Source of the DNA: Candidatus Amulumruptor caecigallinarius | Lineage (GTDB): Bacteria > Bacteroidota > Bacteroidia > Bacteroidales > Muribaculaceae | Direction: 5' to 3' | Assembly (NCBI GenBank): GCA_023665575.1 | Contig: JAMPDQ010000008.1 | Span: 1-58,733, forward strand | Length of the DNA stretch: 58,733 nucleotides | In this document: positions 1 through 58,733 of the stretch, piece by piece | How the letters are laid out: each line of letters opens with the position of its first letter | Position numbering within the stretch: position 1 is the stretch's first letter | Program-made: the position numbers and the translations under genes | Notes under the pieces: model-generated | The model's database searches: none | What the model saw: the letters and a program-made list of their open reading frames with translations, nothing else | Told to the model about the DNA's origin: nothing

Positions 1-26
1 TGCACATGACTGAGCAGCCTCACCTT

Positions 27-50
27 CAGATTCTGTTTCATAAAAAAATC
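27..50 (+). repeat. Solo dispersed repeat end upstream of rpe
   Basis: This copy of the window-wide repeat end has the core TTCTGTTTCATAAAAAAATC and nearly matches the copy at 8855-8879. It ends about 12 bases before the rpe start, so it lies in the rpe leader. Bases 1-26 are too short to assign to a gene. Confidence 0.7.
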
Positions 51-61
51 AAAATATAAAA

Positions 62-706
62 ATGAAAATTTCACCCTCACTACTCTCCGCTGATTTTTCG
101 AATCTCACCCCCGATTTGGAAATGATTAACAATTCCGACGCAGACTATCTGCATCTCGATGTGATGGATGGCGTGTTTGTGCCCAACATTTCATTTGGAT
201 TTCCCGTAATGAAGGCCGTGTCGAAAGTGTGCACCAAGCCTTTGGATGTGCATCTGATGATTGTGGAGCCTCAGAAATGGATATCGCAGGTGCGCGACAT
301 TGGCGCGGAAATAATGAATGTTCATCAGGAGGCTTGTCTTCATCTTCACAGTTGTGTGCAGCAAATCCATGCTGCCGGGATGAAGGCCGGTGTCACCTTG
401 TGCCCGGCCACACCGGTCTCTACGCTTGTTGATATTGTGGAGGATGTTGATTTGATTCTTCTCATGTCGGTGAATCCCGGATTTGGCGGACAGCCTTTTA
501 TATCACACACACTAAAAAAGCTTGAAGAATTGCGCCGGCTTGTTGATTCAAGCGACTCGAAAGCCGAAATAGAGATAGATGGCGGGGTTAACCTTGACAC
601 GGGGCGTCTTCTCGCAACAGCAGGAGCTGACATACTCGTGGCGGGAAGCTATGTGTTTGGTGCAGAAAACCCGCATGAAACAATTTCAGCGCTTAAAAAA
701 TTATAA
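62..706 (+). CDS. rpe: Ribulose-phosphate 3-epimerase
   Basis: This cytoplasmic enzyme interconverts ribulose 5-phosphate and xylulose 5-phosphate in the pentose phosphate pathway. The 214-residue protein has the usual family length and all expected TIM-barrel signatures: LHLDVMDG near residue 30 (metal and catalytic Asp), VHLMI near 64, SVNPGFGGQPF near 137 (phosphate loop) and EIDGGVN near 172 (second catalytic Asp). The ATG at 62 follows an AT-rich leader containing a copy of the dispersed repeat. The TAA stop lies at the left border of a MITE-like element beginning near 704. The gene probably ends a transcript that began outside the window. Confidence 0.96.
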   Translation: MKISPSLLSADFSNLTPDLEMINNSDADYLHLDVMDGVFVPNISFGFPVMKAVSKVCTKPLDVHLMIVEPQKWISQVRDIGAEIMNVHQEACLHLHSCVQQIHAAGMKAGVTLCPATPVSTLVDIVEDVDLILLMSVNPGFGGQPFISHTLKKLEELRRLVDSSDSKAEIEIDGGVNLDTGRLLATAGADILVAGSYVFGAENPHETISALKKL

Positions 707-1016
707 GGCTCCATTCCCCAAAAAATCCAACATTGGGTGGACTCTTCTTTGAGATAATTTATCCAATCTCAGAGGAGCAACCTCTAATCTCTAACCTCCT
801 TGCTTTTCGCAAGTTGCAAACTTGCGAAAGTTGAATAAATAAATTAACAATAAATCACATGTCTGTTTTATATTAAATTACTATTGATTTGGCATGCATG
901 GCCGATTCTGACTCTTTGAATCAGTCACATAACTCGTCATGCTCCTCGCTATGCAGAGCCAAACTCAGCTAATGCATGCGCCCTCGAATGTTGATTTTTT
1001 ATAAAACAGACTCTAA
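704..1016. mobile_element. MITE-like element 1 (about 313 bp)
   Basis: This fills the gap between rpe and the DedA gene. The left end (AAGGCTCCATTCCCCAAAAA) and the right end, read inward on the minus strand (TAGAGTCTGTTTTATAAAA), are diverged inverted repeats that both continue into an AACATT-type segment. Bases 750-790 match the interior of element 3 (33372-33534) in opposite orientation. Bases 778-836 match 26648-26706. No coding capacity is apparent. The element is inferred to be non-autonomous because no transposase gene is in the window. Confidence 0.6.
778..836 (+). repeat. 59-bp hairpin module, copy 1
   Basis: This stretch matches 26648-26706 with about four differences by eye. It contains the inverted repeat TTCGCAAG-N7-CTTGCGAA at 806-828, which also occurs at 17354-17376. 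It lies inside MITE-like element 1. Confidence 0.7.
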
Positions 1017-1030
1017 TATGTGGCCTTAAG

Positions 1031-1726
1031 ATGATAACAGATTTGATTACACTTTCGCTCTTTGACGCGCAACAGTTTTTCCAATGGTTTATAGAACATG
1101 CCAATTACATGTTCATCTTCGTGTTCATGGTGATAGAGAGCAGCTTTATTCCATTTCCCTCGGAAGTTATTGTGCCTCCCGCCGCATATTTGGCGTGCCG
1201 CAATGTTGGAGCCGGCTCTGACATGAATATCTTTATGGTGGTGGTTGTATCCACACTTGGAGCGCTTGTGGGCGCATTCATCAATTATTATCTGGCGCTA
1301 TGGGTGGGCAGGCCGGTGGTGTATAGCTTCGCCAACAGCCGCTTCGGACACGCCTGTCTGATTGATTCTGAAAAGGTGAATAAAGCCGAACGTTATTTTG
1401 ATGAACATGGAGCAATTTCCACATTTATCGGGCGGTTGATTCCGGCAATCCGTCAGCTGATTTCCATACCCGCGGGGCTGTCAAAAATGAATGTAGGTCA
1501 ATTCGCAATTTTCACCACACTTGGTGCGCTGATTTGGAACGCGATACTCGCAGGCCTCGGCTGGTGGCTCTCCGAGCATGTGTCGCCTGATGTGCTGTTT
1601 GACAAAGTGGAGGAATACAACCGCTATCTCACATGGTGTGGCTATGGTCTGGCAGTGCTGTGTGTGGCATTCATATTGTGGAATGCCTTCAAGCCTCACA
1701 AAAGCGCCAACAAAGACACAGACTGA
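1031..1726 (+). CDS. DedA family membrane protein
   Basis: This is a 231-residue inner-membrane protein of the DedA/SNARE-associated superfamily. Some members act as lipid carriers (undecaprenyl-phosphate or phosphatidylethanolamine flippases) or affect membrane potential. Visible marks are an N-terminal hydrophobic segment ending in ESSFIPFPSE, the re-entrant-loop motif with acidic and proline residues, and the conserved FIGRLIPAIRQLISIPAG near residue 137, which contains the essential Arg. Further membrane helices follow to the C terminus. The antiporter gene starts 45 bases downstream, so the two are probably cotranscribed. The exact substrate cannot be read from the sequence. Confidence 0.9.
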   Translation: MITDLITLSLFDAQQFFQWFIEHANYMFIFVFMVIESSFIPFPSEVIVPPAAYLACRNVGAGSDMNIFMVVVVSTLGALVGAFINYYLALWVGRPVVYSFANSRFGHACLIDSEKVNKAERYFDEHGAISTFIGRLIPAIRQLISIPAGLSKMNVGQFAIFTTLGALIWNAILAGLGWWLSEHVSPDVLFDKVEEYNRYLTWCGYGLAVLCVAFILWNAFKPHKSANKDTD

Positions 1727-1771
1727 AGTGTTTCTCATTTATAAAATGAACTGCTATAAATTGAACTGCCC

Positions 1772-2740
1772 GTGTTTACAGCCATATTAATGTTTGTCGG
1801 AGGACTCGCGATGATTCTTGCGGGTGCTAATTTCATGACCGACGGATCGGCGGCACTTGCCCGCCGGTTCGGCATGTCTGATTTTATTGTGGGGCTAACC
1901 ATAGTGTCGATGATGACAAGCGCACCGGAGCTTGTTGTGTCAATCACGAGCGCACTCAACGCTTCCACCGACATGGCAATTGGCAATGTTGTGGGCTCGA
2001 ACATCTTCAACATATTGATGATTGTTGGCATTTGTGCCTGCATCAAGCCGATAAAGGTGACGGACACTTTGCTCGCCAATGAGATTCCGCTGGTGATTCT
2101 TTCATCTGTGGCACTGCTCGCCATCGGTATGTCGCCATTGCTCGACGGCACTGCTGGCGCGCAGATCAGCAGGACTGATGCGATTCTGCTTTTTCTCTTC
2201 TTTATTGTTTTTCTGCGCTACACGATTGCATCAGCGAAAAAGACGAGGGCAAACAATCCGGAAGAGACAGGGCGTAAAAAAGAGTTGCCATTGTGGCAGC
2301 AACTCATATATATAGGGGGCGGACTGGCGGCACTTATATTCGGTGGCCAATGGTTTGTTGACGGGGCATCACAATTGGCCCGAATGTTTGGCATGTCAGA
2401 CGCCATGATTGGGCTCACAATAATCGCGGCTGGCACATCATTGCCCGAGCTTGCCACATCTGTGGCAGCGGCCATGAAAGGCTTTCCGGGGATGTGCATC
2501 GGCAACGTCATCGGCTCCAACATATTCAATATATTCTTTGTATTGGGCATCACCGGCATGATAAAGCCATTGGGATTTGGCAGCATCGGTGCGTTGGATC
2601 TGCTGGTGCTCACCGGAGCGAGTGTGCTGTTCTGGCTGGTGGGCCGTTTTCAGGGTCCCCGCATCATCAGTCGCAGTGAAGGCGCAATGATGGTTCTCCT
2701 GTATGTGGGCTATATTGCCACCCTGTGCCTTATGCTTTGA
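1772..2740 (+). CDS. Calcium/sodium antiporter (CaCA, YrbG-like)
   Basis: This is a 322-residue polytopic exchanger of the Ca2+:cation antiporter superfamily, expected to exchange Na+ (or K+/H+) for Ca2+ across the inner membrane. The family's internal duplication is plain. The first alpha repeat has a SMMTSAPELVVS segment followed by GNVVGSNIFNI near residue 70. The second has AAGTSLPELATS followed by GNVIGSNIFNI near residue 245. The chosen start is GTG at 1772; an in-frame ATG at 1790 is an alternative. The last 11 bases overlap the end of the convergent flavoprotein gene. Confidence 0.93.
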   Translation: MFTAILMFVGGLAMILAGANFMTDGSAALARRFGMSDFIVGLTIVSMMTSAPELVVSITSALNASTDMAIGNVVGSNIFNILMIVGICACIKPIKVTDTLLANEIPLVILSSVALLAIGMSPLLDGTAGAQISRTDAILLFLFFIVFLRYTIASAKKTRANNPEETGRKKELPLWQQLIYIGGGLAALIFGGQWFVDGASQLARMFGMSDAMIGLTIIAAGTSLPELATSVAAAMKGFPGMCIGNVIGSNIFNIFFVLGITGMIKPLGFGSIGALDLLVLTGASVLFWLVGRFQGPRIISRSEGAMMVLLYVGYIATLCLML

Positions 2741-3917
2741 GGGCAGCGGCGACAGTAGCGGCGAGGGCCCGCGCTTCGGCCCGCGAATCATCGTTAAGCG
2801 ACTGCTTCATGGCAAAAGAGGCGAGCATCGGCATCCCCATTCTTTGGGCATAGCCTTCAAAAGCTGCAATCACCGGACCTTTAGCCCATGTATAGCCACT
2901 GAAAGCCGCAAATATTTTTCCTTTCACTTCGCGCGTCTCCATGGCATTCATAAATTGCTCCACCGGCGGGAACAACCGCATGGAATATGTGGCCGAACCC
3001 ACAACAAGCCCCTCATATCTGAAGGCATCAGATATGATTTCGCTCATCGGAGTGTGTGCCGCATCATGTAATTTAACATTTTTCACACCCAGACGGGCAA
3101 GCTCAGAGGCAATATAACCGGCGGCCTGCGCCACGTTGCCATACATCGAACCATAGACAATCACCACTCCCGGCTCGCTTTTGTAAGCCGACAAACGGTC
3201 GTAGATATCCACCACTTCGGCTATCCTTGAATGCCACACCGGTCCGTGTGTGGAACAGATATATTCCACTTCGAGTCCACCCAACTTCTTCAGCGCTGCC
3301 TGCACGAATTTGCCATATTTACCCACTATGTTGGAGTAGTATCTATACATCTCCGGGATATAGATTTCGGAATCCATCTCCACATCAATCACGCCACCGT
3401 TCAGAGCGCCGAAAGTGCCGAACGCATCCCCTGAGAAAAGCACCTTGCGCCCGGCCACATAAGTGGCCATAGTTTCGGGCCAATGCACCATTGGGATGGT
3501 GTAGAAACTAAGCGACATATCGCCCAACGAAATGGATTCGCCATCTTTCACCTGAATGAAACGGCTGTCATCATGAACATTATAGAACCCCTTCACCATG
3601 CCTATTGTCTGGGCATTGCCGATGATCTTCATGTCGGGATAGAGCTCGAGCACCTCGGGGATAGAGCCGCTGTGGTCGGGCTCCATGTGATTAATCACAA
3701 GATAGTCTATAGTTGTGTTTCCACCGATATTTGACAGGAATTCACGCACCGTGTCGATAAGCACCGTGTCGATAAGAGCCGTTTTCTCGCTCCCCCTGAC
3801 AAGGTAGGAATTATAGCTTACGCCATAAGGCAAGGGCCACAAGTTCTCAAAAAATTGTGTGGTGCGGTCGTCAACACCCACATAATATATATTTTCAGTA
3901 ATTTCTTTAACGTTCAT
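2730..3917 (-). CDS. FprA-family A-type flavoprotein (flavodiiron protein)
   Basis: This cytoplasmic flavodiiron protein is predicted to reduce O2 or nitric oxide, a protective role in anaerobes. The N-terminal metallo-beta-lactamase-like domain carries the diiron motif HMEPDHSG and later His/Asp ligands (VHWPETM, FSGDAFG, STHGPVW). The C-terminal flavodoxin domain begins near residue 255 with the FMN loop YGSMYGN. I start it at the Met of MNVKEITENIYYVG at 3917 (395 residues), with an adjacent ATG at 3920; further upstream Met codons would add a non-homologous extension. A TATCTTTG box at 3951-3958 could be its promoter. The gene is divergent from the DUF486 operon. Confidence 0.94.
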   Translation of the reverse strand: MNVKEITENIYYVGVDDRTTQFFENLWPLPYGVSYNSYLVRGSEKTALIDTVLIDTVREFLSNIGGNTTIDYLVINHMEPDHSGSIPEVLELYPDMKIIGNAQTIGMVKGFYNVHDDSRFIQVKDGESISLGDMSLSFYTIPMVHWPETMATYVAGRKVLFSGDAFGTFGALNGGVIDVEMDSEIYIPEMYRYYSNIVGKYGKFVQAALKKLGGLEVEYICSTHGPVWHSRIAEVVDIYDRLSAYKSEPGVVIVYGSMYGNVAQAAGYIASELARLGVKNVKLHDAAHTPMSEIISDAFRYEGLVVGSATYSMRLFPPVEQFMNAMETREVKGKIFAAFSGYTWAKGPVIAAFEGYAQRMGMPMLASFAMKQSLNDDSRAEARALAATVAAALKA

Positions 3918-3950
3918 CATAAAAATATGAGATTTTCGCTGTTCAAGATG

Positions 3951-3958
3951 CAAAGATA
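3951..3958 (-). promoter_or_regulatory. Possible -7 box for fprA
   Basis: On the minus strand this reads TATCTTTG, matching the Bacteroidetes -7 consensus TAnnTTTG about 35 bases before the flavoprotein start. The nearest upstream TTTG (3984-3987) is spaced somewhat wide at 25 bases. Confidence 0.4.
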
Positions 3959-4013
3959 ACATCTTTATGTAAAAACTACAACGCAAACAGAGTGCAATTC
4001 CAGCGCGATTTAT

Positions 4014-4021
4014 TAACTTTG
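4014..4021 (+). promoter_or_regulatory. Possible -7 box for the DUF486-dus operon
   Basis: This reads TAACTTTG, matching TAnnTTTG, and lies 45 bases before the first gene of the plus-strand operon. No clear TTTG is seen at the expected upstream distance. Confidence 0.4.
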
Positions 4022-4065
4022 CATCCAGGACTCGCCAGAATTAACGATGTTCCGCACTCGTATTT

Positions 4066-4446
4066 ATGAAAGCATCTCTGATTACTGTTTTATTGCTTGT
4101 GGTGTCAAACATCTTCATGACATTCGCATGGTATGGGCATCTGAAGCTGCAATCTGCCGGCATATCCAAAAACTGGCCACTGTTTGTGGTGATACTCGTG
4201 TCGTGGGGCATTGCGTTTCTTGAATATTGCGTCATGATTCCGGCCAACAGAATTGGATTCAGAGAAAACGGCGGTCCATTCTCTCTCTTCCAACTGAAAA
4301 TAATTCAAGAGGTAATCACACTCACCATCTTCACTATTTTTGCATTGCTGCTCTTCAAAGGGGAAAAACTACACTGGAATCATATAGCCGCCTTCATGTG
4401 CCTGCTTGGGGCTGTGGCATTCACATTTCTTCCAAATTCAAACTGA
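4066..4446 (+). CDS. DMT-family membrane protein, DUF486
   Basis: This small integral membrane protein of 126 residues has four predicted hydrophobic helices (about residues 5-24, 36-58, 78-98 and 104-122). It matches the DUF486 family, a short relative of drug/metabolite transporters. Recognisable conserved stretches are WYGHLK near residue 23, FLEYCVMIPANRIG near 51 and the Gln-rich QLKIIQEV near 77. The substrate is unknown. The next gene starts one base after its stop codon, so it heads an operon with the dihydrouridine synthase and possibly the glycan genes beyond. Confidence 0.88.
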   Translation: MKASLITVLLLVVSNIFMTFAWYGHLKLQSAGISKNWPLFVVILVSWGIAFLEYCVMIPANRIGFRENGGPFSLFQLKIIQEVITLTIFTIFALLLFKGEKLHWNHIAAFMCLLGAVAFTFLPNSN

Positions 4447-4447
4447 C

Positions 4448-5386
4448 ATGATATATATCGCACCAATACAGGGAGTCACCGATGCCGCGTGGCGCCATTA
4501 CCATCACATCTCATATCCGGGAGATAACCGATATTTCACGCCCTTCATTCGGTGTGAACATGGCACACTCCGCCATCGGGACGCAAAAGATTTCACATCA
4601 GAGCTCAACAAAGGAACCGGCACAGAAGCCCAGATTATTTTCCGCGACATGCGCGAAGCCGACATACTTGTAAGAGAGCTTTCTGCCCTGGGAGCGAAAG
4701 AAATCAATCTGAATATGGGGTGTCCGTTCCCGCTGCAGACAGGGAAAGGCAGAGGAGCCGGCTTCATTGCCAACACAAATGAGGCTGCAAAGCTGCCGGA
4801 ATTGTTCGGGAAATATCCCGAAGTCAGTTTCTCGGTAAAGATGCGCCTCGGCTATGAATCGCCGGATGAATGGCGCAACATCATAGGCACACTTAATTCC
4901 CTTCCGCTGCGTTTTATTGCATTACATCCGAGAGTGGCACGCCAGCAATATGGAGGAGAGCTTCACCATACTGAGTTTGATGCTTTTACAGAGGCCAGCA
5001 AAAATCCTGTGATATTCAATGGTGAGATACGCACCCCTGAAGATGCTACAATCATTACAGAGCGCCACCCCTCCATCTGCGGGCTGATGACAGGACGCGG
5101 CATATTGGGTCGTCCGTCGCTTGCGCAAGAGATAACGGAGGGTAAAGAGATTCCGTCTGAAGAGCGTCTGGCGAGAATGATGAAGTTTCACAAAGCATTG
5201 CTGCGGCATTACGAAGAGACACTTTGCGGCGACACGCAGATTCTATCGAAAATAAAGGGATTCTGGGAATATTCGGAGGATGAAATCGGGCGCAAGGCTT
5301 GGAAAGCCATCCGCAAGTCCACAACGATGCCAAAATATAAATCAGCGATTGCAATGATTCTCCAGAACCGGGAAGTTGCATCCTGA
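4448..5386 (+). CDS. tRNA-dihydrouridine synthase family protein
   Basis: This flavoenzyme reduces uridine to dihydrouridine in tRNA. The 312-residue protein starts with the FMN-binding MIYIAPIQGVTDAAWR. It has NMGCPFP near residue 98 (the Cys is the general acid), FSVKMRLG near 133 and the C-terminal phosphate loop GLMTGRGILGRP near 215. I chose the ATG at 4448, one base after the upstream stop, because the conserved barrel begins directly there. The sequence does not settle which Dus class or tRNA position applies. The downstream glycosyltransferase starts 13 bases after the stop. Confidence 0.93.
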   Translation: MIYIAPIQGVTDAAWRHYHHISYPGDNRYFTPFIRCEHGTLRHRDAKDFTSELNKGTGTEAQIIFRDMREADILVRELSALGAKEINLNMGCPFPLQTGKGRGAGFIANTNEAAKLPELFGKYPEVSFSVKMRLGYESPDEWRNIIGTLNSLPLRFIALHPRVARQQYGGELHHTEFDAFTEASKNPVIFNGEIRTPEDATIITERHPSICGLMTGRGILGRPSLAQEITEGKEIPSEERLARMMKFHKALLRHYEETLCGDTQILSKIKGFWEYSEDEIGRKAWKAIRKSTTMPKYKSAIAMILQNREVAS

Positions 5387-5399
5387 AAACCTGAATTTT

Positions 5400-6518
5400 A
5401 TGAAGATATTGATGCTCGGAGACTACTCCAATCTGCACGCCTGTCTGGCAAAGGAACTGCGAAAACGCGGCCATGAAATCACTGTTGTTTCCGACAAGGG
5501 GGTATACATGCGCACACAGGCAGATGTAGAGCTGCTGCGCGAACCCGGATTATTCGGGGCAGCGCGCTATCTCTGCAGAATTCTGTCACTTCTTCCCTCC
5601 TGGCGAGGATTCGATGTGGTGCAGCTCATAAACCCACATTTCCTCTGCCTCAGACCTCACAAAATCAGAATGGTGTTCGACTACCTGAAAAAACACAACC
5701 GCTCCGTTTTTCTCACGCTGTGCAGCAATGACCACTTTTTCGTGAAAGACTGCGTGGAGTCCGACCTCTTCAGATTTTCCGAATTCCGCATCGGCAAGCG
5801 GCCTACACAGCTTGCAATTGAATCTCCGGTGAGCGAAACGGGGTGGCTGATTCCCAGCTCCACCGCACTCAACCGACATGTGTATGAACGCATCGACGGG
5901 GCGATGTCGGTGCTTCCGGAATACGACATGTCGGCTCGCCGACACATGGATCACGCAAAACTCGCCTTCACCAACCTCCCCGTGGAGCTGGAGGCGCTCA
6001 GCTATAGTCCGCTTGAAACCGACGGCAAGGTGCGCATTCTGGTGGGCATGCGCGGAAAGATGGAGGTGCAGAAAGGCACGGCGAAACTTCTGGAATTGTG
6101 CCGACAGGTGGAGAGAGAATTGCCCGGCAAGTGCGAGGTGAAATGTGTGAAAAACCTCTCCCTCTCCGCTTATCTTGACGAACTCAGAAGAAGCCACATC
6201 GTAATCGACCAGCTTTACTCCTATTCACCCGCCACAAACGCTCTGCAGACAATGGCTCTCGGAAGAATCTCCGCTTCGGGCGGACAGCCGGAATATTATG
6301 AATATGTGGCTGAGACCACGAGGCCGGTGTTCTGCCTTTCTCCTCTTGAAGATGACTACACCATCAAGCAACGGCTGAAGGAGCTGATACTCGATAGGGA
6401 GCGTATGGCAAGGATGTCGGTGGAGGGTCGCAGACTGGTGGAGAAGCATAACGACGTCAGAAATGTGGCCTCAATATTTGAAGCACACTGGCAGAAAATG
6501 ATAAACAGAAAAAATTGA
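5400..6518 (+). CDS. Glycosyltransferase, GT-B fold (GT1/GT4-like)
   Basis: This 372-residue protein is predicted to transfer a sugar from an activated donor to a cell-surface glycan acceptor. The N terminus MKILMLGDYSNLHACLAKELRKRG is shared in style with GT4 enzymes (here cited only as positions 1-24). A donor-domain start RILVGMRGKMEVQKGT appears near residue 210 and a C-terminal segment with TMALGRISASGGQPEYYEY appears near 288. The start at 5400 is preferred over an upstream ATG that overlaps the dus gene. Donor and acceptor sugars are unknown. It is followed directly by a GT2 enzyme and a flippase, forming a small glycan cassette. Confidence 0.85.
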   Translation: MKILMLGDYSNLHACLAKELRKRGHEITVVSDKGVYMRTQADVELLREPGLFGAARYLCRILSLLPSWRGFDVVQLINPHFLCLRPHKIRMVFDYLKKHNRSVFLTLCSNDHFFVKDCVESDLFRFSEFRIGKRPTQLAIESPVSETGWLIPSSTALNRHVYERIDGAMSVLPEYDMSARRHMDHAKLAFTNLPVELEALSYSPLETDGKVRILVGMRGKMEVQKGTAKLLELCRQVERELPGKCEVKCVKNLSLSAYLDELRRSHIVIDQLYSYSPATNALQTMALGRISASGGQPEYYEYVAETTRPVFCLSPLEDDYTIKQRLKELILDRERMARMSVEGRRLVEKHNDVRNVASIFEAHWQKMINRKN

Positions 6519-6520
6519 GC

Positions 6521-7390
6521 ATGACATCAGGCGGCGACATCGAACTTCAGGTGCTGATTTGCACTTGCGGCAGTGAGGGAATCAACCGCGTGGCCAACGG
6601 CATACACCCACGAGTTCCCAAGGTGGAATATCTTGTGAGCTGGCAGAATTCCAACGGCCTTCCCTTGCCGGAATCGCTGGAACGAACTGATTTTCGGATT
6701 GTCAGAGCCGCCGGTAAAGGATTATCTAAAAATCGCAACACCGCCTTTGCCCACAGCACAGCTCCGCTCATCCTTATAAGCGATGATGATCTGGACTACA
6801 CCGTGGAGGGACTTGAAAACGTAATTGAAAGTTTCCGCAGGCATCCGGAGACCGACATAATCACTTTTCAATATGATTCAGTGCTGGGCAAAAAGAATTA
6901 TCCCGATCATTCCTTCTCTCTGGCTACACCCGCCAAAGGATATTTCGTGACATCATTTGAGATTGCATTGAGAAGGAAATCGATTTTCTGTAAGGTGTGG
7001 TTTAACGAAAATTTCGGGATCGGCGCTCCCTTTCCATCGGGAGAGGAGGATGTGTTTTTGCAAGACTGTCTCAACGTTGGACTTACTGGCATTTTCCTGC
7101 CCGTAACAATCATGCGCCACGACGGCACAACCACATCGGAACGAAATCTCATGCTCGCATCGAGACCGGAAACGAAAGGGGCAGTGTTTCTTCATCTGCA
7201 TCCACGCGACTGGTTTTTAAGAATGATTGCGCATACTATCCGCGAAATCCCGATGTGGCGCAAGGGGGTTGTGCCCTCCCCTTTTTCTTATTGTCTCAAC
7301 TGGCTGAAAGGAGCTCGCAGGGCAAAGAAGTCAGGATTATTTCCTACGCCCGACTATTCATCAAGATATCTTGCCGACAGAAAAGACTGA
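6521..7390 (+). CDS. Glycosyltransferase family 2-like protein
   Basis: This 289-residue GT-A type enzyme is predicted to add a sugar to a surface glycan. It shows an early beta strand QVLICTCGSEGINRV, the KGLSKNRNTAF segment typical of GT2 enzymes near residue 68, and an acidic SDDDLDY motif near 88 that would bind metal and nucleotide sugar. GEEDVFLQDCL near residue 170 resembles the GT2 catalytic-base region. The ATG at 6521 follows the upstream stop (6516-6518) by two bases; a TTG at 6515 is a weaker alternative. The flippase gene begins 6 bases after its stop. Confidence 0.82.
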   Translation: MTSGGDIELQVLICTCGSEGINRVANGIHPRVPKVEYLVSWQNSNGLPLPESLERTDFRIVRAAGKGLSKNRNTAFAHSTAPLILISDDDLDYTVEGLENVIESFRRHPETDIITFQYDSVLGKKNYPDHSFSLATPAKGYFVTSFEIALRRKSIFCKVWFNENFGIGAPFPSGEEDVFLQDCLNVGLTGIFLPVTIMRHDGTTTSERNLMLASRPETKGAVFLHLHPRDWFLRMIAHTIREIPMWRKGVVPSPFSYCLNWLKGARRAKKSGLFPTPDYSSRYLADRKD

Positions 7391-7396
7391 CAAGGG

Positions 7397-8857
7397 ATGG
7401 AAACGATTGATAAAATGCGGGAAAACAATTTCAGATCGATTCTGAAAGGCACTTCAATGTTCGGCGGCGTGCAGGTGTTCAACATTCTGATATCGGCTGT
7501 CAGACTGAAGTTTGTGGCGGCCATACTGGGTCCCTCGGGAATCGGAGTGGCCGGACTGTTTAATTCCGTTTCACTCACCATCAGGCAATTCACTTCGCTG
7601 GGACTCAACATGGCAGTGGTGAAAGAGGTGGGAGCCGCAAAAGAATCGGAAGAACAGCTCCACACACTGCTTTCCGCGCTTCGTCCGCTCATACTTATTC
7701 TTGCACTCACCGGTGCATTGATATGCCTTTTCATTCCCGGAACGTTGTCACGCCTGACATTCGGTAGTGAACGCTACTCCACATCTTTCATGCTGCTAAG
7801 TGCGGCCATATTCTTTTCAATCGTTGGAGAAGCCGTGATGTCGGTGCTTCAGGGAATGCACGAGGTGAAGCGCCTTTCGAAAGCGAGCCTGACAGGATCG
7901 GCTGTGGGACTTTTCACGGGCGTGCCTTTATATTGGTTTTGGGGCACAGACGGCATTGTTCCCGCGATGGTGTTACTCTCGATATGCACCTGTGCGTGGT
8001 ATTGCATATCACTCCGCAAAACACTGTCAGCACATCCTGCGCCGTGGCATAGGGAGATACACATGCCGGTGATACGCCGCATTCTTGCAATGGGGCTGGT
8101 GCTGATGAGCAATGATCTGGTTAAGAGTCTTGTCAGTTATCTCATTAACATTTATATCAGAAATCATGGAGGAGTTGAAGAAGTGGGGTTCTATCAGTCG
8201 TGCAACACCATGACAGCGCAATATTCCGCCATACTCTTCACAGCTATGGCCATGGACTATCTTCCACGTCTGTCGGCAACGGCAAAAGATAATGTCCGTA
8301 TGTGTGAGGTGGTCAACAGGCAGATTGAGGTGGCTTGCCTGCTTGTGATGCCAATTGTGTGCTGCGTGATATTTCTGGCGCCCCTGGTGATTGAGTTGCT
8401 TCAGACGAAGGAATTCCTCACGGCCACTCCCTTGTTGCGGATGTTTGCCTTTGCGACAATGATTCAGGCAATCATGTATCCGCTCGGATATATAGTTTTT
8501 GCGAAAAGCAACCGCAAACTCTTTTTCTGGATGGAGTCAATAGGAGCCAATCTGCTCACACTGATATTGTCGATATGCGGATACAGACTGTTTGGATTAT
8601 ATGGCCTCGGTGTGGCATTGATTGCAGACTGTGGCATATGCCTTACAACATATATCATTGTAAACCGCAGGCTATATGATTATCATATTAACAGGCATGT
8701 GATTGCGATATCCGCTCTGACACTTGCATCAGGCATCGCAATGAGCCTGATTTGTTTCCTGATGCAGGGTGTGGCAATGACATTGTGTGCCTCCGCACTT
8801 GTTATCACAAGCTCAGCCATATCTGCCCGAAGGCTTCTGAAACTTTGGAAAAATTAG
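7397..8857 (+). CDS. Polysaccharide flippase (Wzx/MATE-like)
   Basis: This 486-residue polytopic inner-membrane protein has about 12-14 hydrophobic segments and matches the O-antigen/polysaccharide translocase (Wzx-like) superfamily. It would flip a lipid-linked oligosaccharide to the periplasm. Typical features are the first helix with GTSMFGGVQVFNILISAVR, then GPSGIGVAGLFNS near residue 50, and evenly spaced helices to the C terminus. No glycan polymerase or ligase lies nearby, so the cassette is incomplete here. The TAG stop (8855-8857) is part of a dispersed repeat copy. Confidence 0.88.
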   Translation: METIDKMRENNFRSILKGTSMFGGVQVFNILISAVRLKFVAAILGPSGIGVAGLFNSVSLTIRQFTSLGLNMAVVKEVGAAKESEEQLHTLLSALRPLILILALTGALICLFIPGTLSRLTFGSERYSTSFMLLSAAIFFSIVGEAVMSVLQGMHEVKRLSKASLTGSAVGLFTGVPLYWFWGTDGIVPAMVLLSICTCAWYCISLRKTLSAHPAPWHREIHMPVIRRILAMGLVLMSNDLVKSLVSYLINIYIRNHGGVEEVGFYQSCNTMTAQYSAILFTAMAMDYLPRLSATAKDNVRMCEVVNRQIEVACLLVMPIVCCVIFLAPLVIELLQTKEFLTATPLLRMFAFATMIQAIMYPLGYIVFAKSNRKLFFWMESIGANLLTLILSICGYRLFGLYGLGVALIADCGICLTTYIIVNRRLYDYHINRHVIAISALTLASGIAMSLICFLMQGVAMTLCASALVITSSAISARRLLKLWKN

Positions 8858-8879
8858 AGTCTGTTTCATAAAAAAATCA
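8855..8879 (+). repeat. Solo dispersed repeat end
   Basis: TAGAGTCTGTTTCATAAAAA followed by AATCA begins on the stop codon of the flippase gene. Read on the minus strand, its oligo-A tract becomes the U-tract of the glutamine synthetase terminator. Confidence 0.75.
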
Positions 8880-8905
8880 GGCCCCGCTTCATATAACGGG
8901 GCCTG
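8879..8905 (-). terminator. Terminator of glutamine synthetase III
   Basis: AGGCCCCG pairs with CGGGGCCT around an 11-base loop. On the minus strand the stem is followed by GATTTTTTTATG, a good U-tract. On the plus strand there is no U-tract, so it mainly serves the minus-strand gene. Confidence 0.8.
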
Positions 8906-8944
8906 AAGGTATCATACTGCAACTTTGCGAGGATTCAGTATAAC

Positions 8945-11134
8945 TTATCTGATAAACAGAAGCTCGCGATATTTCGGAAGCGGCCATATTTCATTGTCCA
9001 CCATAAGCTCAAGTTTGTCGATATGCTTGCGGATAGTCTCCATCTTCGGAAGCACGGTGTCGTGATATGCAATTGCCTTTTCGCGCTCCGACATAAGATG
9101 GTTGGCTGCTTTGCGAGCCTCCACCATCTCCTCCACCTGAAGTTTTATTTCCGACACATGGCAGTGGATTTTCTCGATATTGTCAAGGTCGCGTGTGGAT
9201 ATTTTCTCAGCTTTCTCACTTGCGAAAAGCTGCTTGATTTTATACACATTTTCCAAAAGAGTTGACTGATATCTCATTGCCGCCGGAATGATATGGTTCA
9301 CAGCCAGGTCGCCAAGCACACGGCTCTCGATTTGGATTTTCTTAGTGTATGTTTCCCATTTCACTTCATTGCGCGCCTCAATCTCCTTTTTGGTGAACAC
9401 ACCCGTGTTGGCAAACATCTCCACATTTTCGGGATTGAGATAAATGTCATACATCAGCGGAGCCGATGTCTCCACATTAAGGCCTCTGCGGGCGGCTTCC
9501 ACCTTCCATTCATCACTGTAGCCGTTGCCGTCAAAATGGATGGCTTCTGATTCAACAATCAGTTTTTTCACTTCATCAAGTATTGCAGCATCTCGGTCTT
9601 CACCTTTTTCAACTCTGGCATCCACACGGTTTGCGAAGAGGTTGAGCTGGTTGGCCACAGCGGCATTGAGAGCAATCAGGGCTGAGGCGTTGTTGGCAGA
9701 TGAGCCTACAGCGCGATATTCGAAGCGGTTGCCGGTGAAGGCGAAGGGGCTTGTGCGGTTGCGGTCGGTGTTATCGAGCTGCAGCTCCGGAATCTGCGCC
9801 ACATCAAGGCTGAGCTTGTCTTTGCCGTAAACACATATATCATCCACGCTGTTTGCTTTCTTCACGCTCTCAAGCATATTTGACACAGCGCTTCCGAGGA
9901 ACATGGAAATAATTGCCGGGGGGGCCTCATTGGCGCCAAGGCGGTGTGCATTAGTGGCATTAATGATAGATGCCTTTAGCAAACCGTTGTGTTTATGCAC
10001 TGCAGCCATTACATTTGCCACATAGGTGATAAATCTGAAATTGTCGCGTGCATTCTTGCCCGGTGCGAAAAGGAGTTTGCCGGTGTTGGTGCCGAGACTC
10101 CAGTTGTTGTGTTTGCCGCTGCCGTTGATGCCGGCAAAAGGTTTTTCATGAAGGAGCACACGGAAGTTATGGCGTTTTGCCACCTCCTCCATCAGCGACA
10201 TCACAAGCAGGTTATGGTCGTTGGCAAGGTTAGCTTCCTCATATACGGGAGCCAACTCAAACTGATTGGGAGCCACCTCGTTATGACGGGTTTTCACAGG
10301 TATGCCGAGGCGGTGTGCCTCAAGCTCCAGTTCGAGCATGAAGGCTTCCACGCGGCTCGGGATAGAGCCGAAATAGTGGTCTTCAAGCTGCTGGTTTTTT
10401 GCTGATTCATGACCCATCAGAGTGCGTCCGGTCATCACCAGGTCAGGACGCGCGGCAAATAGGGCTTCATCAACGAGAAAATATTCCTGCTCCCATCCGA
10501 GATAAGAAACGACATGAGCCACTTCCGGGTCAAAATATTTCGCCACTCTTGTAGCAGCCTTGTCGATGCTGTTGAGCGATCTGAGCAAGGGTGTTTTATA
10601 ATCAAGGCTTTCTCCGGTGTAGGCCACAAACACAGTCGGGATGCAAAGTGTGTTGTCGAGGATAAAGGCAGGAGATGAGATATCCCATGCAGAATATCCG
10701 CGGGCCTCAAAAGTGTTGCGTATGCCGCCGTTGGGAAAAGAAGAGGCATCGGGTTCTTGCTGCACAAGGAGTTTGCCGGTGAATTTTTCCACTACTCCAC
10801 CCTTGCCGTCATGCTCTATAAAGGCGTCATGCTTTTCAGCAGTGCTTCCGGTGAGAGGATGAAACCAATGGGTGTAGTGGCGTGCACCATTGTCGAGAGC
10901 CCAGCGCTTCATGCCTTCAGCCACGCTGTCGGCAAGTTTCAGGCTGAGTGGCTGTCGGTTGTCGATAGCATCCACAAGCGCGTCGTAAGTGTCTTTGGGA
11001 AGATACTCAAACATGCACCGGCGGTTGAACACCTGCCTGCCATAATACGACTCTACTCTCTCCTTGGGAAGCTCCACTTTCACAGCCTTTCTGGCTGCTG
11101 CTTCCTCAACACTCTTAAATCTGAGATTTGACAT
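8945..11134 (-). CDS. glnN: Glutamine synthetase type III
   Basis: This enzyme makes glutamine from glutamate, ammonia and ATP in the cytoplasm. At 729 residues it has the length of the GSIII family, which is typical of Bacteroidetes and much longer than GSI. The N-terminal region has VEEAAARKAVKVELPKE and HWFHPLTGSTAEKHD near residue 90. The catalytic core carries LVDEALFAARPDL, a KTRHNEVAPNQFELAPVYE segment near 285 and NGSGKHNNWSL near 330. The C-terminal region is helical. It has its own terminator at 8879-8905 and about 135 bases of upstream spacer, so it is probably transcribed alone. Confidence 0.95.
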   Translation of the reverse strand: MSNLRFKSVEEAAARKAVKVELPKERVESYYGRQVFNRRCMFEYLPKDTYDALVDAIDNRQPLSLKLADSVAEGMKRWALDNGARHYTHWFHPLTGSTAEKHDAFIEHDGKGGVVEKFTGKLLVQQEPDASSFPNGGIRNTFEARGYSAWDISSPAFILDNTLCIPTVFVAYTGESLDYKTPLLRSLNSIDKAATRVAKYFDPEVAHVVSYLGWEQEYFLVDEALFAARPDLVMTGRTLMGHESAKNQQLEDHYFGSIPSRVEAFMLELELEAHRLGIPVKTRHNEVAPNQFELAPVYEEANLANDHNLLVMSLMEEVAKRHNFRVLLHEKPFAGINGSGKHNNWSLGTNTGKLLFAPGKNARDNFRFITYVANVMAAVHKHNGLLKASIINATNAHRLGANEAPPAIISMFLGSAVSNMLESVKKANSVDDICVYGKDKLSLDVAQIPELQLDNTDRNRTSPFAFTGNRFEYRAVGSSANNASALIALNAAVANQLNLFANRVDARVEKGEDRDAAILDEVKKLIVESEAIHFDGNGYSDEWKVEAARRGLNVETSAPLMYDIYLNPENVEMFANTGVFTKKEIEARNEVKWETYTKKIQIESRVLGDLAVNHIIPAAMRYQSTLLENVYKIKQLFASEKAEKISTRDLDNIEKIHCHVSEIKLQVEEMVEARKAANHLMSEREKAIAYHDTVLPKMETIRKHIDKLELMVDNEIWPLPKYRELLFIR

Positions 11135-11240
11135 AAAACTGAATTTTAAATTAGCCCGCTTAAGCAGAACGGGACCATATATGCAGTAATTGATTGTAAA
11201 TGATTGTAGTTGGAAATCCGGACGTGACCCGGGATTATAA

Positions 11241-11273
11241 AAAGCAAAGGGGACATGCGTCCCCTTTTGCTTT
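11241..11273 (-). terminator. Terminator of dapL
   Basis: AAAGCAAAGGGGAC and GTCCCCTTTTGCTTT form a long stem with a 4-base loop. On the minus strand it is followed by TTTTTATAAT. The stem overlaps the dapL stop codon. It also carries a T-run on the plus strand and could work in both directions. Confidence 0.85.
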
Positions 11274-12501
11274 ATTTTTTGAAGAATTCGATTATGCGTC
11301 GCATGGCCTCTTCGGTGTTCTCATGCGTGTTGAACCCGGTGAGCCTGATATATCCTTCACCGGCATCACCGAAACCCACACCCGGGGTGCACGATATGTT
11401 GGCCTCACGCAAGCATTTTTCAAAGAGCTCCCAGCTCGACTCTCCCGAGGGTGATTTCACCCATACATAAGGAGAGTTTTCACCGCCAAACACAGTGAAT
11501 CCGGCCTCACTCATACGCTGCCTGATCATCTTTGCGTTATAGAGATAATATTTCACATTGCAGACGGTCTCCTCCTTTCCTTTTTCAGAATATAGGGCTT
11601 CAGCTCCGCGCTGAATAATATAGCTGGCACCATTAAATTTGGTGGTCTGCCGCCTGTTCCAGAGTTTGCGCAGCTGCACGGCATTGCCATTCTCATCCTT
11701 TCCGAAGAGAGTGGCCGGCACAACCGTATATCCGCATCTCAAGCCGGTAAATCCGGCAGTTTTAGAGAAGCTTCTCACCTCAATTGCCACTTTGTCAGCA
11801 CCGGGAATTTCATATATTGAATGCGGCACATCCTCATCGGTGATATAAGCGCAATAAGCTGAGTCATATATAATCAGAGCCTCATTCTTTTCAGCATATT
11901 CCACCCATTTTTTCAGTTCGGCGCGATTAAACGCCACACCGGTGGGATTGGCCGGAGAGCAAAGGAATATGACATCAGCATGCGCCATGGGAGGCACCGG
12001 CTTGAATCCATTTTGCTCGTTGCAGGGAAGATACACGAATCTGCTCCACTTTCCGTCAACGAGCTCGCCTCCGCGACCATCGATAACATTGGCGTCAACA
12101 TATACGGGATAGCCGGGGTCGGCCACAGCCACCACGGCATCGCGTGAATATATGTCACCCAGATTCCCGAGGTCACTTTTCGCGCCGTCGCTTATGAAAA
12201 TGTCATCGGCGCTGATATCAATTTTTCTCGCCTTGTAATCGTGCTCGGCAATACACTCTCTGAGGAAAGCATAACCCTGCTCCGGGCCATATCCATGGAA
12301 GGTATTTTTGTCGGCCATGTCATCAACAGCCTTGTGCATGGCTATGAGTGCCGCTTCTGGAATAGGAAGCGTCACATCTCCGATATCCATTCTGATTACA
12401 TCCGCTTTGGGATTAGCCTCGCGGAATTCCCTCAATTTTCTTGCAACTGTTGAAAACAGATATGATTCGGGTAATTTTTCAAAATTGTCGTTTATTTTCA
12501 T
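11272..12501 (-). CDS. dapL: LL-diaminopimelate aminotransferase
   Basis: This PLP enzyme converts tetrahydrodipicolinate directly to LL-diaminopimelate, bypassing the acylated steps. The 409-residue protein has DapL hallmarks: FEKLPESYLFSTVARKL at the N terminus, MDIGDVTLPIP near 41, FISDGAKSDLGN near 106, CSPANPTGVAFNR near 182 and the PLP-lysine motif SFSKTAGFTGLRCGYTVVP near 245. The product feeds DapF, whose gene lies just downstream on the same strand beyond a MITE-like element. Together they give meso-diaminopimelate for peptidoglycan and lysine. Confidence 0.95.
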   Translation of the reverse strand: MKINDNFEKLPESYLFSTVARKLREFREANPKADVIRMDIGDVTLPIPEAALIAMHKAVDDMADKNTFHGYGPEQGYAFLRECIAEHDYKARKIDISADDIFISDGAKSDLGNLGDIYSRDAVVAVADPGYPVYVDANVIDGRGGELVDGKWSRFVYLPCNEQNGFKPVPPMAHADVIFLCSPANPTGVAFNRAELKKWVEYAEKNEALIIYDSAYCAYITDEDVPHSIYEIPGADKVAIEVRSFSKTAGFTGLRCGYTVVPATLFGKDENGNAVQLRKLWNRRQTTKFNGASYIIQRGAEALYSEKGKEETVCNVKYYLYNAKMIRQRMSEAGFTVFGGENSPYVWVKSPSGESSWELFEKCLREANISCTPGVGFGDAGEGYIRLTGFNTHENTEEAMRRIIEFFKK

Positions 12502-12516
12502 GAGTAAGTGGTCAGA

Positions 12517-12775
12517 TTAAGACTCCATTCCCAAAAAATATTAAAGCAAAGTAGCCAAAAAGAGGCCGGTCGATGCCAATATTTCATTATCAGAATGAAG
12601 CATTAATTTAAATTTGTAAAATTTTTCTGCTTTTAAAGTTACCCCTGTCTTGCAAATTTTAGCATCTTTATCTTTTTGACTCAGTCATATAGCTCGCTAT
12701 ATCCCTTCATCTGCAAGAATAAATCTACGCCAAATTTGCGACCCTGCTTTAACATTTTTGGGGGAATGATGCCTA
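12517..12775. mobile_element. MITE-like element 2 (about 259 bp)
   Basis: The left end (TTAAGACTCCATTCCCAAAA, then ATATTAAAGCAAAG) and the right end, read inward on the minus strand (TTAGGCATCATTCCCCCAAA, then AATGTTAAAGCAGGG), form clear inverted repeats of about 38 bases. The interior includes AGCCAAAAAGAGGCCG, which resembles part of element 3. It fills the dapL-dapF gap, and its right border supplies the dapF stop codon. No open frame of note is present. Confidence 0.65.
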
Positions 12776-13633
12776 AGAGTCTGTTTCATAAAACACACCG
12801 TCGCAAATGAATTGCGCCGGTCCTGTCATATACACATCTCCAGATATTTCATCCCATTTGATATTGAGCTCGCCCCCACGCAGATGGAGGTTTACATCGC
12901 GGTCGGTCAGGCTGTTGAGCACGGCAGCGACTGCTGTGGCGCAGGCGCCGGTGCCGCAGGCGAAAGTCTCGCCGGTGCCGCGCTCCCACACACGCATTTC
13001 TATGTTATGACGGTCAATCACTCGGGCAAATTCTATATTTGCCTTTTTGGGGAATATGGAAGCCATCTCCAGCTTCGGGCCTTCGCCAAGCACAAGAGTG
13101 TCGCTGAGATCATCGGTAAAAATCACAGCATGGGGATTGCCCATGCTGACTGCCGTAATTTTATATGTGCGACCATTTACAGTCTCCTCCTCACTCAGTT
13201 TGATTTCCGGGTTGAGACTTCTCACAGGTATGTTGGCCGGTATAAGCTCCGGATTTCCCATATTCACTGTAACTGATTCAACCACATCACAGTTGAGATG
13301 CAAATTCAGGATTTTAATGCCCGCAAGCGTTTCGAGCGACACCTCCGTTTTATTGGTAAGGCCGCGTTCGTACACATATTTGCCAATACATCTTGTGGCA
13401 TTTCCGCACATTTCGGCCTCACTGCCGTCTGCATTAAACATACGCATTCTGAAATCAGCCTTGTTAGAACTCATAATGGCAACAAGCCCGTCACTTCCGA
13501 TTCCGAAATGCACATCGCTCATCTTCATGGCAAGTTCGCTCAGATTTCCGGGAACTTCCTTAGTGGCATCGATATAAATGTAATCATTGCCGGCGCCGTG
13601 CATCTTAGAGAAAGAAATTTTTCTATCGTTCAT
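12773..13633 (-). CDS. dapF: Diaminopimelate epimerase
   Basis: This enzyme epimerises LL- to meso-diaminopimelate using two cysteines. Both are visible: AEMCGNATRCIGK and TFACGTGACATA. KMHGAGNDYIYID at the N terminus is the family signature. I chose the ATG at 13633 (286 residues); an ATG at 13654 would add seven residues. The last residues FYETDS and the TAG stop are encoded by a copy of the dispersed repeat, so the natural C terminus was apparently replaced or extended by it. The catalytic core is complete. Confidence 0.94.
   Translation of the reverse strand: MNDRKISFSKMHGAGNDYIYIDATKEVPGNLSELAMKMSDVHFGIGSDGLVAIMSSNKADFRMRMFNADGSEAEMCGNATRCIGKYVYERGLTNKTEVSLETLAGIKILNLHLNCDVVESVTVNMGNPELIPANIPVRSLNPEIKLSEEETVNGRTYKITAVSMGNPHAVIFTDDLSDTLVLGEGPKLEMASIFPKKANIEFARVIDRHNIEMRVWERGTGETFACGTGACATAVAAVLNSLTDRDVNLHLRGGELNIKWDEISGDVYMTGPAQFICDGVFYETDS
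12774..12795 (+). repeat. Solo dispersed repeat end inside the dapF 3' end
   Basis: TAAGAGTCTGTTTCATAAAA abuts the right border of MITE-like element 2. On the minus strand it encodes the last six DapF residues and leads into its stop codon. Confidence 0.7.
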
Positions 13634-13719
13634 AGAGTAAAAAACTTTTTCCACTTTGCAAATTTACAATTTATTTCTGAAATCCACATCATTTTTCCAT
13701 AAAAACTTTCCATATGCCG

Positions 13720-13761
13720 GGGGATTGAGAATTGGGGATTGGGGATTGAGAATTGGGGATT
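13720..13761 (+). repeat. Heptamer tandem repeat, GGGGATT type
   Basis: Six 7-bp units run in the order GGGGATT, GAGAATT, GGGGATT and then the same three again, giving a 21-bp unit repeated twice. The tract lies between dapF and hemW. Confidence 0.9.
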
Positions 13762-13789
13762 GGGAAAGTTAAAAACAAAACTCAGGCCA

Positions 13790-13815
13790 CTATTTTTTAT
13801 AAAACGGAGCCTTAA
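13790..13815 (-). repeat. Solo dispersed repeat end
   Basis: On the minus strand this reads TAAGGCTCCGTTTTATAAAA, then AATAG, intermediate between the two sequence types of the dispersed repeat. It sits between two heptamer tandem tracts. Confidence 0.6.
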
Positions 13816-13823
13816 ACCATTCA

Positions 13824-13851
13824 CCATAAGCCATAAGCCATAAGCCATAAA
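13824..13851 (+). repeat. Heptamer tandem repeat, CCATAAG type
   Basis: Four consecutive 7-bp units are present: CCATAAG three times and CCATAAA once. It is a second and unrelated heptamer tract in the same dapF-hemW spacer. Confidence 0.9.
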
Positions 13852-13875
13852 ATATAAACCACAAACCGACACAAC

Positions 13876-15063
13876 TCAGATAAGGGAAGAGAGAATGTTG
13901 TCGGATATCATTATGCCCTTGCGGGTGAATCTGATATGATTTGCCGATAAACTGAGCATGCCATCTCTGCAGAATTTTTCACTTTCCCTCAGGAGTTTTT
14001 TGCATGCCCTCTCGCCAAAAGCTTCGCTGAACTCATTTAAATCAAGGCCTTCAGCCATTCGCATTCTTGTGATAATCATCTCCTCCCGCAATTCATCTTC
14101 ATCGAGATATTCACTTTTTGCATACTCAGACTGCATATTTTCACCATTTTCCAAACTGCCCCATGCACGCATGTAGGCATTGATGTCAGGAGGGTTATTG
14201 CTGCGTACACGCGCGCCATCGTAGCTGTGCGCACCGGGACCAAGGCCGACATAAGAGGTGCCGGCCCAATATCCCGAGTTGTGGCGAGACTCATATCCGG
14301 GCAATGCAAAATTAGATATTTCATAATGGCGATATCCGGCAGCTCGCGTCATTTCGCAGATCAGCTCAAACATCTTTTCAGAAACAGCTTCATCTGTCTC
14401 CATGACTTTCCCCGCATTGCGCATACGGGTCAAGGCCGTTTTCTCCTCATACATCAGCGAATAAATAGAAATATGCTTTGGGGCGGTATCCATAATCTTT
14501 TCAAGTGAAAACCGCAGCGAATCCAATGTTTGAAGGGGCAACCCGAAAATAAGATCGGCCGACACATTGTTGAAATTGTCTCCAAGCATGCGCAAAGCCT
14601 CCATGGCCTTTTCAGCATCATGACGCCGCCCGATAAACCGCAGCTCGGCATCAACAAGCGACTGCACTCCCACGCTCACGCGGTTAACACCCGCTTCGCG
14701 CCAGGCACTGAGCTTTGAATAAGAGACATCATCAGGATTCACCTCCACAGTAAATTCTTGCGGCGCACCCATAAGATTAGTCAGTCCGGAGGCAAGCCTC
14801 AGGAATTCATTCTCCGGAATAAGCGAGGGCGTTCCGCCACCTATATATATGGTGGGAAAACTGCGTGACACAGCGGATGAATTGGCAATCCGCGAGACAT
14901 CAGGCAACACACGCAGCCTTGCTTCAGCCTCGCGAAGCAAGGCATCCACAAATTCAGGCCAACGAGCGAATCTCTCTCCAAGCGAGAAAAAATCGCAATA
15001 AACACACCTTCTTCTGCAGAAAGGAATATGAACATAAAGAGATTCAGACAGAATGTCACGCAT
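13876..15063 (-). CDS. hemW: Radical SAM heme chaperone HemW-like protein
   Basis: This 395-residue radical SAM protein was formerly called oxygen-independent coproporphyrinogen III oxidase-like. HemW proteins are thought to insert heme into respiratory proteins. The iron-sulfur motif CRRRCVYC (C-x3-C-x2-C) starts near residue 16, GGGTPSLIP near 75 binds SAM, and NRVSVGVQS near 125 and ISNFALPGYESRHN near 250 are family marks. The extra Cys after the motif found in true HemN is absent (CDF is followed by F), which supports HemW over HemN. Downstream lie two tandem-repeat tracts. Confidence 0.9.
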   Translation of the reverse strand: MRDILSESLYVHIPFCRRRCVYCDFFSLGERFARWPEFVDALLREAEARLRVLPDVSRIANSSAVSRSFPTIYIGGGTPSLIPENEFLRLASGLTNLMGAPQEFTVEVNPDDVSYSKLSAWREAGVNRVSVGVQSLVDAELRFIGRRHDAEKAMEALRMLGDNFNNVSADLIFGLPLQTLDSLRFSLEKIMDTAPKHISIYSLMYEEKTALTRMRNAGKVMETDEAVSEKMFELICEMTRAAGYRHYEISNFALPGYESRHNSGYWAGTSYVGLGPGAHSYDGARVRSNNPPDINAYMRAWGSLENGENMQSEYAKSEYLDEDELREEMIITRMRMAEGLDLNEFSEAFGERACKKLLRESEKFCRDGMLSLSANHIRFTRKGIMISDNILSSLI

Positions 15064-15167
15064 GACGCAAAAATAACATTTTTATGTTACACAACATAAT
15101 ATAAAGAAATAGGAAATACAACATTTTTTATTAAATTGCCGAAAAAATTTTTTAAACCATATATCCC

Positions 15168-17324
15168 ATGAAAGTTTACAAGACTAACGAAATCAAAAAC
15201 ATTGCCCTTCTGGGATCGAAGGGCGCCGGGAAAACCACACTCGCCGAATCTATGATTTACGAGTGTGGAGTTATAAAACGTCGTGGAACAATTGATGCCG
15301 GGAACACTGTTTCCGACTATTTTCCTGTGGAAAAAGAATATGGCTACTCAGTGTTCTCAACAGTTTTCAACGCTGAGTTTAACAATAAGAAGCTCAACAT
15401 AATCGACTGCCCGGGAGCCGACGACTTTGTGGGAAACGCCTACACCGCGCTGGGTGTGTGTGATATGGGTCTGATTCTTGTTGACGCCCAATATGGAGTG
15501 GAAGTGGGCACACAGAATATATTCCGCACCACTGCAGAATTGAAAAAGCCGGTGATTTTTGCTCTCAATCAGATGGATGGCGAGAAAGCCGACTTTGACA
15601 ATGCAATCGAGCAAATGCGCGAAACATTCGGCCCGCGTGTGGTGCAGATTCAATATCCTCTTGAATCGGGTCCGAATTTTCATTCGATGATTGATGTGCT
15701 TCTGATGAAGAAATATGAATGGGGACCTGATGGCGGTGTGCCCACAATCAGCGACATTCCGGAGGAGGAGATGGAAAAAGCCCGCGAACTCAACGGCAAA
15801 CTCGTGGAGGCTGCCGCTGAGAACGATGAGACACTGATGGAAAAATTCTTTGAGCAAGGAAGCCTCACTGAAGATGAGATGCGTGAGGGAATCCGCAAAG
15901 GGCTTATCGACCGCTCAATATATCCGGTGGTTGTGCTCAGCGCGGCGAAAGACATGGGTGTTCGCCGTCTTATGGAATTCCTCGGCAACGTATGTCCCTT
16001 TGTCAGCGACATGCCGGCACCCGAAACAATCTCCGGAGAAGAGGTGAAGCCGGATGCAAATGGCCCGGTGTCAGTGTTCTTCTTCAAAACATCCGTAGAG
16101 CCGCACATCGGCGAGGTGAGCTATTTCAAAGTGATGAGCGGCACACTGAAGGCCGGTGCGGATTTGGAGAATGCCACCCGTGGCGGCAAAGAGCGTCTTG
16201 CCCAGATTTTCACCGTATGCGGCCAGCTCCGCAATCCGATTGATGCTCTCGAAGCCGGCGACATAGGTGCTGCCGTAAAGCTCAAGGATGTGCGCACAGG
16301 CAACACGCTTGATGAGAAGGGATGCGAATATCAGTTTGACTTCATCAAATATCCGGCTCCCAAATATGTGCGTGCCATCAAGCCGCTCACCGAAAGCGAT
16401 GCTGAAAAGCTTGCAGGCATTCTCACCCGCATGCATGAAGAAGACCCGACATGGGTGATTGAGCAGTCGAAAGAGTTGAAGCAGACTTTGGTAAAAGGTC
16501 AGGGCGAATTCCATCTTCGCACCCTTAAATGGAGAATTGAAAATAATGAGAAACTTCCGGTGGAATATCAGGAAATGCGCATACCTTACCGCGAAACAAT
16601 CACAAAGGCTGCACGCGCCGACTATCGTCACAAAAAGCAGTCGGGAGGCTCGGGGCAGTTTGGTGAAGTGCATCTGATAGTGGAGCCTTACACCGAGGGC
16701 ATGTCTGAACCCGACACATATAAATTCGGAGGGCAGGAATTCAAGCTAAATGTGCGCGACAAGCAGGAAATTCCACTTGAATGGGGTGGAAAACTGGTTG
16801 TATACAATTGCATTGTAGGAGGCGCAATCGATGCCCGCTTCATTCCGGCAATCGTCAAGGGCCTTATGGACCGCATGGAGCAAGGCCCCCTCACAGGCTC
16901 CTACGCCCGCGATGTTCGTGTAATGATCTACGACGGCAAGATGCACCCGGTTGATTCAAATGAGATCTCCTTCCGTCTCGCCGGCAGAAACGCCTTCTCT
17001 GAAGCCTTCAAACAAGCCAACCCGAAAATTCTTGAGCCTATATATGATGTTGAAGTGCTCACCCCGGCCGACAGCATGGGAGATGTGATGAGCGATCTTC
17101 AGGGACGCAGAGCCATAATCATGGGAATGAGCTCTGAGAACGGCATCGAGAAACTCAATGCAAAAGTGCCTCTTAAAGAGATGTCAAGCTATTCCACATC
17201 GCTTAGCTCCATCACCGGAGGCCGCAGCTCCTTCACTATGAATTTCTCAAGCTATGAGCTTGTGCCGGGCGATGTTCAGGAAAAGCTCCTGAAAGATTAC
17301 GCTGCAACCCAGACAGAAGAATAA
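15168..17324 (+). CDS. EF-G2-type translational GTPase paralogue
   Basis: This is a 718-residue protein with the five-domain layout of elongation factor G. The G1 loop is GSKGAGKTT (16-24) instead of AHxDxGKT. G3 is DCPGADDF with Ala84 where EF-G has the catalytic His of DTPGHVDF. G4 is NQMD (134-137) instead of NKMD. The C-terminal domains look intact, including GGSGQFGEV and the final SYELVPGDVQEKL. From memory, a Bacteroides thetaiotaomicron EF-G2 paralogue lacking GTPase activity supports translation under nutrient limitation in the gut. This protein fits that type, which is inference. It is not the main housekeeping EF-G. Confidence 0.9.
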   Translation: MKVYKTNEIKNIALLGSKGAGKTTLAESMIYECGVIKRRGTIDAGNTVSDYFPVEKEYGYSVFSTVFNAEFNNKKLNIIDCPGADDFVGNAYTALGVCDMGLILVDAQYGVEVGTQNIFRTTAELKKPVIFALNQMDGEKADFDNAIEQMRETFGPRVVQIQYPLESGPNFHSMIDVLLMKKYEWGPDGGVPTISDIPEEEMEKARELNGKLVEAAAENDETLMEKFFEQGSLTEDEMREGIRKGLIDRSIYPVVVLSAAKDMGVRRLMEFLGNVCPFVSDMPAPETISGEEVKPDANGPVSVFFFKTSVEPHIGEVSYFKVMSGTLKAGADLENATRGGKERLAQIFTVCGQLRNPIDALEAGDIGAAVKLKDVRTGNTLDEKGCEYQFDFIKYPAPKYVRAIKPLTESDAEKLAGILTRMHEEDPTWVIEQSKELKQTLVKGQGEFHLRTLKWRIENNEKLPVEYQEMRIPYRETITKAARADYRHKKQSGGSGQFGEVHLIVEPYTEGMSEPDTYKFGGQEFKLNVRDKQEIPLEWGGKLVVYNCIVGGAIDARFIPAIVKGLMDRMEQGPLTGSYARDVRVMIYDGKMHPVDSNEISFRLAGRNAFSEAFKQANPKILEPIYDVEVLTPADSMGDVMSDLQGRRAIIMGMSSENGIEKLNAKVPLKEMSSYSTSLSSITGGRSSFTMNFSSYELVPGDVQEKLLKDYAATQTEE

Positions 17325-17347
17325 CATACAGACGAATCATATGTCAT

Positions 17348-17382
17348 TTGTCATTCGCAAGCATGATGCTTGCGAATGACAA
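17348..17382. terminator. Perfect 35-bp inverted repeat after the EF-G2 gene
   Basis: TTGTCATTCGCAAGCAT and its exact complement flank one central base. The core TTCGCAAG-N7-CTTGCGAA (17354-17376) also occurs at 806-828 and 26676-26698. There is no U-tract on the plus strand, so it may be a binding site or a weak terminator and not a classical one. Confidence 0.5.
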
Positions 17383-17392
17383 ACAAAAAATT

Positions 17393-17420
17393 CCGGGGCA
17401 TGTTTTGCAACATGTCCCGG
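17393..17420 (-). terminator. Terminator of glucan phosphorylase
   Basis: CCGGGGCATGTT pairs with AACATGTCCCGG (one wobble) around a 4-base loop. On the minus strand it is followed by AATTTTTTG. It lies 36 bases past the glgP stop. Confidence 0.85.
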
Positions 17421-17456
17421 ATTCTTATAAAGCAGTCTCTAAGTATATCCTATAGA

Positions 17457-20021
17457 TTAGAACCAGCGCACGTAAGCGAAATCCTGACGGTGAGGCAGGT
17501 TGGAATTTTTCGGATACATTCTGAAGGCATAACGATATATGCCGGCTTCAGTGAGCTTATCCTTAAGTTCATACGTGAGGATATCGCCATCCTTTTTAAC
17601 AACCTTGAGCTCCTGGCGGCCTTTATAGATGCTTTCGCCATCCTTATCTTCGTAAGTCACAAGCTCAACGCCGATTGATTCGCCGAGTCCGCGCGTATTG
17701 ATTACGCAACGCGCATCGAAACGGTCGCCCGTTCTTGACACTCCGTTGACAGCCTCGTCATGGAAGTCGGCGGAAAGAATCTCGATGCTGTCCCATTTGG
17801 AAGCAACTTCTTCTTTCCAGGCCACAATTTCGCGTGCAAGTGCATAATCTTTCGCAGCGAGCTTCGCATAGCGGTTTGCTTCCGGCTCATAGAAGCGGCT
17901 GATATAGTCGTCGAGCTGGCGCTTCATTGTGAATATCGGAGCAATGTGGCCGATTGAACGCTTGATATATTGAATCCATTCGGGGGAATAGCCTTTTGAA
18001 TTCTTTGCAAAATAAAGAGGCACAATCTCATTCTCAAGCATGGAATAGATGGTAGCGGCATCGAGTTTGTCTTGTTGCGCCTGGTCAGTGAATGTGCGCT
18101 TGTCTGTGAGGGCCCAGCCGGCTTTCTCATCAAAGCGATAACCTTCATACCACCATCCGTCGAGCACTGAGAAATTGAGCACGCCATTCATTTCAGCCTT
18201 CTCGCCGGATGTTCCGGATGCTTCGAGAGGACGTGTCGGGGTGTTCAGCCAGATGTCAACACCGGTGACAAGGCGTTTCGCCACAATCATGTTGTAGTCC
18301 TCAAGGAAGATAATCTTGCCTGAGAATTGCGGCATTTTGGAGATTTCGGTGATGCGTTTAATTAATGCCTGACCGGCGCCGTCGGCAGGGTGAGCCTTGC
18401 CGGAGAATACAAACTGCACCGGATAGTTCTCATTGTTGACGATTTTTGAGAGACGGTCAAGGTCGGTGAAGAGCAAGTGAGCGCGCTTGTAAGTGGCGAA
18501 ACGGCGTGCGAACCCGATAATGAGGGCGTTGGGGTTGATTTTGTCAAGAATCTTGATCACTTCAGTCGGGTCGCCCTGATTCTTAAGCCATTTCTCCTTG
18601 AAATCTTTCTTTACGAAATTGATAAATTTATTCTTCATCTCCATACGCAGATTCCAGATATCCTCATCAGGCACCTCAAAGATACCCTCCCACATTTCGG
18701 GGTTGCTCTGGTCGTCAAACATCGCGGGGTTGAGATGCTTGCCATAGAAGTCTTTCCATTCCGTAGCGGCCCATGTGGGCATATGCACACCATTGGTGAC
18801 ATATCCAACATGCGACTCTTCAGGCGCATATCCCTTCCACACACCGGCAAACATCTTTTTCGACACTTCGCCGTGAAGCCAGCTCACACCATTTGCCTCC
18901 TGACAAGTGTTGAGTGCGAACACGCTCATTGAGAAACGCTCATTGGTGTTGGGATTTTCGCGTCCCATATTCATGAGGTCAGACCATGATATGCCGAGTT
19001 TTGCGGGGAATTCACCCATATATTTTCCGAAGAGTGACTCCTCGAAATAGTCGTGTCCGGCGGGCACGGGCGTGTGCACTGTATAGAGAGATGAGGCGCG
19101 CACGAGCTCAAGAGCCACATTGAAGGGAAGGTGGTCATTATTGACAAAATCCACAAGTCGCTGCAGATTGAGCAATGCGGCGTGTCCCTCGTTACAATGA
19201 TAAAGGTCGGTTTTAATTCCAAGCTTATTGAGCATTATAATACCACCAATGCCGAGCAGATATTCCTGCTTGATGCGGTTTTCCCAATCGCCGCCATAGA
19301 GTTTGTGGGTGATTTCGCGGTCCCACTGTGAGTTTTTGTCAAGGTCGGTGTCGAGCAGATAAAGCTTCATGCGGCCCACATTCACACGCCATACATGGGC
19401 ATACACCACGCGGCCGGGATAAGGCACTTCGAGAATCATGGGCTGGCCATCCTCGCCAAGCACAGCCTCGATGGGGAGCTGGTCGAAATTCTGCGACTCA
19501 TAGTTGGCCACCTGCTGGCCGTCGATTGAGAGCGACTGTGAGAAATATCCGTATTTATAAAGGAAACCCACGGCTGTCATGTTCACACGGCTGTCGGATG
19601 CTTGTTTGATATAGTCACCGGCAAGCACGCCGAGTCCGCCGGAATATATCTTGAGACAGTTACAGAGACCATATTCCATTGAAAAATAGGAAACCGAGGG
19701 GATTTTGTTGTTCATGGGAGCACGCATATACTCCTTGAAGCTCGCATAAGTCTCGGCAATCTTATCCATCATATTCTTGTCGGAAAGGATCTCCTGATAT
19801 CTTTCGTAAGAAAGCTGCTGAAGGAGCATCACGGGGTTTTCACCCACTTTGCGCCACAAATCATGGTCGAGATCGCGAAACAGGCGTTTGCCACGGCTGT
19901 TCCATGCCCACCAGAGATTTTTCGACATCTCCTCAAGGGGCTTTAATTCCTTGGGTATAACAGCACTCACTGTGATGTTGCGCCAATAAGGATTGTTGGT
20001 ATTGCTAACTTGAAGTTTCAT
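17457..20021 (-). CDS. glgP: Alpha-glucan phosphorylase
   Basis: This GT35 enzyme releases glucose 1-phosphate from glycogen using PLP and phosphate. The 854-residue protein has the N-terminal KNLWWAWN typical of short bacterial alpha-glucan phosphorylases, [24 protein letters not shown] near residue 105 (positions only; the tract is longer than a motif), HCNEGHAAL near 258, [12 protein letters not shown] near 513 and the PLP-lysine loop [12 protein letters not shown] near 608. It is downstream of glycogen synthase on the same strand with a 95-base gap holding one dispersed repeat copy. The pair handles storage polysaccharide turnover. Confidence 0.94.
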
Positions 20022-20092
20022 ATATGATATGTTTGGTATTGTAAATTGTTATTTTCGATTAAATTACTACCGGCACCGCCCCGTAATATTAA

Positions 20093-20115
20093 AATTTTAT
20101 GAAACAGACTCTAAA
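20093..20115 (-). repeat. Solo dispersed repeat end
   Basis: On the minus strand this reads TTTAGAGTCTGTTTCATAAA, then ATT. It starts 2 bases after the glycogen synthase stop codon and lies in the spacer before glgP. Confidence 0.75.
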
Positions 20116-20116
20116 T

Positions 20117-21817
20117 TTATTTGCTCCGTGCAACTGCATTGCAGAGTGCAATTTCATAAGCTTTGTCATAGTTGGCGATAAAATATTTCCAGTCGGCTTT
20201 GGCCGATGTGAGAAATGCCATATTTCTTGCCTTCAATCGCTTTTTTTGATCAGCCTCGACATAATTCAATGTGGATTCCACTATCTCGCCGCATGTCCGG
20301 TCATAGTCGCTGTCGTTGCGCTCTACCACCTTCACACCGCATGACAGCAGTCCGTTGCTGAAATTGTCGAGCACCCACTGTCCGAAGCCGGCCTTGTCAT
20401 CGGTAACAGTCGGCACGCCGAACGCTACCGACTCAAGCGGAGTATATCCCCACGGCTCATAATATGAAGGAAAGATTGTCATGTCGAATGCCGGAAGTAA
20501 GTCATAATATGATATATTGATAATGCCGTCGTTGCCTGAAAGATAACACGGCACATATATTATTCTTACTCTTTTCAGGCTTCCCGACTCCTGCAATCGG
20601 CGAATTCTTATGCAAACTTCATCGGAATCTTCGTTGTTGAGCCGATGAGTGAGATAATCGGGATAAACTCTCTGACAATCACCTTTATTTATATTCTCAA
20701 CAAGCTGCGCGGAAGGAGTGTTGACCCATCCCGGAACGAGAATAAAGGCCAGAATCTCCTTGTCGGAGCCGGCTTGCATATCCATGCGAGCCACCGCATC
20801 GATAAACATGTCGAGACCTTTGTTCCTATATTCGTGGCGGCCCGACGTGGCAATCAAAAATGTGTCGTCATTGTATTGATGTCCCGTAAGAGCGCCGGCA
20901 ACATCGAGCAGTTTGGAGCGTCCATCCTTACGCAAACGATTATATTTCACTGTCTTGGGCACAAAATTGGGCTCGAACCCATTGGGTGTCACCACATCCG
21001 GACACTTTCTGAGCAACTGCCCGCATTCACGGGCCGTCACTTCGCTCACTGTTGTAAAGCAGTCTGCCCGATGCGCAGCGGTTTTCTCAAGCGAATGCTT
21101 TGACTCCATATTGAGTTCACGTGCCATCTCATCGCCATTATAATAATGGAAATATTCGTAAAGCGGCTTGCCATTTCCACAGATGCTGCGGCCAATGCAA
21201 GTGGCATGAGTGGTAAACACGGTGGCTGCCTCGGGCATTATGTTCTGCAGATAAAGAAGCCCCATGCCCGTGGTCCATTCATCGAAATGCGCCATCACTC
21301 TGTTTTCCTTTACATTCAGGAAATGAGTAATCTCCTTGATTACGATAGCAGCCGCAACTGCAAACATGCAGGAATCATCATAGTCGCCATATGCATGAAG
21401 CGAATCAACACCATATAGCTCCCACATTTTTGCATACAATTTATCGCGCTGCTCCTTTATATTGCCGGGATTAACTAATATAACCTGTGGAGAGCCGGGA
21501 ATATCCCACCTTCCGGTGCGGATTGTTATCCCAAAGGGGAGCTTAATCCTGGAAGCTGCGGATTTTAGAATGGTTTTACGTTCTTTAAACCAGGGGGAAG
21601 GGTTGGAAGATGTCCACAAATCGGGACCGATAAATATAAGTTTATCATCGAATTGCTCAGCCAAAATTTTGGCTTTTGTGGATAGAACGGCATAGATACC
21701 GCCTACCTTGTTGCAGACTTCCCAACTTGTTTCGAAGAGAAGATCCACATTTTGTGCAAGCTGAGCCACTTCCGCAGAAGAGTCACAGCCGACAATCTTT
21801 TTTGCTGTCATATCCAT
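20117..21817 (-). CDS. Glycogen synthase, GT3-like
   Basis: This is predicted to extend glycogen from a nucleotide-activated glucose. It belongs to the eukaryote-like GT3 type found in Bacteroidetes, not the GT5 GlgA type. Signs are FETSWEVCNKVGGIYAVLSTKA (about residues 23-44, cited by position), THATCIGRS, EKTAAHRADCFTTVSE near 250, FEPNFVP near 285 and the C-terminal donor motif FPSYYEPWGYTPLESVAFG. I give the start at 21817; an ATG at 21811 is equally plausible. A promoter matching the Bacteroidetes consensus lies just upstream, so the leader would be very short. It probably leads glgP. Confidence 0.92.
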   Translation of the reverse strand: MDMTAKKIVGCDSSAEVAQLAQNVDLLFETSWEVCNKVGGIYAVLSTKAKILAEQFDDKLIFIGPDLWTSSNPSPWFKERKTILKSAASRIKLPFGITIRTGRWDIPGSPQVILVNPGNIKEQRDKLYAKMWELYGVDSLHAYGDYDDSCMFAVAAAIVIKEITHFLNVKENRVMAHFDEWTTGMGLLYLQNIMPEAATVFTTHATCIGRSICGNGKPLYEYFHYYNGDEMARELNMESKHSLEKTAAHRADCFTTVSEVTARECGQLLRKCPDVVTPNGFEPNFVPKTVKYNRLRKDGRSKLLDVAGALTGHQYNDDTFLIATSGRHEYRNKGLDMFIDAVARMDMQAGSDKEILAFILVPGWVNTPSAQLVENINKGDCQRVYPDYLTHRLNNEDSDEVCIRIRRLQESGSLKRVRIIYVPCYLSGNDGIINISYYDLLPAFDMTIFPSYYEPWGYTPLESVAFGVPTVTDDKAGFGQWVLDNFSNGLLSCGVKVVERNDSDYDRTCGEIVESTLNYVEADQKKRLKARNMAFLTSAKADWKYFIANYDKAYEIALCNAVARSK

Positions 21818-21830
21818 TGATTTCTGCGTG

Positions 21831-21861
21831 CAAAAATAATAAAAAAGCAAAGTGTGACAAA
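21831..21861 (-). promoter_or_regulatory. Promoter of glycogen synthase
   Basis: On the minus strand TTTG (21861-21858) is followed after 19 bases by TATTTTTG (21838-21831), a full match to the Bacteroidetes -33/-7 pattern. It places transcription start only about 10 bases before the likely ATG. Confidence 0.6.
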
Positions 21862-21993
21862 AAAATTACGGCAAAAACATGGGGTATTTCAATATTTTTT
21901 AACGCAATTTATACAAATAATGCACTATATTGCATTTTGAGGCAATATAGTGCATTATTTATACAGTTTTTAAATTCGTACAGTTGTCGGATT

Positions 21994-22383
21994 TTAGAAA
22001 GGGAGGTCGTCCGTTTCGTTTGAGGAGGTGACAAGCTGTTCTGTAGCCGGAGTTGCAGTAGTTCCTAAGACATTAGCAGGCTGCCGGGCGAAATCGTTCT
22101 GCGTGGGGGAAGCACTGCCCGATTCGCGCATTGCATAGGCACGCACGTCAGTATACCAGCGGCCGTTGAATTCGCGGCTTTCCAAATCTACCGACACAAC
22201 ATAGCTTTTGCCCACTTCAAACCTGAGTGTGTCGCAACGTTCGCCGAATGTGTTAAAACATACCTTTTTGGGATATTGTCCCGGAGTTTCGAGCACCCAC
22301 TCCTTTTTCTTCCAGGGATTACCCGCCTTTGAAACACCCTCTACCAATGGAATATCCATTATAATTACACCTTCAATTTCCAT
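21994..22383 (-). CDS. DUF3127 domain protein with SSB-like tail
   Basis: This is a 129-residue protein whose first 88 residues match the DUF3127 family, a small beta-rich fold of unknown function common in Bacteroidetes. Conserved pieces are GVSKAGNPWKKKEWVLE near residue 17, KVCFNTFGERCD near 39 and a final strand TDVRAYAM near 80. After a flexible Thr/Gln/Asn-rich linker the protein ends in ETDDLPF. That resembles the acidic C-terminal tip (DDDIPF) of single-stranded DNA-binding protein, so a role near ssDNA or SSB partners is possible; this is inference. It has its own promoter. Confidence 0.85.
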   Translation of the reverse strand: MEIEGVIIMDIPLVEGVSKAGNPWKKKEWVLETPGQYPKKVCFNTFGERCDTLRFEVGKSYVVSVDLESREFNGRWYTDVRAYAMRESGSASPTQNDFARQPANVLGTTATPATEQLVTSSNETDDLPF

Positions 22384-22462
22384 AAGAATATTTATATTGC
22401 GTTGTTATCAATTCGCACGTCCATGACGCCTGCAAAAGTGTGTCGGCATCCATAATGCACCA

Positions 22463-22494
22463 CAAATTTAGGAAAATTATGCGGCTATTGCAAA
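22463..22494 (-). promoter_or_regulatory. Promoter of the DUF3127 gene
   Basis: On the minus strand TTTG (22494-22491), 20 bases, then TAAATTTG (22470-22463) match the -33/-7 Bacteroidetes pattern. The leader would be about 70 bases. Confidence 0.6.
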
Positions 22495-22502
22495 AAAATT
22501 AC

Positions 22503-22510
22503 TAACTTTG
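22503..22510 (+). promoter_or_regulatory. Possible -7 box for the acyltransferase pair
   Basis: TAACTTTG matches TAnnTTTG and lies 77 bases before the first acyltransferase. No good TTTG is seen at the expected distance upstream. It is divergent from the DUF3127 promoter. Confidence 0.35.
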
Positions 22511-22587
22511 ACATTCAGACACTTCAGCATATTTTTCGGCATTATAATTATTTCTGACACATCTTCTAATTCTGCGCCGTTCCAAAC

Positions 22588-23631
22588 ATGTACTCATTCA
22601 ACAAGACACCTTACTACAATAACAACCGTGAACTTCCGGGGCTGCAATTTCTGAAGTTTATTTGCGCAATTTTGGTTGTGCAACTTCACTCATATTCCTT
22701 TTTATGGAGCGGCCTTGTGCCTATATGCCGCATTGCCGTGCTTATTTTCTTTTTCATGTCGGGCTATTTTATGGTTTCCGGCATCGGCGTTATCACTTCG
22801 AGAAGAATAGTGCAAATTGCAAGGAAGATTCTGCGGATAACAATTATTGCAAACATTGTATTTCTTGTGTTTGACATTCTGCTAAAATGGAAAACCGATG
22901 AAAGCATGCATTGCTATTTCGAACCGATTTACTGGATACGCCTATTTGTGATTGGAGATTCAATTTGGGGGCATTTATGGTATCTGACTTCCTATCTTCA
23001 AACATTGCTGCTGATTTACATTTTTCTGAAATTCAACAAATCGCACTCACTAACAACAATATTGCTTGTTGCCGCATTCGCCGGAATCATATTAAATCTG
23101 GCAACAGGCTGCTACAGCTCTTTCTTTTTTGAGCCCGATTCGCCGGTGCTAAAATGGGAATTGGGCACATTTACTCTGGCTATACCCGGTGTGGCAATCG
23201 GAATACTTCTTCGCGTATATGAGGATTGCCTTCCTTCGCAAAAGTTTGTTTTGACCTCACTTATCGTGTCGTGCGCACTTCTTTACATTGAATATATGAT
23301 TACAGGATGCTGGATTTGGAATTTAGCAGCATCTTTCCCGTTCGCTATATTTACATTTATATTTTTCAGCAGGTTGAATCCCGTTTCAAAGATATCTTCC
23401 ACATTTGTGCAATTGGGAAAATCACAGGCTGTCAACATATATTTGTGGCATCCGATGGTTATTCCGGTCTATATTCATTTCGAATGGATTTGGCAAATTG
23501 ACCGTGAAATCAACTCTTTCGTTGTTATTATCATCACATTGGCCATATCAATAATCTTCAATCCGATTGAAAACATAAACAAGTGTCTCAGACACGTAAG
23601 AAACACCATCCCGGCATTGCGGCTCCGATAA
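22588..23631 (+). CDS. Acyltransferase-3 family membrane protein, copy A
   Basis: This 347-residue polytopic protein with about ten hydrophobic helices resembles the acyltransferase-3 family, which O-acylates cell-surface sugars. It starts with an N-terminal cytoplasmic segment and a first helix containing LKFICAILVVQLHSYSF, where the conserved His sits at the end of helix 1. A later LWHPM near residue 290 is another family hallmark. Its first 130 bases after codon 8 are identical to the next gene, while the rest is only moderately similar. Base composition looks more AT-rich than its neighbours, which hints at transfer. Its glycan target is unknown. Confidence 0.85.
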   Translation: MYSFNKTPYYNNNRELPGLQFLKFICAILVVQLHSYSFLWSGLVPICRIAVLIFFFMSGYFMVSGIGVITSRRIVQIARKILRITIIANIVFLVFDILLKWKTDESMHCYFEPIYWIRLFVIGDSIWGHLWYLTSYLQTLLLIYIFLKFNKSHSLTTILLVAAFAGIILNLATGCYSSFFFEPDSPVLKWELGTFTLAIPGVAIGILLRVYEDCLPSQKFVLTSLIVSCALLYIEYMITGCWIWNLAASFPFAIFTFIFFSRLNPVSKISSTFVQLGKSQAVNIYLWHPMVIPVYIHFEWIWQIDREINSFVVIIITLAISIIFNPIENINKCLRHVRNTIPALRLR

Positions 23632-23662
23632 GAGATCTTGAGTCGCACTTCATCTCACCAAT

Positions 23663-24682
23663 ATGCATTCATTCAACAAAACACCCTACTACAATAACAA
23701 CCGTGAACTTCCGGGGCTGCAATTTCTGAAGTTTATTTGCGCAATTTTGGTTGTGCAACTTCACTCATATTCCTTTTTATGGAGCGGCCTTGTGCCTATA
23801 TGCCGCATTGCCGTGCCTGTTTTTTTCTTTATATCAGGATATTTTATGGTTTCTGCAGAGGGCACGATATCCGAAAAAAAGATTATATCTACAGCAAAAA
23901 AGATTCTAAGGATAACAATAATAGCCAACCTCGCATACATCGCGTATGACTTCCTCATGTATTTGAAGTTTCATGAAGAACTTAACGATTATTCAAACCC
24001 GGATTACTGGATATGTATATTTGTATACGGATATTCGGGGATGCATCATCTATGGTATCTCACCGCATATCTTCAAATTTTATTGCTTATATATATACTG
24101 TTGAAACTCAATATATTCAAGATTTTTCTGCCTCTTATGCCATTCTGCATCCTGCTGAATCTTCTTCAAGGCTCATACAGTTACATCCTCTTTGATTCCG
24201 GATCTCCCTTTATAAATTTGGAAATGGACGCTGTCACACTCGGAATTCCCTGTGTTGCAATTGGCATTCTTCTGCGCATATATGAACACCTGTTTCCCTC
24301 TCAAAAGGTGATTCTGGGGTGTCTGATTGTCGCAATTCCTCTTCTCTATCTTGAACATGTAATTAACCATGACTACACAGGAGATTTGCTAATCATGACT
24401 ATCCCGGTTGCCATCTTGACATTCATATACTTTTTAAGGTATAACCCCGTATCATGGCTGCCTAAACTGATTGCAACATTGGGGAAACACCAATCACTCA
24501 ACATATATCTATGGCACATGATGATGGCAGGAATATATGTATATATTGAATATCATCTGGGAATAGACCATTCCGTGGAATCATTTGCCGTGATTCTGCT
24601 CACAGTGGCAGTGTCAATAATCTTCAATCCGATATCTCTGCCGGAGAGATGCCTGAAACTCGTCAGAAAAATAACGGCATAG
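23663..24682 (+). CDS. Acyltransferase-3 family membrane protein, copy B
   Basis: This 339-residue paralogue of the preceding gene starts 31 bases after it. The same family marks are present: helix 1 with VVQLHSYSF, GHLWYLT-like HHLWYLTAYLQ near residue 130 and IYLWHMMM near 275. The 5' end is identical to copy A over 23687-23816, then diverges abruptly, which suggests gene conversion or recombination between the two. The stop codon lies in the stem of a terminator. Copies A and B probably form one transcript and act on the same or related surface glycans. Confidence 0.85.
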   Translation: MHSFNKTPYYNNNRELPGLQFLKFICAILVVQLHSYSFLWSGLVPICRIAVPVFFFISGYFMVSAEGTISEKKIISTAKKILRITIIANLAYIAYDFLMYLKFHEELNDYSNPDYWICIFVYGYSGMHHLWYLTAYLQILLLIYILLKLNIFKIFLPLMPFCILLNLLQGSYSYILFDSGSPFINLEMDAVTLGIPCVAIGILLRIYEHLFPSQKVILGCLIVAIPLLYLEHVINHDYTGDLLIMTIPVAILTFIYFLRYNPVSWLPKLIATLGKHQSLNIYLWHMMMAGIYVYIEYHLGIDHSVESFAVILLTVAVSIIFNPISLPERCLKLVRKITA

Positions 24683-24716
24683 ACGTGGAATCAGCCTGCT
24701 CTGGGATATGCCGTTT
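24671..24716 (+). terminator. Terminator after the acyltransferase pair
   Basis: AACGGCATA (24672-24680) pairs with TATGCCGTT (24706-24714), followed by TTTAT. The T-run is shared with a dispersed repeat copy that also encodes the end of the convergent gene. Confidence 0.6.
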
Positions 24717-24734
24717 TTATGAAACGGGGCCTTG
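24711..24734 (-). repeat. Solo dispersed repeat end inside an acyltransferase 3' end
   Basis: On the minus strand this reads AAGGCCCCGTTTCATAAAAA. It encodes the terminal residues GPVS and the TAA stop of the minus-strand acyltransferase. Confidence 0.6.
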
Positions 24735-25844
24735 GGATTTGGCGAACATGCCGGCGAGCATTCGTTTCCCACGCGGAGAATGCTCACGCCATAATTTAAG
24801 AGCGATAAGCGGCACAGCCACTCCCACAATCGAATATATCACCCAGAAAAGGTCTTCATGATTATTGTAATGAATCACCATGTGGCAGCCAATTTGTTCA
24901 AACGGAAGGTCATACCACCATATCTTCACGAGCGACACGAGCTTGAATGATATGATATGGAAAATAAACACATATAAAGTGTTGTTTCCCACAAACGCCA
25001 ACAGTCGGGCTGCCGGTCCGGCCGCGGCATCAATAACACGCGAGATATGCTTCACCAGCAGGAAGCCTGTACAGCCGGTGAGGGGGAGAGTCAACAAATC
25101 GCGCATCTCTCCCCGGTTGTTCATTCCGCAGAAATGGAATTTTGCGGCAACACATAATATCAGGAAATAGATCAGCGAAAGCCACCAGGCCTCCTTAATG
25201 CGAGGCTCAAACTGCCTGTATAGCACACCGATACCAAAAAAGAATATTCCCCACACCTCGCGCAGGCCGCCATTGGGAATTGTGGGAATCTTCAACCCGT
25301 TGCCAATCCTGAACGCATTGAATGCGAGGGCGCACAGACACACAGCCGCCACACACCATTCTTCCCGGAAACGCGTTGTAGAATCCACCATCTTGTATAA
25401 TATCATAAACATCACACTCGCTACAAGTAATCCCCGGAAAAACCAGAATGCACCTGCCATAAACTCATCGTAGCCACTCATTGATGTGAGTATTAATACA
25501 AGACGATGGGCAATGTCGTGTGCGCTATATGAGTGTGTGACGCCGCCGGTCCAGTTGCCATACGTTTCATTGAGTATGCCGAAATGGAACCATATATTGT
25601 GAGTGACGAGAAAAAAAAGGCTCCATTTGAGAAAAGGGAAATAAAGGCCTCTCACCCGCTTCGCACAAAATTCCCAAGGGTCATCGAGATATTTACGGCT
25701 GAAGAAATATCCGGCCGTAATAAAAAAGAGAGGCATGTGAAATGTATATATAAAATTGGTGAGTAGTGTCGGCGCTTCGGCATGGCCCACCACCATAAGG
25801 ATAATCGCTATCCCCTTGCAGATCGAAATTACGTTGTTTCTCAT
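24717..25844 (-). CDS. Acyltransferase-3 family membrane protein, copy C
   Basis: This 375-residue polytopic protein is of the acyltransferase-3 family but only distantly related to copies A and B. The N-terminal helix ISICKGIAIILMVVGHAEAP carries the family His, and FHMPLFFITAGYFFSRKY near residue 35 is the classic second-helix motif. About ten helices follow. It overlaps the upstream MBL-fold hydrolase gene by four bases, so the two are cotranscribed. Its last residues and stop are formed by a dispersed repeat. The acyl acceptor cannot be deduced. Confidence 0.88.
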   Translation of the reverse strand: MRNNVISICKGIAIILMVVGHAEAPTLLTNFIYTFHMPLFFITAGYFFSRKYLDDPWEFCAKRVRGLYFPFLKWSLFFLVTHNIWFHFGILNETYGNWTGGVTHSYSAHDIAHRLVLILTSMSGYDEFMAGAFWFFRGLLVASVMFMILYKMVDSTTRFREEWCVAAVCLCALAFNAFRIGNGLKIPTIPNGGLREVWGIFFFGIGVLYRQFEPRIKEAWWLSLIYFLILCVAAKFHFCGMNNRGEMRDLLTLPLTGCTGFLLVKHISRVIDAAAGPAARLLAFVGNNTLYVFIFHIISFKLVSLVKIWWYDLPFEQIGCHMVIHYNNHEDLFWVIYSIVGVAVPLIALKLWREHSPRGKRMLAGMFAKSQGPVS

Positions 25845-26485
25845 TTTCTTAGAAAAGCGTTATGCAGCTTTTCGTAACCGATGGTTGTTTCGGGTCCGTG
25901 TCCCGGATACACCACAGTATTATCCGGAAGTGTGAATAATTTTGTGCGTATTGAATTCAGCAGTTCATGCATGTTGCCTCCCGGCAAATCAGTGCGGCCA
26001 ATAGAGTCGGCGAAGAGTGCGTCGCCGGTGACTACAAAGCCGTCAGCTCGGTCATAAAGCGCGATGCTTCCGGGAGAATGTCCGGGCACATGAAGCACCT
26101 CGAGCACACCGTTGCCAACCTTTATGATGTCGCCGTCTTCAAGATGAGAAGAGATTGTTACATTATCAACCCTTTCAGGAATGCCAAACATCCGGGCTTG
26201 CTCGCGCATGCTTTGTCCGAGCCACTCATCTGCCGGATGCGCCTTAATCGTGGCACCGAAGGCTGTGCTGACATATTTGTTGCCGACAGCATGGTCAATG
26301 TGCAGGTGGGTATTTACAATGGCCTCCACCTTCAAATTGTTGCGCTTGATAAAGTTAGATAGAGCTTCCTGCTCTTGTGAATTAAACATGCCCGGATCTA
26401 TCACAACGCATTTAAGAGTGTCGGAATCCCACACAACATACGAATTTATGCCAAACAAACTGAAGCAGAACTTTGCGATTTTCAT
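25841..26485 (-). CDS. MBL-fold metallo-hydrolase (glyoxalase II-like)
   Basis: This 214-residue zinc hydrolase has the metallo-beta-lactamase fold. The metal motif THLHIDHAVG (HxHxDH) is near residue 61, followed by the downstream His LHVPGHSPGS near 130, the bridging Asp VVTGDALFADSIGRTDLPGG near 152 and the last His YPGHGPET near 195. This layout matches the glyoxalase II-like group of thioester or glutathione-related hydrolases, though the true substrate is unknown. It is the first gene of a two-gene unit with copy C of the acyltransferases. Confidence 0.88.
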   Translation of the reverse strand: MKIAKFCFSLFGINSYVVWDSDTLKCVVIDPGMFNSQEQEALSNFIKRNNLKVEAIVNTHLHIDHAVGNKYVSTAFGATIKAHPADEWLGQSMREQARMFGIPERVDNVTISSHLEDGDIIKVGNGVLEVLHVPGHSPGSIALYDRADGFVVTGDALFADSIGRTDLPGGNMHELLNSIRTKLFTLPDNTVVYPGHGPETTIGYEKLHNAFLRK

Positions 26486-26496
26486 AATAAGTCAAT

Positions 26497-26520
26497 TTAG
26501 AGTCTGTCTCATAAATTAGA
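26497..26520 (+). repeat. Solo dispersed repeat end
   Basis: TTAGAGTCTGTCTCATAAATTAGA and the following TTAAACAACTTC match the copy at 33255-33290, so the similarity runs beyond the core for about 34 bases. Confidence 0.65.
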
Positions 26521-26647
26521 TTAAACAACTTCTAACTCAAGTTTCGCAAGTTGCAGGCAACTTTGAACCTTGAAGTTTGGAGTTAGTCAGTTAGGATGGT
26601 TAGTAAGATAACCATTGTAAAATTACAATGTAATTGTTGCTAAAAAA

Positions 26648-26706
26648 CAACCTCCAACCTCTAACCTTCTTGCTTTTCGCAAGTTGCAAGCTTGCGAAAG
26701 TTGAAT
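26648..26706 (+). repeat. 59-bp hairpin module, copy 2
   Basis: This is nearly identical to 778-836 and carries TTCGCAAG-N7-CTTGCGAA at 26676-26698. It ends about 20 bases past the rsmG stop codon and lacks a U-tract on the rsmG strand. Confidence 0.7.
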
Positions 26707-26727
26707 TTCCAATAAAAGCCCGATGAT

Positions 26728-27354
26728 TCACACAGGCGTATATACAATTTTTTTCTCCTCTGCAAAGAATGGTTCGTAAAAATATTTGCAGATATCAACC
26801 ACTTCTCCCGGTTTCAATCTTTTCAGCTCGTTGCTCACATCGCCTCCCTTGAGGGTGATGAGTCCGTTAGGAAGGGCATTCTGCTGAACCGGGGAGATGT
26901 TTTTACGACATATCTTAAGGAGATCCGGCTGTTGCATCACTGCCCGGCTCACCACAAAATCAAACTTCTCCTTACATTCAGCTACATCTCCATGCTGAAA
27001 TGTCACATTACTGATTCCACATGCATCAGCAATGCTTTTTGCCACATTTATTTTCTTCCCGGTGCGATCCACAAGATGGAAATGCACATCCGGAAACATC
27101 ACTGCAAGCGGAAGGCCGGGAAATCCGCCACCGGTGCCGAAATCAAGCACGCGGCTGCCTGGTGTGAATATGATAAATTTAGCTATGGCAAGAGAATGCA
27201 GAATATGATTCACCTCGATATTGTCAATATCCTTTCTGGAAACGACATTGATTTTCGCATTCCATTCCGGATACAATTGAGTCATCTGCTCATATTTTTC
27301 AAGTTGCTGATCTGACAGATTCGGGAAATACTTCCTAATGTGATGTATACTCAT
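26728..27354 (-). CDS. rsmG: 16S rRNA (guanine527-N7)-methyltransferase
   Basis: This SAM-dependent enzyme methylates G527 of 16S rRNA. The 208-residue protein has the expected length. SAM motif I is VLDFGTGGGFPGLPLA near residue 70, the acidic loop LVDRTGKKINVAKSIA follows near 95, and a VVSRAV segment near 132 is family-typical. The N terminus HHIRKYFPNLSDQQLEKYEQ fits the RsmG helical cap. The gene is bounded on both sides by dispersed repeat ends in inverted orientation (26497 and 27400), about 900 bases apart. Confidence 0.94.
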   Translation of the reverse strand: MSIHHIRKYFPNLSDQQLEKYEQMTQLYPEWNAKINVVSRKDIDNIEVNHILHSLAIAKFIIFTPGSRVLDFGTGGGFPGLPLAVMFPDVHFHLVDRTGKKINVAKSIADACGISNVTFQHGDVAECKEKFDFVVSRAVMQQPDLLKICRKNISPVQQNALPNGLITLKGGDVSNELKRLKPGEVVDICKYFYEPFFAEEKKIVYTPV

Positions 27355-27376
27355 TATTTAAGTGTCAAACTAATTT

Positions 27377-27400
27377 AAATTTTATGAAACAGGCTCATAA
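27377..27400 (-). repeat. Solo dispersed repeat end
   Basis: On the minus strand this reads TTATGAGCCTGTTTCATAAA, then ATTT. It lies just upstream of the rsmG start. Confidence 0.6.
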
Positions 27401-27445
27401 CCAAATACCGTTTTTCTCAGCAACCTGACAAATTGCGGCAATAAA

Positions 27446-27485
27446 AACAGCTGAGACAGTCACCGGAGCAACTGTTTCAGCTGTT
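27446..27485 (-). terminator. Terminator of the glycine cleavage operon
   Basis: AACAGCTGAgACAGT pairs with ACTGTtTCAGCTGTT around a 10-base loop. On the minus strand it is followed by TTTTATTG. It lies 13 bases past the lpdA stop. Confidence 0.8.
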
Positions 27486-27497
27486 GCTAATTACTTG

Positions 27498-28853
27498 TCA
27501 AATATTGTGAATAGCCGACAATATCACTTCTGACAGTGTGGGATGCCCGAAGATAATATCCTTTATGTCGCCGACAGTGCATCTTCTTGCTATAAAATCG
27601 GAGCACTGCTGGGCAAGCAGCGATGCTTCGGCTCCCATGATATGCGCACCGAGCATCTCGCCGGTATCTTTCCGGAAAACAAGTTTGCAGATTCCATCAG
27701 ATTCCCCCTCCGCAAGAGCCTTGCCGTTTGCACGGAAGAAACTTTTTCCCACGACTATTTCAATGCCCGCAGCCTTGCACTGCTCCTCCGTCATTCCCGA
27801 CATGGCACATTCCGGATTCGTAAACAGCGCGGCAGGCACCACATCGAAGCGAATGCCGTCGCTTTTCCCTTCTATGGCATTAAGGGCACGCATACCCTGA
27901 AAAGATGCCACATGAGCGAGCATCAAGCGGGCATTGACATCACCTATCGCATAGACATTGTCAACATTCGTGCGCATATTGTCGTCAACTGTGATTCCAC
28001 GTTGTGAATATTCCACACCGGCATTTTCCAATTTCAGACCATCCACATTAGGGCGGCGTCCAACAGCCATCAGCAAATCAGTGGATACAACTGTCTCCTC
28101 CTTGCCTTTAAGCTCATAAGCAGTGACAATTTTATAATCTGAACCCCGGTCAAGGCGCTTTACGGCAGCACCGGTTATAATCTTCACTCCACGTTTCGAA
28201 AGTGACTGTTTCAGACGCTTGGAGATATCGGAATCAAACGTCGGCGCAATGGTTTTCATAAATTCAACCACTGTCACATCAGAGCCAAACGCGTTAAACA
28301 CAGAAGCGAATTCCAACCCTATCACACCTCCGCCCACAATCACAAGGCTTTCCGGAATATATTCAAGTTTGAGTATTTTTGAAGAGTCGAGCACCCACTC
28401 CGCATCGGCGTTGGGAATCGGAAGATATTTCGAATCGCTGCCGGTGGCGATGATGATATTTTTTGCAGAAAGAGTTTCCTCGCCCACTCTGACAGTGTAA
28501 CGGTCTACAAATTCAGCCATTCCTTCAACAACCTTCACACCGGCCTTCGCGAGCATTCCGGCGATACCTTCGCGCAGTTGCGACACAACAGCCTCCCTAC
28601 GCTCAATCACTTTGTTGAAGTCGATATCAAACTTCACCTCCTTCACTCCGAATTCATCGGCACTGTGCCGGCATGTTTCCACCACCGACGCATCTTTCAC
28701 CATGCACTTGGTGGGGATGCAGCCTGCATTCAGACATGTGCCACCAAGACGGCCGCCGTTCACAAGGACAACGCTCATGCCACGATGAGCCGCGTCCAGG
28801 GCGGTTTCATACCCGCCCGGACCGGCACCTATGATAATAATGTCATTCTCCAT
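27498..28853 (-). CDS. lpdA: Dihydrolipoyl dehydrogenase (L protein)
   Basis: This FAD enzyme reoxidises dihydrolipoyl groups with NAD+, here most likely on the H protein of glycine cleavage. The 451-residue protein has FAD loop GAGPGGYETALDAA (8-21), the redox pair GGTCLNAGCIPTK (37-49), the NAD loop GGGVIGLEFASVF near 173, YAIGDVNARLMLAH near 300 and the C-terminal HPTLSE carrying the catalytic His. It begins one base after the gcvPB stop and is the last gene of the operon, with a terminator following. Confidence 0.94.
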   Translation of the reverse strand: MENDIIIIGAGPGGYETALDAAHRGMSVVLVNGGRLGGTCLNAGCIPTKCMVKDASVVETCRHSADEFGVKEVKFDIDFNKVIERREAVVSQLREGIAGMLAKAGVKVVEGMAEFVDRYTVRVGEETLSAKNIIIATGSDSKYLPIPNADAEWVLDSSKILKLEYIPESLVIVGGGVIGLEFASVFNAFGSDVTVVEFMKTIAPTFDSDISKRLKQSLSKRGVKIITGAAVKRLDRGSDYKIVTAYELKGKEETVVSTDLLMAVGRRPNVDGLKLENAGVEYSQRGITVDDNMRTNVDNVYAIGDVNARLMLAHVASFQGMRALNAIEGKSDGIRFDVVPAALFTNPECAMSGMTEEQCKAAGIEIVVGKSFFRANGKALAEGESDGICKLVFRKDTGEMLGAHIMGAEASLLAQQCSDFIARRCTVGDIKDIIFGHPTLSEVILSAIHNI

Positions 28854-28854
28854 G

Positions 28855-30327
28855 TCAAGCCTGTTGCTGAGCCTTCATGGCTCTGTATGAGAGAACCGGA
28901 TTTTTCGCTGCACCTGTTTCATCAGGATGTGAAATTTCAGTGGTGACAGGGGCCGACTTCACGATTTCCGGAGTTTCTGCAGCCTCTTTGGCCACGCGTC
29001 GCATCACATCGATAAATTCATCGAGAGTCTCAAGGCTTTCGGTCTCCGTGGGTTCAATCATCATTGCCTCGTGGAAGAGCAGTGGGAAATAGATTGTCGG
29101 AGCATGGAAGCCGAAGTCAAGCAGACGTTTGGCCACATTGAGGGTGGTCACACCGGTGGATTTGTCAAGAAGACCGTCATATACAAACTCATGCTTGCAA
29201 GCACCCTCAATCGGAAGCTTATACAAATCCTTGAGCGATTCCTTTATATAATTGGCATTGAGTGTTGCCATCGGACCCACATTGCGGATTCCATCGCGAC
29301 CGAGCGAAAGAATGTAGGCATATGCCTTCATCATCACGCCGAAATTGCCGAAGAATGTAGACACATTTCCAAGGCTCTCCTTATCTGCATCCACGAAAAA
29401 ACGGTCGTTCTCATCTTTTCTGATGCGCGGATTAGGCAAAAGATGAGTGAGATGGGCAGCCACACCTACCGGGCCCGAACCCGGGCCGCCGCCGCCGTGA
29501 GGCGTTGAGAATGTTTTGTGCAGATTGATATGCATGATATCGAATCCCATGTCGCCGGGGCGCACCTTGCCAAGAAGGGGATTAAGGTTGGCGCCATCGT
29601 AATACAGCAGACCTCCGGCTTCATGTACAAGACGCGCTATATCAAGAATTTCCGTCTCAAACATGCCGACAGTGTTGGGATTTGTCATCATAATTCCGGC
29701 CACGGTGTCATCGAGAAGAGGCTTCAGGTCTTCCACATCGATTGAGCCGTTGGGCTTCGACTTCACCTCCACCACTTCAAGGCCTGCAACCATTGCTGAT
29801 GCGGGGTTGGTGCCGTGTGCGGTGTCGGGCACAATCACTTTTGTGCGCTTCGTATCGCCACGCGAGATGTGATATTGACGCATCACCATTAGTCCGGTGA
29901 GTTCGCCATGAGCTCCGGCATAAGGATTGAGAGTGAATTCAGCAAGACCCGAAATATTGGCAAGAGCTTTTTGCAGATTGTAATAAAGCTCAAGAGCTCC
30001 CTGTGCCGACTCAACTGGCTGGAGCGGATGAAGCGAGGCAAATTCAGGCATGGCCGCAATCTCCTCGTTGATTTTCGGATTATATTTCATCGTGCAGCTT
30101 CCCAAAGGATAGAAGCCGGTGTCAACACCAAAATTTTTGTTGGAAAGATTGGTGTAGTGTCTCACCACATCAAGTTCGCTCACCTCCGGCAGTTCGGGGT
30201 TCTCCTTGCGGAGAAGATTCTGCGGAATCGCGGCAAAGCCGTCAGTGCCATATTTATCGTCCGGAAGCTGATAACCTTTGCGACCGGGGCGTGAGATTTC
30301 AAAAATCAGTTTATCATATTTTTTCAT
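28855..30327 (-). CDS. gcvPB: Glycine dehydrogenase (decarboxylating) subunit 2
   Basis: This is the PLP-bearing half of the two-subunit P protein, which decarboxylates glycine and passes the aminomethyl group to lipoyl-GcvH. It is 490 residues long. The PLP lysine lies in HINLHKTFSTPHGGGGPG (near 270), and DTAHGTNPASA near 158 and LYYDGANLNPLLGKVRPGDMG near 235 are family marks (short extracts). The C-terminal tail of about 30 residues beyond the core is variable. The gene starts 4 bases after gcvPA. The P protein of many Bacteroides is a single chain, so the split form is noteworthy. Confidence 0.95.
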   Translation of the reverse strand: MKKYDKLIFEISRPGRKGYQLPDDKYGTDGFAAIPQNLLRKENPELPEVSELDVVRHYTNLSNKNFGVDTGFYPLGSCTMKYNPKINEEIAAMPEFASLHPLQPVESAQGALELYYNLQKALANISGLAEFTLNPYAGAHGELTGLMVMRQYHISRGDTKRTKVIVPDTAHGTNPASAMVAGLEVVEVKSKPNGSIDVEDLKPLLDDTVAGIMMTNPNTVGMFETEILDIARLVHEAGGLLYYDGANLNPLLGKVRPGDMGFDIMHINLHKTFSTPHGGGGPGSGPVGVAAHLTHLLPNPRIRKDENDRFFVDADKESLGNVSTFFGNFGVMMKAYAYILSLGRDGIRNVGPMATLNANYIKESLKDLYKLPIEGACKHEFVYDGLLDKSTGVTTLNVAKRLLDFGFHAPTIYFPLLFHEAMMIEPTETESLETLDEFIDVMRRVAKEAAETPEIVKSAPVTTEISHPDETGAAKNPVLSYRAMKAQQQA

Positions 30328-30331
30328 GATG

Positions 30332-31654
30332 TCAATCCTCCAGCATTAGGGTTACGAGGCGGTCGATTTCCTCTTTACTGCGTTTCTCAGTCACTGCGAA
30401 AGCCACAAGGCCGTTGCCGAGCGCAACACCGCCCATGATGCCGTTTTCAGCGAGCCTGTGATTCACCTTATCCATATCAAGATCGGTTTTCACGGTGAAT
30501 TCCTTAAGGAAAGGCTTGTTGAAAGCCGGGGCGAACTTACCCGATTCGATAAGCCGGTTATAAAGATAATGAGCGCCGTCACACGCAAGACGATTAACCT
30601 CACGCAAGCCGTTTTCACCCATCAGAGCCAGATAGATTGTGGCATAGAGGGCCATAAGGCTCTGGTTAGAGCAGATGTTGCTGGTGGCTTTCTGGCGGCG
30701 GATATGCTGTTCGCGTGCCTGGAGAGTGAGCACATAGCAGCGATTTCCGGCGGCATCTTTTGTGGCGCCAACCACGCGGCCCGGCATCTTGCGTAATTCC
30801 GACTTTGTGCACGACATGAATCCGAGATAAGGGCCTCCGAACTGTATCGGCATGCCCAAAGTCTGGCCATCGCCGCAAGCGATATCGGCACCCCATTCGG
30901 CCGGCGAGCGGAGCACTGCAAGAGCCGAAGGATCGGCATTGATGGTGAATAGAGCCTTGTTGGCATGAACGGCTTCTGCGACACCTGTGAAATCTTCTAT
31001 GACACCATATTTATTGGGTTGAGGCAGAACAACACCGGCCACATTCGAATCGGCCACCATTTCCCTAAGTGCGTCAAGATCGGTGACACCATCCTTTTCA
31101 GGCACCATGCGAAGCTCCACTCCATGGAATTTCATGTAAGTCTTCACCACATCCACCACACGGGGGGCAACAGTTTCCGATACGAGCACGCAATTGCGTT
31201 TGCGCCCGGCGGCCACCATCATGAAGCAAGCCTCGGCTGTGGCAGTGGCGCCGTCATACATTGAAGCGTTGGTAGCCTCAAGGCCTGTGAGTTCGCTAAT
31301 CATGCTCTGATATTCGAAGATATATTGAAGAGTGCCCTGCGAGATTTCCGGCTGATATGGGGTATAAGCCGTGTAAAACTCGCTGCGTTCCAACAGGTGC
31401 TGAATCACAGAGGGAGAATAATGGTCGTAAGCGCCCTGGCCGCCAAACACCGTAAGTGTGCGGTTTTTAGCGCCGAGTTTGCGAAACCATTCGCGGAGTT
31501 CATGCTCCGACAGACCTTCGGGGAGGTCGTATTCCTCTTTGAAAATCACTTCTCCCGGAACATCAGCGTAAAGATCGTCAACGCTCTTTACGCCGATACG
31601 CCCGAGCATCTTTTCAATGTCTTCGGGCGTATGCGGAATATATCTGTTACTCAT
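30332..31654 (-). CDS. gcvPA: Glycine dehydrogenase (decarboxylating) subunit 1
   Basis: This is the non-PLP half of the two-subunit P protein and forms the alpha-beta complex with GcvPB. It starts with RYIPHTPEDIEKMLGRIG and contains FLGAGAYDH-like GGQGAYDHYSPSV near 75, YTPYQPEISQGTLQ near 100 and NASMYDGATATAEA near 128. I place the start at 31654 (440 residues), overlapping the gcvH stop by eight bases. A longer reading frame upstream has no homology and runs through gcvH. It is translationally coupled to gcvH and gcvPB. Confidence 0.94.
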   Translation of the reverse strand: MSNRYIPHTPEDIEKMLGRIGVKSVDDLYADVPGEVIFKEEYDLPEGLSEHELREWFRKLGAKNRTLTVFGGQGAYDHYSPSVIQHLLERSEFYTAYTPYQPEISQGTLQYIFEYQSMISELTGLEATNASMYDGATATAEACFMMVAAGRKRNCVLVSETVAPRVVDVVKTYMKFHGVELRMVPEKDGVTDLDALREMVADSNVAGVVLPQPNKYGVIEDFTGVAEAVHANKALFTINADPSALAVLRSPAEWGADIACGDGQTLGMPIQFGGPYLGFMSCTKSELRKMPGRVVGATKDAAGNRCYVLTLQAREQHIRRQKATSNICSNQSLMALYATIYLALMGENGLREVNRLACDGAHYLYNRLIESGKFAPAFNKPFLKEFTVKTDLDMDKVNHRLAENGIMGGVALGNGLVAFAVTEKRSKEEIDRLVTLMLED

Positions 31655-32030
31655 TTTCGCAAAGTTTTGCATATGCTGCCGCGTCAAGCAGAGCGTCATA
31701 TTCAGCGGCATCGCTCATCTTCACTTTCATGATCCATGTGGAGAACGCGTCGGCGTTGATTTTCTCAGGGGCATCCTCAAGCTCCTCATTCACCTCCACC
31801 ACTTCGCCCGAAACGGGGCAGATAAGGTCGGAAGCTGCCTTTACAGACTCAACCGCGCCAAACACATCGCCGGCCGCGATTTCATCGCCGACTTCAGGCA
31901 TATCCACATATACGATATCGCCGAGCGCATGCTGTGCATAGTCGGAAATTCCGATTGTGGCGATGTCGCCTTCTACTTTTACCCACTCATGTGATTCCGC
32001 ATAGCGGATGTCTTCTTTTACTGTTGCCAT
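31647..32030 (-). CDS. gcvH: Glycine cleavage system H protein
   Basis: This 127-residue lipoyl carrier shuttles the aminomethyl intermediate between P, T and L proteins. The lipoylated Lys lies in VFGAVESVKAASDL near residue 62. EWVKVEGDIATIGISDYAQ at the start and INADAFSTWIMKVK near 95 are typical of the family. It sits between gcvT (64 bases upstream) and gcvPA (overlapping), as expected for a dedicated glycine cleavage operon. Confidence 0.95.
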   Translation of the reverse strand: MATVKEDIRYAESHEWVKVEGDIATIGISDYAQHALGDIVYVDMPEVGDEIAAGDVFGAVESVKAASDLICPVSGEVVEVNEELEDAPEKINADAFSTWIMKVKMSDAAEYDALLDAAAYAKLCENE

Positions 32031-32094
32031 TTCTTTCTGATTATCGAACTCACAGGCAAATTGCCTTGCGTCCGCTGTTATTATTGATGTTATT

Positions 32095-33189
32095 TTATTT
32101 CTTGTAATTTTTATCGTAGAAGCGTTTTTTCACCACTTTTGCAGGGAATGTCTTCTTGCGGATGCGCACTTCCACTTCAGTGCCGAGTTTATCGTAAGGC
32201 TTGTCAATCATTGCCATTGCCACGCTTCTGCCGGTTGAGATTGATCGATAGCCGGTAGTGATTTCTCCAACCTGCTTTCCTTCCACCTCCACGGGATATC
32301 CGTGACGGGGAATGGCATTGCCTTCAAGTTCGATTCCCACGATGCGGCGCTTCACACCTTCCGCCTTCTGTTTTGCAAGAGCCTCCTTGCCGATGAATTC
32401 CGGCTTGTCGAGCTTGACAAACATGCTCAGACTTGCCTCTATGGGGGTGATTTCAGCCGAGAGTTCATCGCCATAGAGGGGAAGTCCCACCTCAAAGCGC
32501 AGTGTGTCGCGACATCCGAGACCGCAGGGCTGCACACCGGCCTCCATGAGCTTGTCCCACACCTTGCGCGTGAAATCATGACTGCCATAAATCTCGAAGC
32601 CATCCTCTCCGGTATAGCCGGTGCGGCTCACAATCACATCCTCTCCATCAAGAGGCAACGTATTGAAATTATAGAATTTAATATCTGTTGCAGGGATCCC
32701 CAACACTTTTTCCATCACCTCCTCGGCTTTCGGACCCTGGAGAGCCACCTCTCCATAATAGAGAGATTCATCGGTTATCTTCACATCGAAGCCCCCTGCA
32801 TTGCCCATAATCCAGGCTACATCCTTGTCGATGTTAGAAGCATTGATTACAAGGAAAAATTCTTCGTTGTTCACCTTATACACAAGCAGATCATCGACTG
32901 TGCCGCCGTTTTCATAGCACATCATGCCGTAGAAAATCTGTCCGTCGGGAGCGTCCGTCACATCATTCACAAATATATGATTAACAAATTTTTCAGCTTC
33001 CGGACCCTTCACGCGGACTTCACCCATGTGGCTCACATCAAACACACCCACTTCATTTCTTACAGCATTATGTTCTTCTGTAATGCCCTTATATTGAATG
33101 GGCATGTCATAGCCGGCAAACGGCGACATCAAGGCTCCCAGGTCTACATGACGGTCATGAAGACATGTGGTCTTAATTTCTTGTTCCAT
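32095..33189 (-). CDS. gcvT: Aminomethyltransferase (T protein)
   Basis: This enzyme releases ammonia from the H-bound intermediate and transfers the C1 unit to tetrahydrofolate. The 364-residue protein has the family length. Marks are VDLGALMSPFAGYDMPIQYKG near residue 15 (cited by position), VGVFDVSHMGE near 48, a SRTGYTGEDGFEIY folate-site segment near 190 and LGCRDTLRFEVGLPLYG near 225. It is the first gene of the five-gene operon. No glycine riboswitch fold was recognisable upstream, where dispersed repeats occupy most of the spacer. Confidence 0.95.
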   Translation of the reverse strand: MEQEIKTTCLHDRHVDLGALMSPFAGYDMPIQYKGITEEHNAVRNEVGVFDVSHMGEVRVKGPEAEKFVNHIFVNDVTDAPDGQIFYGMMCYENGGTVDDLLVYKVNNEEFFLVINASNIDKDVAWIMGNAGGFDVKITDESLYYGEVALQGPKAEEVMEKVLGIPATDIKFYNFNTLPLDGEDVIVSRTGYTGEDGFEIYGSHDFTRKVWDKLMEAGVQPCGLGCRDTLRFEVGLPLYGDELSAEITPIEASLSMFVKLDKPEFIGKEALAKQKAEGVKRRIVGIELEGNAIPRHGYPVEVEGKQVGEITTGYRSISTGRSVAMAMIDKPYDKLGTEVEVRIRKKTFPAKVVKKRFYDKNYKK

Positions 33190-33531
33190 GTTATTATATT
33201 AGATTTAAGTAATTAAAATCATTTCATGAAGTTGTTCAAACTAAGCCTCATTTTTAAGAGTCTGTTTCATAGATTAGTTTAGACAACTTCCATATCCCGG
33301 AAAACAGCTTTGCGGGTCTAATTCCCAAAATTAATATTTGGCTCTTTTTATTCCAAATTTTTTCAAAACAATTAGAGTCTGCTTCAATGAAAAAATCACT
33401 TTAGTTCGGCTTCTTTTTGGCTGATTTATTCAATTTCGTTGGTCACAATCGAGAGGTTGCTCCCTCTGAGATTGAATAAATTATCTCAAAAACAATCCGC
33501 ACCTAATGTTGAATTTTTTACGAAACGGCGC
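33190..33531. other. Intergenic region upstream of gcvT
   Basis: This spacer of about 340 bases holds a solo repeat end near 33255 and MITE-like element 3 from 33372. The first 60 bases are AT-rich and must contain the gcv promoter, but no box matching TAnnTTTG was found. No small gene is apparent. Confidence 0.6.
33255..33290 (+). repeat. Solo dispersed repeat end with extended match
   Basis: AAGAGTCTGTTTCATAGATT followed by AGTTTAGACAACTTC matches 26498-26532 beyond the core. It lies in the spacer upstream of gcvT. Confidence 0.65.
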
Positions 33532-33534
33532 CTA
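33372..33534. mobile_element. MITE-like element 3 (about 163 bp)
   Basis: The left end TTAGAGTCTGCTTCAATGAA and the right end read inward on the minus strand (TTAGGCGCCGTTTCGTAAAA) form inverted repeats. About 75 bases inward from the right end closely match the left part of element 1, including GAGATAATTTAT and AGCAACCTCT. The right border coincides with the stop codon of the metallopeptidase gene. Confidence 0.65.
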
Positions 33535-34404
33535 ATAGCCCAAGCTCGAATATGGCACATTAAATGGGGATGATGTCGTGGGGTTGCATTCGGTGAGCCC
33601 TTTTGTAAGCCAGCGCACCCTCCATTCAGATCTGCCATGGTTAAAGCTTTCGGGCATTTCGCGTCCATAAGCCTTCTTTTGCAGATAGTCATCCCCTATC
33701 TTTGAAGCCACATCCACTGCCTCTTCTATATCTCCGGGTTCCAGCGAGTTGAACATTTTGTTGTCGGTGCAACCCCACACTCCCGCATAATAATCAGCCT
33801 GCAATTCTATTTTCACACTTACGCGGTTAGCCTCGGTTTCAGAAAGCTTCGACATCTGTTCATGGGCTTCCGGGAGTGTGCCGAGCAGATTCTGCACATG
33901 ATGTCCCACTTCATGGGCAATAACATAAGCATAGGCAAAGTCGCCGCTTCCCCCTATATTGGTCTGCATGTCTTTAAGAAAGTCAAGGTCGAGATATACT
34001 GTCTTATCGGCCGAGCAATAAAAGGGACCCACCCGGGCAGTGGCATGTCCGCAACCCGACCGGACAGCACCATGAAACAGCACCATTTTCGGAGGCTCAT
34101 ATTCTCCCCATCCTTGCTCGCGAAAAATGCGTGTCCACACATCTTCCGTGCCGGCCAATATCACGGATGCAAATTCGGCAAGCTGACGGTCTTCCTCTGT
34201 TTCAACATATTGTGTGCCCGTTGTGGTGCCGCTGCCCGAACCAACCACGTTAGTGATAACATCTCCCATATCACCCCCCGAGAGCAGCGTGACAATACCA
34301 ATCACAATCGCACCGATAATGCCTCCGCCAAAACCGATTGCCTTTCCCGACACCCCGCGCCGGTCCTCAATATTGCCGCTCCTGCGGCGTCCGTCAAGCC
34401 TCAT
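33532..34404 (-). CDS. Neutral zinc metallopeptidase (YpfJ/KPN_02809 family)
   Basis: This 290-residue membrane-anchored metallopeptidase is of the YpfJ-like family. The N terminus RLDGRRRSGNIEDRRG is a family signature, followed by a Gly-rich hydrophobic segment at about 25-50 that should anchor it. The catalytic motif is VIAHEVGHHVQNLLG near residue 163 (HExxH), with a downstream EIQADYYAGVWG-like segment (ELQADYYAGVWG near 203) giving the third ligand region. The substrate is unknown. The TAG stop is the border of MITE-like element 3. A divergent LolC-like gene lies upstream. Confidence 0.92.
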   Translation of the reverse strand: MRLDGRRRSGNIEDRRGVSGKAIGFGGGIIGAIVIGIVTLLSGGDMGDVITNVVGSGSGTTTGTQYVETEEDRQLAEFASVILAGTEDVWTRIFREQGWGEYEPPKMVLFHGAVRSGCGHATARVGPFYCSADKTVYLDLDFLKDMQTNIGGSGDFAYAYVIAHEVGHHVQNLLGTLPEAHEQMSKLSETEANRVSVKIELQADYYAGVWGCTDNKMFNSLEPGDIEEAVDVASKIGDDYLQKKAYGREMPESFNHGRSEWRVRWLTKGLTECNPTTSSPFNVPYSSLGY

Positions 34405-34489
34405 TGCGCAATTTTTTATTTCCGTTACAAATATAACAACATTTTTGAGGGATAAGCCTCAATTCCCCGAAATTTGTTAAATTTGCGTC

Positions 34490-34530
34490 TTAGGCTCCAT
34501 TCCCCAAGAAATGTTAAAGCAGGGGCGGAA
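34490..34530 (+). repeat. Solo dispersed repeat end, CCATTCCCC type
   Basis: TTAGGCTCCATTCCCCAAGA followed by AATGTTAAAGCAGGGG closely matches both ends of MITE-like element 2 over about 38 bases. It lies in the leader of the LolC-like permease gene. Confidence 0.7.
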
Positions 34531-34589
34531 ATCACCTGCCGGAACCGGGATTCCACAAATGGTGTCAAAAAAGAATTTATTGTCTGAAT

Positions 34590-35828
34590 ATGAATTTCCC
34601 ATTTTATATTGCACAGCGAATCAGTCTGTCGCCTACGGGGCGGAAAAGCTCTCCGGCCATCAAAGTGTCGGTGGCGGCAGTGGCCCTGTCAGTGGCGGTG
34701 ATGGTGACATCCGTGGCCATTGTGCTCGGCTTCAAGCGCGAGATACGCGACAAAGTGTTCGGCTTTAATGCGCACATCTCAATGTATGCTAATCCCGCGG
34801 ATGGAGACAATCTTATCACTCTTACTCCCTCTTTGGAAAACATTCTGAAAGAACAGCCTTTTGTCATCGACTACAGTCTTGAGGCATCTATACCGGCAAT
34901 TCTGAAGACCCCCGACAATTTCAAGGGGGTTTATCTGCGCAGCATGAATGGATCACAGACCCATGATTTCATAGAAAGCAATCTTGAATCAGGCAATATT
35001 CCCGATTACAGCAATCCTGACAACAGCAACAAACTTGTATTATCATCAAAGGCCGCAAATGAGCTGGGGCTGAAAGCGGGTGACAGAATCGACACTTATT
35101 TCATTGCAAATGACGTGCGTGTGCGTCGGCTTGAGGTGGCGGCAATTTATAACACCCACTTCGACTCTTACGACCGTGTGATCATCTATGGCGCCCTCCC
35201 CCTTATCCAGCATATGGGTGGGATATCGGCAAAACAGGGCACAAGTATTCAGATTCACACCGATAATTTTCAAAACATCAATGAATATACAGAGCAGCTT
35301 CACAATGCTCTGATTGAAGCTGTGGCCGATGGCACACTATATCGCTACTATAATCTTGACAACGCGCTTCATCAGGGACAGGGATATTTTCAATGGCTCA
35401 ATCTGCTCGACACGAATGTCGCAGTGGTGCTGACGCTGATGATAATTGTGGCGGCCGCCACGTTGATATCAGGCATGCTGATTCTGATTCTTGACAAGAG
35501 GCGCTTCATAGGTGTGATGCGGGCTTTGGGAACATCCACATCAAAAGTGCGCAAGATATTCATCTGGCTGGCCTTACGGGTGGGGCTTACCGGGATGCTG
35601 GCAGGGAATGCCATAATTCTCACACTTCTGTGGGCTCAAGACAAATGGCACTGGCTGCCGCTTGACCCGGAGGCATATTACATCGACTTTGTGCCGGTGG
35701 AGCTCGACTGTCTAAAGATATGTCTGCTCAATGCCGGCGCACTGGCTGTCATATGGTTAAGTCTGCTACTCCCCTCCCGATTTGCGGCGGGTATTTCACC
35801 GGCCGAAACAATGCGCACCTCTCAATAG
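34590..35828 (+). CDS. LolC/E-like ABC transporter permease (FtsX family)
   Basis: This 412-residue inner-membrane permease has the MacB/FtsX topology: a first helix at about 24-48, a large periplasmic domain, then three C-terminal helices (about 278-300, 325-350 and 378-400). The N-terminal segment FYIAQRISLSP and the C-terminal ISPAETMRTSQ resemble LolC/LolE, which release lipoproteins from the inner membrane with the ATPase LolD. No ATPase gene is adjacent, so the partner is encoded elsewhere. It ends one base before the end of the convergent phospho-signalling island. Confidence 0.88.
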   Translation: MNFPFYIAQRISLSPTGRKSSPAIKVSVAAVALSVAVMVTSVAIVLGFKREIRDKVFGFNAHISMYANPADGDNLITLTPSLENILKEQPFVIDYSLEASIPAILKTPDNFKGVYLRSMNGSQTHDFIESNLESGNIPDYSNPDNSNKLVLSSKAANELGLKAGDRIDTYFIANDVRVRRLEVAAIYNTHFDSYDRVIIYGALPLIQHMGGISAKQGTSIQIHTDNFQNINEYTEQLHNALIEAVADGTLYRYYNLDNALHQGQGYFQWLNLLDTNVAVVLTLMIIVAAATLISGMLILILDKRRFIGVMRALGTSTSKVRKIFIWLALRVGLTGMLAGNAIILTLLWAQDKWHWLPLDPEAYYIDFVPVELDCLKICLLNAGALAVIWLSLLLPSRFAAGISPAETMRTSQ

Positions 35829-36845
35829 CTATTTGCCCTGAGTGCCCAGATGAAACACTTTAATCACTTGCGTGACATCGCCACATCGCAGCACTATCTC
35901 GCCTCTGCGCCCGGTTGTGGCCTCGGGACGATAGGGCACATAGGCATCCGGAGTTATCGTCAGCAAATATTTGCTCATGAATGGATCCTTCTCAAAAGAG
36001 ATTCCCTTAAGCTTATCCTCAGTTATTTTTTTCAAATCAGGCGATGCTTTCTTTTTCAAATTTATGTTTAGAGACAGCCATTCCGGCTTGCTTTCAACAA
36101 ACCAATTGAATCCGTTATCATAGATTGTGTCGGAATTACACATAACTTCGATTTTGGCCGAGCCGCCATCTTTTTTTATCTCAACATAATTCTTTTTAGC
36201 ATAAAGGGCTTCCTGCCTGCCACGCTGTGTCACTACGACCTCACGTTGCAAGTGCCCGCCATTAACATCTATTTTTTGCGTGCGGGTCAGGGTGGAAAAA
36301 TTGGGTTGAACTGAAACATTGAATACGGTTGGCGTGGTTTTCACCACACTGATAAAGGATGTTCCGTCAGATGCTGTGACGGCATTGACGCTCCAGTCAT
36401 CAAAATTTGTGTCTACATTGACAGAGACATTTCGTGAGTGCATGTCAAGATTTAACATCTCGGGATCAACATCAAGCTGCTCTCTCTTCACGGGCTTTAC
36501 ACTAACCACCTCCCCATACTGTTTTGTTTTGCCCGGAGATGACTTCGATGTGCTTTTATGGCTTTTAGACGGTCCTCCATTTATAGCCTTGATATTGGCA
36601 TTGCATTTTTTTATCTCTCTATCACACTTACTTTTGTTGGCTTTCGAATCATAAATAGTCCTTGCCTTGCTGAACAGGGATATCGCCTTGTTCTGAGAGG
36701 CCACAGTCATTGTGTTCTGATACGCTTTTGCCTGTTCGAAAATCTTATTTGCCGACTGAGCGCACACACCCGCGGCATACACAATAATTGCCGCCAACAT
36801 AAATATGATGCGACGGTTGAATACTTTATTTGTAATTTGTTTCAT
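35829..36845 (-). CDS. Exported BACON-like domain protein
   Basis: This is a 338-residue exported protein with an N-terminal hydrophobic signal region (residues 13-30, ending AGVCAQS). Residues 31-90 are helical and charged with two Cys, 95-115 are a Ser/Lys-rich linker, and about 120-335 form two beta-rich repeats resembling BACON domains (for example NVSVNVDTNFDDWSV and a WFVESKPEWLSL stretch). BACON domains are thought to bind carbohydrate or mucin in Bacteroidetes, but here the role is unknown. It is the last gene of the kinase/phosphatase/FHA island and may be a sensor or an effector of it. Confidence 0.65.
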   Translation of the reverse strand: MKQITNKVFNRRIIFMLAAIIVYAAGVCAQSANKIFEQAKAYQNTMTVASQNKAISLFSKARTIYDSKANKSKCDREIKKCNANIKAINGGPSKSHKSTSKSSPGKTKQYGEVVSVKPVKREQLDVDPEMLNLDMHSRNVSVNVDTNFDDWSVNAVTASDGTSFISVVKTTPTVFNVSVQPNFSTLTRTQKIDVNGGHLQREVVVTQRGRQEALYAKKNYVEIKKDGGSAKIEVMCNSDTIYDNGFNWFVESKPEWLSLNINLKKKASPDLKKITEDKLKGISFEKDPFMSKYLLTITPDAYVPYRPEATTGRRGEIVLRCGDVTQVIKVFHLGTQGK

Positions 36846-36875
36846 AAATAATTTGACTTTACTGTCAAACCAATT

Positions 36876-36936
36876 TAAGGCTTCATAAAAAATTTAACAA
36901 GCCTCTCCAATATTGATTTTTTGGAACAGACTCCTA
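36876..36936. mobile_element. MITE-like element 4 (short, about 61 bp)
   Basis: Two dispersed repeat ends lie back to back: TTAAGGCTTCATAAAAAATT on the left and, on the minus strand from the right, TTAGGAGTCTGTTCCAAAAA. They form an imperfect hairpin with almost no interior. The right border is the stop codon of the kinase gene. Confidence 0.6.
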
Positions 36937-38364
36937 ATTTGCCATTTTTTTCTTCAGATTATCTGCACGGGTTCTCTTCTCATTTGCCGCTTCCACAGGA
37001 ATATCGGGAATTGACACAAGATTGTCATAGCTATCCATCAATCTGTCGTATGCAACCTGCATTAGCGAATTCAGTTTGGCTTCTCTCGACTTCAAATCTG
37101 CTGAATTCACACCTTTCTTTTTCAATTCATTCGAAATGCGGCGTGCATTAATCAGAAAATCCTTGGCCTGAATGTATCTTTCATCAAAATTTTCAACATT
37201 TTCAATATCAAATGTTGCAAGACTGTCTGATTTCCGCACACTGGTGTCATATTCTCGCATCAGCGAATCAACAGCATGTTTCCTGTCGGAATCAGACTTT
37301 GCAATCACATCCTCCTTATTGCCTGAAACAAATATTGCGCCTATTACAGCCAATAGCACCAAAAGAGCCAATGCGGCCGCCCCGAAAATCATTCCTTTAT
37401 TCTTACCGGATAACGCAACCTTTGTTTTGGTTCTGTCAAGATTCTCGATTGCCACGCGCATTTCTGCAGCCGATTGATACCGCATATCCTGCCGTTTATC
37501 AGTTGCCTTTTCAATAATTGACCGAAGTCCTTTATTCTGCACATTTTTAAGGGGGAGCTTTTCCTTGACCTGTTTGTCGAGCACATCAAATCGCGTACCC
37601 TCAAATGGCACATTCCCGATAATGCACTGATAGAGCAGAATTCCTATGGCATATATGTCTGTGGTTTGATTCTGATTTTTAAGATCACCAAGAGCAAGTT
37701 CGGGAGAGGCATATTCAGGCTTGCCCATGAACGCGCCGGCCACAGTGAGCGCACGATCATTGGTGGTGAGATTCCGCATTTGTTTGGAGATGCCGAAATC
37801 AATCAGTTTTATATGCTCATCTGAAGTGATGAAAATGTTAGACGGGTCAATATCCCTGTGAATATAGCCGGCATCATGCAGAGCCATCAGCCCGGAGAGC
37901 ACTGATTTGATAACAGCCTTTGCAAAATGATCGGGTTGTTTCTGAAAATCATTCATCAGCCTTCTGGCATACGGGATTTCCTTTCCTCGCACTGTGGTGC
38001 ATTTACCCTGAATAATATCTGACAACGACACGCCGTCAAGCAATTCGCTTACCACATGATAATGTTTCACAATATTCCCATTGCGAGACTCATCGGTTTC
38101 AATAAAGCCCAGCATCTCCACAAGGTTGTCATTTCGCAGATGTATCGAAGCTTCACGTCTGGCGCGTTCAATTGCCTCATCCGGAAGATCCATAAACAAA
38201 AACTTGATTGCAACCGGACGCGACTCACCGGTGCGTGTATTAACGCACTTTCCCTCATAGACCTTGCCCATACCACCCTCACCGATGCAAGGATTGGTGG
38301 AATCCACTTCATAATATATGCCGTTCTCCTTCTCTTCTTTCCCTTGTAATCTTATAATTGCCAT
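36934..38364 (-). CDS. Membrane Ser/Thr protein kinase
   Basis: This is a 476-residue Hanks-type kinase with one membrane helix (325-347) and an outer helical region. Kinase motifs are IGEGGMGKVY (27-36), VAIK with Lys54, HRD (169-171), LIDFG with DFG at 189-191, and PEYASPE near 216. The loop reads HRDIDPSN, with Asp173 replacing the usual Lys of HRDxKPxN. The C-terminal 130 residues are charged and likely coiled coil. A PP2C gene lies upstream and a BACON-like exported protein downstream. It probably phosphorylates Ser/Thr on partners recognised by the island's FHA proteins; this is inference. Confidence 0.9.
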   Translation of the reverse strand: MAIIRLQGKEEKENGIYYEVDSTNPCIGEGGMGKVYEGKCVNTRTGESRPVAIKFLFMDLPDEAIERARREASIHLRNDNLVEMLGFIETDESRNGNIVKHYHVVSELLDGVSLSDIIQGKCTTVRGKEIPYARRLMNDFQKQPDHFAKAVIKSVLSGLMALHDAGYIHRDIDPSNIFITSDEHIKLIDFGISKQMRNLTTNDRALTVAGAFMGKPEYASPELALGDLKNQNQTTDIYAIGILLYQCIIGNVPFEGTRFDVLDKQVKEKLPLKNVQNKGLRSIIEKATDKRQDMRYQSAAEMRVAIENLDRTKTKVALSGKNKGMIFGAAALALLVLLAVIGAIFVSGNKEDVIAKSDSDRKHAVDSLMREYDTSVRKSDSLATFDIENVENFDERYIQAKDFLINARRISNELKKKGVNSADLKSREAKLNSLMQVAYDRLMDSYDNLVSIPDIPVEAANEKRTRADNLKKKMAN

Positions 38365-38394
38365 TTTCTATTACTATTGGTCTCGCATGCATGC

Positions 38395-38431
38395 GCCCCT
38401 AATGTTAAATTTTTATGAAACAGACTTTAAA
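38395..38431 (-). repeat. Solo dispersed repeat end
   Basis: On the minus strand this reads TTAAAGTCTGTTTCATAAAA, then ATTTAACATTAGGGGCGC, which matches the right end of MITE-like element 1 into its GCATGCATG segment. It separates the kinase gene from the PP2C gene. Confidence 0.7.
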
Positions 38432-38433
38432 AA

Positions 38434-39825
38434 TCATTTGATGATTGCATTGATGTCATTTTCCAATTGTCTTATTGCCTCCAGCGACTCTGCCGAAGCA
38501 GTGCAATCCTTGTTATATATACTTATTAATCTTCGCTTTTTCTCACTTTTTTTTACAGACTCGGCAAGATTGCTGATTTGTGCCTGCAGACCGGGAGTTG
38601 CATGTCTGCCCGCATTCATAATGTCTTCCACAAGTCTGTCATATATTCGCTCCCGCTCATTGCGCACTTTATGCGGATTTGTATCAGCACCTGTCTTGTT
38701 ATATCCCCTCAGCATCTCCAATTTTGAGAGGGCACTGCCCAGATATTCCACATCCTTCCGGGCTTCCGTCCCTTTTGAGACATCGGATTTCGCATTTTCA
38801 TAATTTTTGCTTGCCTCTCCGGTAATTTCCGCAAATTTTTTCTTTTGCGCAGCAATGCGGCTCTCGGCTTTTTGATTGGGCTGAACGCTTGCTCCGGGAT
38901 TGTCGATTGGAAAACACAACCATAAACCAACGGTAGCTGCAATTACGATCACTACCGCCACACATATCCAGCCGTATAAAGGAATGTGCGGAGTCGGTTT
39001 GTTTCTGTTATCCTTATGATTCCCGGCGGTTTTATCCAAAATGTGACGCGCAGACCCGCTGCAAGGAATATCAACCACGGCCAACGTCAGATTGTCATGA
39101 CCTCCCCCGGCTGACTCGCCAAGATTATCGATGTGGTCTGTCACCTCCCTCACAAGTTGTGAAGGCGTATCGTCAGAACACAGCAACACCACCAGCTGAG
39201 GCTCGGAGACAGCCCCCCAAACGCCATCGGACATTAGCGCGAAGCGGTCACCGGGCAGATATTTCAACTCGTCAATTTCAGGCTCAACAGATTCTCCCAC
39301 CCCTATTGCACGCGTGATTACATTGGAATAACGCGAATTGCGAGCCTCTTCCGCGGTTATTGTGCCTCTGCGCACCATTTCTCCCACATAGGAATGGTCA
39401 GCTGTATGAAACACACCCTTACCCTTTCGGAGTTGATAACACCTGCTGTCACCGACATGCATGACACAAGCATGTCCGTCGCGACACAGCAGCACGGCCA
39501 CACAGGTTGTGCCCATTCCCCTTAGTGCCGGATTCTCACGCACTGCGTCCAGCACAGACTCATTTGCGGCATGACAAGCATTTTCCAAAGCTGCCACCGG
39601 CGACATGTGAAGGGGGACACCGGACACAGAATCAATAATGGCGCTGACGGCAATGGTGGAAGCTGTTTTGCCCGCAGGTCCCCCACCCATGCCATCACAC
39701 ACAACCACAAGCAAGCCAAGAGGAGTTTCCGCCATGCCATAATGGTCCTGGTTTTCCTCGCGTCCTCCCCTTTTTGATGCAATGGATGCGCTTATGCCGT
39801 AACTGTCTGAAATTGCATCCATCAA
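38434..39825 (-). CDS. Membrane-anchored PP2C-type protein phosphatase A
   Basis: This is a 463-residue PPM/PP2C Ser/Thr phosphatase. Metal-binding acids are visible in ENQDHYG (Asp27), VVCDGMGGG (Asp44), LMSDGVWG (Asp200) and GGHDNLT (Asp244). A single transmembrane helix (283-306) follows the catalytic domain, and the remaining 155 residues are charged and partly helical, the same layout as the paired kinase. It overlaps the upstream lipoprotein gene by four bases and precedes the kinase gene, so phosphatase and kinase probably oppose each other at the inner membrane. Confidence 0.9.
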   Translation of the reverse strand: MMDAISDSYGISASIASKRGGREENQDHYGMAETPLGLLVVVCDGMGGGPAGKTASTIAVSAIIDSVSGVPLHMSPVAALENACHAANESVLDAVRENPALRGMGTTCVAVLLCRDGHACVMHVGDSRCYQLRKGKGVFHTADHSYVGEMVRRGTITAEEARNSRYSNVITRAIGVGESVEPEIDELKYLPGDRFALMSDGVWGAVSEPQLVVLLCSDDTPSQLVREVTDHIDNLGESAGGGHDNLTLAVVDIPCSGSARHILDKTAGNHKDNRNKPTPHIPLYGWICVAVVIVIAATVGLWLCFPIDNPGASVQPNQKAESRIAAQKKKFAEITGEASKNYENAKSDVSKGTEARKDVEYLGSALSKLEMLRGYNKTGADTNPHKVRNERERIYDRLVEDIMNAGRHATPGLQAQISNLAESVKKSEKKRRLISIYNKDCTASAESLEAIRQLENDINAIIK

Positions 39826-40232
39826 TGCAGTTCTTCCGGTTTAATGGAAATTTTTACAGAATCACTTCCGCACACATACACATAATCCACGGTTGCATTC
39901 GCTGTCACCACATTATTGAAGAAATTTCTTGGCAACAAATTTGTCCGAAGTGCATTGGCGGTTTGCACGTGAAGTGTCTCGGCATTTATTGACTTCATGT
40001 ATTCGGGCGACACCTCAACATAAAGGGTTAACACCTTATCCGCATATTTCACAGAAGAAATTCTATTGTTGTTTTTCAATTGTATCGGCAGCGACAAAGA
40101 GTCTAAACCGGCGATAATGCGTTCGTCGGCCCGGTCGGCAGGCGAATTCTTGCACGATGAAACAATTCCTATTGAAATAAGCAGGATTGCGGCAAGGGCT
40201 GCAAACTTTAGTTTTCCCGTATGCATAATCAT
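39822..40232 (-). CDS. Small lipoprotein of the phospho-signalling island
   Basis: This is a 136-residue protein with a lipoprotein signal: a hydrophobic stretch AALAAILLISIGIVSS then Cys27 (lipobox VSSC). The mature part is about 110 residues and has no family that I recognise. The start could be the first Met or Met3. It overlaps both neighbours by four bases (exported protein upstream, PP2C downstream), so translation of the three genes is coupled. That points to a role tied to the phosphatase, perhaps as an envelope ligand or sensor partner. Confidence 0.8.
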   Translation of the reverse strand: MIMHTGKLKFAALAAILLISIGIVSSCKNSPADRADERIIAGLDSLSLPIQLKNNNRISSVKYADKVLTLYVEVSPEYMKSINAETLHVQTANALRTNLLPRNFFNNVVTANATVDYVYVCGSDSVKISIKPEELH

Positions 40233-41200
40233 AATAAAGTAAATGTTGTAGAACCTAACTTGCGATCATCCTCATAGAATTCGATTCTATATTCACCATT
40301 TTTCCATAAAGATCCGTTAGTTGTTCCGAATTTGTTGAGTTCATAAATCTCCGGTTTGCCTGTTTTCTTGACATCAATAGTTGTTATTGTCGTGAAATCA
40401 GAATCGCGTGACGGCACAAGAAGACGTCCTTCGGGTGTGAATATTTTAACACCCACCTTGAATGTTCCTTTCTTTTTGCTCGCCAGTTCCACTCTTGGCT
40501 GGATATATTGCGCGTCACTTTTTCTTAAAGCCACATCATAATCCGAAATCACTTTGTCGAGAGCATCCACGTTTCTGATGCTCACATGATTGTAAGCCAG
40601 ATTCTGACCTGAAGCTCTTGTGTCGATACTCCTCTGCGACACAACTACTTTTGACGTGTCATTAACCATCCAATACTTGTGAATTGAATCATTATAAGCC
40701 TTTGCACGCCCCATGTTGCGATGCATTGATTTGCTGATATTCTCCATAGACGACAAAATCTTGTCGAACACTTTGGAATATTGTGCTGCATCAGACGCAT
40801 AAACCGGGAATTCAAACAACATTCTGCTTCCTTTCACATAAGCTTTATAATCATTATCAGCGGTAATAAATTCAGCCGCAATTCGTGCATTCTCAAGCTT
40901 ACGGCTTATCCTGGCCTTATTTCCTTTTTCTTTATCTTCAATCAGCTTAAAGGGGTTTCTGTGCAATGTAAAAAGCATTGAAGAGGCATTCCCGTCAAAT
41001 GTGATCCAATATAACACATCGCGATGAAGAAAATTCAAGCTGTTGTCTTCCTTTTTAACCTTTGTGGCAATACCTTTTGAGTTAAGATATTTTGCCATCG
41101 TATTATTGGCTATCACCTCGGCAGACGACTGAGCATTGGCCCGGCCTGCCGACAATAAGGCCACAACAGCCAACAAGAATAAAATTCTGATATTTTTCAT
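40229..41200 (-). CDS. Exported protein of unknown function
   Basis: This is a 323-residue protein with a classical signal peptide (MKNIRILFLLAVVALLSAG, cleavage likely after ANA near residue 23). The N-terminal half (25-170) has mixed alpha-beta patterns and the C-terminal quarter (about 230-323) looks like a beta sandwich. I recognise no family. It starts a translationally coupled set with the lipoprotein and PP2C phosphatase A. Upstream lies a motif shared with another gene of the island (41204-41219), preceded by a dispersed repeat. Confidence 0.8.
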   Translation of the reverse strand: MKNIRILFLLAVVALLSAGRANAQSSAEVIANNTMAKYLNSKGIATKVKKEDNSLNFLHRDVLYWITFDGNASSMLFTLHRNPFKLIEDKEKGNKARISRKLENARIAAEFITADNDYKAYVKGSRMLFEFPVYASDAAQYSKVFDKILSSMENISKSMHRNMGRAKAYNDSIHKYWMVNDTSKVVVSQRSIDTRASGQNLAYNHVSIRNVDALDKVISDYDVALRKSDAQYIQPRVELASKKKGTFKVGVKIFTPEGRLLVPSRDSDFTTITTIDVKKTGKPEIYELNKFGTTNGSLWKNGEYRIEFYEDDRKLGSTTFTLL

Positions 41201-41203
41201 TGT

Positions 41204-41219
41204 AAGTAGGATGTATAAA
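41204..41219 (-). promoter_or_regulatory. Shared leader motif, copy 1
   Basis: On the minus strand this reads TTTATACATCCTACTT, ending 3 bases before the start codon of the exported protein gene. A second copy with one change (CTTACTT) precedes the gene at 44773. It is a possible promoter or leader element for separate transcripts within the island. Confidence 0.4.
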
Positions 41220-41231
41220 TTAATTATTGTA

Positions 41232-41250
41232 TTAGAGTCTGTTTTAAAAG
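41232..41250 (+). repeat. Solo dispersed repeat end
   Basis: ATTAGAGTCTGTTTTAAAA lies between the kinase-FHA-DUF805 gene and the exported protein gene, at a likely transcript boundary. Confidence 0.6.
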
Positions 41251-41267
41251 AATATCATACCGCTCAA

Positions 41268-42857
41268 TCATGCCACCGGCGCACCATATTTATTGGGATT
41301 TTTGCTGCCCCGGGCAACAAGTTTAATTATCATGACAACCAGAAAATATAATCCGGCAACAGGAATCAGGCACAACAGAAATGTGCTCCAACCCTTTCCT
41401 ACATCATGCAGCCGTCGAATCAACACGGCTAGCTGGGGCAAAAACACCAGCAGTGAATAAAAAAGAATTATCCACATCATCCATTGTGCCATACCGGTGA
41501 CAAGATACACGAACGTAAGAATCATCGACATCAGATAATTGAACAGTGTGAACCACCAGAATTCCGACCTTGAGGCCCTGCCTGAGAACACCACATATTT
41601 GACAAGACACTCCTTTATTGCTCCGAAGAAATTTTCCGAAGGATCGCGGCGGATTAAATCTTGTGGCAGTGTTGTGTTATCATACTCCGTTTTCCGTTTG
41701 TCACGACTCTTTTTGCCAAGCCTGAGGAGCACATTCTCAACTTCAGCCATATCCAATCTGCACGACGGATCATCCGCAAGATATATGTTCGGACGCTTCC
41801 CGCATGCTATTCGGATGGAATCTCCATGACGCAGTTTCACACCATCTATAGTTGTGCCGTTGCTGCTGCTGTCGGTATAGACAAACACAATTTCCCCATT
41901 CTCCTCAATCATCGTAATATCTGCATGATGCCTGCTCACCCGGTTATGGTTGCGCCCCACACATATATCACAATTTTCTCTGCCGATGCTGATTTTATCG
42001 GCGCCTCCGTCCGAATGTGTATTCAGCTGTGTTCCACCGGGGAGAACACGCATCAGCTGGTCTGCAAATTCTCGGCAAGACTGGAATCGTCTCATCATAT
42101 TCTTATCGACAGAATGATCCAGAACATCTTGCACCACCGAGGGTATTCCCCTTACATGCGTAGCCATTCTTGGAAAAGGCTTCGTCATAATATCCTTTTC
42201 CATCTCGAAACTCGTCATCGCGCTGAAGGCATGTTTTCCCGTAATCATAAAGAACAAGACACATCCCAGAGAATACACATCCGTACGATGGTCTATGTCG
42301 TAGCCTTGCGCCTGCTCCGGGCTCATATAGCCATCAGTGCCGATAACCGTGCCGATAACAGTATGCTGAGAATTACGTGAATTTCCTGATATGTCTTTAG
42401 CTACTCCAAAATCAAGAAGACAAATGTCGCCGTTTGGCCGCAACATTATATTTCCGGGCTTTATATCCCTGTGAACTATTCCCTGTTCATGAACATCCTG
42501 CATGGTGTTCAGAAGCTTCAGCATATACCCCGCAGCTTCAGTCCAGGGTATGGGACCGTTTTTCAGAACATATTGTTCCACATTCAAGCCCTCAACAAGC
42601 TCCATTACAATATAGAGATTGCCATTAAGCTCAAAATGGTCATAAACTTTAACGACATTGGGATTATGAAGCTTCTTTAGGAAATTAATTTCACTGATTA
42701 TGCGGTGTCTGTATTCTTCGTTTTGCACAAATGTTGGCAGAATCTCCTTTATTGCGACGGGTGTTCCATCAAGGGGAGAATATCCTTTAAGCACACGGCC
42801 CATTCCACCGGAGCCTATCGGAGCATCCTCAACGTCATATTTTCCAACTTTTTTCAT
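41268..42857 (-). CDS. Ser/Thr kinase fused to FHA and DUF805 domains
   Basis: This is a 529-residue three-part protein. The kinase domain (about 1-270) is complete: IGSGGMGRV (14-22), Lys37, HRDIKPGN (129-136) and DFG (149-151). An FHA domain (about 286-362) follows with IGR (291-293), SRHH (308-311) and SSNGT (331-335). A DUF805 membrane domain (about 410-526) ends the protein, with FSGRASRSEFWW, RRLHDVGKGW and about four helices. The usual DUF805 proteins are small stand-alone membrane proteins, so this fusion is unusual. It would be a membrane kinase that binds phosphothreonine partners. It sits beside PP2C phosphatase B. Confidence 0.9.
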   Translation of the reverse strand: MKKVGKYDVEDAPIGSGGMGRVLKGYSPLDGTPVAIKEILPTFVQNEEYRHRIISEINFLKKLHNPNVVKVYDHFELNGNLYIVMELVEGLNVEQYVLKNGPIPWTEAAGYMLKLLNTMQDVHEQGIVHRDIKPGNIMLRPNGDICLLDFGVAKDISGNSRNSQHTVIGTVIGTDGYMSPEQAQGYDIDHRTDVYSLGCVLFFMITGKHAFSAMTSFEMEKDIMTKPFPRMATHVRGIPSVVQDVLDHSVDKNMMRRFQSCREFADQLMRVLPGGTQLNTHSDGGADKISIGRENCDICVGRNHNRVSRHHADITMIEENGEIVFVYTDSSSNGTTIDGVKLRHGDSIRIACGKRPNIYLADDPSCRLDMAEVENVLLRLGKKSRDKRKTEYDNTTLPQDLIRRDPSENFFGAIKECLVKYVVFSGRASRSEFWWFTLFNYLMSMILTFVYLVTGMAQWMMWIILFYSLLVFLPQLAVLIRRLHDVGKGWSTFLLCLIPVAGLYFLVVMIIKLVARGSKNPNKYGAPVA

Positions 42858-42881
42858 AAGAACCGGTTAAATCAATTGAAA

Positions 42882-44078
42882 TCAGCGCTGTTTATCCACA
42901 GCTTCTTCCAATTTCTTAGAGGCATCTTCCGCAGGTTGCTTTCCCTGCACACTCTTCTTCAGAATTGCATTTTCTGCAGATTCAGTTTTTTCGCTTACAT
43001 TCTTTTTTTCTCCCGGGACACCCAGTTTTTTCTCCACTTTTTCACGGTTCACCCTTTGAGATGAAGTTTTGGCTGAGGTCGGCTTGCCAACTGCATTTGC
43101 GGCGGGGGCAGTCTCTTGTCGCACGGGATTATTCGGTTTGGTTCCGACAGTCGGTTTGCGCTCCCGAACTTCAGTATTGTGTATTGCATCATTAGCGGGC
43201 TCGTTGTTTTTCGGCATCAAAAACAAAATAACAAACACAGCTGCAAACAAAACAGCAGCAACTGTAATTATCATTGACAACCTGTTGTTTCGGGCTATCC
43301 TTTTCCCTTTTTCAGGCGTTACAATCCCGGAGTCATCACGACCGCCAAATTGTATCAGTTGCACTGTGATATTATCCAATCCGCCTTTTTCATTTGCAAT
43401 CTCAATGAGCTTGTCGGCACGCTGCTTAAGCGATAAAGATGTGTCAGACACTGTTTCGGAGATTGTGGAGTCATTCACCATGCCCGACAATCCGTCGGAA
43501 CACAAAAGCAACACACTGTCTGCAGATGGATTTATCGGAGCATCACAAATCAGAGGAGGAGTCATTTCTCGAATACCCAATGCATTCAGAATCTCATTTT
43601 TCCGGGGATGATGCTCCGCCTCTTTCGGAGTGATTTCACCGGAATCAACAAGTTGCTGCACATAAGATTGATCATGCGATATTTGGCGGATTTTACCGTC
43701 GCGTATGTAATATATGCGGCTGTCGCCAATCCAGCCATAATACACAAGTCCGTCTTTGATAATAGCCATCACGCAAGTTGCTCCCATGCCTTCGAATGCG
43801 GGATTTTGAGAGGCCTTGTGAAGGATGCCCTGATTCGCCGCCATACATGCGCGTGTAATTGCCTCGCCCGGTGTGGAGAACTCGTTGTTGGTGAGAATAT
43901 CAGCGATAATTTCACACGCCAGCTTGCTTGCAACATCACCGGCGGCCTGACCACCCATGCCGTCGCACACAGCCACCACGCGTCCATTGGGAGAATCAAA
44001 AGTCACCATGCTGTCTTCATTTATCTTGCGATTTCTGCCCACATGCGTGCTATTGGCTACTATAAAGTTTTGATTCAT
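42882..44078 (-). CDS. Membrane-anchored PP2C-type protein phosphatase B
   Basis: This is a 398-residue PPM/PP2C phosphatase. Catalytic acids are seen in NEDS (Asp22), VCDGMGGQ (Asp39), LCSDGLSG (Asp195) and GLDNITV (Asp235). One transmembrane helix follows (267-288), and the C-terminal 110 residues are rich in Lys, Glu, Pro and Ala, probably disordered. It lies between a zinc-ribbon FHA gene and the kinase-FHA-DUF805 gene with 23-24 base gaps, so the three form one transcript and the pair likely balance each other. Confidence 0.9.
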   Translation of the reverse strand: MNQNFIVANSTHVGRNRKINEDSMVTFDSPNGRVVAVCDGMGGQAAGDVASKLACEIIADILTNNEFSTPGEAITRACMAANQGILHKASQNPAFEGMGATCVMAIIKDGLVYYGWIGDSRIYYIRDGKIRQISHDQSYVQQLVDSGEITPKEAEHHPRKNEILNALGIREMTPPLICDAPINPSADSVLLLCSDGLSGMVNDSTISETVSDTSLSLKQRADKLIEIANEKGGLDNITVQLIQFGGRDDSGIVTPEKGKRIARNNRLSMIITVAAVLFAAVFVILFLMPKNNEPANDAIHNTEVRERKPTVGTKPNNPVRQETAPAANAVGKPTSAKTSSQRVNREKVEKKLGVPGEKKNVSEKTESAENAILKKSVQGKQPAEDASKKLEEAVDKQR

Positions 44079-44101
44079 ATAGAAATATTTTAGTCTGCGT
44101 T

Positions 44102-44773
44102 TCAGCTTAGAGAGGGAACTGCAATAAATATGAAAATAGTGCTGCCCACACGGATTATGTCATAATTCTGAAGTTCGCCTTCATCCAGGAGTTCTTTATT
44201 TATGAATGTGCCGTTGCTCGATTGTTCGTCACGGAATTTAAACTTGCCATCCACATTTCTGTAAAGTATAGACATGTGTCTGCCGCTCATTTGAGGATCA
44301 TCGGGCACTGAAATGTCACACGATTCATCCCTGCCTACGAAATTACGTCCCTCATAAATATTAAAGGCCTTGCCATTCGGATCGCGGTTATATGTCACAA
44401 GAAATCCCACCAGTCGGCGAGATGGCATGATTCCATGCGGTCCGCTATGCCCCACATGCCGAATCATGGTGTGATTTGCCTGTTGCGCCGGCGCCGTTTG
44501 CGCCTGCTGTCGTTGGTCGGCTACGGCGTTTGCAATCGCTGCATGCGCAAAAGCCTTTGGCCGGTTCACTACATTTGAGTTCGCAATGTGAGTGTGGAGA
44601 TTGGATGATGCCGCCTGCCGTGGCTCAGCTCCGGGAGTCTGCTCCTGAAACAACTGTGTTTTGGGTTCGGACACCGGCTTCCCGCCGGCAACTCCCCTCG
44701 GACAAAGGGGGCACTCATCTCCATAGATGGCCGGATCATATACATGCCCTTTGGGGCAGGTTTTCTTTTGCAT
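44102..44773 (-). CDS. FHA protein with N-terminal zinc-ribbon-like motif
   Basis: This is a 223-residue soluble protein. The N-terminal 25 residues contain CPKGH (6-10) and CPLC (21-24), a small metal-binding motif. A Gln/Ala-rich linker (30-115) leads to a complete FHA domain (120-220) with GRDESC (147-152), SGRH (163-166) and SSNGT (185-189), the residues that bind phosphothreonine. It is the first gene of a presumed transcript with PP2C B and the FHA-fused kinase, and probably docks their phosphorylated forms. The leader carries the shared motif at 44788-44803. Confidence 0.88.
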   Translation of the reverse strand: MQKKTCPKGHVYDPAIYGDECPLCPRGVAGGKPVSEPKTQLFQEQTPGAEPRQAASSNLHTHIANSNVVNRPKAFAHAAIANAVADQRQQAQTAPAQQANHTMIRHVGHSGPHGIMPSRRLVGFLVTYNRDPNGKAFNIYEGRNFVGRDESCDISVPDDPQMSGRHMSILYRNVDGKFKFRDEQSSNGTFINKELLDEGELQNYDIIRVGSTIFIFIAVPSLS

Positions 44774-44787
44774 TTTAATTTACAAGT

Positions 44788-44803
44788 AAGTAAGATGTAT
44801 AAA
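44788..44803 (-). promoter_or_regulatory. Shared leader motif, copy 2
   Basis: On the minus strand this reads TTTATACATCTTACTT, 14 bases upstream of the zinc-ribbon FHA gene start. It matches 41204-41219 with one change. It lies just past a hairpin, so it may mark a new transcript start. Confidence 0.4.
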
Positions 44804-44819
44804 ATAGAGGATTTAAATT

Positions 44820-44850
44820 CATACCCTGCCGGAAATTCCGGAAGGGTATG
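44820..44850 (-). terminator. Hairpin between two island genes
   Basis: CATACCCT and AGGGTATG flank CCGGAAATTCCGG, giving a strong stem 20 bases after the end of the EF-hand-like gene. The downstream tract on the minus strand (AATTTAAATCC) is only weakly U-rich, so termination may be partial. Confidence 0.55.
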
Positions 44851-44870
44851 GATGATTTCATGTTGTGTAA

Positions 44871-45836
44871 TCAGGCGTCTATCACGCTGTCATCAAACGT
44901 TTCGCCGTCATAAGCAAGGCTGTCACCCTGTTCGGAGTAGCCATAATCAATAATTTCCCCATCCGGCGTGTCGGCCTCAGCATAATATTCTCCATATTCT
45001 CCGCCATTATTGTCGGATGCAAAGTCGTCATCAGCATCTCTGGCATCTACCTGCGCCATAAGGCTTTCCGGGTTTCTCTCAGAATCCGACACATATTGTT
45101 CGCCACCTCTTTCTGCATAATAATGGTCGCTCAAATCGTCATCATTATAATAATGCTCATGATGGTCCCCCAAAAAAGTATCTTTTTCACCTTCATGGTG
45201 AGTCTGATTTACAGCCAAATGTATGGGATTTCCTTCAAGCCCTGTCGGATAAACGGGATTTACCTCTCCTTCATCGTTTATTTCAACAGCAGCTATGCTT
45301 TTACCCTGCCCCATTGCGTAAGACACGTTGTCGGAATATACAATCTCATTTTCCTCATACACACCATTGCCATTCATGTCAATGGCAACAACATCTCCAC
45401 GTCCGTTCAAGTCAGTGTCAAACACTGCGAATGATTTACCATCCACTGTGCCCGAATCCACAGTTGCCACAATATCGCCATCCTCGTCAAACACCAATGT
45501 GGTTTTATCCACCGTCACATCCGCATCGCTTTGCGCAGTTTGCGGGGAGGCTTGTCCGCCGGCATTAGTTCCGGCGTTGTTGGAAACACTTCCGGAAGAT
45601 TGGGGAGTGGTATTAACCGAAACATTATCGGCCGAGGCATCAGCGGCAGCAACAAAATCCGCCTCTGTAAGTTCATCACCATTCTCATCATGCAGCATGT
45701 GAGTCGCACCATACGCGACAGTTGCACCCGCACCGAGCACAGCTGCACCGGCTATGGCCGCACGTTTGAGATTCTTGCTCTTGTTGACTGCAGCGTCTTC
45801 CATTGCGTCAAGCTGATAGTCGTTTACTTCTGCCAT
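44871..45836 (-). CDS. Membrane protein with EF-hand-like loops
   Basis: This is a 321-residue very acidic protein with one small-residue-rich transmembrane helix (25-44). Residues 65-105 are a Ser/Asn/Ala/Gln linker. Two calcium-type loops follow: DTDLNGRGD (140-148) and DMNGNGVYEENE (153-164), the second fitting the EF-hand spacing D-x-N-x-N-G-x-x-E-x-x-E. The last 100 residues are rich in Asp, Glu, Tyr and His. I recognise no family. It sits within the FHA gene run and could be a Ca2+-sensitive or scaffold component. The overall composition resembles disordered exported proteins. Confidence 0.75.
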   Translation of the reverse strand: MAEVNDYQLDAMEDAAVNKSKNLKRAAIAGAAVLGAGATVAYGATHMLHDENGDELTEADFVAAADASADNVSVNTTPQSSGSVSNNAGTNAGGQASPQTAQSDADVTVDKTTLVFDEDGDIVATVDSGTVDGKSFAVFDTDLNGRGDVVAIDMNGNGVYEENEIVYSDNVSYAMGQGKSIAAVEINDEGEVNPVYPTGLEGNPIHLAVNQTHHEGEKDTFLGDHHEHYYNDDDLSDHYYAERGGEQYVSDSERNPESLMAQVDARDADDDFASDNNGGEYGEYYAEADTPDGEIIDYGYSEQGDSLAYDGETFDDSVIDA

Positions 45837-45897
45837 ATTTTCAGATTTTTACACCGGTTTATAAAATTAATCCGGAATTGTTATTATAAGTGTCTGT

Positions 45898-46503
45898 TTA
45901 TCTTCTGTATTTGCGATAAGCCTCTTCAAGTTCAGCCTTCTTCAACGCCTCCCTTGCTTCCCGCTCCTCTTTAATCCGCATGTCCTCAATGCTTGCGGAA
46001 TTTTTCTTTTTCTTATTTACAGTGTGTCTTCCTTTCCCCGCTCTTGCATTAGCTCCGTTGCCACGTATTTTGCCATCAAGAGATGTGGAATCTTTTTTAG
46101 CCGTCGTATCCATCTTCATCACGCAATTCTGCTCAACCTTTTTGACAGAGGGAGAATGCGAATTCCTCATATACAGAATCACACCCGCAATCAGACCCAC
46201 TGCAATCAACAGTGCGGCTGAAAGGAGAAAAATCCTTGTCTTTTTATATGGATCCTTAACCTTGCTCCAATCAAGATCCTCAATATGTGCGAAATTCACA
46301 TTATCACCGCGCTTCACGGGCACACCCTGCGGCTTATGCACCTTTTTGCCGTTCACATATGTGCCATTTTCGCCTACATCGTAAATTTCCATTTTGCCCG
46401 TGAAGCCAACTTTGATTACGGCCTGCTTAAGGCTCACCGTCTCGTTGCCTTCACTTAACCTCACATCGCATCCTTTGCCCCTGCCTATTGTGATTAGTTT
46501 CAT
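45898..46503 (-). CDS. Membrane FHA-like protein with degenerate binding site
   Basis: This is a 201-residue protein that starts directly with an FHA-like domain (2-85): IGRGKGCDV (6-14) is intact. The usual SRxH position reads SLKQA (24-28) and SxNGT reads GENGT (44-48), so the phosphothreonine contact is altered. A transmembrane helix (90-112) follows, then a Lys/Arg/Glu-rich tail with a likely coiled coil. It may act as a scaffold and not as a phospho-binder. It lies between an FHA gene upstream and the EF-hand-like gene downstream on the same strand. Confidence 0.82.
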   Translation of the reverse strand: MKLITIGRGKGCDVRLSEGNETVSLKQAVIKVGFTGKMEIYDVGENGTYVNGKKVHKPQGVPVKRGDNVNFAHIEDLDWSKVKDPYKKTRIFLLSAALLIAVGLIAGVILYMRNSHSPSVKKVEQNCVMKMDTTAKKDSTSLDGKIRGNGANARAGKGRHTVNKKKKNSASIEDMRIKEEREAREALKKAELEEAYRKYRR

Positions 46504-46530
46504 AGCTGATTAATTTTCAAGCATAGCATT

Positions 46531-47226
46531 TTATTTATCAAGGGTCTTGTTTCTGAAATCATTCGCCTTATTGCGATATGTCCTGCCATAGAAAGTTGTT
46601 TCATATTCTTCGCCGACATTGGTCTGACTCTCCGGAATCCGCACATTTTCCACTGTTATTTCCGACTTGTCGTTCTCAAGCCGTATGATATCCGGTTCGG
46701 AATCACGCGAATCCTCAGGAACAGATACAAAATTTCTTGCCGTACACATTCCATAATCAACAAAATTCAACGGAATGAAAAGCAGTCTGTATGCATTGCC
46801 AATCCTGATTATGTCATAAGCCTTTATGGAAGTTTTTTCAGTGACCTCCTCTTCATTGACGTATGTGCCATTGTTCGATTCATTGTCAGAGATACTCATG
46901 ACAATTTGAAAATCGCCACTGCCAATCCGAATGTGTCTGAGCAGGAGCACCGCATGCTGTGGGTTGACAGACATCTCTCTCAGCACCACATCTGACTTAC
47001 AATCACTCCCAATCACATTGCGCCCCAAATACAGGGGAAAAATTTCTCCACTCTGATTACGCGACACAGTAATCAGCACGCCGGCAAGCCGGTGCATGTC
47101 ATCTTGCTCCTGCAGACTTGCGAGGGCATCCAAGCCGTCATTTCCGACAATTCCGCAATGAGCACCCGCAATATGTATTACTGTCTTGCTCAATTTCCCT
47201 TGTTTTATATCCTTTTCAGAAGCCAA
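46531..47226 (-). CDS. FHA domain protein
   Basis: This is a 231-residue soluble protein. Its FHA domain spans about residues 45-155 with LGRN (67-70), NPQHA (88-92) where the usual SRxH is expected, and SNNGT (117-121). The His and the NGT loop are kept. N- and C-terminal extensions of 45 and 75 residues are charged and match nothing I know. It follows the zinc-ribbon FHA membrane protein gene after 114 bases. Confidence 0.85.
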   Translation of the reverse strand: MASEKDIKQGKLSKTVIHIAGAHCGIVGNDGLDALASLQEQDDMHRLAGVLITVSRNQSGEIFPLYLGRNVIGSDCKSDVVLREMSVNPQHAVLLLRHIRIGSGDFQIVMSISDNESNNGTYVNEEEVTEKTSIKAYDIIRIGNAYRLLFIPLNFVDYGMCTARNFVSVPEDSRDSEPDIIRLENDKSEITVENVRIPESQTNVGEEYETTFYGRTYRNKANDFRNKTLDK

Positions 47227-47340
47227 TATTCTTTCTCAATTCAGTCTTTGCAACCATTGGATTGCTGCCTCTTTGAGCTACAAAATCGCCTCAAAAATCA
47301 CTTGCAAATGCTGATAAAAAATTTGTTTGGACAACTTCAT

Positions 47341-48120
47341 TTATTGCCTTTCGTAAAATTCAGTCTTGCATCTCGGGCACATCCTCTCGGCAAGTATATT
47401 CTCATATATCTTTCCTCTGAATGAAACCTTGCATTCCGGACAGACATATTTTATGGAATAATCCTTATCGTTGGCAGTGCGGCGTTCTATGATTTTCTTA
47501 TTATACCTGTTTATTATCAGCAGAAGTATGGCCATCAGAATTATGCCACCCACAATTCCCGCAACCTTTGCCAAAGTTTCCGTCTCTTCACTCCCGCTTA
47601 GCACCTTCGGCAGGAAAGTCGGTGCGGAGCCGGCAAGCAAAGTCACAATAATGGAGCAGCTTCTGAGGCCATTAATCATTCCGCTTTTCGATTCGAGATT
47701 CATTCTTTGCTTATTATACTCTTCAGATATTCTGCGAAGATGCGATATGTCAACTCTCTTTATTTTCTTGGTTGGAGCCGGATCTCGGCGCAAAGAGGGA
47801 GCCTGAGCGGGCGCATGGTTGTTCACCTGAGGGGCTATCCGTGTTTTTGGAGACTCGGGTAAAAGTCTGCGCACATGAAATCTGGTGTCGGGACCGAGCT
47901 GTATCATTGTGTCGAGCGTAACCGAATATGTTTGATTCGGATATAACCTCACGAATTCCCGGCCGTTATATATGTATGTGCCGTTGGTGGATTTATTGTC
48001 TACTATTTCCATTTTGCCCGATTCATCCACAAACAAATATGCATGCAGTCTGCTTACATTGGGATCTGCTATGGTGAATGGCTGATTTCCGTTCTTTCCG
48101 ATTATTATCTGTTGTTTCAT
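47341..48120 (-). CDS. Membrane FHA protein with C-terminal zinc ribbon
   Basis: This is a 259-residue protein with an N-terminal FHA domain (3-86) with IIGK (7-9 region), SRLH (23-26) and STNGT (44-48), all binding residues present. A Pro-rich and basic linker (90-135) follows, then two hydrophobic segments (about 152-172 and 184-204), and last a zinc ribbon CPEC (227-230) with CPRC (248-251). It is the first gene of the island on the minus strand, facing htpG across a 468-base AT-rich spacer that should hold the promoter. Confidence 0.85.
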   Translation of the reverse strand: MKQQIIIGKNGNQPFTIADPNVSRLHAYLFVDESGKMEIVDNKSTNGTYIYNGREFVRLYPNQTYSVTLDTMIQLGPDTRFHVRRLLPESPKTRIAPQVNNHAPAQAPSLRRDPAPTKKIKRVDISHLRRISEEYNKQRMNLESKSGMINGLRSCSIIVTLLAGSAPTFLPKVLSGSEETETLAKVAGIVGGIILMAILLLIINRYNKKIIERRTANDKDYSIKYVCPECKVSFRGKIYENILAERMCPRCKTEFYERQ

Positions 48121-48588
48121 GTTCCAAATGTGTTCTGTAAGGGGATTTATTCTACCTATTGTTTAGGCATGTTATCAACACAGCTAATGCAATATCCGAG
48201 TATACTATTCCCTCATTAGGATTGCATTTCATTTATGAGTGCTATTCGAAGAGATAACTTTCTATTAATATTACGTATGTCTTTCAAAAAATTTACTTTT
48301 GGAGAAACACAACATTCTAAATCCCTTGATTCCAATCAGACACAAATTTAACTCTAAATTTGCATTTTACCCCCCCAATTGTTAATATTTGTTAATATTA
48401 TTTAATTAAACTTTAATATCATTTTGCAGCTATCGTTAACTTTTTTTATTTGCGCATGGCGGGGAGTCGGGGCAAGCTCTGTGAAAATTTTAGGCACGAT
48501 ATTTGTTAATAAGAAAGATGAGTTGGAAACTCGAAGTTCGGCAAGTGGGAACACATCGAACTTTATTGATGGAAATTATTAATTGTAA
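48121..48588. other. Divergent spacer between the signalling island and htpG
   Basis: This is an AT-rich spacer of 468 bases with no open frame of note. It contains the direct repeat TGTTAATATT-TGTTAATATT around 48380-48402, and boxes resembling TAnnTTTG on both strands (TAAATTTG at 48355-48362 plus, 48350-48343 minus). Neither has a TTTG at the right upstream distance, so promoters for htpG and the island cannot be fixed. Confidence 0.5.
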
Positions 48589-50646
48589 ATGGATATGATA
48601 ACAGGTAAAATTGGGGTTACTACTGAAAATATTTTCCCCGTAATCAAAAAATTTCTTTATAGTGACCATGAAATCTTTTTGCGCGAGCTTGTATCAAATG
48701 CTATCGATGCAACACAAAAGCTGAAGACACTCGCATCTTTTGGTGAGTTCAAGGGCGAACTCGGAGAAATGAACGTAAAAGTGACTGTCGACAAGGATGC
48801 GGGCACACTCACTGTGTCTGACCGTGGCATAGGCATGGATGGAGAGGATATCAACAAATATATAAATCAGATTGCCTTCTCCGGTGCCGAAGAATTTCTT
48901 GAGAAATATAAGGATAATGCAAATTCAATTATCGGCCATTTCGGGCTCGGATTCTACTCGGCTTTCATGGTGTCGAAAAAGGTGGTGATACGCTCCTTGT
49001 CGTATAAGGAGAATTCTAAGGCTGTGGAATGGAGCTGCGATGGTTCGCCTGAATTTGAGATGAAAGAAATCGAAAAGAATAATCGCGGCACAGATATCAT
49101 CCTTTATATTGATGATGACAATAAAGAATTCCTGGAGCAGGTTCGCATTGATGCATTGCTTAAGAAATATTGCAGGTTTCTCCCCGTGCCCGTTGTGAGC
49201 GGAAAAGAGCAGGAATGGAAAGATGGCAAATATGTCGACACTGACAAAGACAAGGTGGTGAACGCCACTGAGCCGCTATGGACAAAAAAACCCTCCGAGC
49301 TCACCGACAAGGATTATCTTGAATTTTATCATGAGCTTCATCCGGCAGAGGAAGACCCGATGTTCTGGATTCACCTTAATGTGGATTATCCTTTCAATCT
49401 CACCGGCATACTGTATTTCCCAAAAATAAAGAATAATATTGACATTCGCCGGAATCGCATTCAGCTATATTGCAACCAGGTATATGTCACCGACCAGGTG
49501 GAGGGAGTTGTGCCCGAATTCATGATGCTGATGCAGGGTGTGATTGATTCACCGGATATTCCATTGAATGTTAGCCGTTCGTATCTCCAGGCCGACCAAC
49601 AGGTAAGGAAAATCTCCGGCTATATCTCAAAAAAGGTGGCCGAAAAGCTTGACCGCATGTTCCGCGACGACCGAAAGGCTTACGAGGGGAAATGGAATGA
49701 TATTGAGGTGTTCATTAAATATGGCATGCTCACCGATGAGAAATTCTTTGAATCATCAAAGAAATTCTTCCTGTTCCGCGATGTTAACTCCAATTATTAC
49801 ACTCTCGATGAATATCAAAAATTGGTGGAGTCATCGCAAACCGACAAAGAAAACATGCTGGTGTATCTCTACGCCACCGACCGCACAACACAATATTCCT
49901 ACATTAAGGCAGCAGAAGAGAAAGGCTATAATGTGTTGCTGATGGATGGACAGCTCGACCAGCATCTCATCCACATGCTTGAGAGCAAACTTGAAAAAAC
50001 ACGTTTCATACGCGTTGACTCCGACACTCCCGAGCGACTCATCAATAAGAAAGATGAATCCGGCTCGAACCTCACTCCGGTAGAGGCCGACATATTGACA
50101 TCTCTGTTCAAGTCGAGAATTCCGGAGATTAAAGACACCAATTTCATTGTGGAATATGCGGCGATGGGAGAAAAGGCTCTTCCGGCCACTGTGACTCAGA
50201 ATGAAATGATGCGACGCATGAAGGATATGGCAGCTATGCAGCCCGGGATGAATTTCTACGGCAATATGCCCGACATGTTTGCTCTGGTGGTGAACACCGA
50301 CCGGGATTCCGTGAAGCGGGAAATCTCGGAAGCCGTGTCATCAATCGGAGATTCTGTAAACTCGCTGCGCAACTCAATTGATTCCGTCAACAAGGATATC
50401 GAGTCGCTTCGCAAGCAGCTGGGCGAGAAAAATGAATCAGACTGGAAAGAAAATCTCAACAAGGAGATATCCACCAAAGAGAAAGAGGTGAGTGAGCTTC
50501 GCGAAAAAGAGGAAAAGATTATTTTCGAATATTCGGAAAACAGGCCTGTGGTCCGTCAGATAATAGACCTGGCATTGCTCAGAAGCAATCTGCTTCACGG
50601 CGAAGACCTCTCAGCCTTTATCGCACGCTCAGCGGAACTTTTGTAA
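48589..50646 (+). CDS. htpG: Molecular chaperone HtpG (Hsp90)
   Basis: This cytosolic ATP-dependent chaperone has 685 residues. The N-terminal ATPase domain shows ELVSNAIDA near residue 32, DRGIGM near 80 and the Gly-rich GHFGLGFYSAFMV near 116. The middle domain has RRNRIQLYCNQVYVTD near 285 and PLNVSRSYLQ near 323. The C-terminal region from about 590 is a long charged coiled coil, as in Bacteroidetes Hsp90. It has a strong terminator and is probably monocistronic. Confidence 0.95.
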   Translation: MDMITGKIGVTTENIFPVIKKFLYSDHEIFLRELVSNAIDATQKLKTLASFGEFKGELGEMNVKVTVDKDAGTLTVSDRGIGMDGEDINKYINQIAFSGAEEFLEKYKDNANSIIGHFGLGFYSAFMVSKKVVIRSLSYKENSKAVEWSCDGSPEFEMKEIEKNNRGTDIILYIDDDNKEFLEQVRIDALLKKYCRFLPVPVVSGKEQEWKDGKYVDTDKDKVVNATEPLWTKKPSELTDKDYLEFYHELHPAEEDPMFWIHLNVDYPFNLTGILYFPKIKNNIDIRRNRIQLYCNQVYVTDQVEGVVPEFMMLMQGVIDSPDIPLNVSRSYLQADQQVRKISGYISKKVAEKLDRMFRDDRKAYEGKWNDIEVFIKYGMLTDEKFFESSKKFFLFRDVNSNYYTLDEYQKLVESSQTDKENMLVYLYATDRTTQYSYIKAAEEKGYNVLLMDGQLDQHLIHMLESKLEKTRFIRVDSDTPERLINKKDESGSNLTPVEADILTSLFKSRIPEIKDTNFIVEYAAMGEKALPATVTQNEMMRRMKDMAAMQPGMNFYGNMPDMFALVVNTDRDSVKREISEAVSSIGDSVNSLRNSIDSVNKDIESLRKQLGEKNESDWKENLNKEISTKEKEVSELREKEEKIIFEYSENRPVVRQIIDLALLRSNLLHGEDLSAFIARSAELL

Positions 50647-50660
50647 TTCGAAACTCCCCT

Positions 50661-50705
50661 AATAAAATCCCGGATTGCACGGAATGTGCAATCCGGGATT
50701 TTATT
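50661..50705. terminator. Bidirectional terminator of htpG
   Basis: AATAAAATCCCGGATTGCAC and its complement form a perfect 20-bp stem with a 5-base loop. T-tracts occur in both directions, so it can also end the convergent DUF5606 transcript. Confidence 0.9.
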
Positions 50706-50708
50706 ATT

Positions 50709-50755
50709 AAGGATCCATTCCCCTACTTTAACAATTTTTGGGGAATGGAGGCTTA
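50709..50755. mobile_element. MITE-like element 5 (short, about 47 bp)
   Basis: AAGGATCCATTCCCC on the left and GGGGAATGGAGGCTTAG on the right are inverted copies of the CCATTCCCC-type repeat end, with only ACTTTAAC-like sequence between. It lies between the htpG terminator and the DUF5606 stop codon. Confidence 0.65.
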
Positions 50756-50765
50756 GGAATGTAGA

Positions 50766-51230
50766 CTATGCTTCTGATTCCCCTTCTGAAGTTTTTTCAC
50801 CATCTGACTCTCCCTCTTTTTCGACATCAGCTTGAGGCTTGTCGGCAAATTCCTTCATGCCGGCTTCAACGAGAAGATTATACCATGAGAAGAGTTTCTT
50901 GATATCGCTGTCGTGAACACGCTCACGGTCGAAATCCTCCACAATTTCTCCGAATTTTTGCTTCAATTCCCCTTTATTTGAGGCGAGCGCCTTGACATCG
51001 AGTTTTGCGCCATTGGCATTGGCATATACCTTGTCAAGAATCACGCCCAGGGGAGTGTCGCCACTCTCTGTATACATCATTATGTCGCCGAGCGACATCA
51101 CACGGTCGCGTGCACTTGCCGGGAAACGTTTCCCTGTAGTCACATCCTCAACAATAAGAGATTGCTTGGTGTTTGAGATAATTTTGAAAAGACCCGGTTT
51201 GCCGGATATTGCTATGATTTCCTTTAACAT
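50766..51230 (-). CDS. DUF5606 domain protein
   Basis: This is a 154-residue protein of the DUF5606 family, common in Bacteroidetes with unknown function. The N-terminal part LKEIIAISGKPGLFKII and the MSLGDIMMYT stretch near 45 form a small beta-barrel-like domain. The region 70-130 is helical, and the last 25 residues are acidic and probably disordered. It follows coaE on the same strand after 28 bases made of an 8-bp tandem repeat, so it is likely the last gene of the nusB-coaE operon. Confidence 0.88.
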   Translation of the reverse strand: MLKEIIAISGKPGLFKIISNTKQSLIVEDVTTGKRFPASARDRVMSLGDIMMYTESGDTPLGVILDKVYANANGAKLDVKALASNKGELKQKFGEIVEDFDRERVHDSDIKKLFSWYNLLVEAGMKEFADKPQADVEKEGESDGEKTSEGESEA

Positions 51231-51278
51231 GAGTTTATGAGTTTATGAGTTGATGAGGTTATGAGTTGATGGGGTTAT
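51231..51278 (+). repeat. Octamer tandem repeat at the coaE-DUF5606 junction
   Basis: Six 8-bp units are present: GAGTTTAT twice, GAGTTGAT, GAGGTTAT, GAGTTGAT and GGGGTTAT. The tract spans the last codons and stop of coaE and reaches the DUF5606 start. Since 8 is not a multiple of 3, unit gain or loss would change the CoaE end and the spacing. Confidence 0.9.
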
Positions 51279-51912
51279 GAGTGTGGGACATTATTGCAGC
51301 GAGGCCGCTGTATATTTGAGGCAGCAGCGCTGAAATGCCGTCATTATTGAATTTGGTGATATCGGGGCAGTCGAACATTTCATATTCCATGCTCTGCGCC
51401 CTTATTCTGCCGAGCACAGATTCTTCCGAGACGTGGTCGCGTTTCACCACCCGCTTAATTCTCACATCATCCGGAGCATTTACAAGCCATATGCCGTCGC
51501 AAAAGCGGTCAAAACAAGAAGTGCGAAGAATTGCACATTCGAAGAAGAGCACTTTATTGCCGGAATTTCGTTCAGCCCATCTGCGGAGATCGGCCTCCAC
51601 AAGAGCATGCACGCGCTGATTCAGCCAAAGGCGCTTTTCGTCATCGCCAAACACATGGCGAGCCACTTCTGCACGGCAGATAATTCCGGCTTCGCTCACA
51701 CATTCCCGGCCGAATTTATCCACAAGTTCACACTTCAATACATCGGAATTGTCCATTATTTTACGTGCGGCATAATCGCAGTCGTAAACATCATGATTCA
51801 ACAGGCGCAACACACGCGACACCACACTTTTCCCGGATCCTATCCCGCCGGTTATTGCCACCACAGGAGCTGTGGCCGACAAACATCCTCTCAGCCCGTC
51901 GCTTCCTTTCAT
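51259..51912 (-). CDS. coaE: Dephospho-CoA kinase
   Basis: This enzyme performs the last step of CoA synthesis by phosphorylating the 3'-hydroxyl of dephospho-CoA. The 217-residue protein has P-loop GGIGSGKS near residue 21, DYAARKIM near 46 and the RRVVKRDHVSEE-type lid (IKRVVKRDHVSEE near 151). The start overlaps the ybbR stop by four bases, so they are translationally coupled. The last residues (about the final six) and the stop are encoded by an octamer tandem repeat. The catalytic core is unaffected. Confidence 0.93.
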   Translation of the reverse strand: MKGSDGLRGCLSATAPVVAITGGIGSGKSVVSRVLRLLNHDVYDCDYAARKIMDNSDVLKCELVDKFGRECVSEAGIICRAEVARHVFGDDEKRLWLNQRVHALVEADLRRWAERNSGNKVLFFECAILRTSCFDRFCDGIWLVNAPDDVRIKRVVKRDHVSEESVLGRIRAQSMEYEMFDCPDITKFNNDGISALLPQIYSGLAAIMSHTHNPINS

Positions 51913-52892
51913 TGTTTCACGACTGAATATTCTACGCTGTCGGTTTTCAGCTCCACATTCACCATATATTGGGGAAATACCTTAAGCCTCACGGGCAGCC
52001 GCGATCCGGTATGGTTGTAGGTGTCGGCATAGTTTACATGCGCTATAATCACATCCGCATTGCCGAATTTGCTCATAGGCACGAAATAAGACACCGGCAC
52101 CTTGTTGGGAAAAAGCAACAGACTCTCACCGCCCGGAACACCCTCCACTTCAATAGTGGCGTAACTTTCCTTATGCACCAGCGGCTCCACAGGCACTTTC
52201 ACATCAACAGAAGAGGGGACAATTTTTACATGACTGATTGGCTTGAACTTCACTTTGAACATGGATGTCTGCGAAAGGTTGCGCTTCGTGAGAAGCTGCG
52301 TCTCAACGCGATTCACCGTGTCAGCCTCATTTCTGAAAGAATAAACCAGCACCGACTTGCTTTGAGGCACCGGCGCACCGGCTATAATATATCCGGAAGC
52401 TGCCGACACATCGGCATGCACCACAACAGGCACACGCCTTCCCGGCTCTGTGGAATAATAAAGCACCAGCGAGTCAATCGATACAGATGCAATCTGGGCG
52501 GCATCGCCGAAATCGGATTTCAGCTCCGATTGCAGGTCGGAGCGCGAAAGTTTCAGAATGCCATCACCGGCATAGTCGTCGAAATTAATATCCACCACTT
52601 GCTTTTTCACCACTCCGGAGCGCAAGATGTTTGTGCCTTTGTCGCGGAGAGTAACACTGATTTCAGATGGCGGGTCGGTGATAAAAGTGACAGAATCCGG
52701 CACATTTACAATCGACAGACGCACTTTGAATGTTTCGATTACATTATCATTAAGCGAGATAATAAACCAAAACACTGCTGCAATAAAAACAAAGACAAGA
52801 TACATCAGCGCGCTGTGAAAGCGTGGCGAAGACTTCAGCTTCGTCCAACTGCTTTTCAGATTGCCCGATTTTTTCTTGTCTGTTGTATGCAT
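51909..52892 (-). CDS. YbbR-like domain protein
   Basis: This is a 327-residue membrane-anchored protein with one N-terminal helix (about 31-52) and about three YbbR-like beta repeats facing the periplasm (for example the VPVVVHADVSAASGY segment near 150). Members are linked to cell-envelope or c-di-AMP synthesis control in other phyla; the role in Bacteroidetes is not clear. It lies in the conserved order nusB-yajC-ybbR-coaE, 15 bases after yajC and overlapping coaE. Confidence 0.88.
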   Translation of the reverse strand: MHTTDKKKSGNLKSSWTKLKSSPRFHSALMYLVFVFIAAVFWFIISLNDNVIETFKVRLSIVNVPDSVTFITDPPSEISVTLRDKGTNILRSGVVKKQVVDINFDDYAGDGILKLSRSDLQSELKSDFGDAAQIASVSIDSLVLYYSTEPGRRVPVVVHADVSAASGYIIAGAPVPQSKSVLVYSFRNEADTVNRVETQLLTKRNLSQTSMFKVKFKPISHVKIVPSSVDVKVPVEPLVHKESYATIEVEGVPGGESLLLFPNKVPVSYFVPMSKFGNADVIIAHVNYADTYNHTGSRLPVRLKVFPQYMVNVELKTDSVEYSVVKQ

Positions 52893-52907
52893 CCCGACTG
52901 TGCGGTA

Positions 52908-53225
52908 TTATTTATTTTTTACGGTTGCCTCCTGCACGGGAAACACACTTGCCTTGTCAATCTTGATTTCAGTGTTGGGTGCCACCTCCACCATAATTGT
53001 ATCTTCCTTGATTTCGCGAATACGGCCATGGATACCTCCGGCAGTCACCACGCGATCTCCCTTTTGCATGGCTTCGCGCTGCTTCTTCAATTCCTTTTGC
53101 TTCTTCGACTGCGGACGAATCATTACGAAATAAAATATCGCAATCATTGCCACAATCATAAGAATGCTGCTCAAGCCGCCTCCGGCAGGCTGACCTTGGA
53201 GCAATACAGTTGTCAGTTCGTTCAT
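52908..53225 (-). CDS. yajC: Preprotein translocase subunit YajC
   Basis: This accessory protein of the Sec translocon works with SecDF. The 105-residue protein has a single N-terminal transmembrane helix (about 17-36) followed by the family motif FVMIRPQSKKQKE and RVVTAGGIHGRI near 60. The cytoplasmic domain ends in a VQEATVKNK tail. It starts 12 bases after nusB and is cotranscribed with ybbR and coaE. Confidence 0.95.
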   Translation of the reverse strand: MNELTTVLLQGQPAGGGLSSILMIVAMIAIFYFVMIRPQSKKQKELKKQREAMQKGDRVVTAGGIHGRIREIKEDTIMVEVAPNTEIKIDKASVFPVQEATVKNK

Positions 53226-53237
53226 ACTTGTTTATTA

Positions 53238-54638
53238 TTATTTTATCAATTTGCCATCCTGTCTGAGCCTTGCAATCACAGCTCCGAGAATGCCATGCAC
53301 AAAAGCGCCACTCTTCGAAGTGGAATAAGATTTTGCAAGCTCTATATATTCATTCACACTCACTGTGAGCGGAATCTTGGGAAAATTCATAATCTCTGCC
53401 AATGCCGTCTCGAGAATCACAAAGTCCATGAATGCAATGCGTTCACTGTCCCAATTGCTTCCTTCGGCTGCTTCGGAGATATATCTTCCGTAAAGCTCCT
53501 TGTTCTTATAAAGTGCTTTCACCAGCTCATCGCCGAAACGCTCATCCTCTTCATCTTTGAATTTATCAAGCACAACATTGACAGAATCTCCTTCGGCCAC
53601 CTTTCTGAAACTCTTCACAACAAATGTGGAGAGAATATCGATATCGTCATTCCAGAACACGGATTTTTCCTCAAGAGTCTCAAGGAAATCCACATTTTCG
53701 AGCACAAGGTGTTTCAGCAGATTTCTGCAGAAATCATAATCCTCCTGCACATCATTGATGCCGCTGTTCATATAATCGCGATATATATCCGATTCCGTAA
53801 CCGACTTCAGGAGTCTGCGCATCATCACCGGCTCTTCCGTGAGCCATGAAATGTGGCGGTGTTCCACCTCTTTTCTCAGTCGGTCATTGATTCGGAGTGC
53901 GGCTATAATCCGGTTGTCGACAAATTTCATGTTCGGATTGATATCCTCCTCCGTTTTCAGGAATTTATTGCGGTTCTCATCCAGAATTGACATCTGAAGG
54001 TCGGCAAGTTCCACCGGAAGGGCGAGCAGCCTGAAATAGAGATCGCGCGAGGTTTCAAGACTGTTGTGCAGGGCTGTCACCACCTCATTCACATTATCGT
54101 GCGACTGCATGAAATTCACAAATGTGTCATTCATCATGTCAATCATTCTTTCAAACCCCTTAAGCGTGAAATTCGGGCGAGACTCCACCTCTTTTCTCAC
54201 GGCCGGCGAAGTTATGACAACATGATTAAAAAGATTTTTCCACACTATTTCCCCTGCTGCCGGGTCGGCCTTGTCGAGCTCTTTCAGATACATTTTATAT
54301 ACGCCCGACTCCTTGATTTCTTCAGCAACACTTTCGAGCGAGCCCGCGAACGGAAATCCGCTGCTTCCGTATTTACCGAGCAACGACTTTACGATGTCGT
54401 CAATCACTATTCTGGAGATGAAGCCTGTGGCGGCAAGCGGATATTCATTTCTTCTTCTTTCAACAGCCTGCGACAGCTTAATCATCAGCACCAGCATGTC
54501 AAGATACAGGGAATATGCGAAACGCTTCTCCTTGGTGGGAGCCGAAGGGGAGTCTTCGAGTGAAAACTGCTTTTCCACAAGCAGAAAGGAATAGAGAATC
54601 TGAATTACCTTAATGCGGATCAATATACGATTTATCAT
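53238..54638 (-). CDS. nusB: NusB family antitermination protein with large insertion
   Basis: This RNA-binding helical protein acts with NusE in rRNA transcription antitermination. The N-terminal RILIRIKVIQILYSFL and the C-terminal domain (about 380-466, with EYIELAKSYSTSKSGAFVHGIL) are clearly NusB. The protein is 466 residues, against about 140 in E. coli and about 300 in Bacteroides, so a helical insertion of more than 150 residues lies in the middle (about 70-230). It leads the operon with yajC, ybbR and coaE and has a clear promoter upstream. Confidence 0.88.
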   Translation of the reverse strand: MINRILIRIKVIQILYSFLLVEKQFSLEDSPSAPTKEKRFAYSLYLDMLVLMIKLSQAVERRRNEYPLAATGFISRIVIDDIVKSLLGKYGSSGFPFAGSLESVAEEIKESGVYKMYLKELDKADPAAGEIVWKNLFNHVVITSPAVRKEVESRPNFTLKGFERMIDMMNDTFVNFMQSHDNVNEVVTALHNSLETSRDLYFRLLALPVELADLQMSILDENRNKFLKTEEDINPNMKFVDNRIIAALRINDRLRKEVEHRHISWLTEEPVMMRRLLKSVTESDIYRDYMNSGINDVQEDYDFCRNLLKHLVLENVDFLETLEEKSVFWNDDIDILSTFVVKSFRKVAEGDSVNVVLDKFKDEEDERFGDELVKALYKNKELYGRYISEAAEGSNWDSERIAFMDFVILETALAEIMNFPKIPLTVSVNEYIELAKSYSTSKSGAFVHGILGAVIARLRQDGKLIK

Positions 54639-54707
54639 AACTCTTTATGAATATTACGCGCTGAGAGTTCCGTTTTATTCAACAGCAACAAGCACGCCAA
54701 GTTTCCA

Positions 54708-54739
54708 CAAAATTACGATAATATTTGGAATTGCACAAA
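54708..54739 (-). promoter_or_regulatory. Promoter of the nusB-yajC-ybbR-coaE operon
   Basis: On the minus strand TTTG (54739-54736), 20 bases, then TAATTTTG (54715-54708) fit the Bacteroidetes -33/-7 pattern. The leader to nusB would be about 60 bases. Confidence 0.6.
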
Positions 54740-54756
54740 TGAAATGAGGCCTTAGC

Positions 54757-55503
54757 CTAATGATTCTGCAGCGAGCGCTGGCGCACTGCCTCATACATCA
54801 TCACACCGGCAGCCACCGACACATTGAGCGAAGAAATATTTCCAAGCACAGGGATTGTGGCCATTTCATCACAAATGCGAAGCACATTTTCAGAAATTCC
54901 CGTGTCTTCGCTTCCCATCACAATTGCCACGGGCACTGTGAAATCAATTTGTGTATAATCCACAGCTCCCTTTTCAGAAGCTGCCACCACTTTGATGCCT
55001 GACTGCTGAAGGAATCTTACGGCCGCCGCAAGGTCATTTTCTCGACACACAGGCACATAAAACAATCCTCCGGCTGATGTTTTCACCGCATCCGGGGTCA
55101 CCGACACACTTCCCCTCTCCGGTATAAGGATACCATCCACACCGGCGCAATCGGCCGTGCGGCCAATCGCACCGAAATTCCGGGTGTCAGTCAGCCCGTC
55201 AAGCACAAGCAGCAGCGGGGTTTTCCCCTCTTCATAAAGGGCCGGCACAAGATTCTCAAGCCGCTGATACTCCACCGGCGAGATGATTGCTATCGCGCCC
55301 TGGTGATTTTTCATAGTGATGCGATTGAGCTTCTCTACGGGCACTTTCTGCATAACCACGCCATATTCGCGGATTTTATAAAGGAGCTCCTTTGCAAGAT
55401 CCCCGCCCAGGTCTCTGCGCACCAGCACCTTGTCTATATTTTTCCCTGATTCCACGGCTTCAATCACAGCCCTGATTCCAAATATATAGTCTGATTTATT
55501 CAT
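54757..55503 (-). CDS. rlmB: 23S rRNA (guanosine2251-2'-O)-methyltransferase
   Basis: This SpoU-class SAM enzyme methylates the ribose of G2251 in 23S rRNA. The 248-residue protein has a small N-terminal L30e-like domain (1-80, with GIRAVIEAVESGK) and a SPOUT knot domain. Motif 1 is VLDGLTDTRNFGAIGRTA near residue 103, motif 2 VMGSEDTGIS near 195 and motif 3 IPVLGNISSLNVSVAAGVMMYE near 218. The start overlaps the end of recN by four bases, so the two are coupled. Confidence 0.94.
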   Translation of the reverse strand: MNKSDYIFGIRAVIEAVESGKNIDKVLVRRDLGGDLAKELLYKIREYGVVMQKVPVEKLNRITMKNHQGAIAIISPVEYQRLENLVPALYEEGKTPLLLVLDGLTDTRNFGAIGRTADCAGVDGILIPERGSVSVTPDAVKTSAGGLFYVPVCRENDLAAAVRFLQQSGIKVVAASEKGAVDYTQIDFTVPVAIVMGSEDTGISENVLRICDEMATIPVLGNISSLNVSVAAGVMMYEAVRQRSLQNH

Positions 55504-57197
55504 ACATCTTCAAGTAATGCAGCCGCCACTCCCCGCGCGGCATCCGTAAGCACATTGCCGGAAATCATGCCGGCTATTTCCTCTATTCGTTCGCGCGTGG
55601 TGAGTCTTGTCACGCTTGTCTTTGTGCGGTCGCCTTCATCGCGTTTGAACACCTTGTAATGATTTTTCCCCTTTGCAGCCACCTGCGGAAGATGTGTGAT
55701 TGCAATCACCTGCATGCGCGAGCTTATATCCTTCATCAGCATGCCCATGCGGTCGGCAATCTCTCCCGACACTCCCGTATCCACTTCATCAAATATAACA
55801 GTGGGAAGCTGCATGCATCCGGCCATGATTGCCTTCATCGAAAGCATAAGCCTGGAAATTTCTCCTCCCGAGGCCACATCTTTCAAGCGATTGAGCGCAC
55901 CGTTCTTATTGAATGCGCAGAGAAATTCCACATCATCCTGTCCGTTTCCCGTGAGTTTCCTGGGTGTGACACACACCCGGAATTTAAGATTCGGCAATCC
56001 AAGCGGCATTGCTGCTGACACAAGGCGCCGCGAGAATTCCTCAGCTGCACGCACACGTGATTCAGTAAGAGCTTCCGCCTTCGTTTTCAGCATCCTGGCG
56101 AGCACTCTCCCCTCCTTTTCGAGACGCGGAATTTCGTCATTTTCTGTTTCGAGAGCAGAAATCTGACTGCTTATATTTTCATATTTAGTCACAAGTTCAT
56201 CAGCATCCTTCACCCTGAAATTCTTAATCATTTCATAATAGAGATTCATTCTGTCGGAGAGTCGCTTCAGAGTTGCCGGATCAGTATCCACCTGCTGCAA
56301 GGCATCCTCCACCGTGGCAGAGATATCTTTCACCTCCACCAGGATATTGCCCAACCGCCCGGCCAAAGATTCCGCACCCGGGTCGGTATCGCCCACAGTG
56401 GAGCCAAACACCCTGTTATCGATTTTTTCAATCAATGCGCCCGCATTGCCGAGCAAAGACACCACTCCGTTATCGCCGCCACCCAGCAGCATGTTGACAT
56501 ATGAGAGCCTTTCCCTTATTTCATCGGCATCGCTAAGCATTTCATATCTGCGCTCAATCTCAGCCAGCTCACCCCGCACCGGTCGCAACTTGTCGAGGTT
56601 AGCCTTGTGGAATTTCAGCACATCCATATTTTCAAGAGCCTTGCCGCGCTGCTCGCGACATATCTTAAGCCTCTTGTGTAATTCAGAATATTCATGATAG
56701 AGTCGGCGATACTCCTCAAGAAGCTCCGCATTGCCGGCAAAAGAATCCATTATGCTGATTCTCACAGCGGGGTCGTTGATTTCAGCATTCGCATGCTGCG
56801 AATGGATATCAATCAGCCGGCAGGCAATTTGCGATAGTGTCTGCGATGTTGCCGCGCAATTATTCACAAATATTTTCGACTTCCCCGCGGCTGACAGTTC
56901 TCTGCGGATAATTATGACAGACTCACCCGCATCGTCAATCCAGTCGATTCCACGTTCCTCGAAAAGCGTTCTGAGCGATTCGGGCACAGCAACAAACTCC
57001 GCCTCCACGATTGATTTGCGCGAACTGTCGGCTATCACTCTGGTCATGGCACGGCCACCCATTACAAGCCCCAGGGCACCGAGAATAACAGACTTCCCGG
57101 CACCCGTCTCACCCGTGATAATTGTGAGCCCTTCGTCGAACTCAAGGTTGAGACTGTCGATTAGCGCGTAATTTTCGATCTTTAGATTCTTCAACAT
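55500..57197 (-). CDS. recN: DNA repair protein RecN
   Basis: This SMC-like ATPase handles double-strand break repair. The 565-residue protein has Walker A TGETGAGKSVI near residue 29, a central coiled coil from about 150 to 360, and the C-terminal head with ASGGEISRLMLSMK (signature) near 445, the Walker B FDEVDTGVSGEIADRMG near 470 and ITHLPQVAAKG near 498. It ends in overlap with rlmB and starts 12 bases after the DUF4835 gene on the same strand. Confidence 0.95.
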   Translation of the reverse strand: MLKNLKIENYALIDSLNLEFDEGLTIITGETGAGKSVILGALGLVMGGRAMTRVIADSSRKSIVEAEFVAVPESLRTLFEERGIDWIDDAGESVIIIRRELSAAGKSKIFVNNCAATSQTLSQIACRLIDIHSQHANAEINDPAVRISIMDSFAGNAELLEEYRRLYHEYSELHKRLKICREQRGKALENMDVLKFHKANLDKLRPVRGELAEIERRYEMLSDADEIRERLSYVNMLLGGGDNGVVSLLGNAGALIEKIDNRVFGSTVGDTDPGAESLAGRLGNILVEVKDISATVEDALQQVDTDPATLKRLSDRMNLYYEMIKNFRVKDADELVTKYENISSQISALETENDEIPRLEKEGRVLARMLKTKAEALTESRVRAAEEFSRRLVSAAMPLGLPNLKFRVCVTPRKLTGNGQDDVEFLCAFNKNGALNRLKDVASGGEISRLMLSMKAIMAGCMQLPTVIFDEVDTGVSGEIADRMGMLMKDISSRMQVIAITHLPQVAAKGKNHYKVFKRDEGDRTKTSVTRLTTRERIEEIAGMISGNVLTDAARGVAAALLEDV

Positions 57198-57209
57198 CTT
57201 CCGACAGGA

Positions 57210-58133
57210 TTATCTAACCGGTTCGGGATTCTTGATTTTATTCAGACGCTCCGATTCCGTGGGATAAATCGGTTGCAGAAGGTCATACACCTTTGTGCGC
57301 TCCGTTTCGGGAGCCTGCGAATAGATATTCACCAGCTCATCGAGCTTCGAATCACGGAATATTGACAATGCCACCGACATCGGCGCATTAGAGTAAATAT
57401 TCTTAATCTCATCAAGCGAGCGGGTGATGGTTTCCCTTCCCTTGTCGGGGCTTGTCACCATTTCATCCAGACCGCGACGATGATAGTCATAGAGAAGCTG
57501 ACGAATTCCCGAGGTGTTGCCATCGGTATAGCTGCTCAGCACCGCCGAACGGTTCTTGTTGTCTTCGAATGTTTTCCATCCCACTTCGCCGCTTGATTGC
57601 TGCTGCTGCACAATAGAGGCCGCTTTCTCATAGAAACGCTCTCCACCCTTGGGTGAGAATGAATCGAAATCTATTCCCAGAAACAGATTTGCATAAAAAT
57701 CGAGGATTGCAGTGAGATTGCTTTCCGGTTGCTGCTCATTATACACAATCGGATCACCCTCGCGATATTCAAATTCCACTTTCGCATCGCGGAAATTGAA
57801 AAGAGTGGTGGTGTAGGTGCTGTTATACACCGGCCGGATCAACTGCAACTGCAAATCGCCTTTTATTCGGTCGCCGGCATATTCATTGACCGTCAGAAAG
57901 AGATTACATTCTATTTTTTCAATCGGAGAGAAAGTGGCATCGCTGAATTTTGTTTCATTCATGTAGGAATTCAGCGACTCCTTCAGCCGCTCGAATGCAT
58001 TTCTATTAGTGCCTTCAATCTGCTGGGAATTCACTTCCACGTTGCATCTGAACTCCTGTGCGGCACAATTCAACGAAGCGGCAAACATCACCGTTAAAGC
58101 CGCAACATATATTTTTGCAATTTTACATTTCAT
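57210..58133 (-). CDS. DUF4835 (PorD-like) exported protein
   Basis: This is a 307-residue exported protein with an N-terminal signal peptide (about 1-25, ending SLNCAAQ). It matches the DUF4835 family, called PorD in some type IX secretion contexts, with the family's EFRCNVEVNSQQIEGTNR opening (by position 27-44) and a NPSTYTTTLFNFRD-like strand near 110. No other type IX genes are in the window, so a secretion role is not shown here. It overlaps the coaBC stop by 11 bases and precedes recN, the usual Bacteroidales order. Confidence 0.88.
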   Translation of the reverse strand: MKCKIAKIYVAALTVMFAASLNCAAQEFRCNVEVNSQQIEGTNRNAFERLKESLNSYMNETKFSDATFSPIEKIECNLFLTVNEYAGDRIKGDLQLQLIRPVYNSTYTTTLFNFRDAKVEFEYREGDPIVYNEQQPESNLTAILDFYANLFLGIDFDSFSPKGGERFYEKAASIVQQQQSSGEVGWKTFEDNKNRSAVLSSYTDGNTSGIRQLLYDYHRRGLDEMVTSPDKGRETITRSLDEIKNIYSNAPMSVALSIFRDSKLDELVNIYSQAPETERTKVYDLLQPIYPTESERLNKIKNPEPVR

Positions 58134-58733
58134 TTGTCACATCAGTTTTCCGACAAGACATTATCTCATCCAAAATATCTGTGGCCACTTCCTTTTTCGA
58201 CTTAAGCGGAAATTCCTTGGTATATTCGGAGCTGATAATTGTCACCTTGTTGGTATCGGTGCGAAAACCTGCCCCCTTATCGCGCAACGAATTTAATACA
58301 ATCAGGTCAAGATTTTTCTTTGCGAGCTTTTGGCCGGCATTCTGCATCTCATCGCCTGTTTCAAGAGCGAAACCCACAAAACACTGTCCCGGCTTGCGAT
58401 GGGCGGCACATTCTGCCGCTATGTCGGGATTCTTCACCAGCTCCAGTGTCATACGCTCGGATTTCTCCCTCTTGATTTTTTCAGCGGCCACTGTGGCGGG
58501 GGCATAGTCGGCGACAGCCGCAGCGAAGATTGCGATGTCAGCATCCGCGCATTCAGCCAACGCCTTGTCGCGCATTTCCACTGCACTCTCCACATTTATG
58601 CGTTTCACCGCGGTATCGGCTATCTCGAGAGCAACGGGGCCGGCCACAAGAGTCACCTCAGCGCCGCGCGAAGCGCATTCTTCAGCAAGGGCAAAACCCA
58701 TCTTTGCGCTGAAAGATTCATGAGAGGGATAAG
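58123..58733 (-). CDS. coaBC: CoaBC, C-terminal part (cut by window edge)
   Basis: This is the 3' part of a bifunctional phosphopantothenoylcysteine decarboxylase/phosphopantothenate-cysteine ligase for CoA synthesis. The visible 203 residues belong to the CoaB ligase domain: SAKMGFALAEECASRGAEVTLVAGP at the edge (positions only), AAVADYAPA near the middle and a GFALETGD segment typical of the family, then NKVTIIS and the Lys-rich end. The start lies beyond base 58733. With coaE at 51.9 kb, two CoA synthesis genes fall in this neighbourhood. Confidence 0.94.
   Translation of the reverse strand, partial: YPSHESFSAKMGFALAEECASRGAEVTLVAGPVALEIADTAVKRINVESAVEMRDKALAECADADIAIFAAAVADYAPATVAAEKIKREKSERMTLELVKNPDIAAECAAHRKPGQCFVGFALETGDEMQNAGQKLAKKNLDLIVLNSLRDKGAGFRTDTNKVTIISSEYTKEFPLKSKKEVATDILDEIMSCRKTDVTNEM

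Follow-up and report, generated by a model that had tools for sequence, protein, structure and literature searches.

Gene content of the island

The window analysed here is a stretch of 58,733 nucleotides from the gut bacterium Candidatus Amulumruptor caecigallinarius (contig JAMPDQ010000008.1). An earlier note, made from the sequence alone, had described in it a block of twelve genes on one strand, and the boundaries given there are exact (48120 down to 35829, minus strand; Table 1). All twelve ORFs (g1 to g12) are intact, with intergenic gaps of -4 to 114 bp. The parts list of the note was borne out by Pfam and by a hydropathy scan. There are two Hanks-type kinases (Pkinase matches in g7 and g11), two single-helix PP2C phosphatases (g6 and g10) and five FHA domains, all above the Pfam cut-off. 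One of these belongs to kinase g7, which has DUF805 at its C-terminus, and four are in separate proteins (g1, g2, g3, and g5). Four further proteins (g4, g8, g9, and g12) are mostly exported. In the genome sequence (1.89 Mb, 94% complete), all five FHA matches and two of the three kinase matches fall into the island, and thus its clustering is beyond chance.

Table 1. Features of the island and of its flanks in the window.
Feature	Position	Strand	Length	Description
lolE-like FtsX permease	34590..35828	+		left flank of the island
g12	35829..36845	-	338 aa	exported (hydrophobic N-terminus); BACON-like domain; final gene of the island
g11	36934..38364	-	476 aa	Hanks kinase (Pfam), one helix after the kinase domain, extracytoplasmic tail
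g10	38434..39825	-	463 aa	PP2C (Pfam), one helix (~296), extracytoplasmic tail; TTG start as listed
g9	39822..40232	-	136 aa	lipoprotein (lipobox by eye, hydrophobic N-terminus); 4-bp overlaps with both g8 and g10
g8	40229..41200	-	323 aa	exported (hydrophobic N-terminus); YbjN/TY-Chap-like N-terminal domain (weak), C-terminal domain weakly similar to DUF6941
g7	41268..42857	-	529 aa	kinase of Hanks type with a canonical FHA and a DUF805 membrane domain (Pfam)
g6	42882..44078	-	398 aa	PP2C (Pfam), one helix (~278), extracytoplasmic tail
g5	44102..44773	-	223 aa	zinc ribbon (CPxGHxYD...CPLCP), linker with threonine motifs, canonical FHA at the C-terminus
g4	44871..45836	-	321 aa	short N-terminus, then a stretch rich in small residues, acidic loops of calcium type and a tail of low complexity
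g3	45898..46503	-	201 aa	FHA (Pfam), then one membrane helix (~residue 100), basic tail
g2	46531..47226	-	231 aa	FHA (Pfam) with degenerate phospho-binding site; no clear helix; listed with a TTG start
g1-g2 gap	47227..47340	-	114 bp	occupied in relatives by the caspase gene and by a gene for a zinc-ribbon/FHA protein
g1	47341..48120	-	259 aa	FHA (Pfam), membrane helices (one or two), zinc ribbon (CPxC...CPxC) at the C-terminus
htpG	48589..50646	+		right flank of the island; neighbour of lolE in relatives

Phosphatase g6 passes the NCBIfam model for Stp1/IreP (241.6 bits, cut-off 230) and g10 falls below it (188.9 bits). Neither kinase reaches the PASTA kinase model of the Stk/Stp pair (235 bits for g7 and 159.3 bits for g11, cut-off 450). 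Sequence identity to the four orthologues compared is 45-62% for g7 and 60-64% for g11. In g3, Gln takes the place of the His that is usual at the FHA site, both in the window and in two aligned orthologues. The canonical phospho-binding residues are missing from g2 as well as from g3, which counts against the clustering model proposed below. For g5, FhaB/FipA and OdhI are among the best of the sub-threshold NCBIfam matches.

The description of g4 as an EF-hand-like membrane protein could be followed in its first part only. The acidic loops (DxDxNG and DxNxNGxYxxxE) are largely kept among 8 sequences, so that the motif reading is fair, while the membrane assignment is uncertain: the small-residue-rich stretch, which by eye follows the first ~25 residues, is a possible helix that stays below the threshold of the hydropathy scan. 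The protein has no Pfam match at or above cut-off and none in NCBIfam. Strong matches (E < 1e-70) occur in 6 of 397 family genomes, 44 at E <= 0.001, and some of its weaker relatives lie next to caspases in other islands. The lipoprotein and the two exported proteins of the earlier note are g9, in which the lipobox Cys is invariant in alignments, and g8 and g12. The TY-Chap1 model matches 5 of 17 g8 homologues at E <= 0.1 (best 8.6e-06, still below cut-off); g8 of the window is itself without a match and reaches no Pfam cut-off, and a search against solved structures gave one chance match (E 0.25). Comparison to PHROGs yielded two weak matches, the function of which is unknown. For g12, the BACON score is 24.8 (cut-off 25).

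Genomic position

The island separates two genes which we take to be lolE and htpG (HSP90 family). In other genomes the lolE-htpG junction is empty, and three of these have the island elsewhere, on different contigs. The block forms a genuine unit, which is lacking from the lolE-htpG junction of the relatives. Although its position differs, the island tree and the lolE tree agree for the five genomes compared, and this weakens the case for a recent mobile insertion.

A caspase gene is missing from the window island

Four close relatives share the gene order of the island (L060, L061, L062, and L151, the latter continued by L011 on a second contig). In these, g1 is followed by a caspase gene, a further FHA gene, and then g2, while g1 and g2 are direct neighbours in the window. 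The caspase is present in 4 of the 4 close relatives that have the 5′ end covered. Orthologues of g1 (41-53% identity) are located immediately 5′ of it, and in other islands the FHA proteins encoded 5′ of a caspase are likewise similar to g1, at 26-30% identity. Outside of the triad islands described below, L030 and L035 have a g1-family FHA protein with no caspase seen.

The four caspases share the SGHG and Cys motifs, begin with a signal-like N-terminus and are apparently secreted. The Cys pattern is missing in 10 of the 20 caspases listed, none of which is one of these four. Concerning topology, the caspase looks exported and the FHA and kinase domains cytosolic, which makes the proposed link between them tentative.

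A genome search (94% complete genome) revealed no caspase match in this strain, and there is no protease family among the Pfam matches of the twelve island genes. When five caspases were compared to the window by tblastn, the single match near the g1-g2 gap was the 3′ end of g1 in another frame. In a tree based on g4-g8, the window pairs with L060 (100%) and three caspase-bearing islands represent the next clade. Because of this placement, loss of the caspase gene and of one FHA gene is the simplest reading; a tree of g6 only puts the window with the outgroup, with weak support (0.63). The window island is a protease-less derivative of a protease-linked family and not a full member. The statement that no toxin gene is nearby holds for this strain, probably because the caspase gene was lost, but not for the relatives, which carry a caspase with a signal-like N-terminus between g1 and g2.

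The island might be a decaying remnant which has been without function since the caspase was lost. This would account for the two missing genes and for the longer window branch (0.63 vs 0.33 for L060). However, all 12 reading frames are open and, as judged by eye, the kinases and phosphatases have their catalytic motifs. In addition, the excess of changes over L060 (87 vs 37 in the island) differs little from that of the adjacent lolE (19 vs 10), so that constraint seems to persist. We consider decay to be improbable. Relaxed selection after caspase loss is likewise not supported, the rate excess of the island being about that of lolE.

A conserved triad associated with proteases

Clusters of kinases, PP2C phosphatases and FHA proteins are common in the host's family within the Bacteroidales. 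A triad consisting of the zinc-ribbon FHA protein g5, a membrane PP2C and a kinase-FHA protein is found in this order at 34 of 35 loci, including the window (44773-41268). In the exception, L072, the same triad genes follow after a 353-bp gap. The distance matrices of the triad proteins correlate (r = 0.66, 0.76, and 0.88), and none of 2000 permutations was as high.

Wherever the 5′ side of another triad island is covered (34 of 34), a protease gene is present. It codes for an FHA-tethered trypsin in 27 cases, a caspase in four, an M6 protease in two and a C10 protease in one. For M6 and C10 the link is less certain, as these genes may lie next to the three islands by chance. The FHA-trypsin occurs in 27 of 27 type C loci and has a helix between FHA and trypsin; the trypsin residues H, D, and S are conserved in 28 of 28 aligned proteins, L068 included. 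On the other side of the island, endonuclease-I genes follow g12 in three of the four relatives that could be read past it (1-3 genes in L011, L046, and L048). The island had been considered self-contained, and this is not supported: the relatives have a caspase and an extra FHA gene as well as endonuclease-I genes after g12, and the triad recurs with other proteases. Among the papers listed in literature searches there was no description of such an operon, and we apparently deal with an undescribed Bacteroidales family.

The island might also be a homeostasis relay that tunes envelope synthesis or transport, comparable to actinobacterial PknB/PstP/FHA, with the caspase of the relatives as a side branch. 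The island survives without a caspase, all its frames being open and constraint seeming to persist at a rate excess near that of lolE. Furthermore, many envelope proteins take part in the relay, and g6 exceeds the Stp1/IreP cut-off. Against this stand the strong g4 matches in just 6 of 397 family genomes, which is rare for a housekeeping function, and the protease gene found with all 34 covered islands. On balance, such a role seems rather unlikely.

Threonine motifs in the linker of g5

The motif T[QHKR][ILVFM] occurs 52 times in the 35 g5 linkers, compared to 7.1 expected. In the 24 loci which had been left out when the motif was spotted, there are 27 copies (expected 4.9; linker only, last FHA strand excluded), with 17 of 24 loci positive and none of 1000 shuffles as high. 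As the loci are related and not independent, the shuffle tests overstate significance. The motif is absent from 8 of the 35 linkers; the window has two copies and its closest relatives have three or four. A serine version is not enriched in the held-out linkers (1 vs 4.1 expected), and no comparable excess of the motif was found in PP2C and kinase linkers. When FHA tails are excluded, counts are 2 in the FHA-trypsin proteins (expected 2.0) and 5 in other FHA proteins (expected 3.2). In extracytoplasmic segments of the kinases, both the threonine version (66 vs 49.6) and the serine version (73 vs 54.7) are in excess, which is thus not threonine-specific.

A linker rich in threonine motifs is as expected of a scaffold with multiple FHA-binding sites, and such binding is predicted for g5, the proposed scaffold of the island. 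In the FHA switches GarA and OdhI, a linker threonine precedes one FHA domain. This arrangement is shared by g5, which differs by its zinc ribbon, its several motifs and its location in a membrane operon; no metabolic target is known for it.

Relation to known systems

Two types of kinase/PP2C/FHA systems, type VI secretion control and TerY-P triads, had to be compared. For type VI secretion, TssC (PF05943) was searched in 16 island-bearing genomes including this one (ten of them >=90% complete, type B genomes outside of the set) and was found in none, with a positive E. coli control. The best island score for the Fha/TagH-type FHA protein (TIGR03354) is 28.9 bits for g5, cut-off 120.25. A type VI control module is therefore rejected for the window island, TssC being absent. 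There is no VWA/TerY gene in the window island; the genome has two VWA matches, both located on contig C10. Three island genomes have TerY-like VWA genes (G001, G017, and G412), always on other contigs, including a TerY-like cluster with PP2C and kinase on contig C15 of G001. A TerY-P triad, which has kinase and PP2C together in common with the island, is rejected as well.

A displaced control module of either type would share the parts list of kinase, PP2C and FHA, and the lipoprotein and exported protein are reminiscent of TagQ/TagR. In addition, the type B island L026 has kinase, PP2C and FHA next to genes for an ABC ATPase, an FtsX permease and a VWA protein similar to TssR. In view of the TssC and TerY results, this origin is largely refuted for the window island and we regard it as very improbable. 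The earlier note had reported no secretion and no VWA/TerY gene nearby, which now extends to TssC in the whole genome, and had proposed synteny in genomes without secretion genes as a check of a distinct envelope module. The gene order conserved in four relatives and the absence of TssC from all 16 genomes agree with this view.

In the type VI threonine phosphorylation pathway (TagQRST-PpkA-PppA-Fha), PpkA phosphorylates Fha and forms condensates (PMC12607579). That pathway and the island have in common a membrane kinase, a PP2C, an FHA target, a lipoprotein and an exported partner. The island differs by its several FHA proteins, the zinc-ribbon scaffold, the protease gene in relatives and the lack of TssC in the genome. 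In mycobacterial Rv1747-PknF-PstP, condensates are promoted by the kinase and reversed by the phosphatase, and Rv1747 has FHA domains and a disordered linker (PMC9312465). FHA domains with a linker, which carries the motif array, are also found here, where a comparable condensation would be predicted. Rv1747, however, is an ABC transporter, while the proposed scaffold of the island is a small FHA protein with a zinc ribbon, encoded in an operon that is linked to proteases.

Pairs of EACC1 and a caspase have been described as conflict systems associated with the membrane (PMC7159879). Common features are a caspase adjoined by a protein whose membrane helix is rich in small residues, and the nearest NCBIfam caspase model (EACC1-associated caspase NF047832 for the L062 caspase, 61.4 bits, below the cut-off of 140). 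In the islands, relay genes replace EACC1, which has been described from actinobacteria and some proteobacteria. The island family may be a conflict system, in which attack on the envelope by a phage or competitor triggers the relay and releases protease and nucleases, with the window copy being disarmed. Patchy presence, differing positions between genomes, different proteases within one family, the endonuclease-I genes adjoining g12 and the similarity of the L062 caspase would fit. On the other hand, the window island is without a vWA gene and Pfam scans of its genes found no MoxR or STAND, no recent transfer is needed as island and lolE trees agree (five genomes), and the PADLOC matches are to widely shared kinase and PP2C domains. 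A defence system from PADLOC is rejected for the latter reason. A role in conflict is conceivable, if doubtful.

A proposed protease-coupled phospho-relay

We consider it likely, with a probability of about two in three, that the island represents the signalling portion of a membrane Ser/Thr phospho-relay of Bacteroidales which is coupled to a protease, here without the caspase, and which operates by phospho-threonine clustering as predicted from domains and motifs. Envelope state would be sensed by the extracytoplasmic tails of g6, g10, and g11 together with g8, g9, g12, and g4, which would set the phosphorylation balance. The kinases g7 and g11 would phosphorylate threonines of the g5 linker, and the phosphatases g6 and g10 would remove the phosphates. 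Around phosphorylated g5, a cluster may form at the inner membrane that takes in g1, g7, g5 itself, and perhaps g2 and g3; by analogy, it would be comparable to the FHA clustering of Rv1747 or type VI Fha. In the relatives, this cluster might control, across the membrane, the exported caspase and perhaps secreted nucleases. This strain would have kept the relay with an output that is no longer the caspase.

More tentatively, the family could represent a so far unreported trans-envelope phospho-threonine relay with interchangeable proteases, in which one conserved triad would drive caspases that are exported, trypsins that are tethered to the membrane, and perhaps C10/M6 proteases and secreted nucleases. 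It might be an inside-out device for cell death or conflict, with the window copy disarmed or repurposed.

The island family provides a defined core (g5-PP2C-kinase/FHA) and the specific prediction that multi-site threonine phosphorylation of g5 recruits FHA partners. It would link bacterial phospho-signalling to caspases or trypsins outside of the cytosol, and the window is a natural experiment, the same relay being present with and without caspase in related genomes. Stand-alone caspases also have FHA matches on their 5′ side, at 505-778 bp, in 12 of 149 family genomes, as read from the match lists.

Organization of the island

The island consists of 12 open frames on the minus strand, from 48120 down to 35829, with a spacing of -4 to 114 bp and in a window free of N. 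It is likely that g1-g12 are transcribed as one operon. The Bacteroidetes -7 box has four matches on the island strand between 35 and 49 kb, and the sole intergenic one (48350) is 5′ of g1. Generic scans for promoter-like (37 vs 27.9 expected) and terminator-like sites (11 vs 13.3 expected) were near chance. In the window genome (1.89 Mb, 94% complete), all five FHA matches and two of the three kinase matches are inside the island, and no caspase match was found.

Genes of the island in transcription order, and neighbouring genes; export and lipoprotein assignments are sequence predictions
Gene	Position	Strand	Product or domains
g1	47341..48120	minus	FHA-helix-zinc ribbon
g2		minus	FHA
g3		minus	FHA-helix
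g4		minus	acidic-loop protein
g5		minus	zinc ribbon-linker-FHA
g6		minus	PP2C-helix
g7		minus	kinase-FHA-DUF805
g8		minus	predicted exported protein
g9		minus	predicted lipoprotein
g10		minus	PP2C-helix
g11		minus	kinase-helix
g12	35829..36845	minus	predicted exported protein, BACON-like
htpG	48589..50646	plus
lolE-like	34590..35828	plus	FtsX permease
PF04228	33532..34404	minus	neutral zinc metallopeptidase

A conserved triad

FHA matches occur in 59 of the 149 genomes of the Muribaculaceae set. They often occur several to a stretch (5 or 6 in G063 and in G041), together with kinase and PP2C genes. When the species-genome collection was searched with a g5 profile (alignment A4), 37 loci were found, whose family we presume from record titles. 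These name Bacteroidales in 32 cases, the others being L063, L092, L075, L076 and L096. The last three are FHA/kinase loci in records titled Clostridium, Clostridia and Lachnospiraceae, with the triad (g5, g6, g7) in L075 and L076. In length and place, the contig of L075 agrees with C11 of G156, a genome assigned to the family of the window; at least this title therefore looks wrong.

The order g5, PP2C, kinase-FHA is found for 34 of 35 g5 homologues (window, L060-L066, L069-L095); in the remaining one, L072, PP2C and kinase-FHA come after a 353-bp gap. Pairwise distance matrices of the triad proteins are correlated (r 0.66-0.88; 0 of 2000 permutations as high), and g4, g8 and g9 are also common to the type A islands, the close relatives of the window island. 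The objection raised in the earlier note, that the genes might rarely be found together, therefore does not hold.

At E < 1e-70, g4 has matches in 6 of the 397 family genomes (G000, G001, G017, G292, G333, G412), and at E <= 0.001 in 44. Full-length g8 occurs in 10 (E < 1e-57; 79 at E <= 0.001), namely these six, G270 (6-kb contig) and G062, G149 and G194, which have islands of another type. In L054, the C-terminal domain of g8 is repeated four times (8795-10579) and twice (10576-11523), beside a lone kinase.

Relation to known systems

A type VI control module was rejected for this island, as TssC was found in none of 16 island genomes, all of types other than B (control positive). A TerY-P triad was likewise set aside: the VWA genes of the window genome are located outside the island, and the TerY-like clusters of G001, G017 and G412 are on contigs other than the island's. 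g7 and g11 score below the PASTA-kinase cut-off; g6 scores above that of Stp1/IreP.

TerY-like VWA genes occur in L147 (~2134-8733, G001 contig C15), L148 and L149, with PP2C and kinase alongside in G001; the three genomes also hold a caspase-bearing island, on other contigs. The type B island L026 (5007-19442) combines genes for kinase, PP2C and FHA proteins with those for a trypsin fused to two FHA domains, a VWA protein resembling TssR, an ABC ATPase and an FtsX permease, a set that recalls TagS/TagT. Similar loci by phmmer are L016, L017, L022, L025 and L038.

Among 5.39 million open papers, which mostly exclude subscription ones, no comparable operon was found, and none of the broader matches listed fitted. 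Combining FHA, PP2C or Bacteroidetes with caspase or trypsin retrieved only Kaur et al. 2020 (PMC7159879), passages of which describe conflict systems with caspases or trypsins, whose cores are vWA-MoxR, GAP1 or EACC1; passages on bacterial PP2Cs in PMC12088040 describe nothing like the island. The component parts are already known, and their combination appears to be new.

Threonine motifs in the g5 linker

In g5, the linker that joins the zinc ribbon to the FHA domain carries T[QHKR][ILVFM] motifs (KTQL and HTHI in the window). In shuffle tests, which ignore the kinship of loci, the 35 linkers alone contain 52 motifs versus 7.1 +- 2.6 (0 of 1000 shuffles as high), with at least one in 27, and the Ser version is not enriched (2 vs 5.5). 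The motif had been spotted in 11 sequences. The 24 other loci, held out, contain 27 motifs versus 4.9 +- 2.2 (0 of 1000 shuffles), at least one in 17 linkers, and no excess of Ser, Ala, Asn or Gly versions. There is no excess in kinase or PP2C linkers, nor in other FHA proteins after FHA tails are dropped.

Phosphothreonine is the ligand recognised by FHA domains (PMC6213207). In the FHA sites of g5 and g7, the GR, S, H and NG residues are kept in aligned orthologues; g3 has Gln in place of His, and the g2 site is degenerate.

A caspase gene missing between g1 and g2

In the relatives L060, L061, L062 and L151, a caspase gene and a zinc-ribbon/FHA gene sit 5′ of g2. In L010, which is the L060 locus as found in G001, the caspase belongs to Pfam C14; in L062 it matches an NCBIfam caspase model below cut-off, and a purpose-built HMM recognises it in all four. 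All four keep the SGHG and N[AS]CHSG motifs, with N-termini that look signal-like. When the L061 caspase frame was compared to the window (tblastn, E 1.7e-5), the hit was g1 DNA in another reading frame. Orthologues of g1 (41-53% identity) are in all four directly 5′ of, and overlapping, the called caspase frame; thus the relatives have the order g1-caspase-FHA-g2, the window g1-g2.

In a concatenated g4-g8 tree (1,711 columns, outgroup L064-L066), the window and L060 are sisters (100%), and the next clade is L061, L062 and L151 (100%), all with caspase. Among single-gene trees only that of g6 differs, weakly (0.63). The simplest account is a single loss in the lineage of the window.

Proteases and other genes in related islands

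Besides the window, 34 triad islands are covered on their 5′ side (L069-L095, L060-L062, L151, L066, L063, L065); the sequences of L064 and L067 end before that side, and L068 and L096 are without triad. An FHA-helix-trypsin protein occurs in 27 of 27 type C islands, mostly with two FHA domains, and its H, D and S residues are conserved in 28 of 28 aligned proteins, L068 included. Peptidase genes are also found 5′ of g4, of type C10 directly adjacent in L066, and of type M6 as second gene in L065 and third in L063; these could be chance neighbours. Type C loci also encode kinases of ~1,270 aa (L083 14058-17852 and equivalents), most with one helix and with weak RHS-repeat matches in the long part beyond it, which are likely to be sensors.

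Islands of type E pair a stand-alone caspase with an FHA match 505-778 bp away, on its 5′ side and on the same strand; this is the case in at least 12 of 149 genomes (G041, G065, G069, G087, G091, G095, G097, G119, G140, G144, G181, G185). The FHA protein is of the g1 family in all ten loci annotated (all except G069 and G097), and weak g4 relatives adjoin several of the caspases. By contrast, no caspase was tagged in L030 or L035, although both have an FHA protein of the g1 family. All 20 caspases inspected have [YF][SC]GHG and, by eye, an N-terminal hydrophobic stretch; 10 match the Cys pattern. In L162, a gene for a small LytTR DNA-binding protein (10255-10698) precedes the FHA-caspase pair, and genes of similar size are in the same place at other type E loci, so that type E islands may have a regulator of their own. 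After g12, endonuclease-I genes were identified by Pfam in L011 and by HMM in L046 and L048; L010 has none there, and tblastn gave no match within the window.

Proposed mechanism

Hanks-type kinases and PP2Cs act on Ser/Thr, and FHA domains bind phosphothreonine. The observed parts, gene order, conservation, motif array and missing caspase are most likely to be read as follows. The kinases g7 and g11 would phosphorylate g5, and g6 and g10 would reverse this. FHA proteins would gather on g5 in a cluster at the membrane, with signal input via extracytoplasmic tails and the exported proteins. In relatives, this cluster would control a putatively exported protease. Such clustering is reported in passages on Rv1747/PknF/PstP (PMC9312465) and on PpkA-Fha (PMC12607579).

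Position between lolE and htpG

Among 20 lolE neighbourhoods from the genus, the next called gene is htpG in ten (L129, L130, L133, L134, L136, L137, L139, L144-L146), five of which have it in the same direction as the window (L137, L139, L144-L146). A single frame intervenes in L132 and L135, htpG is more distant in L128, and it is not visible in seven stretches (L127, L131, L138, L140-L143; lolE itself is uncalled in L140). None of the 20 has tagged island genes there. G412, G292 and G017 (L144-L146) have the island on contigs other than lolE's. Island and lolE trees are congruent for the five genomes compared, so relocation, or old inheritance with losses, is as possible as transfer.

The metallopeptidase gene lies between gcvT and lolE, which adjoin without it in relatives such as L139, L141, L144 and L145. 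It looks like a second gain beside the island, and its product could in principle substitute for the lost protease.
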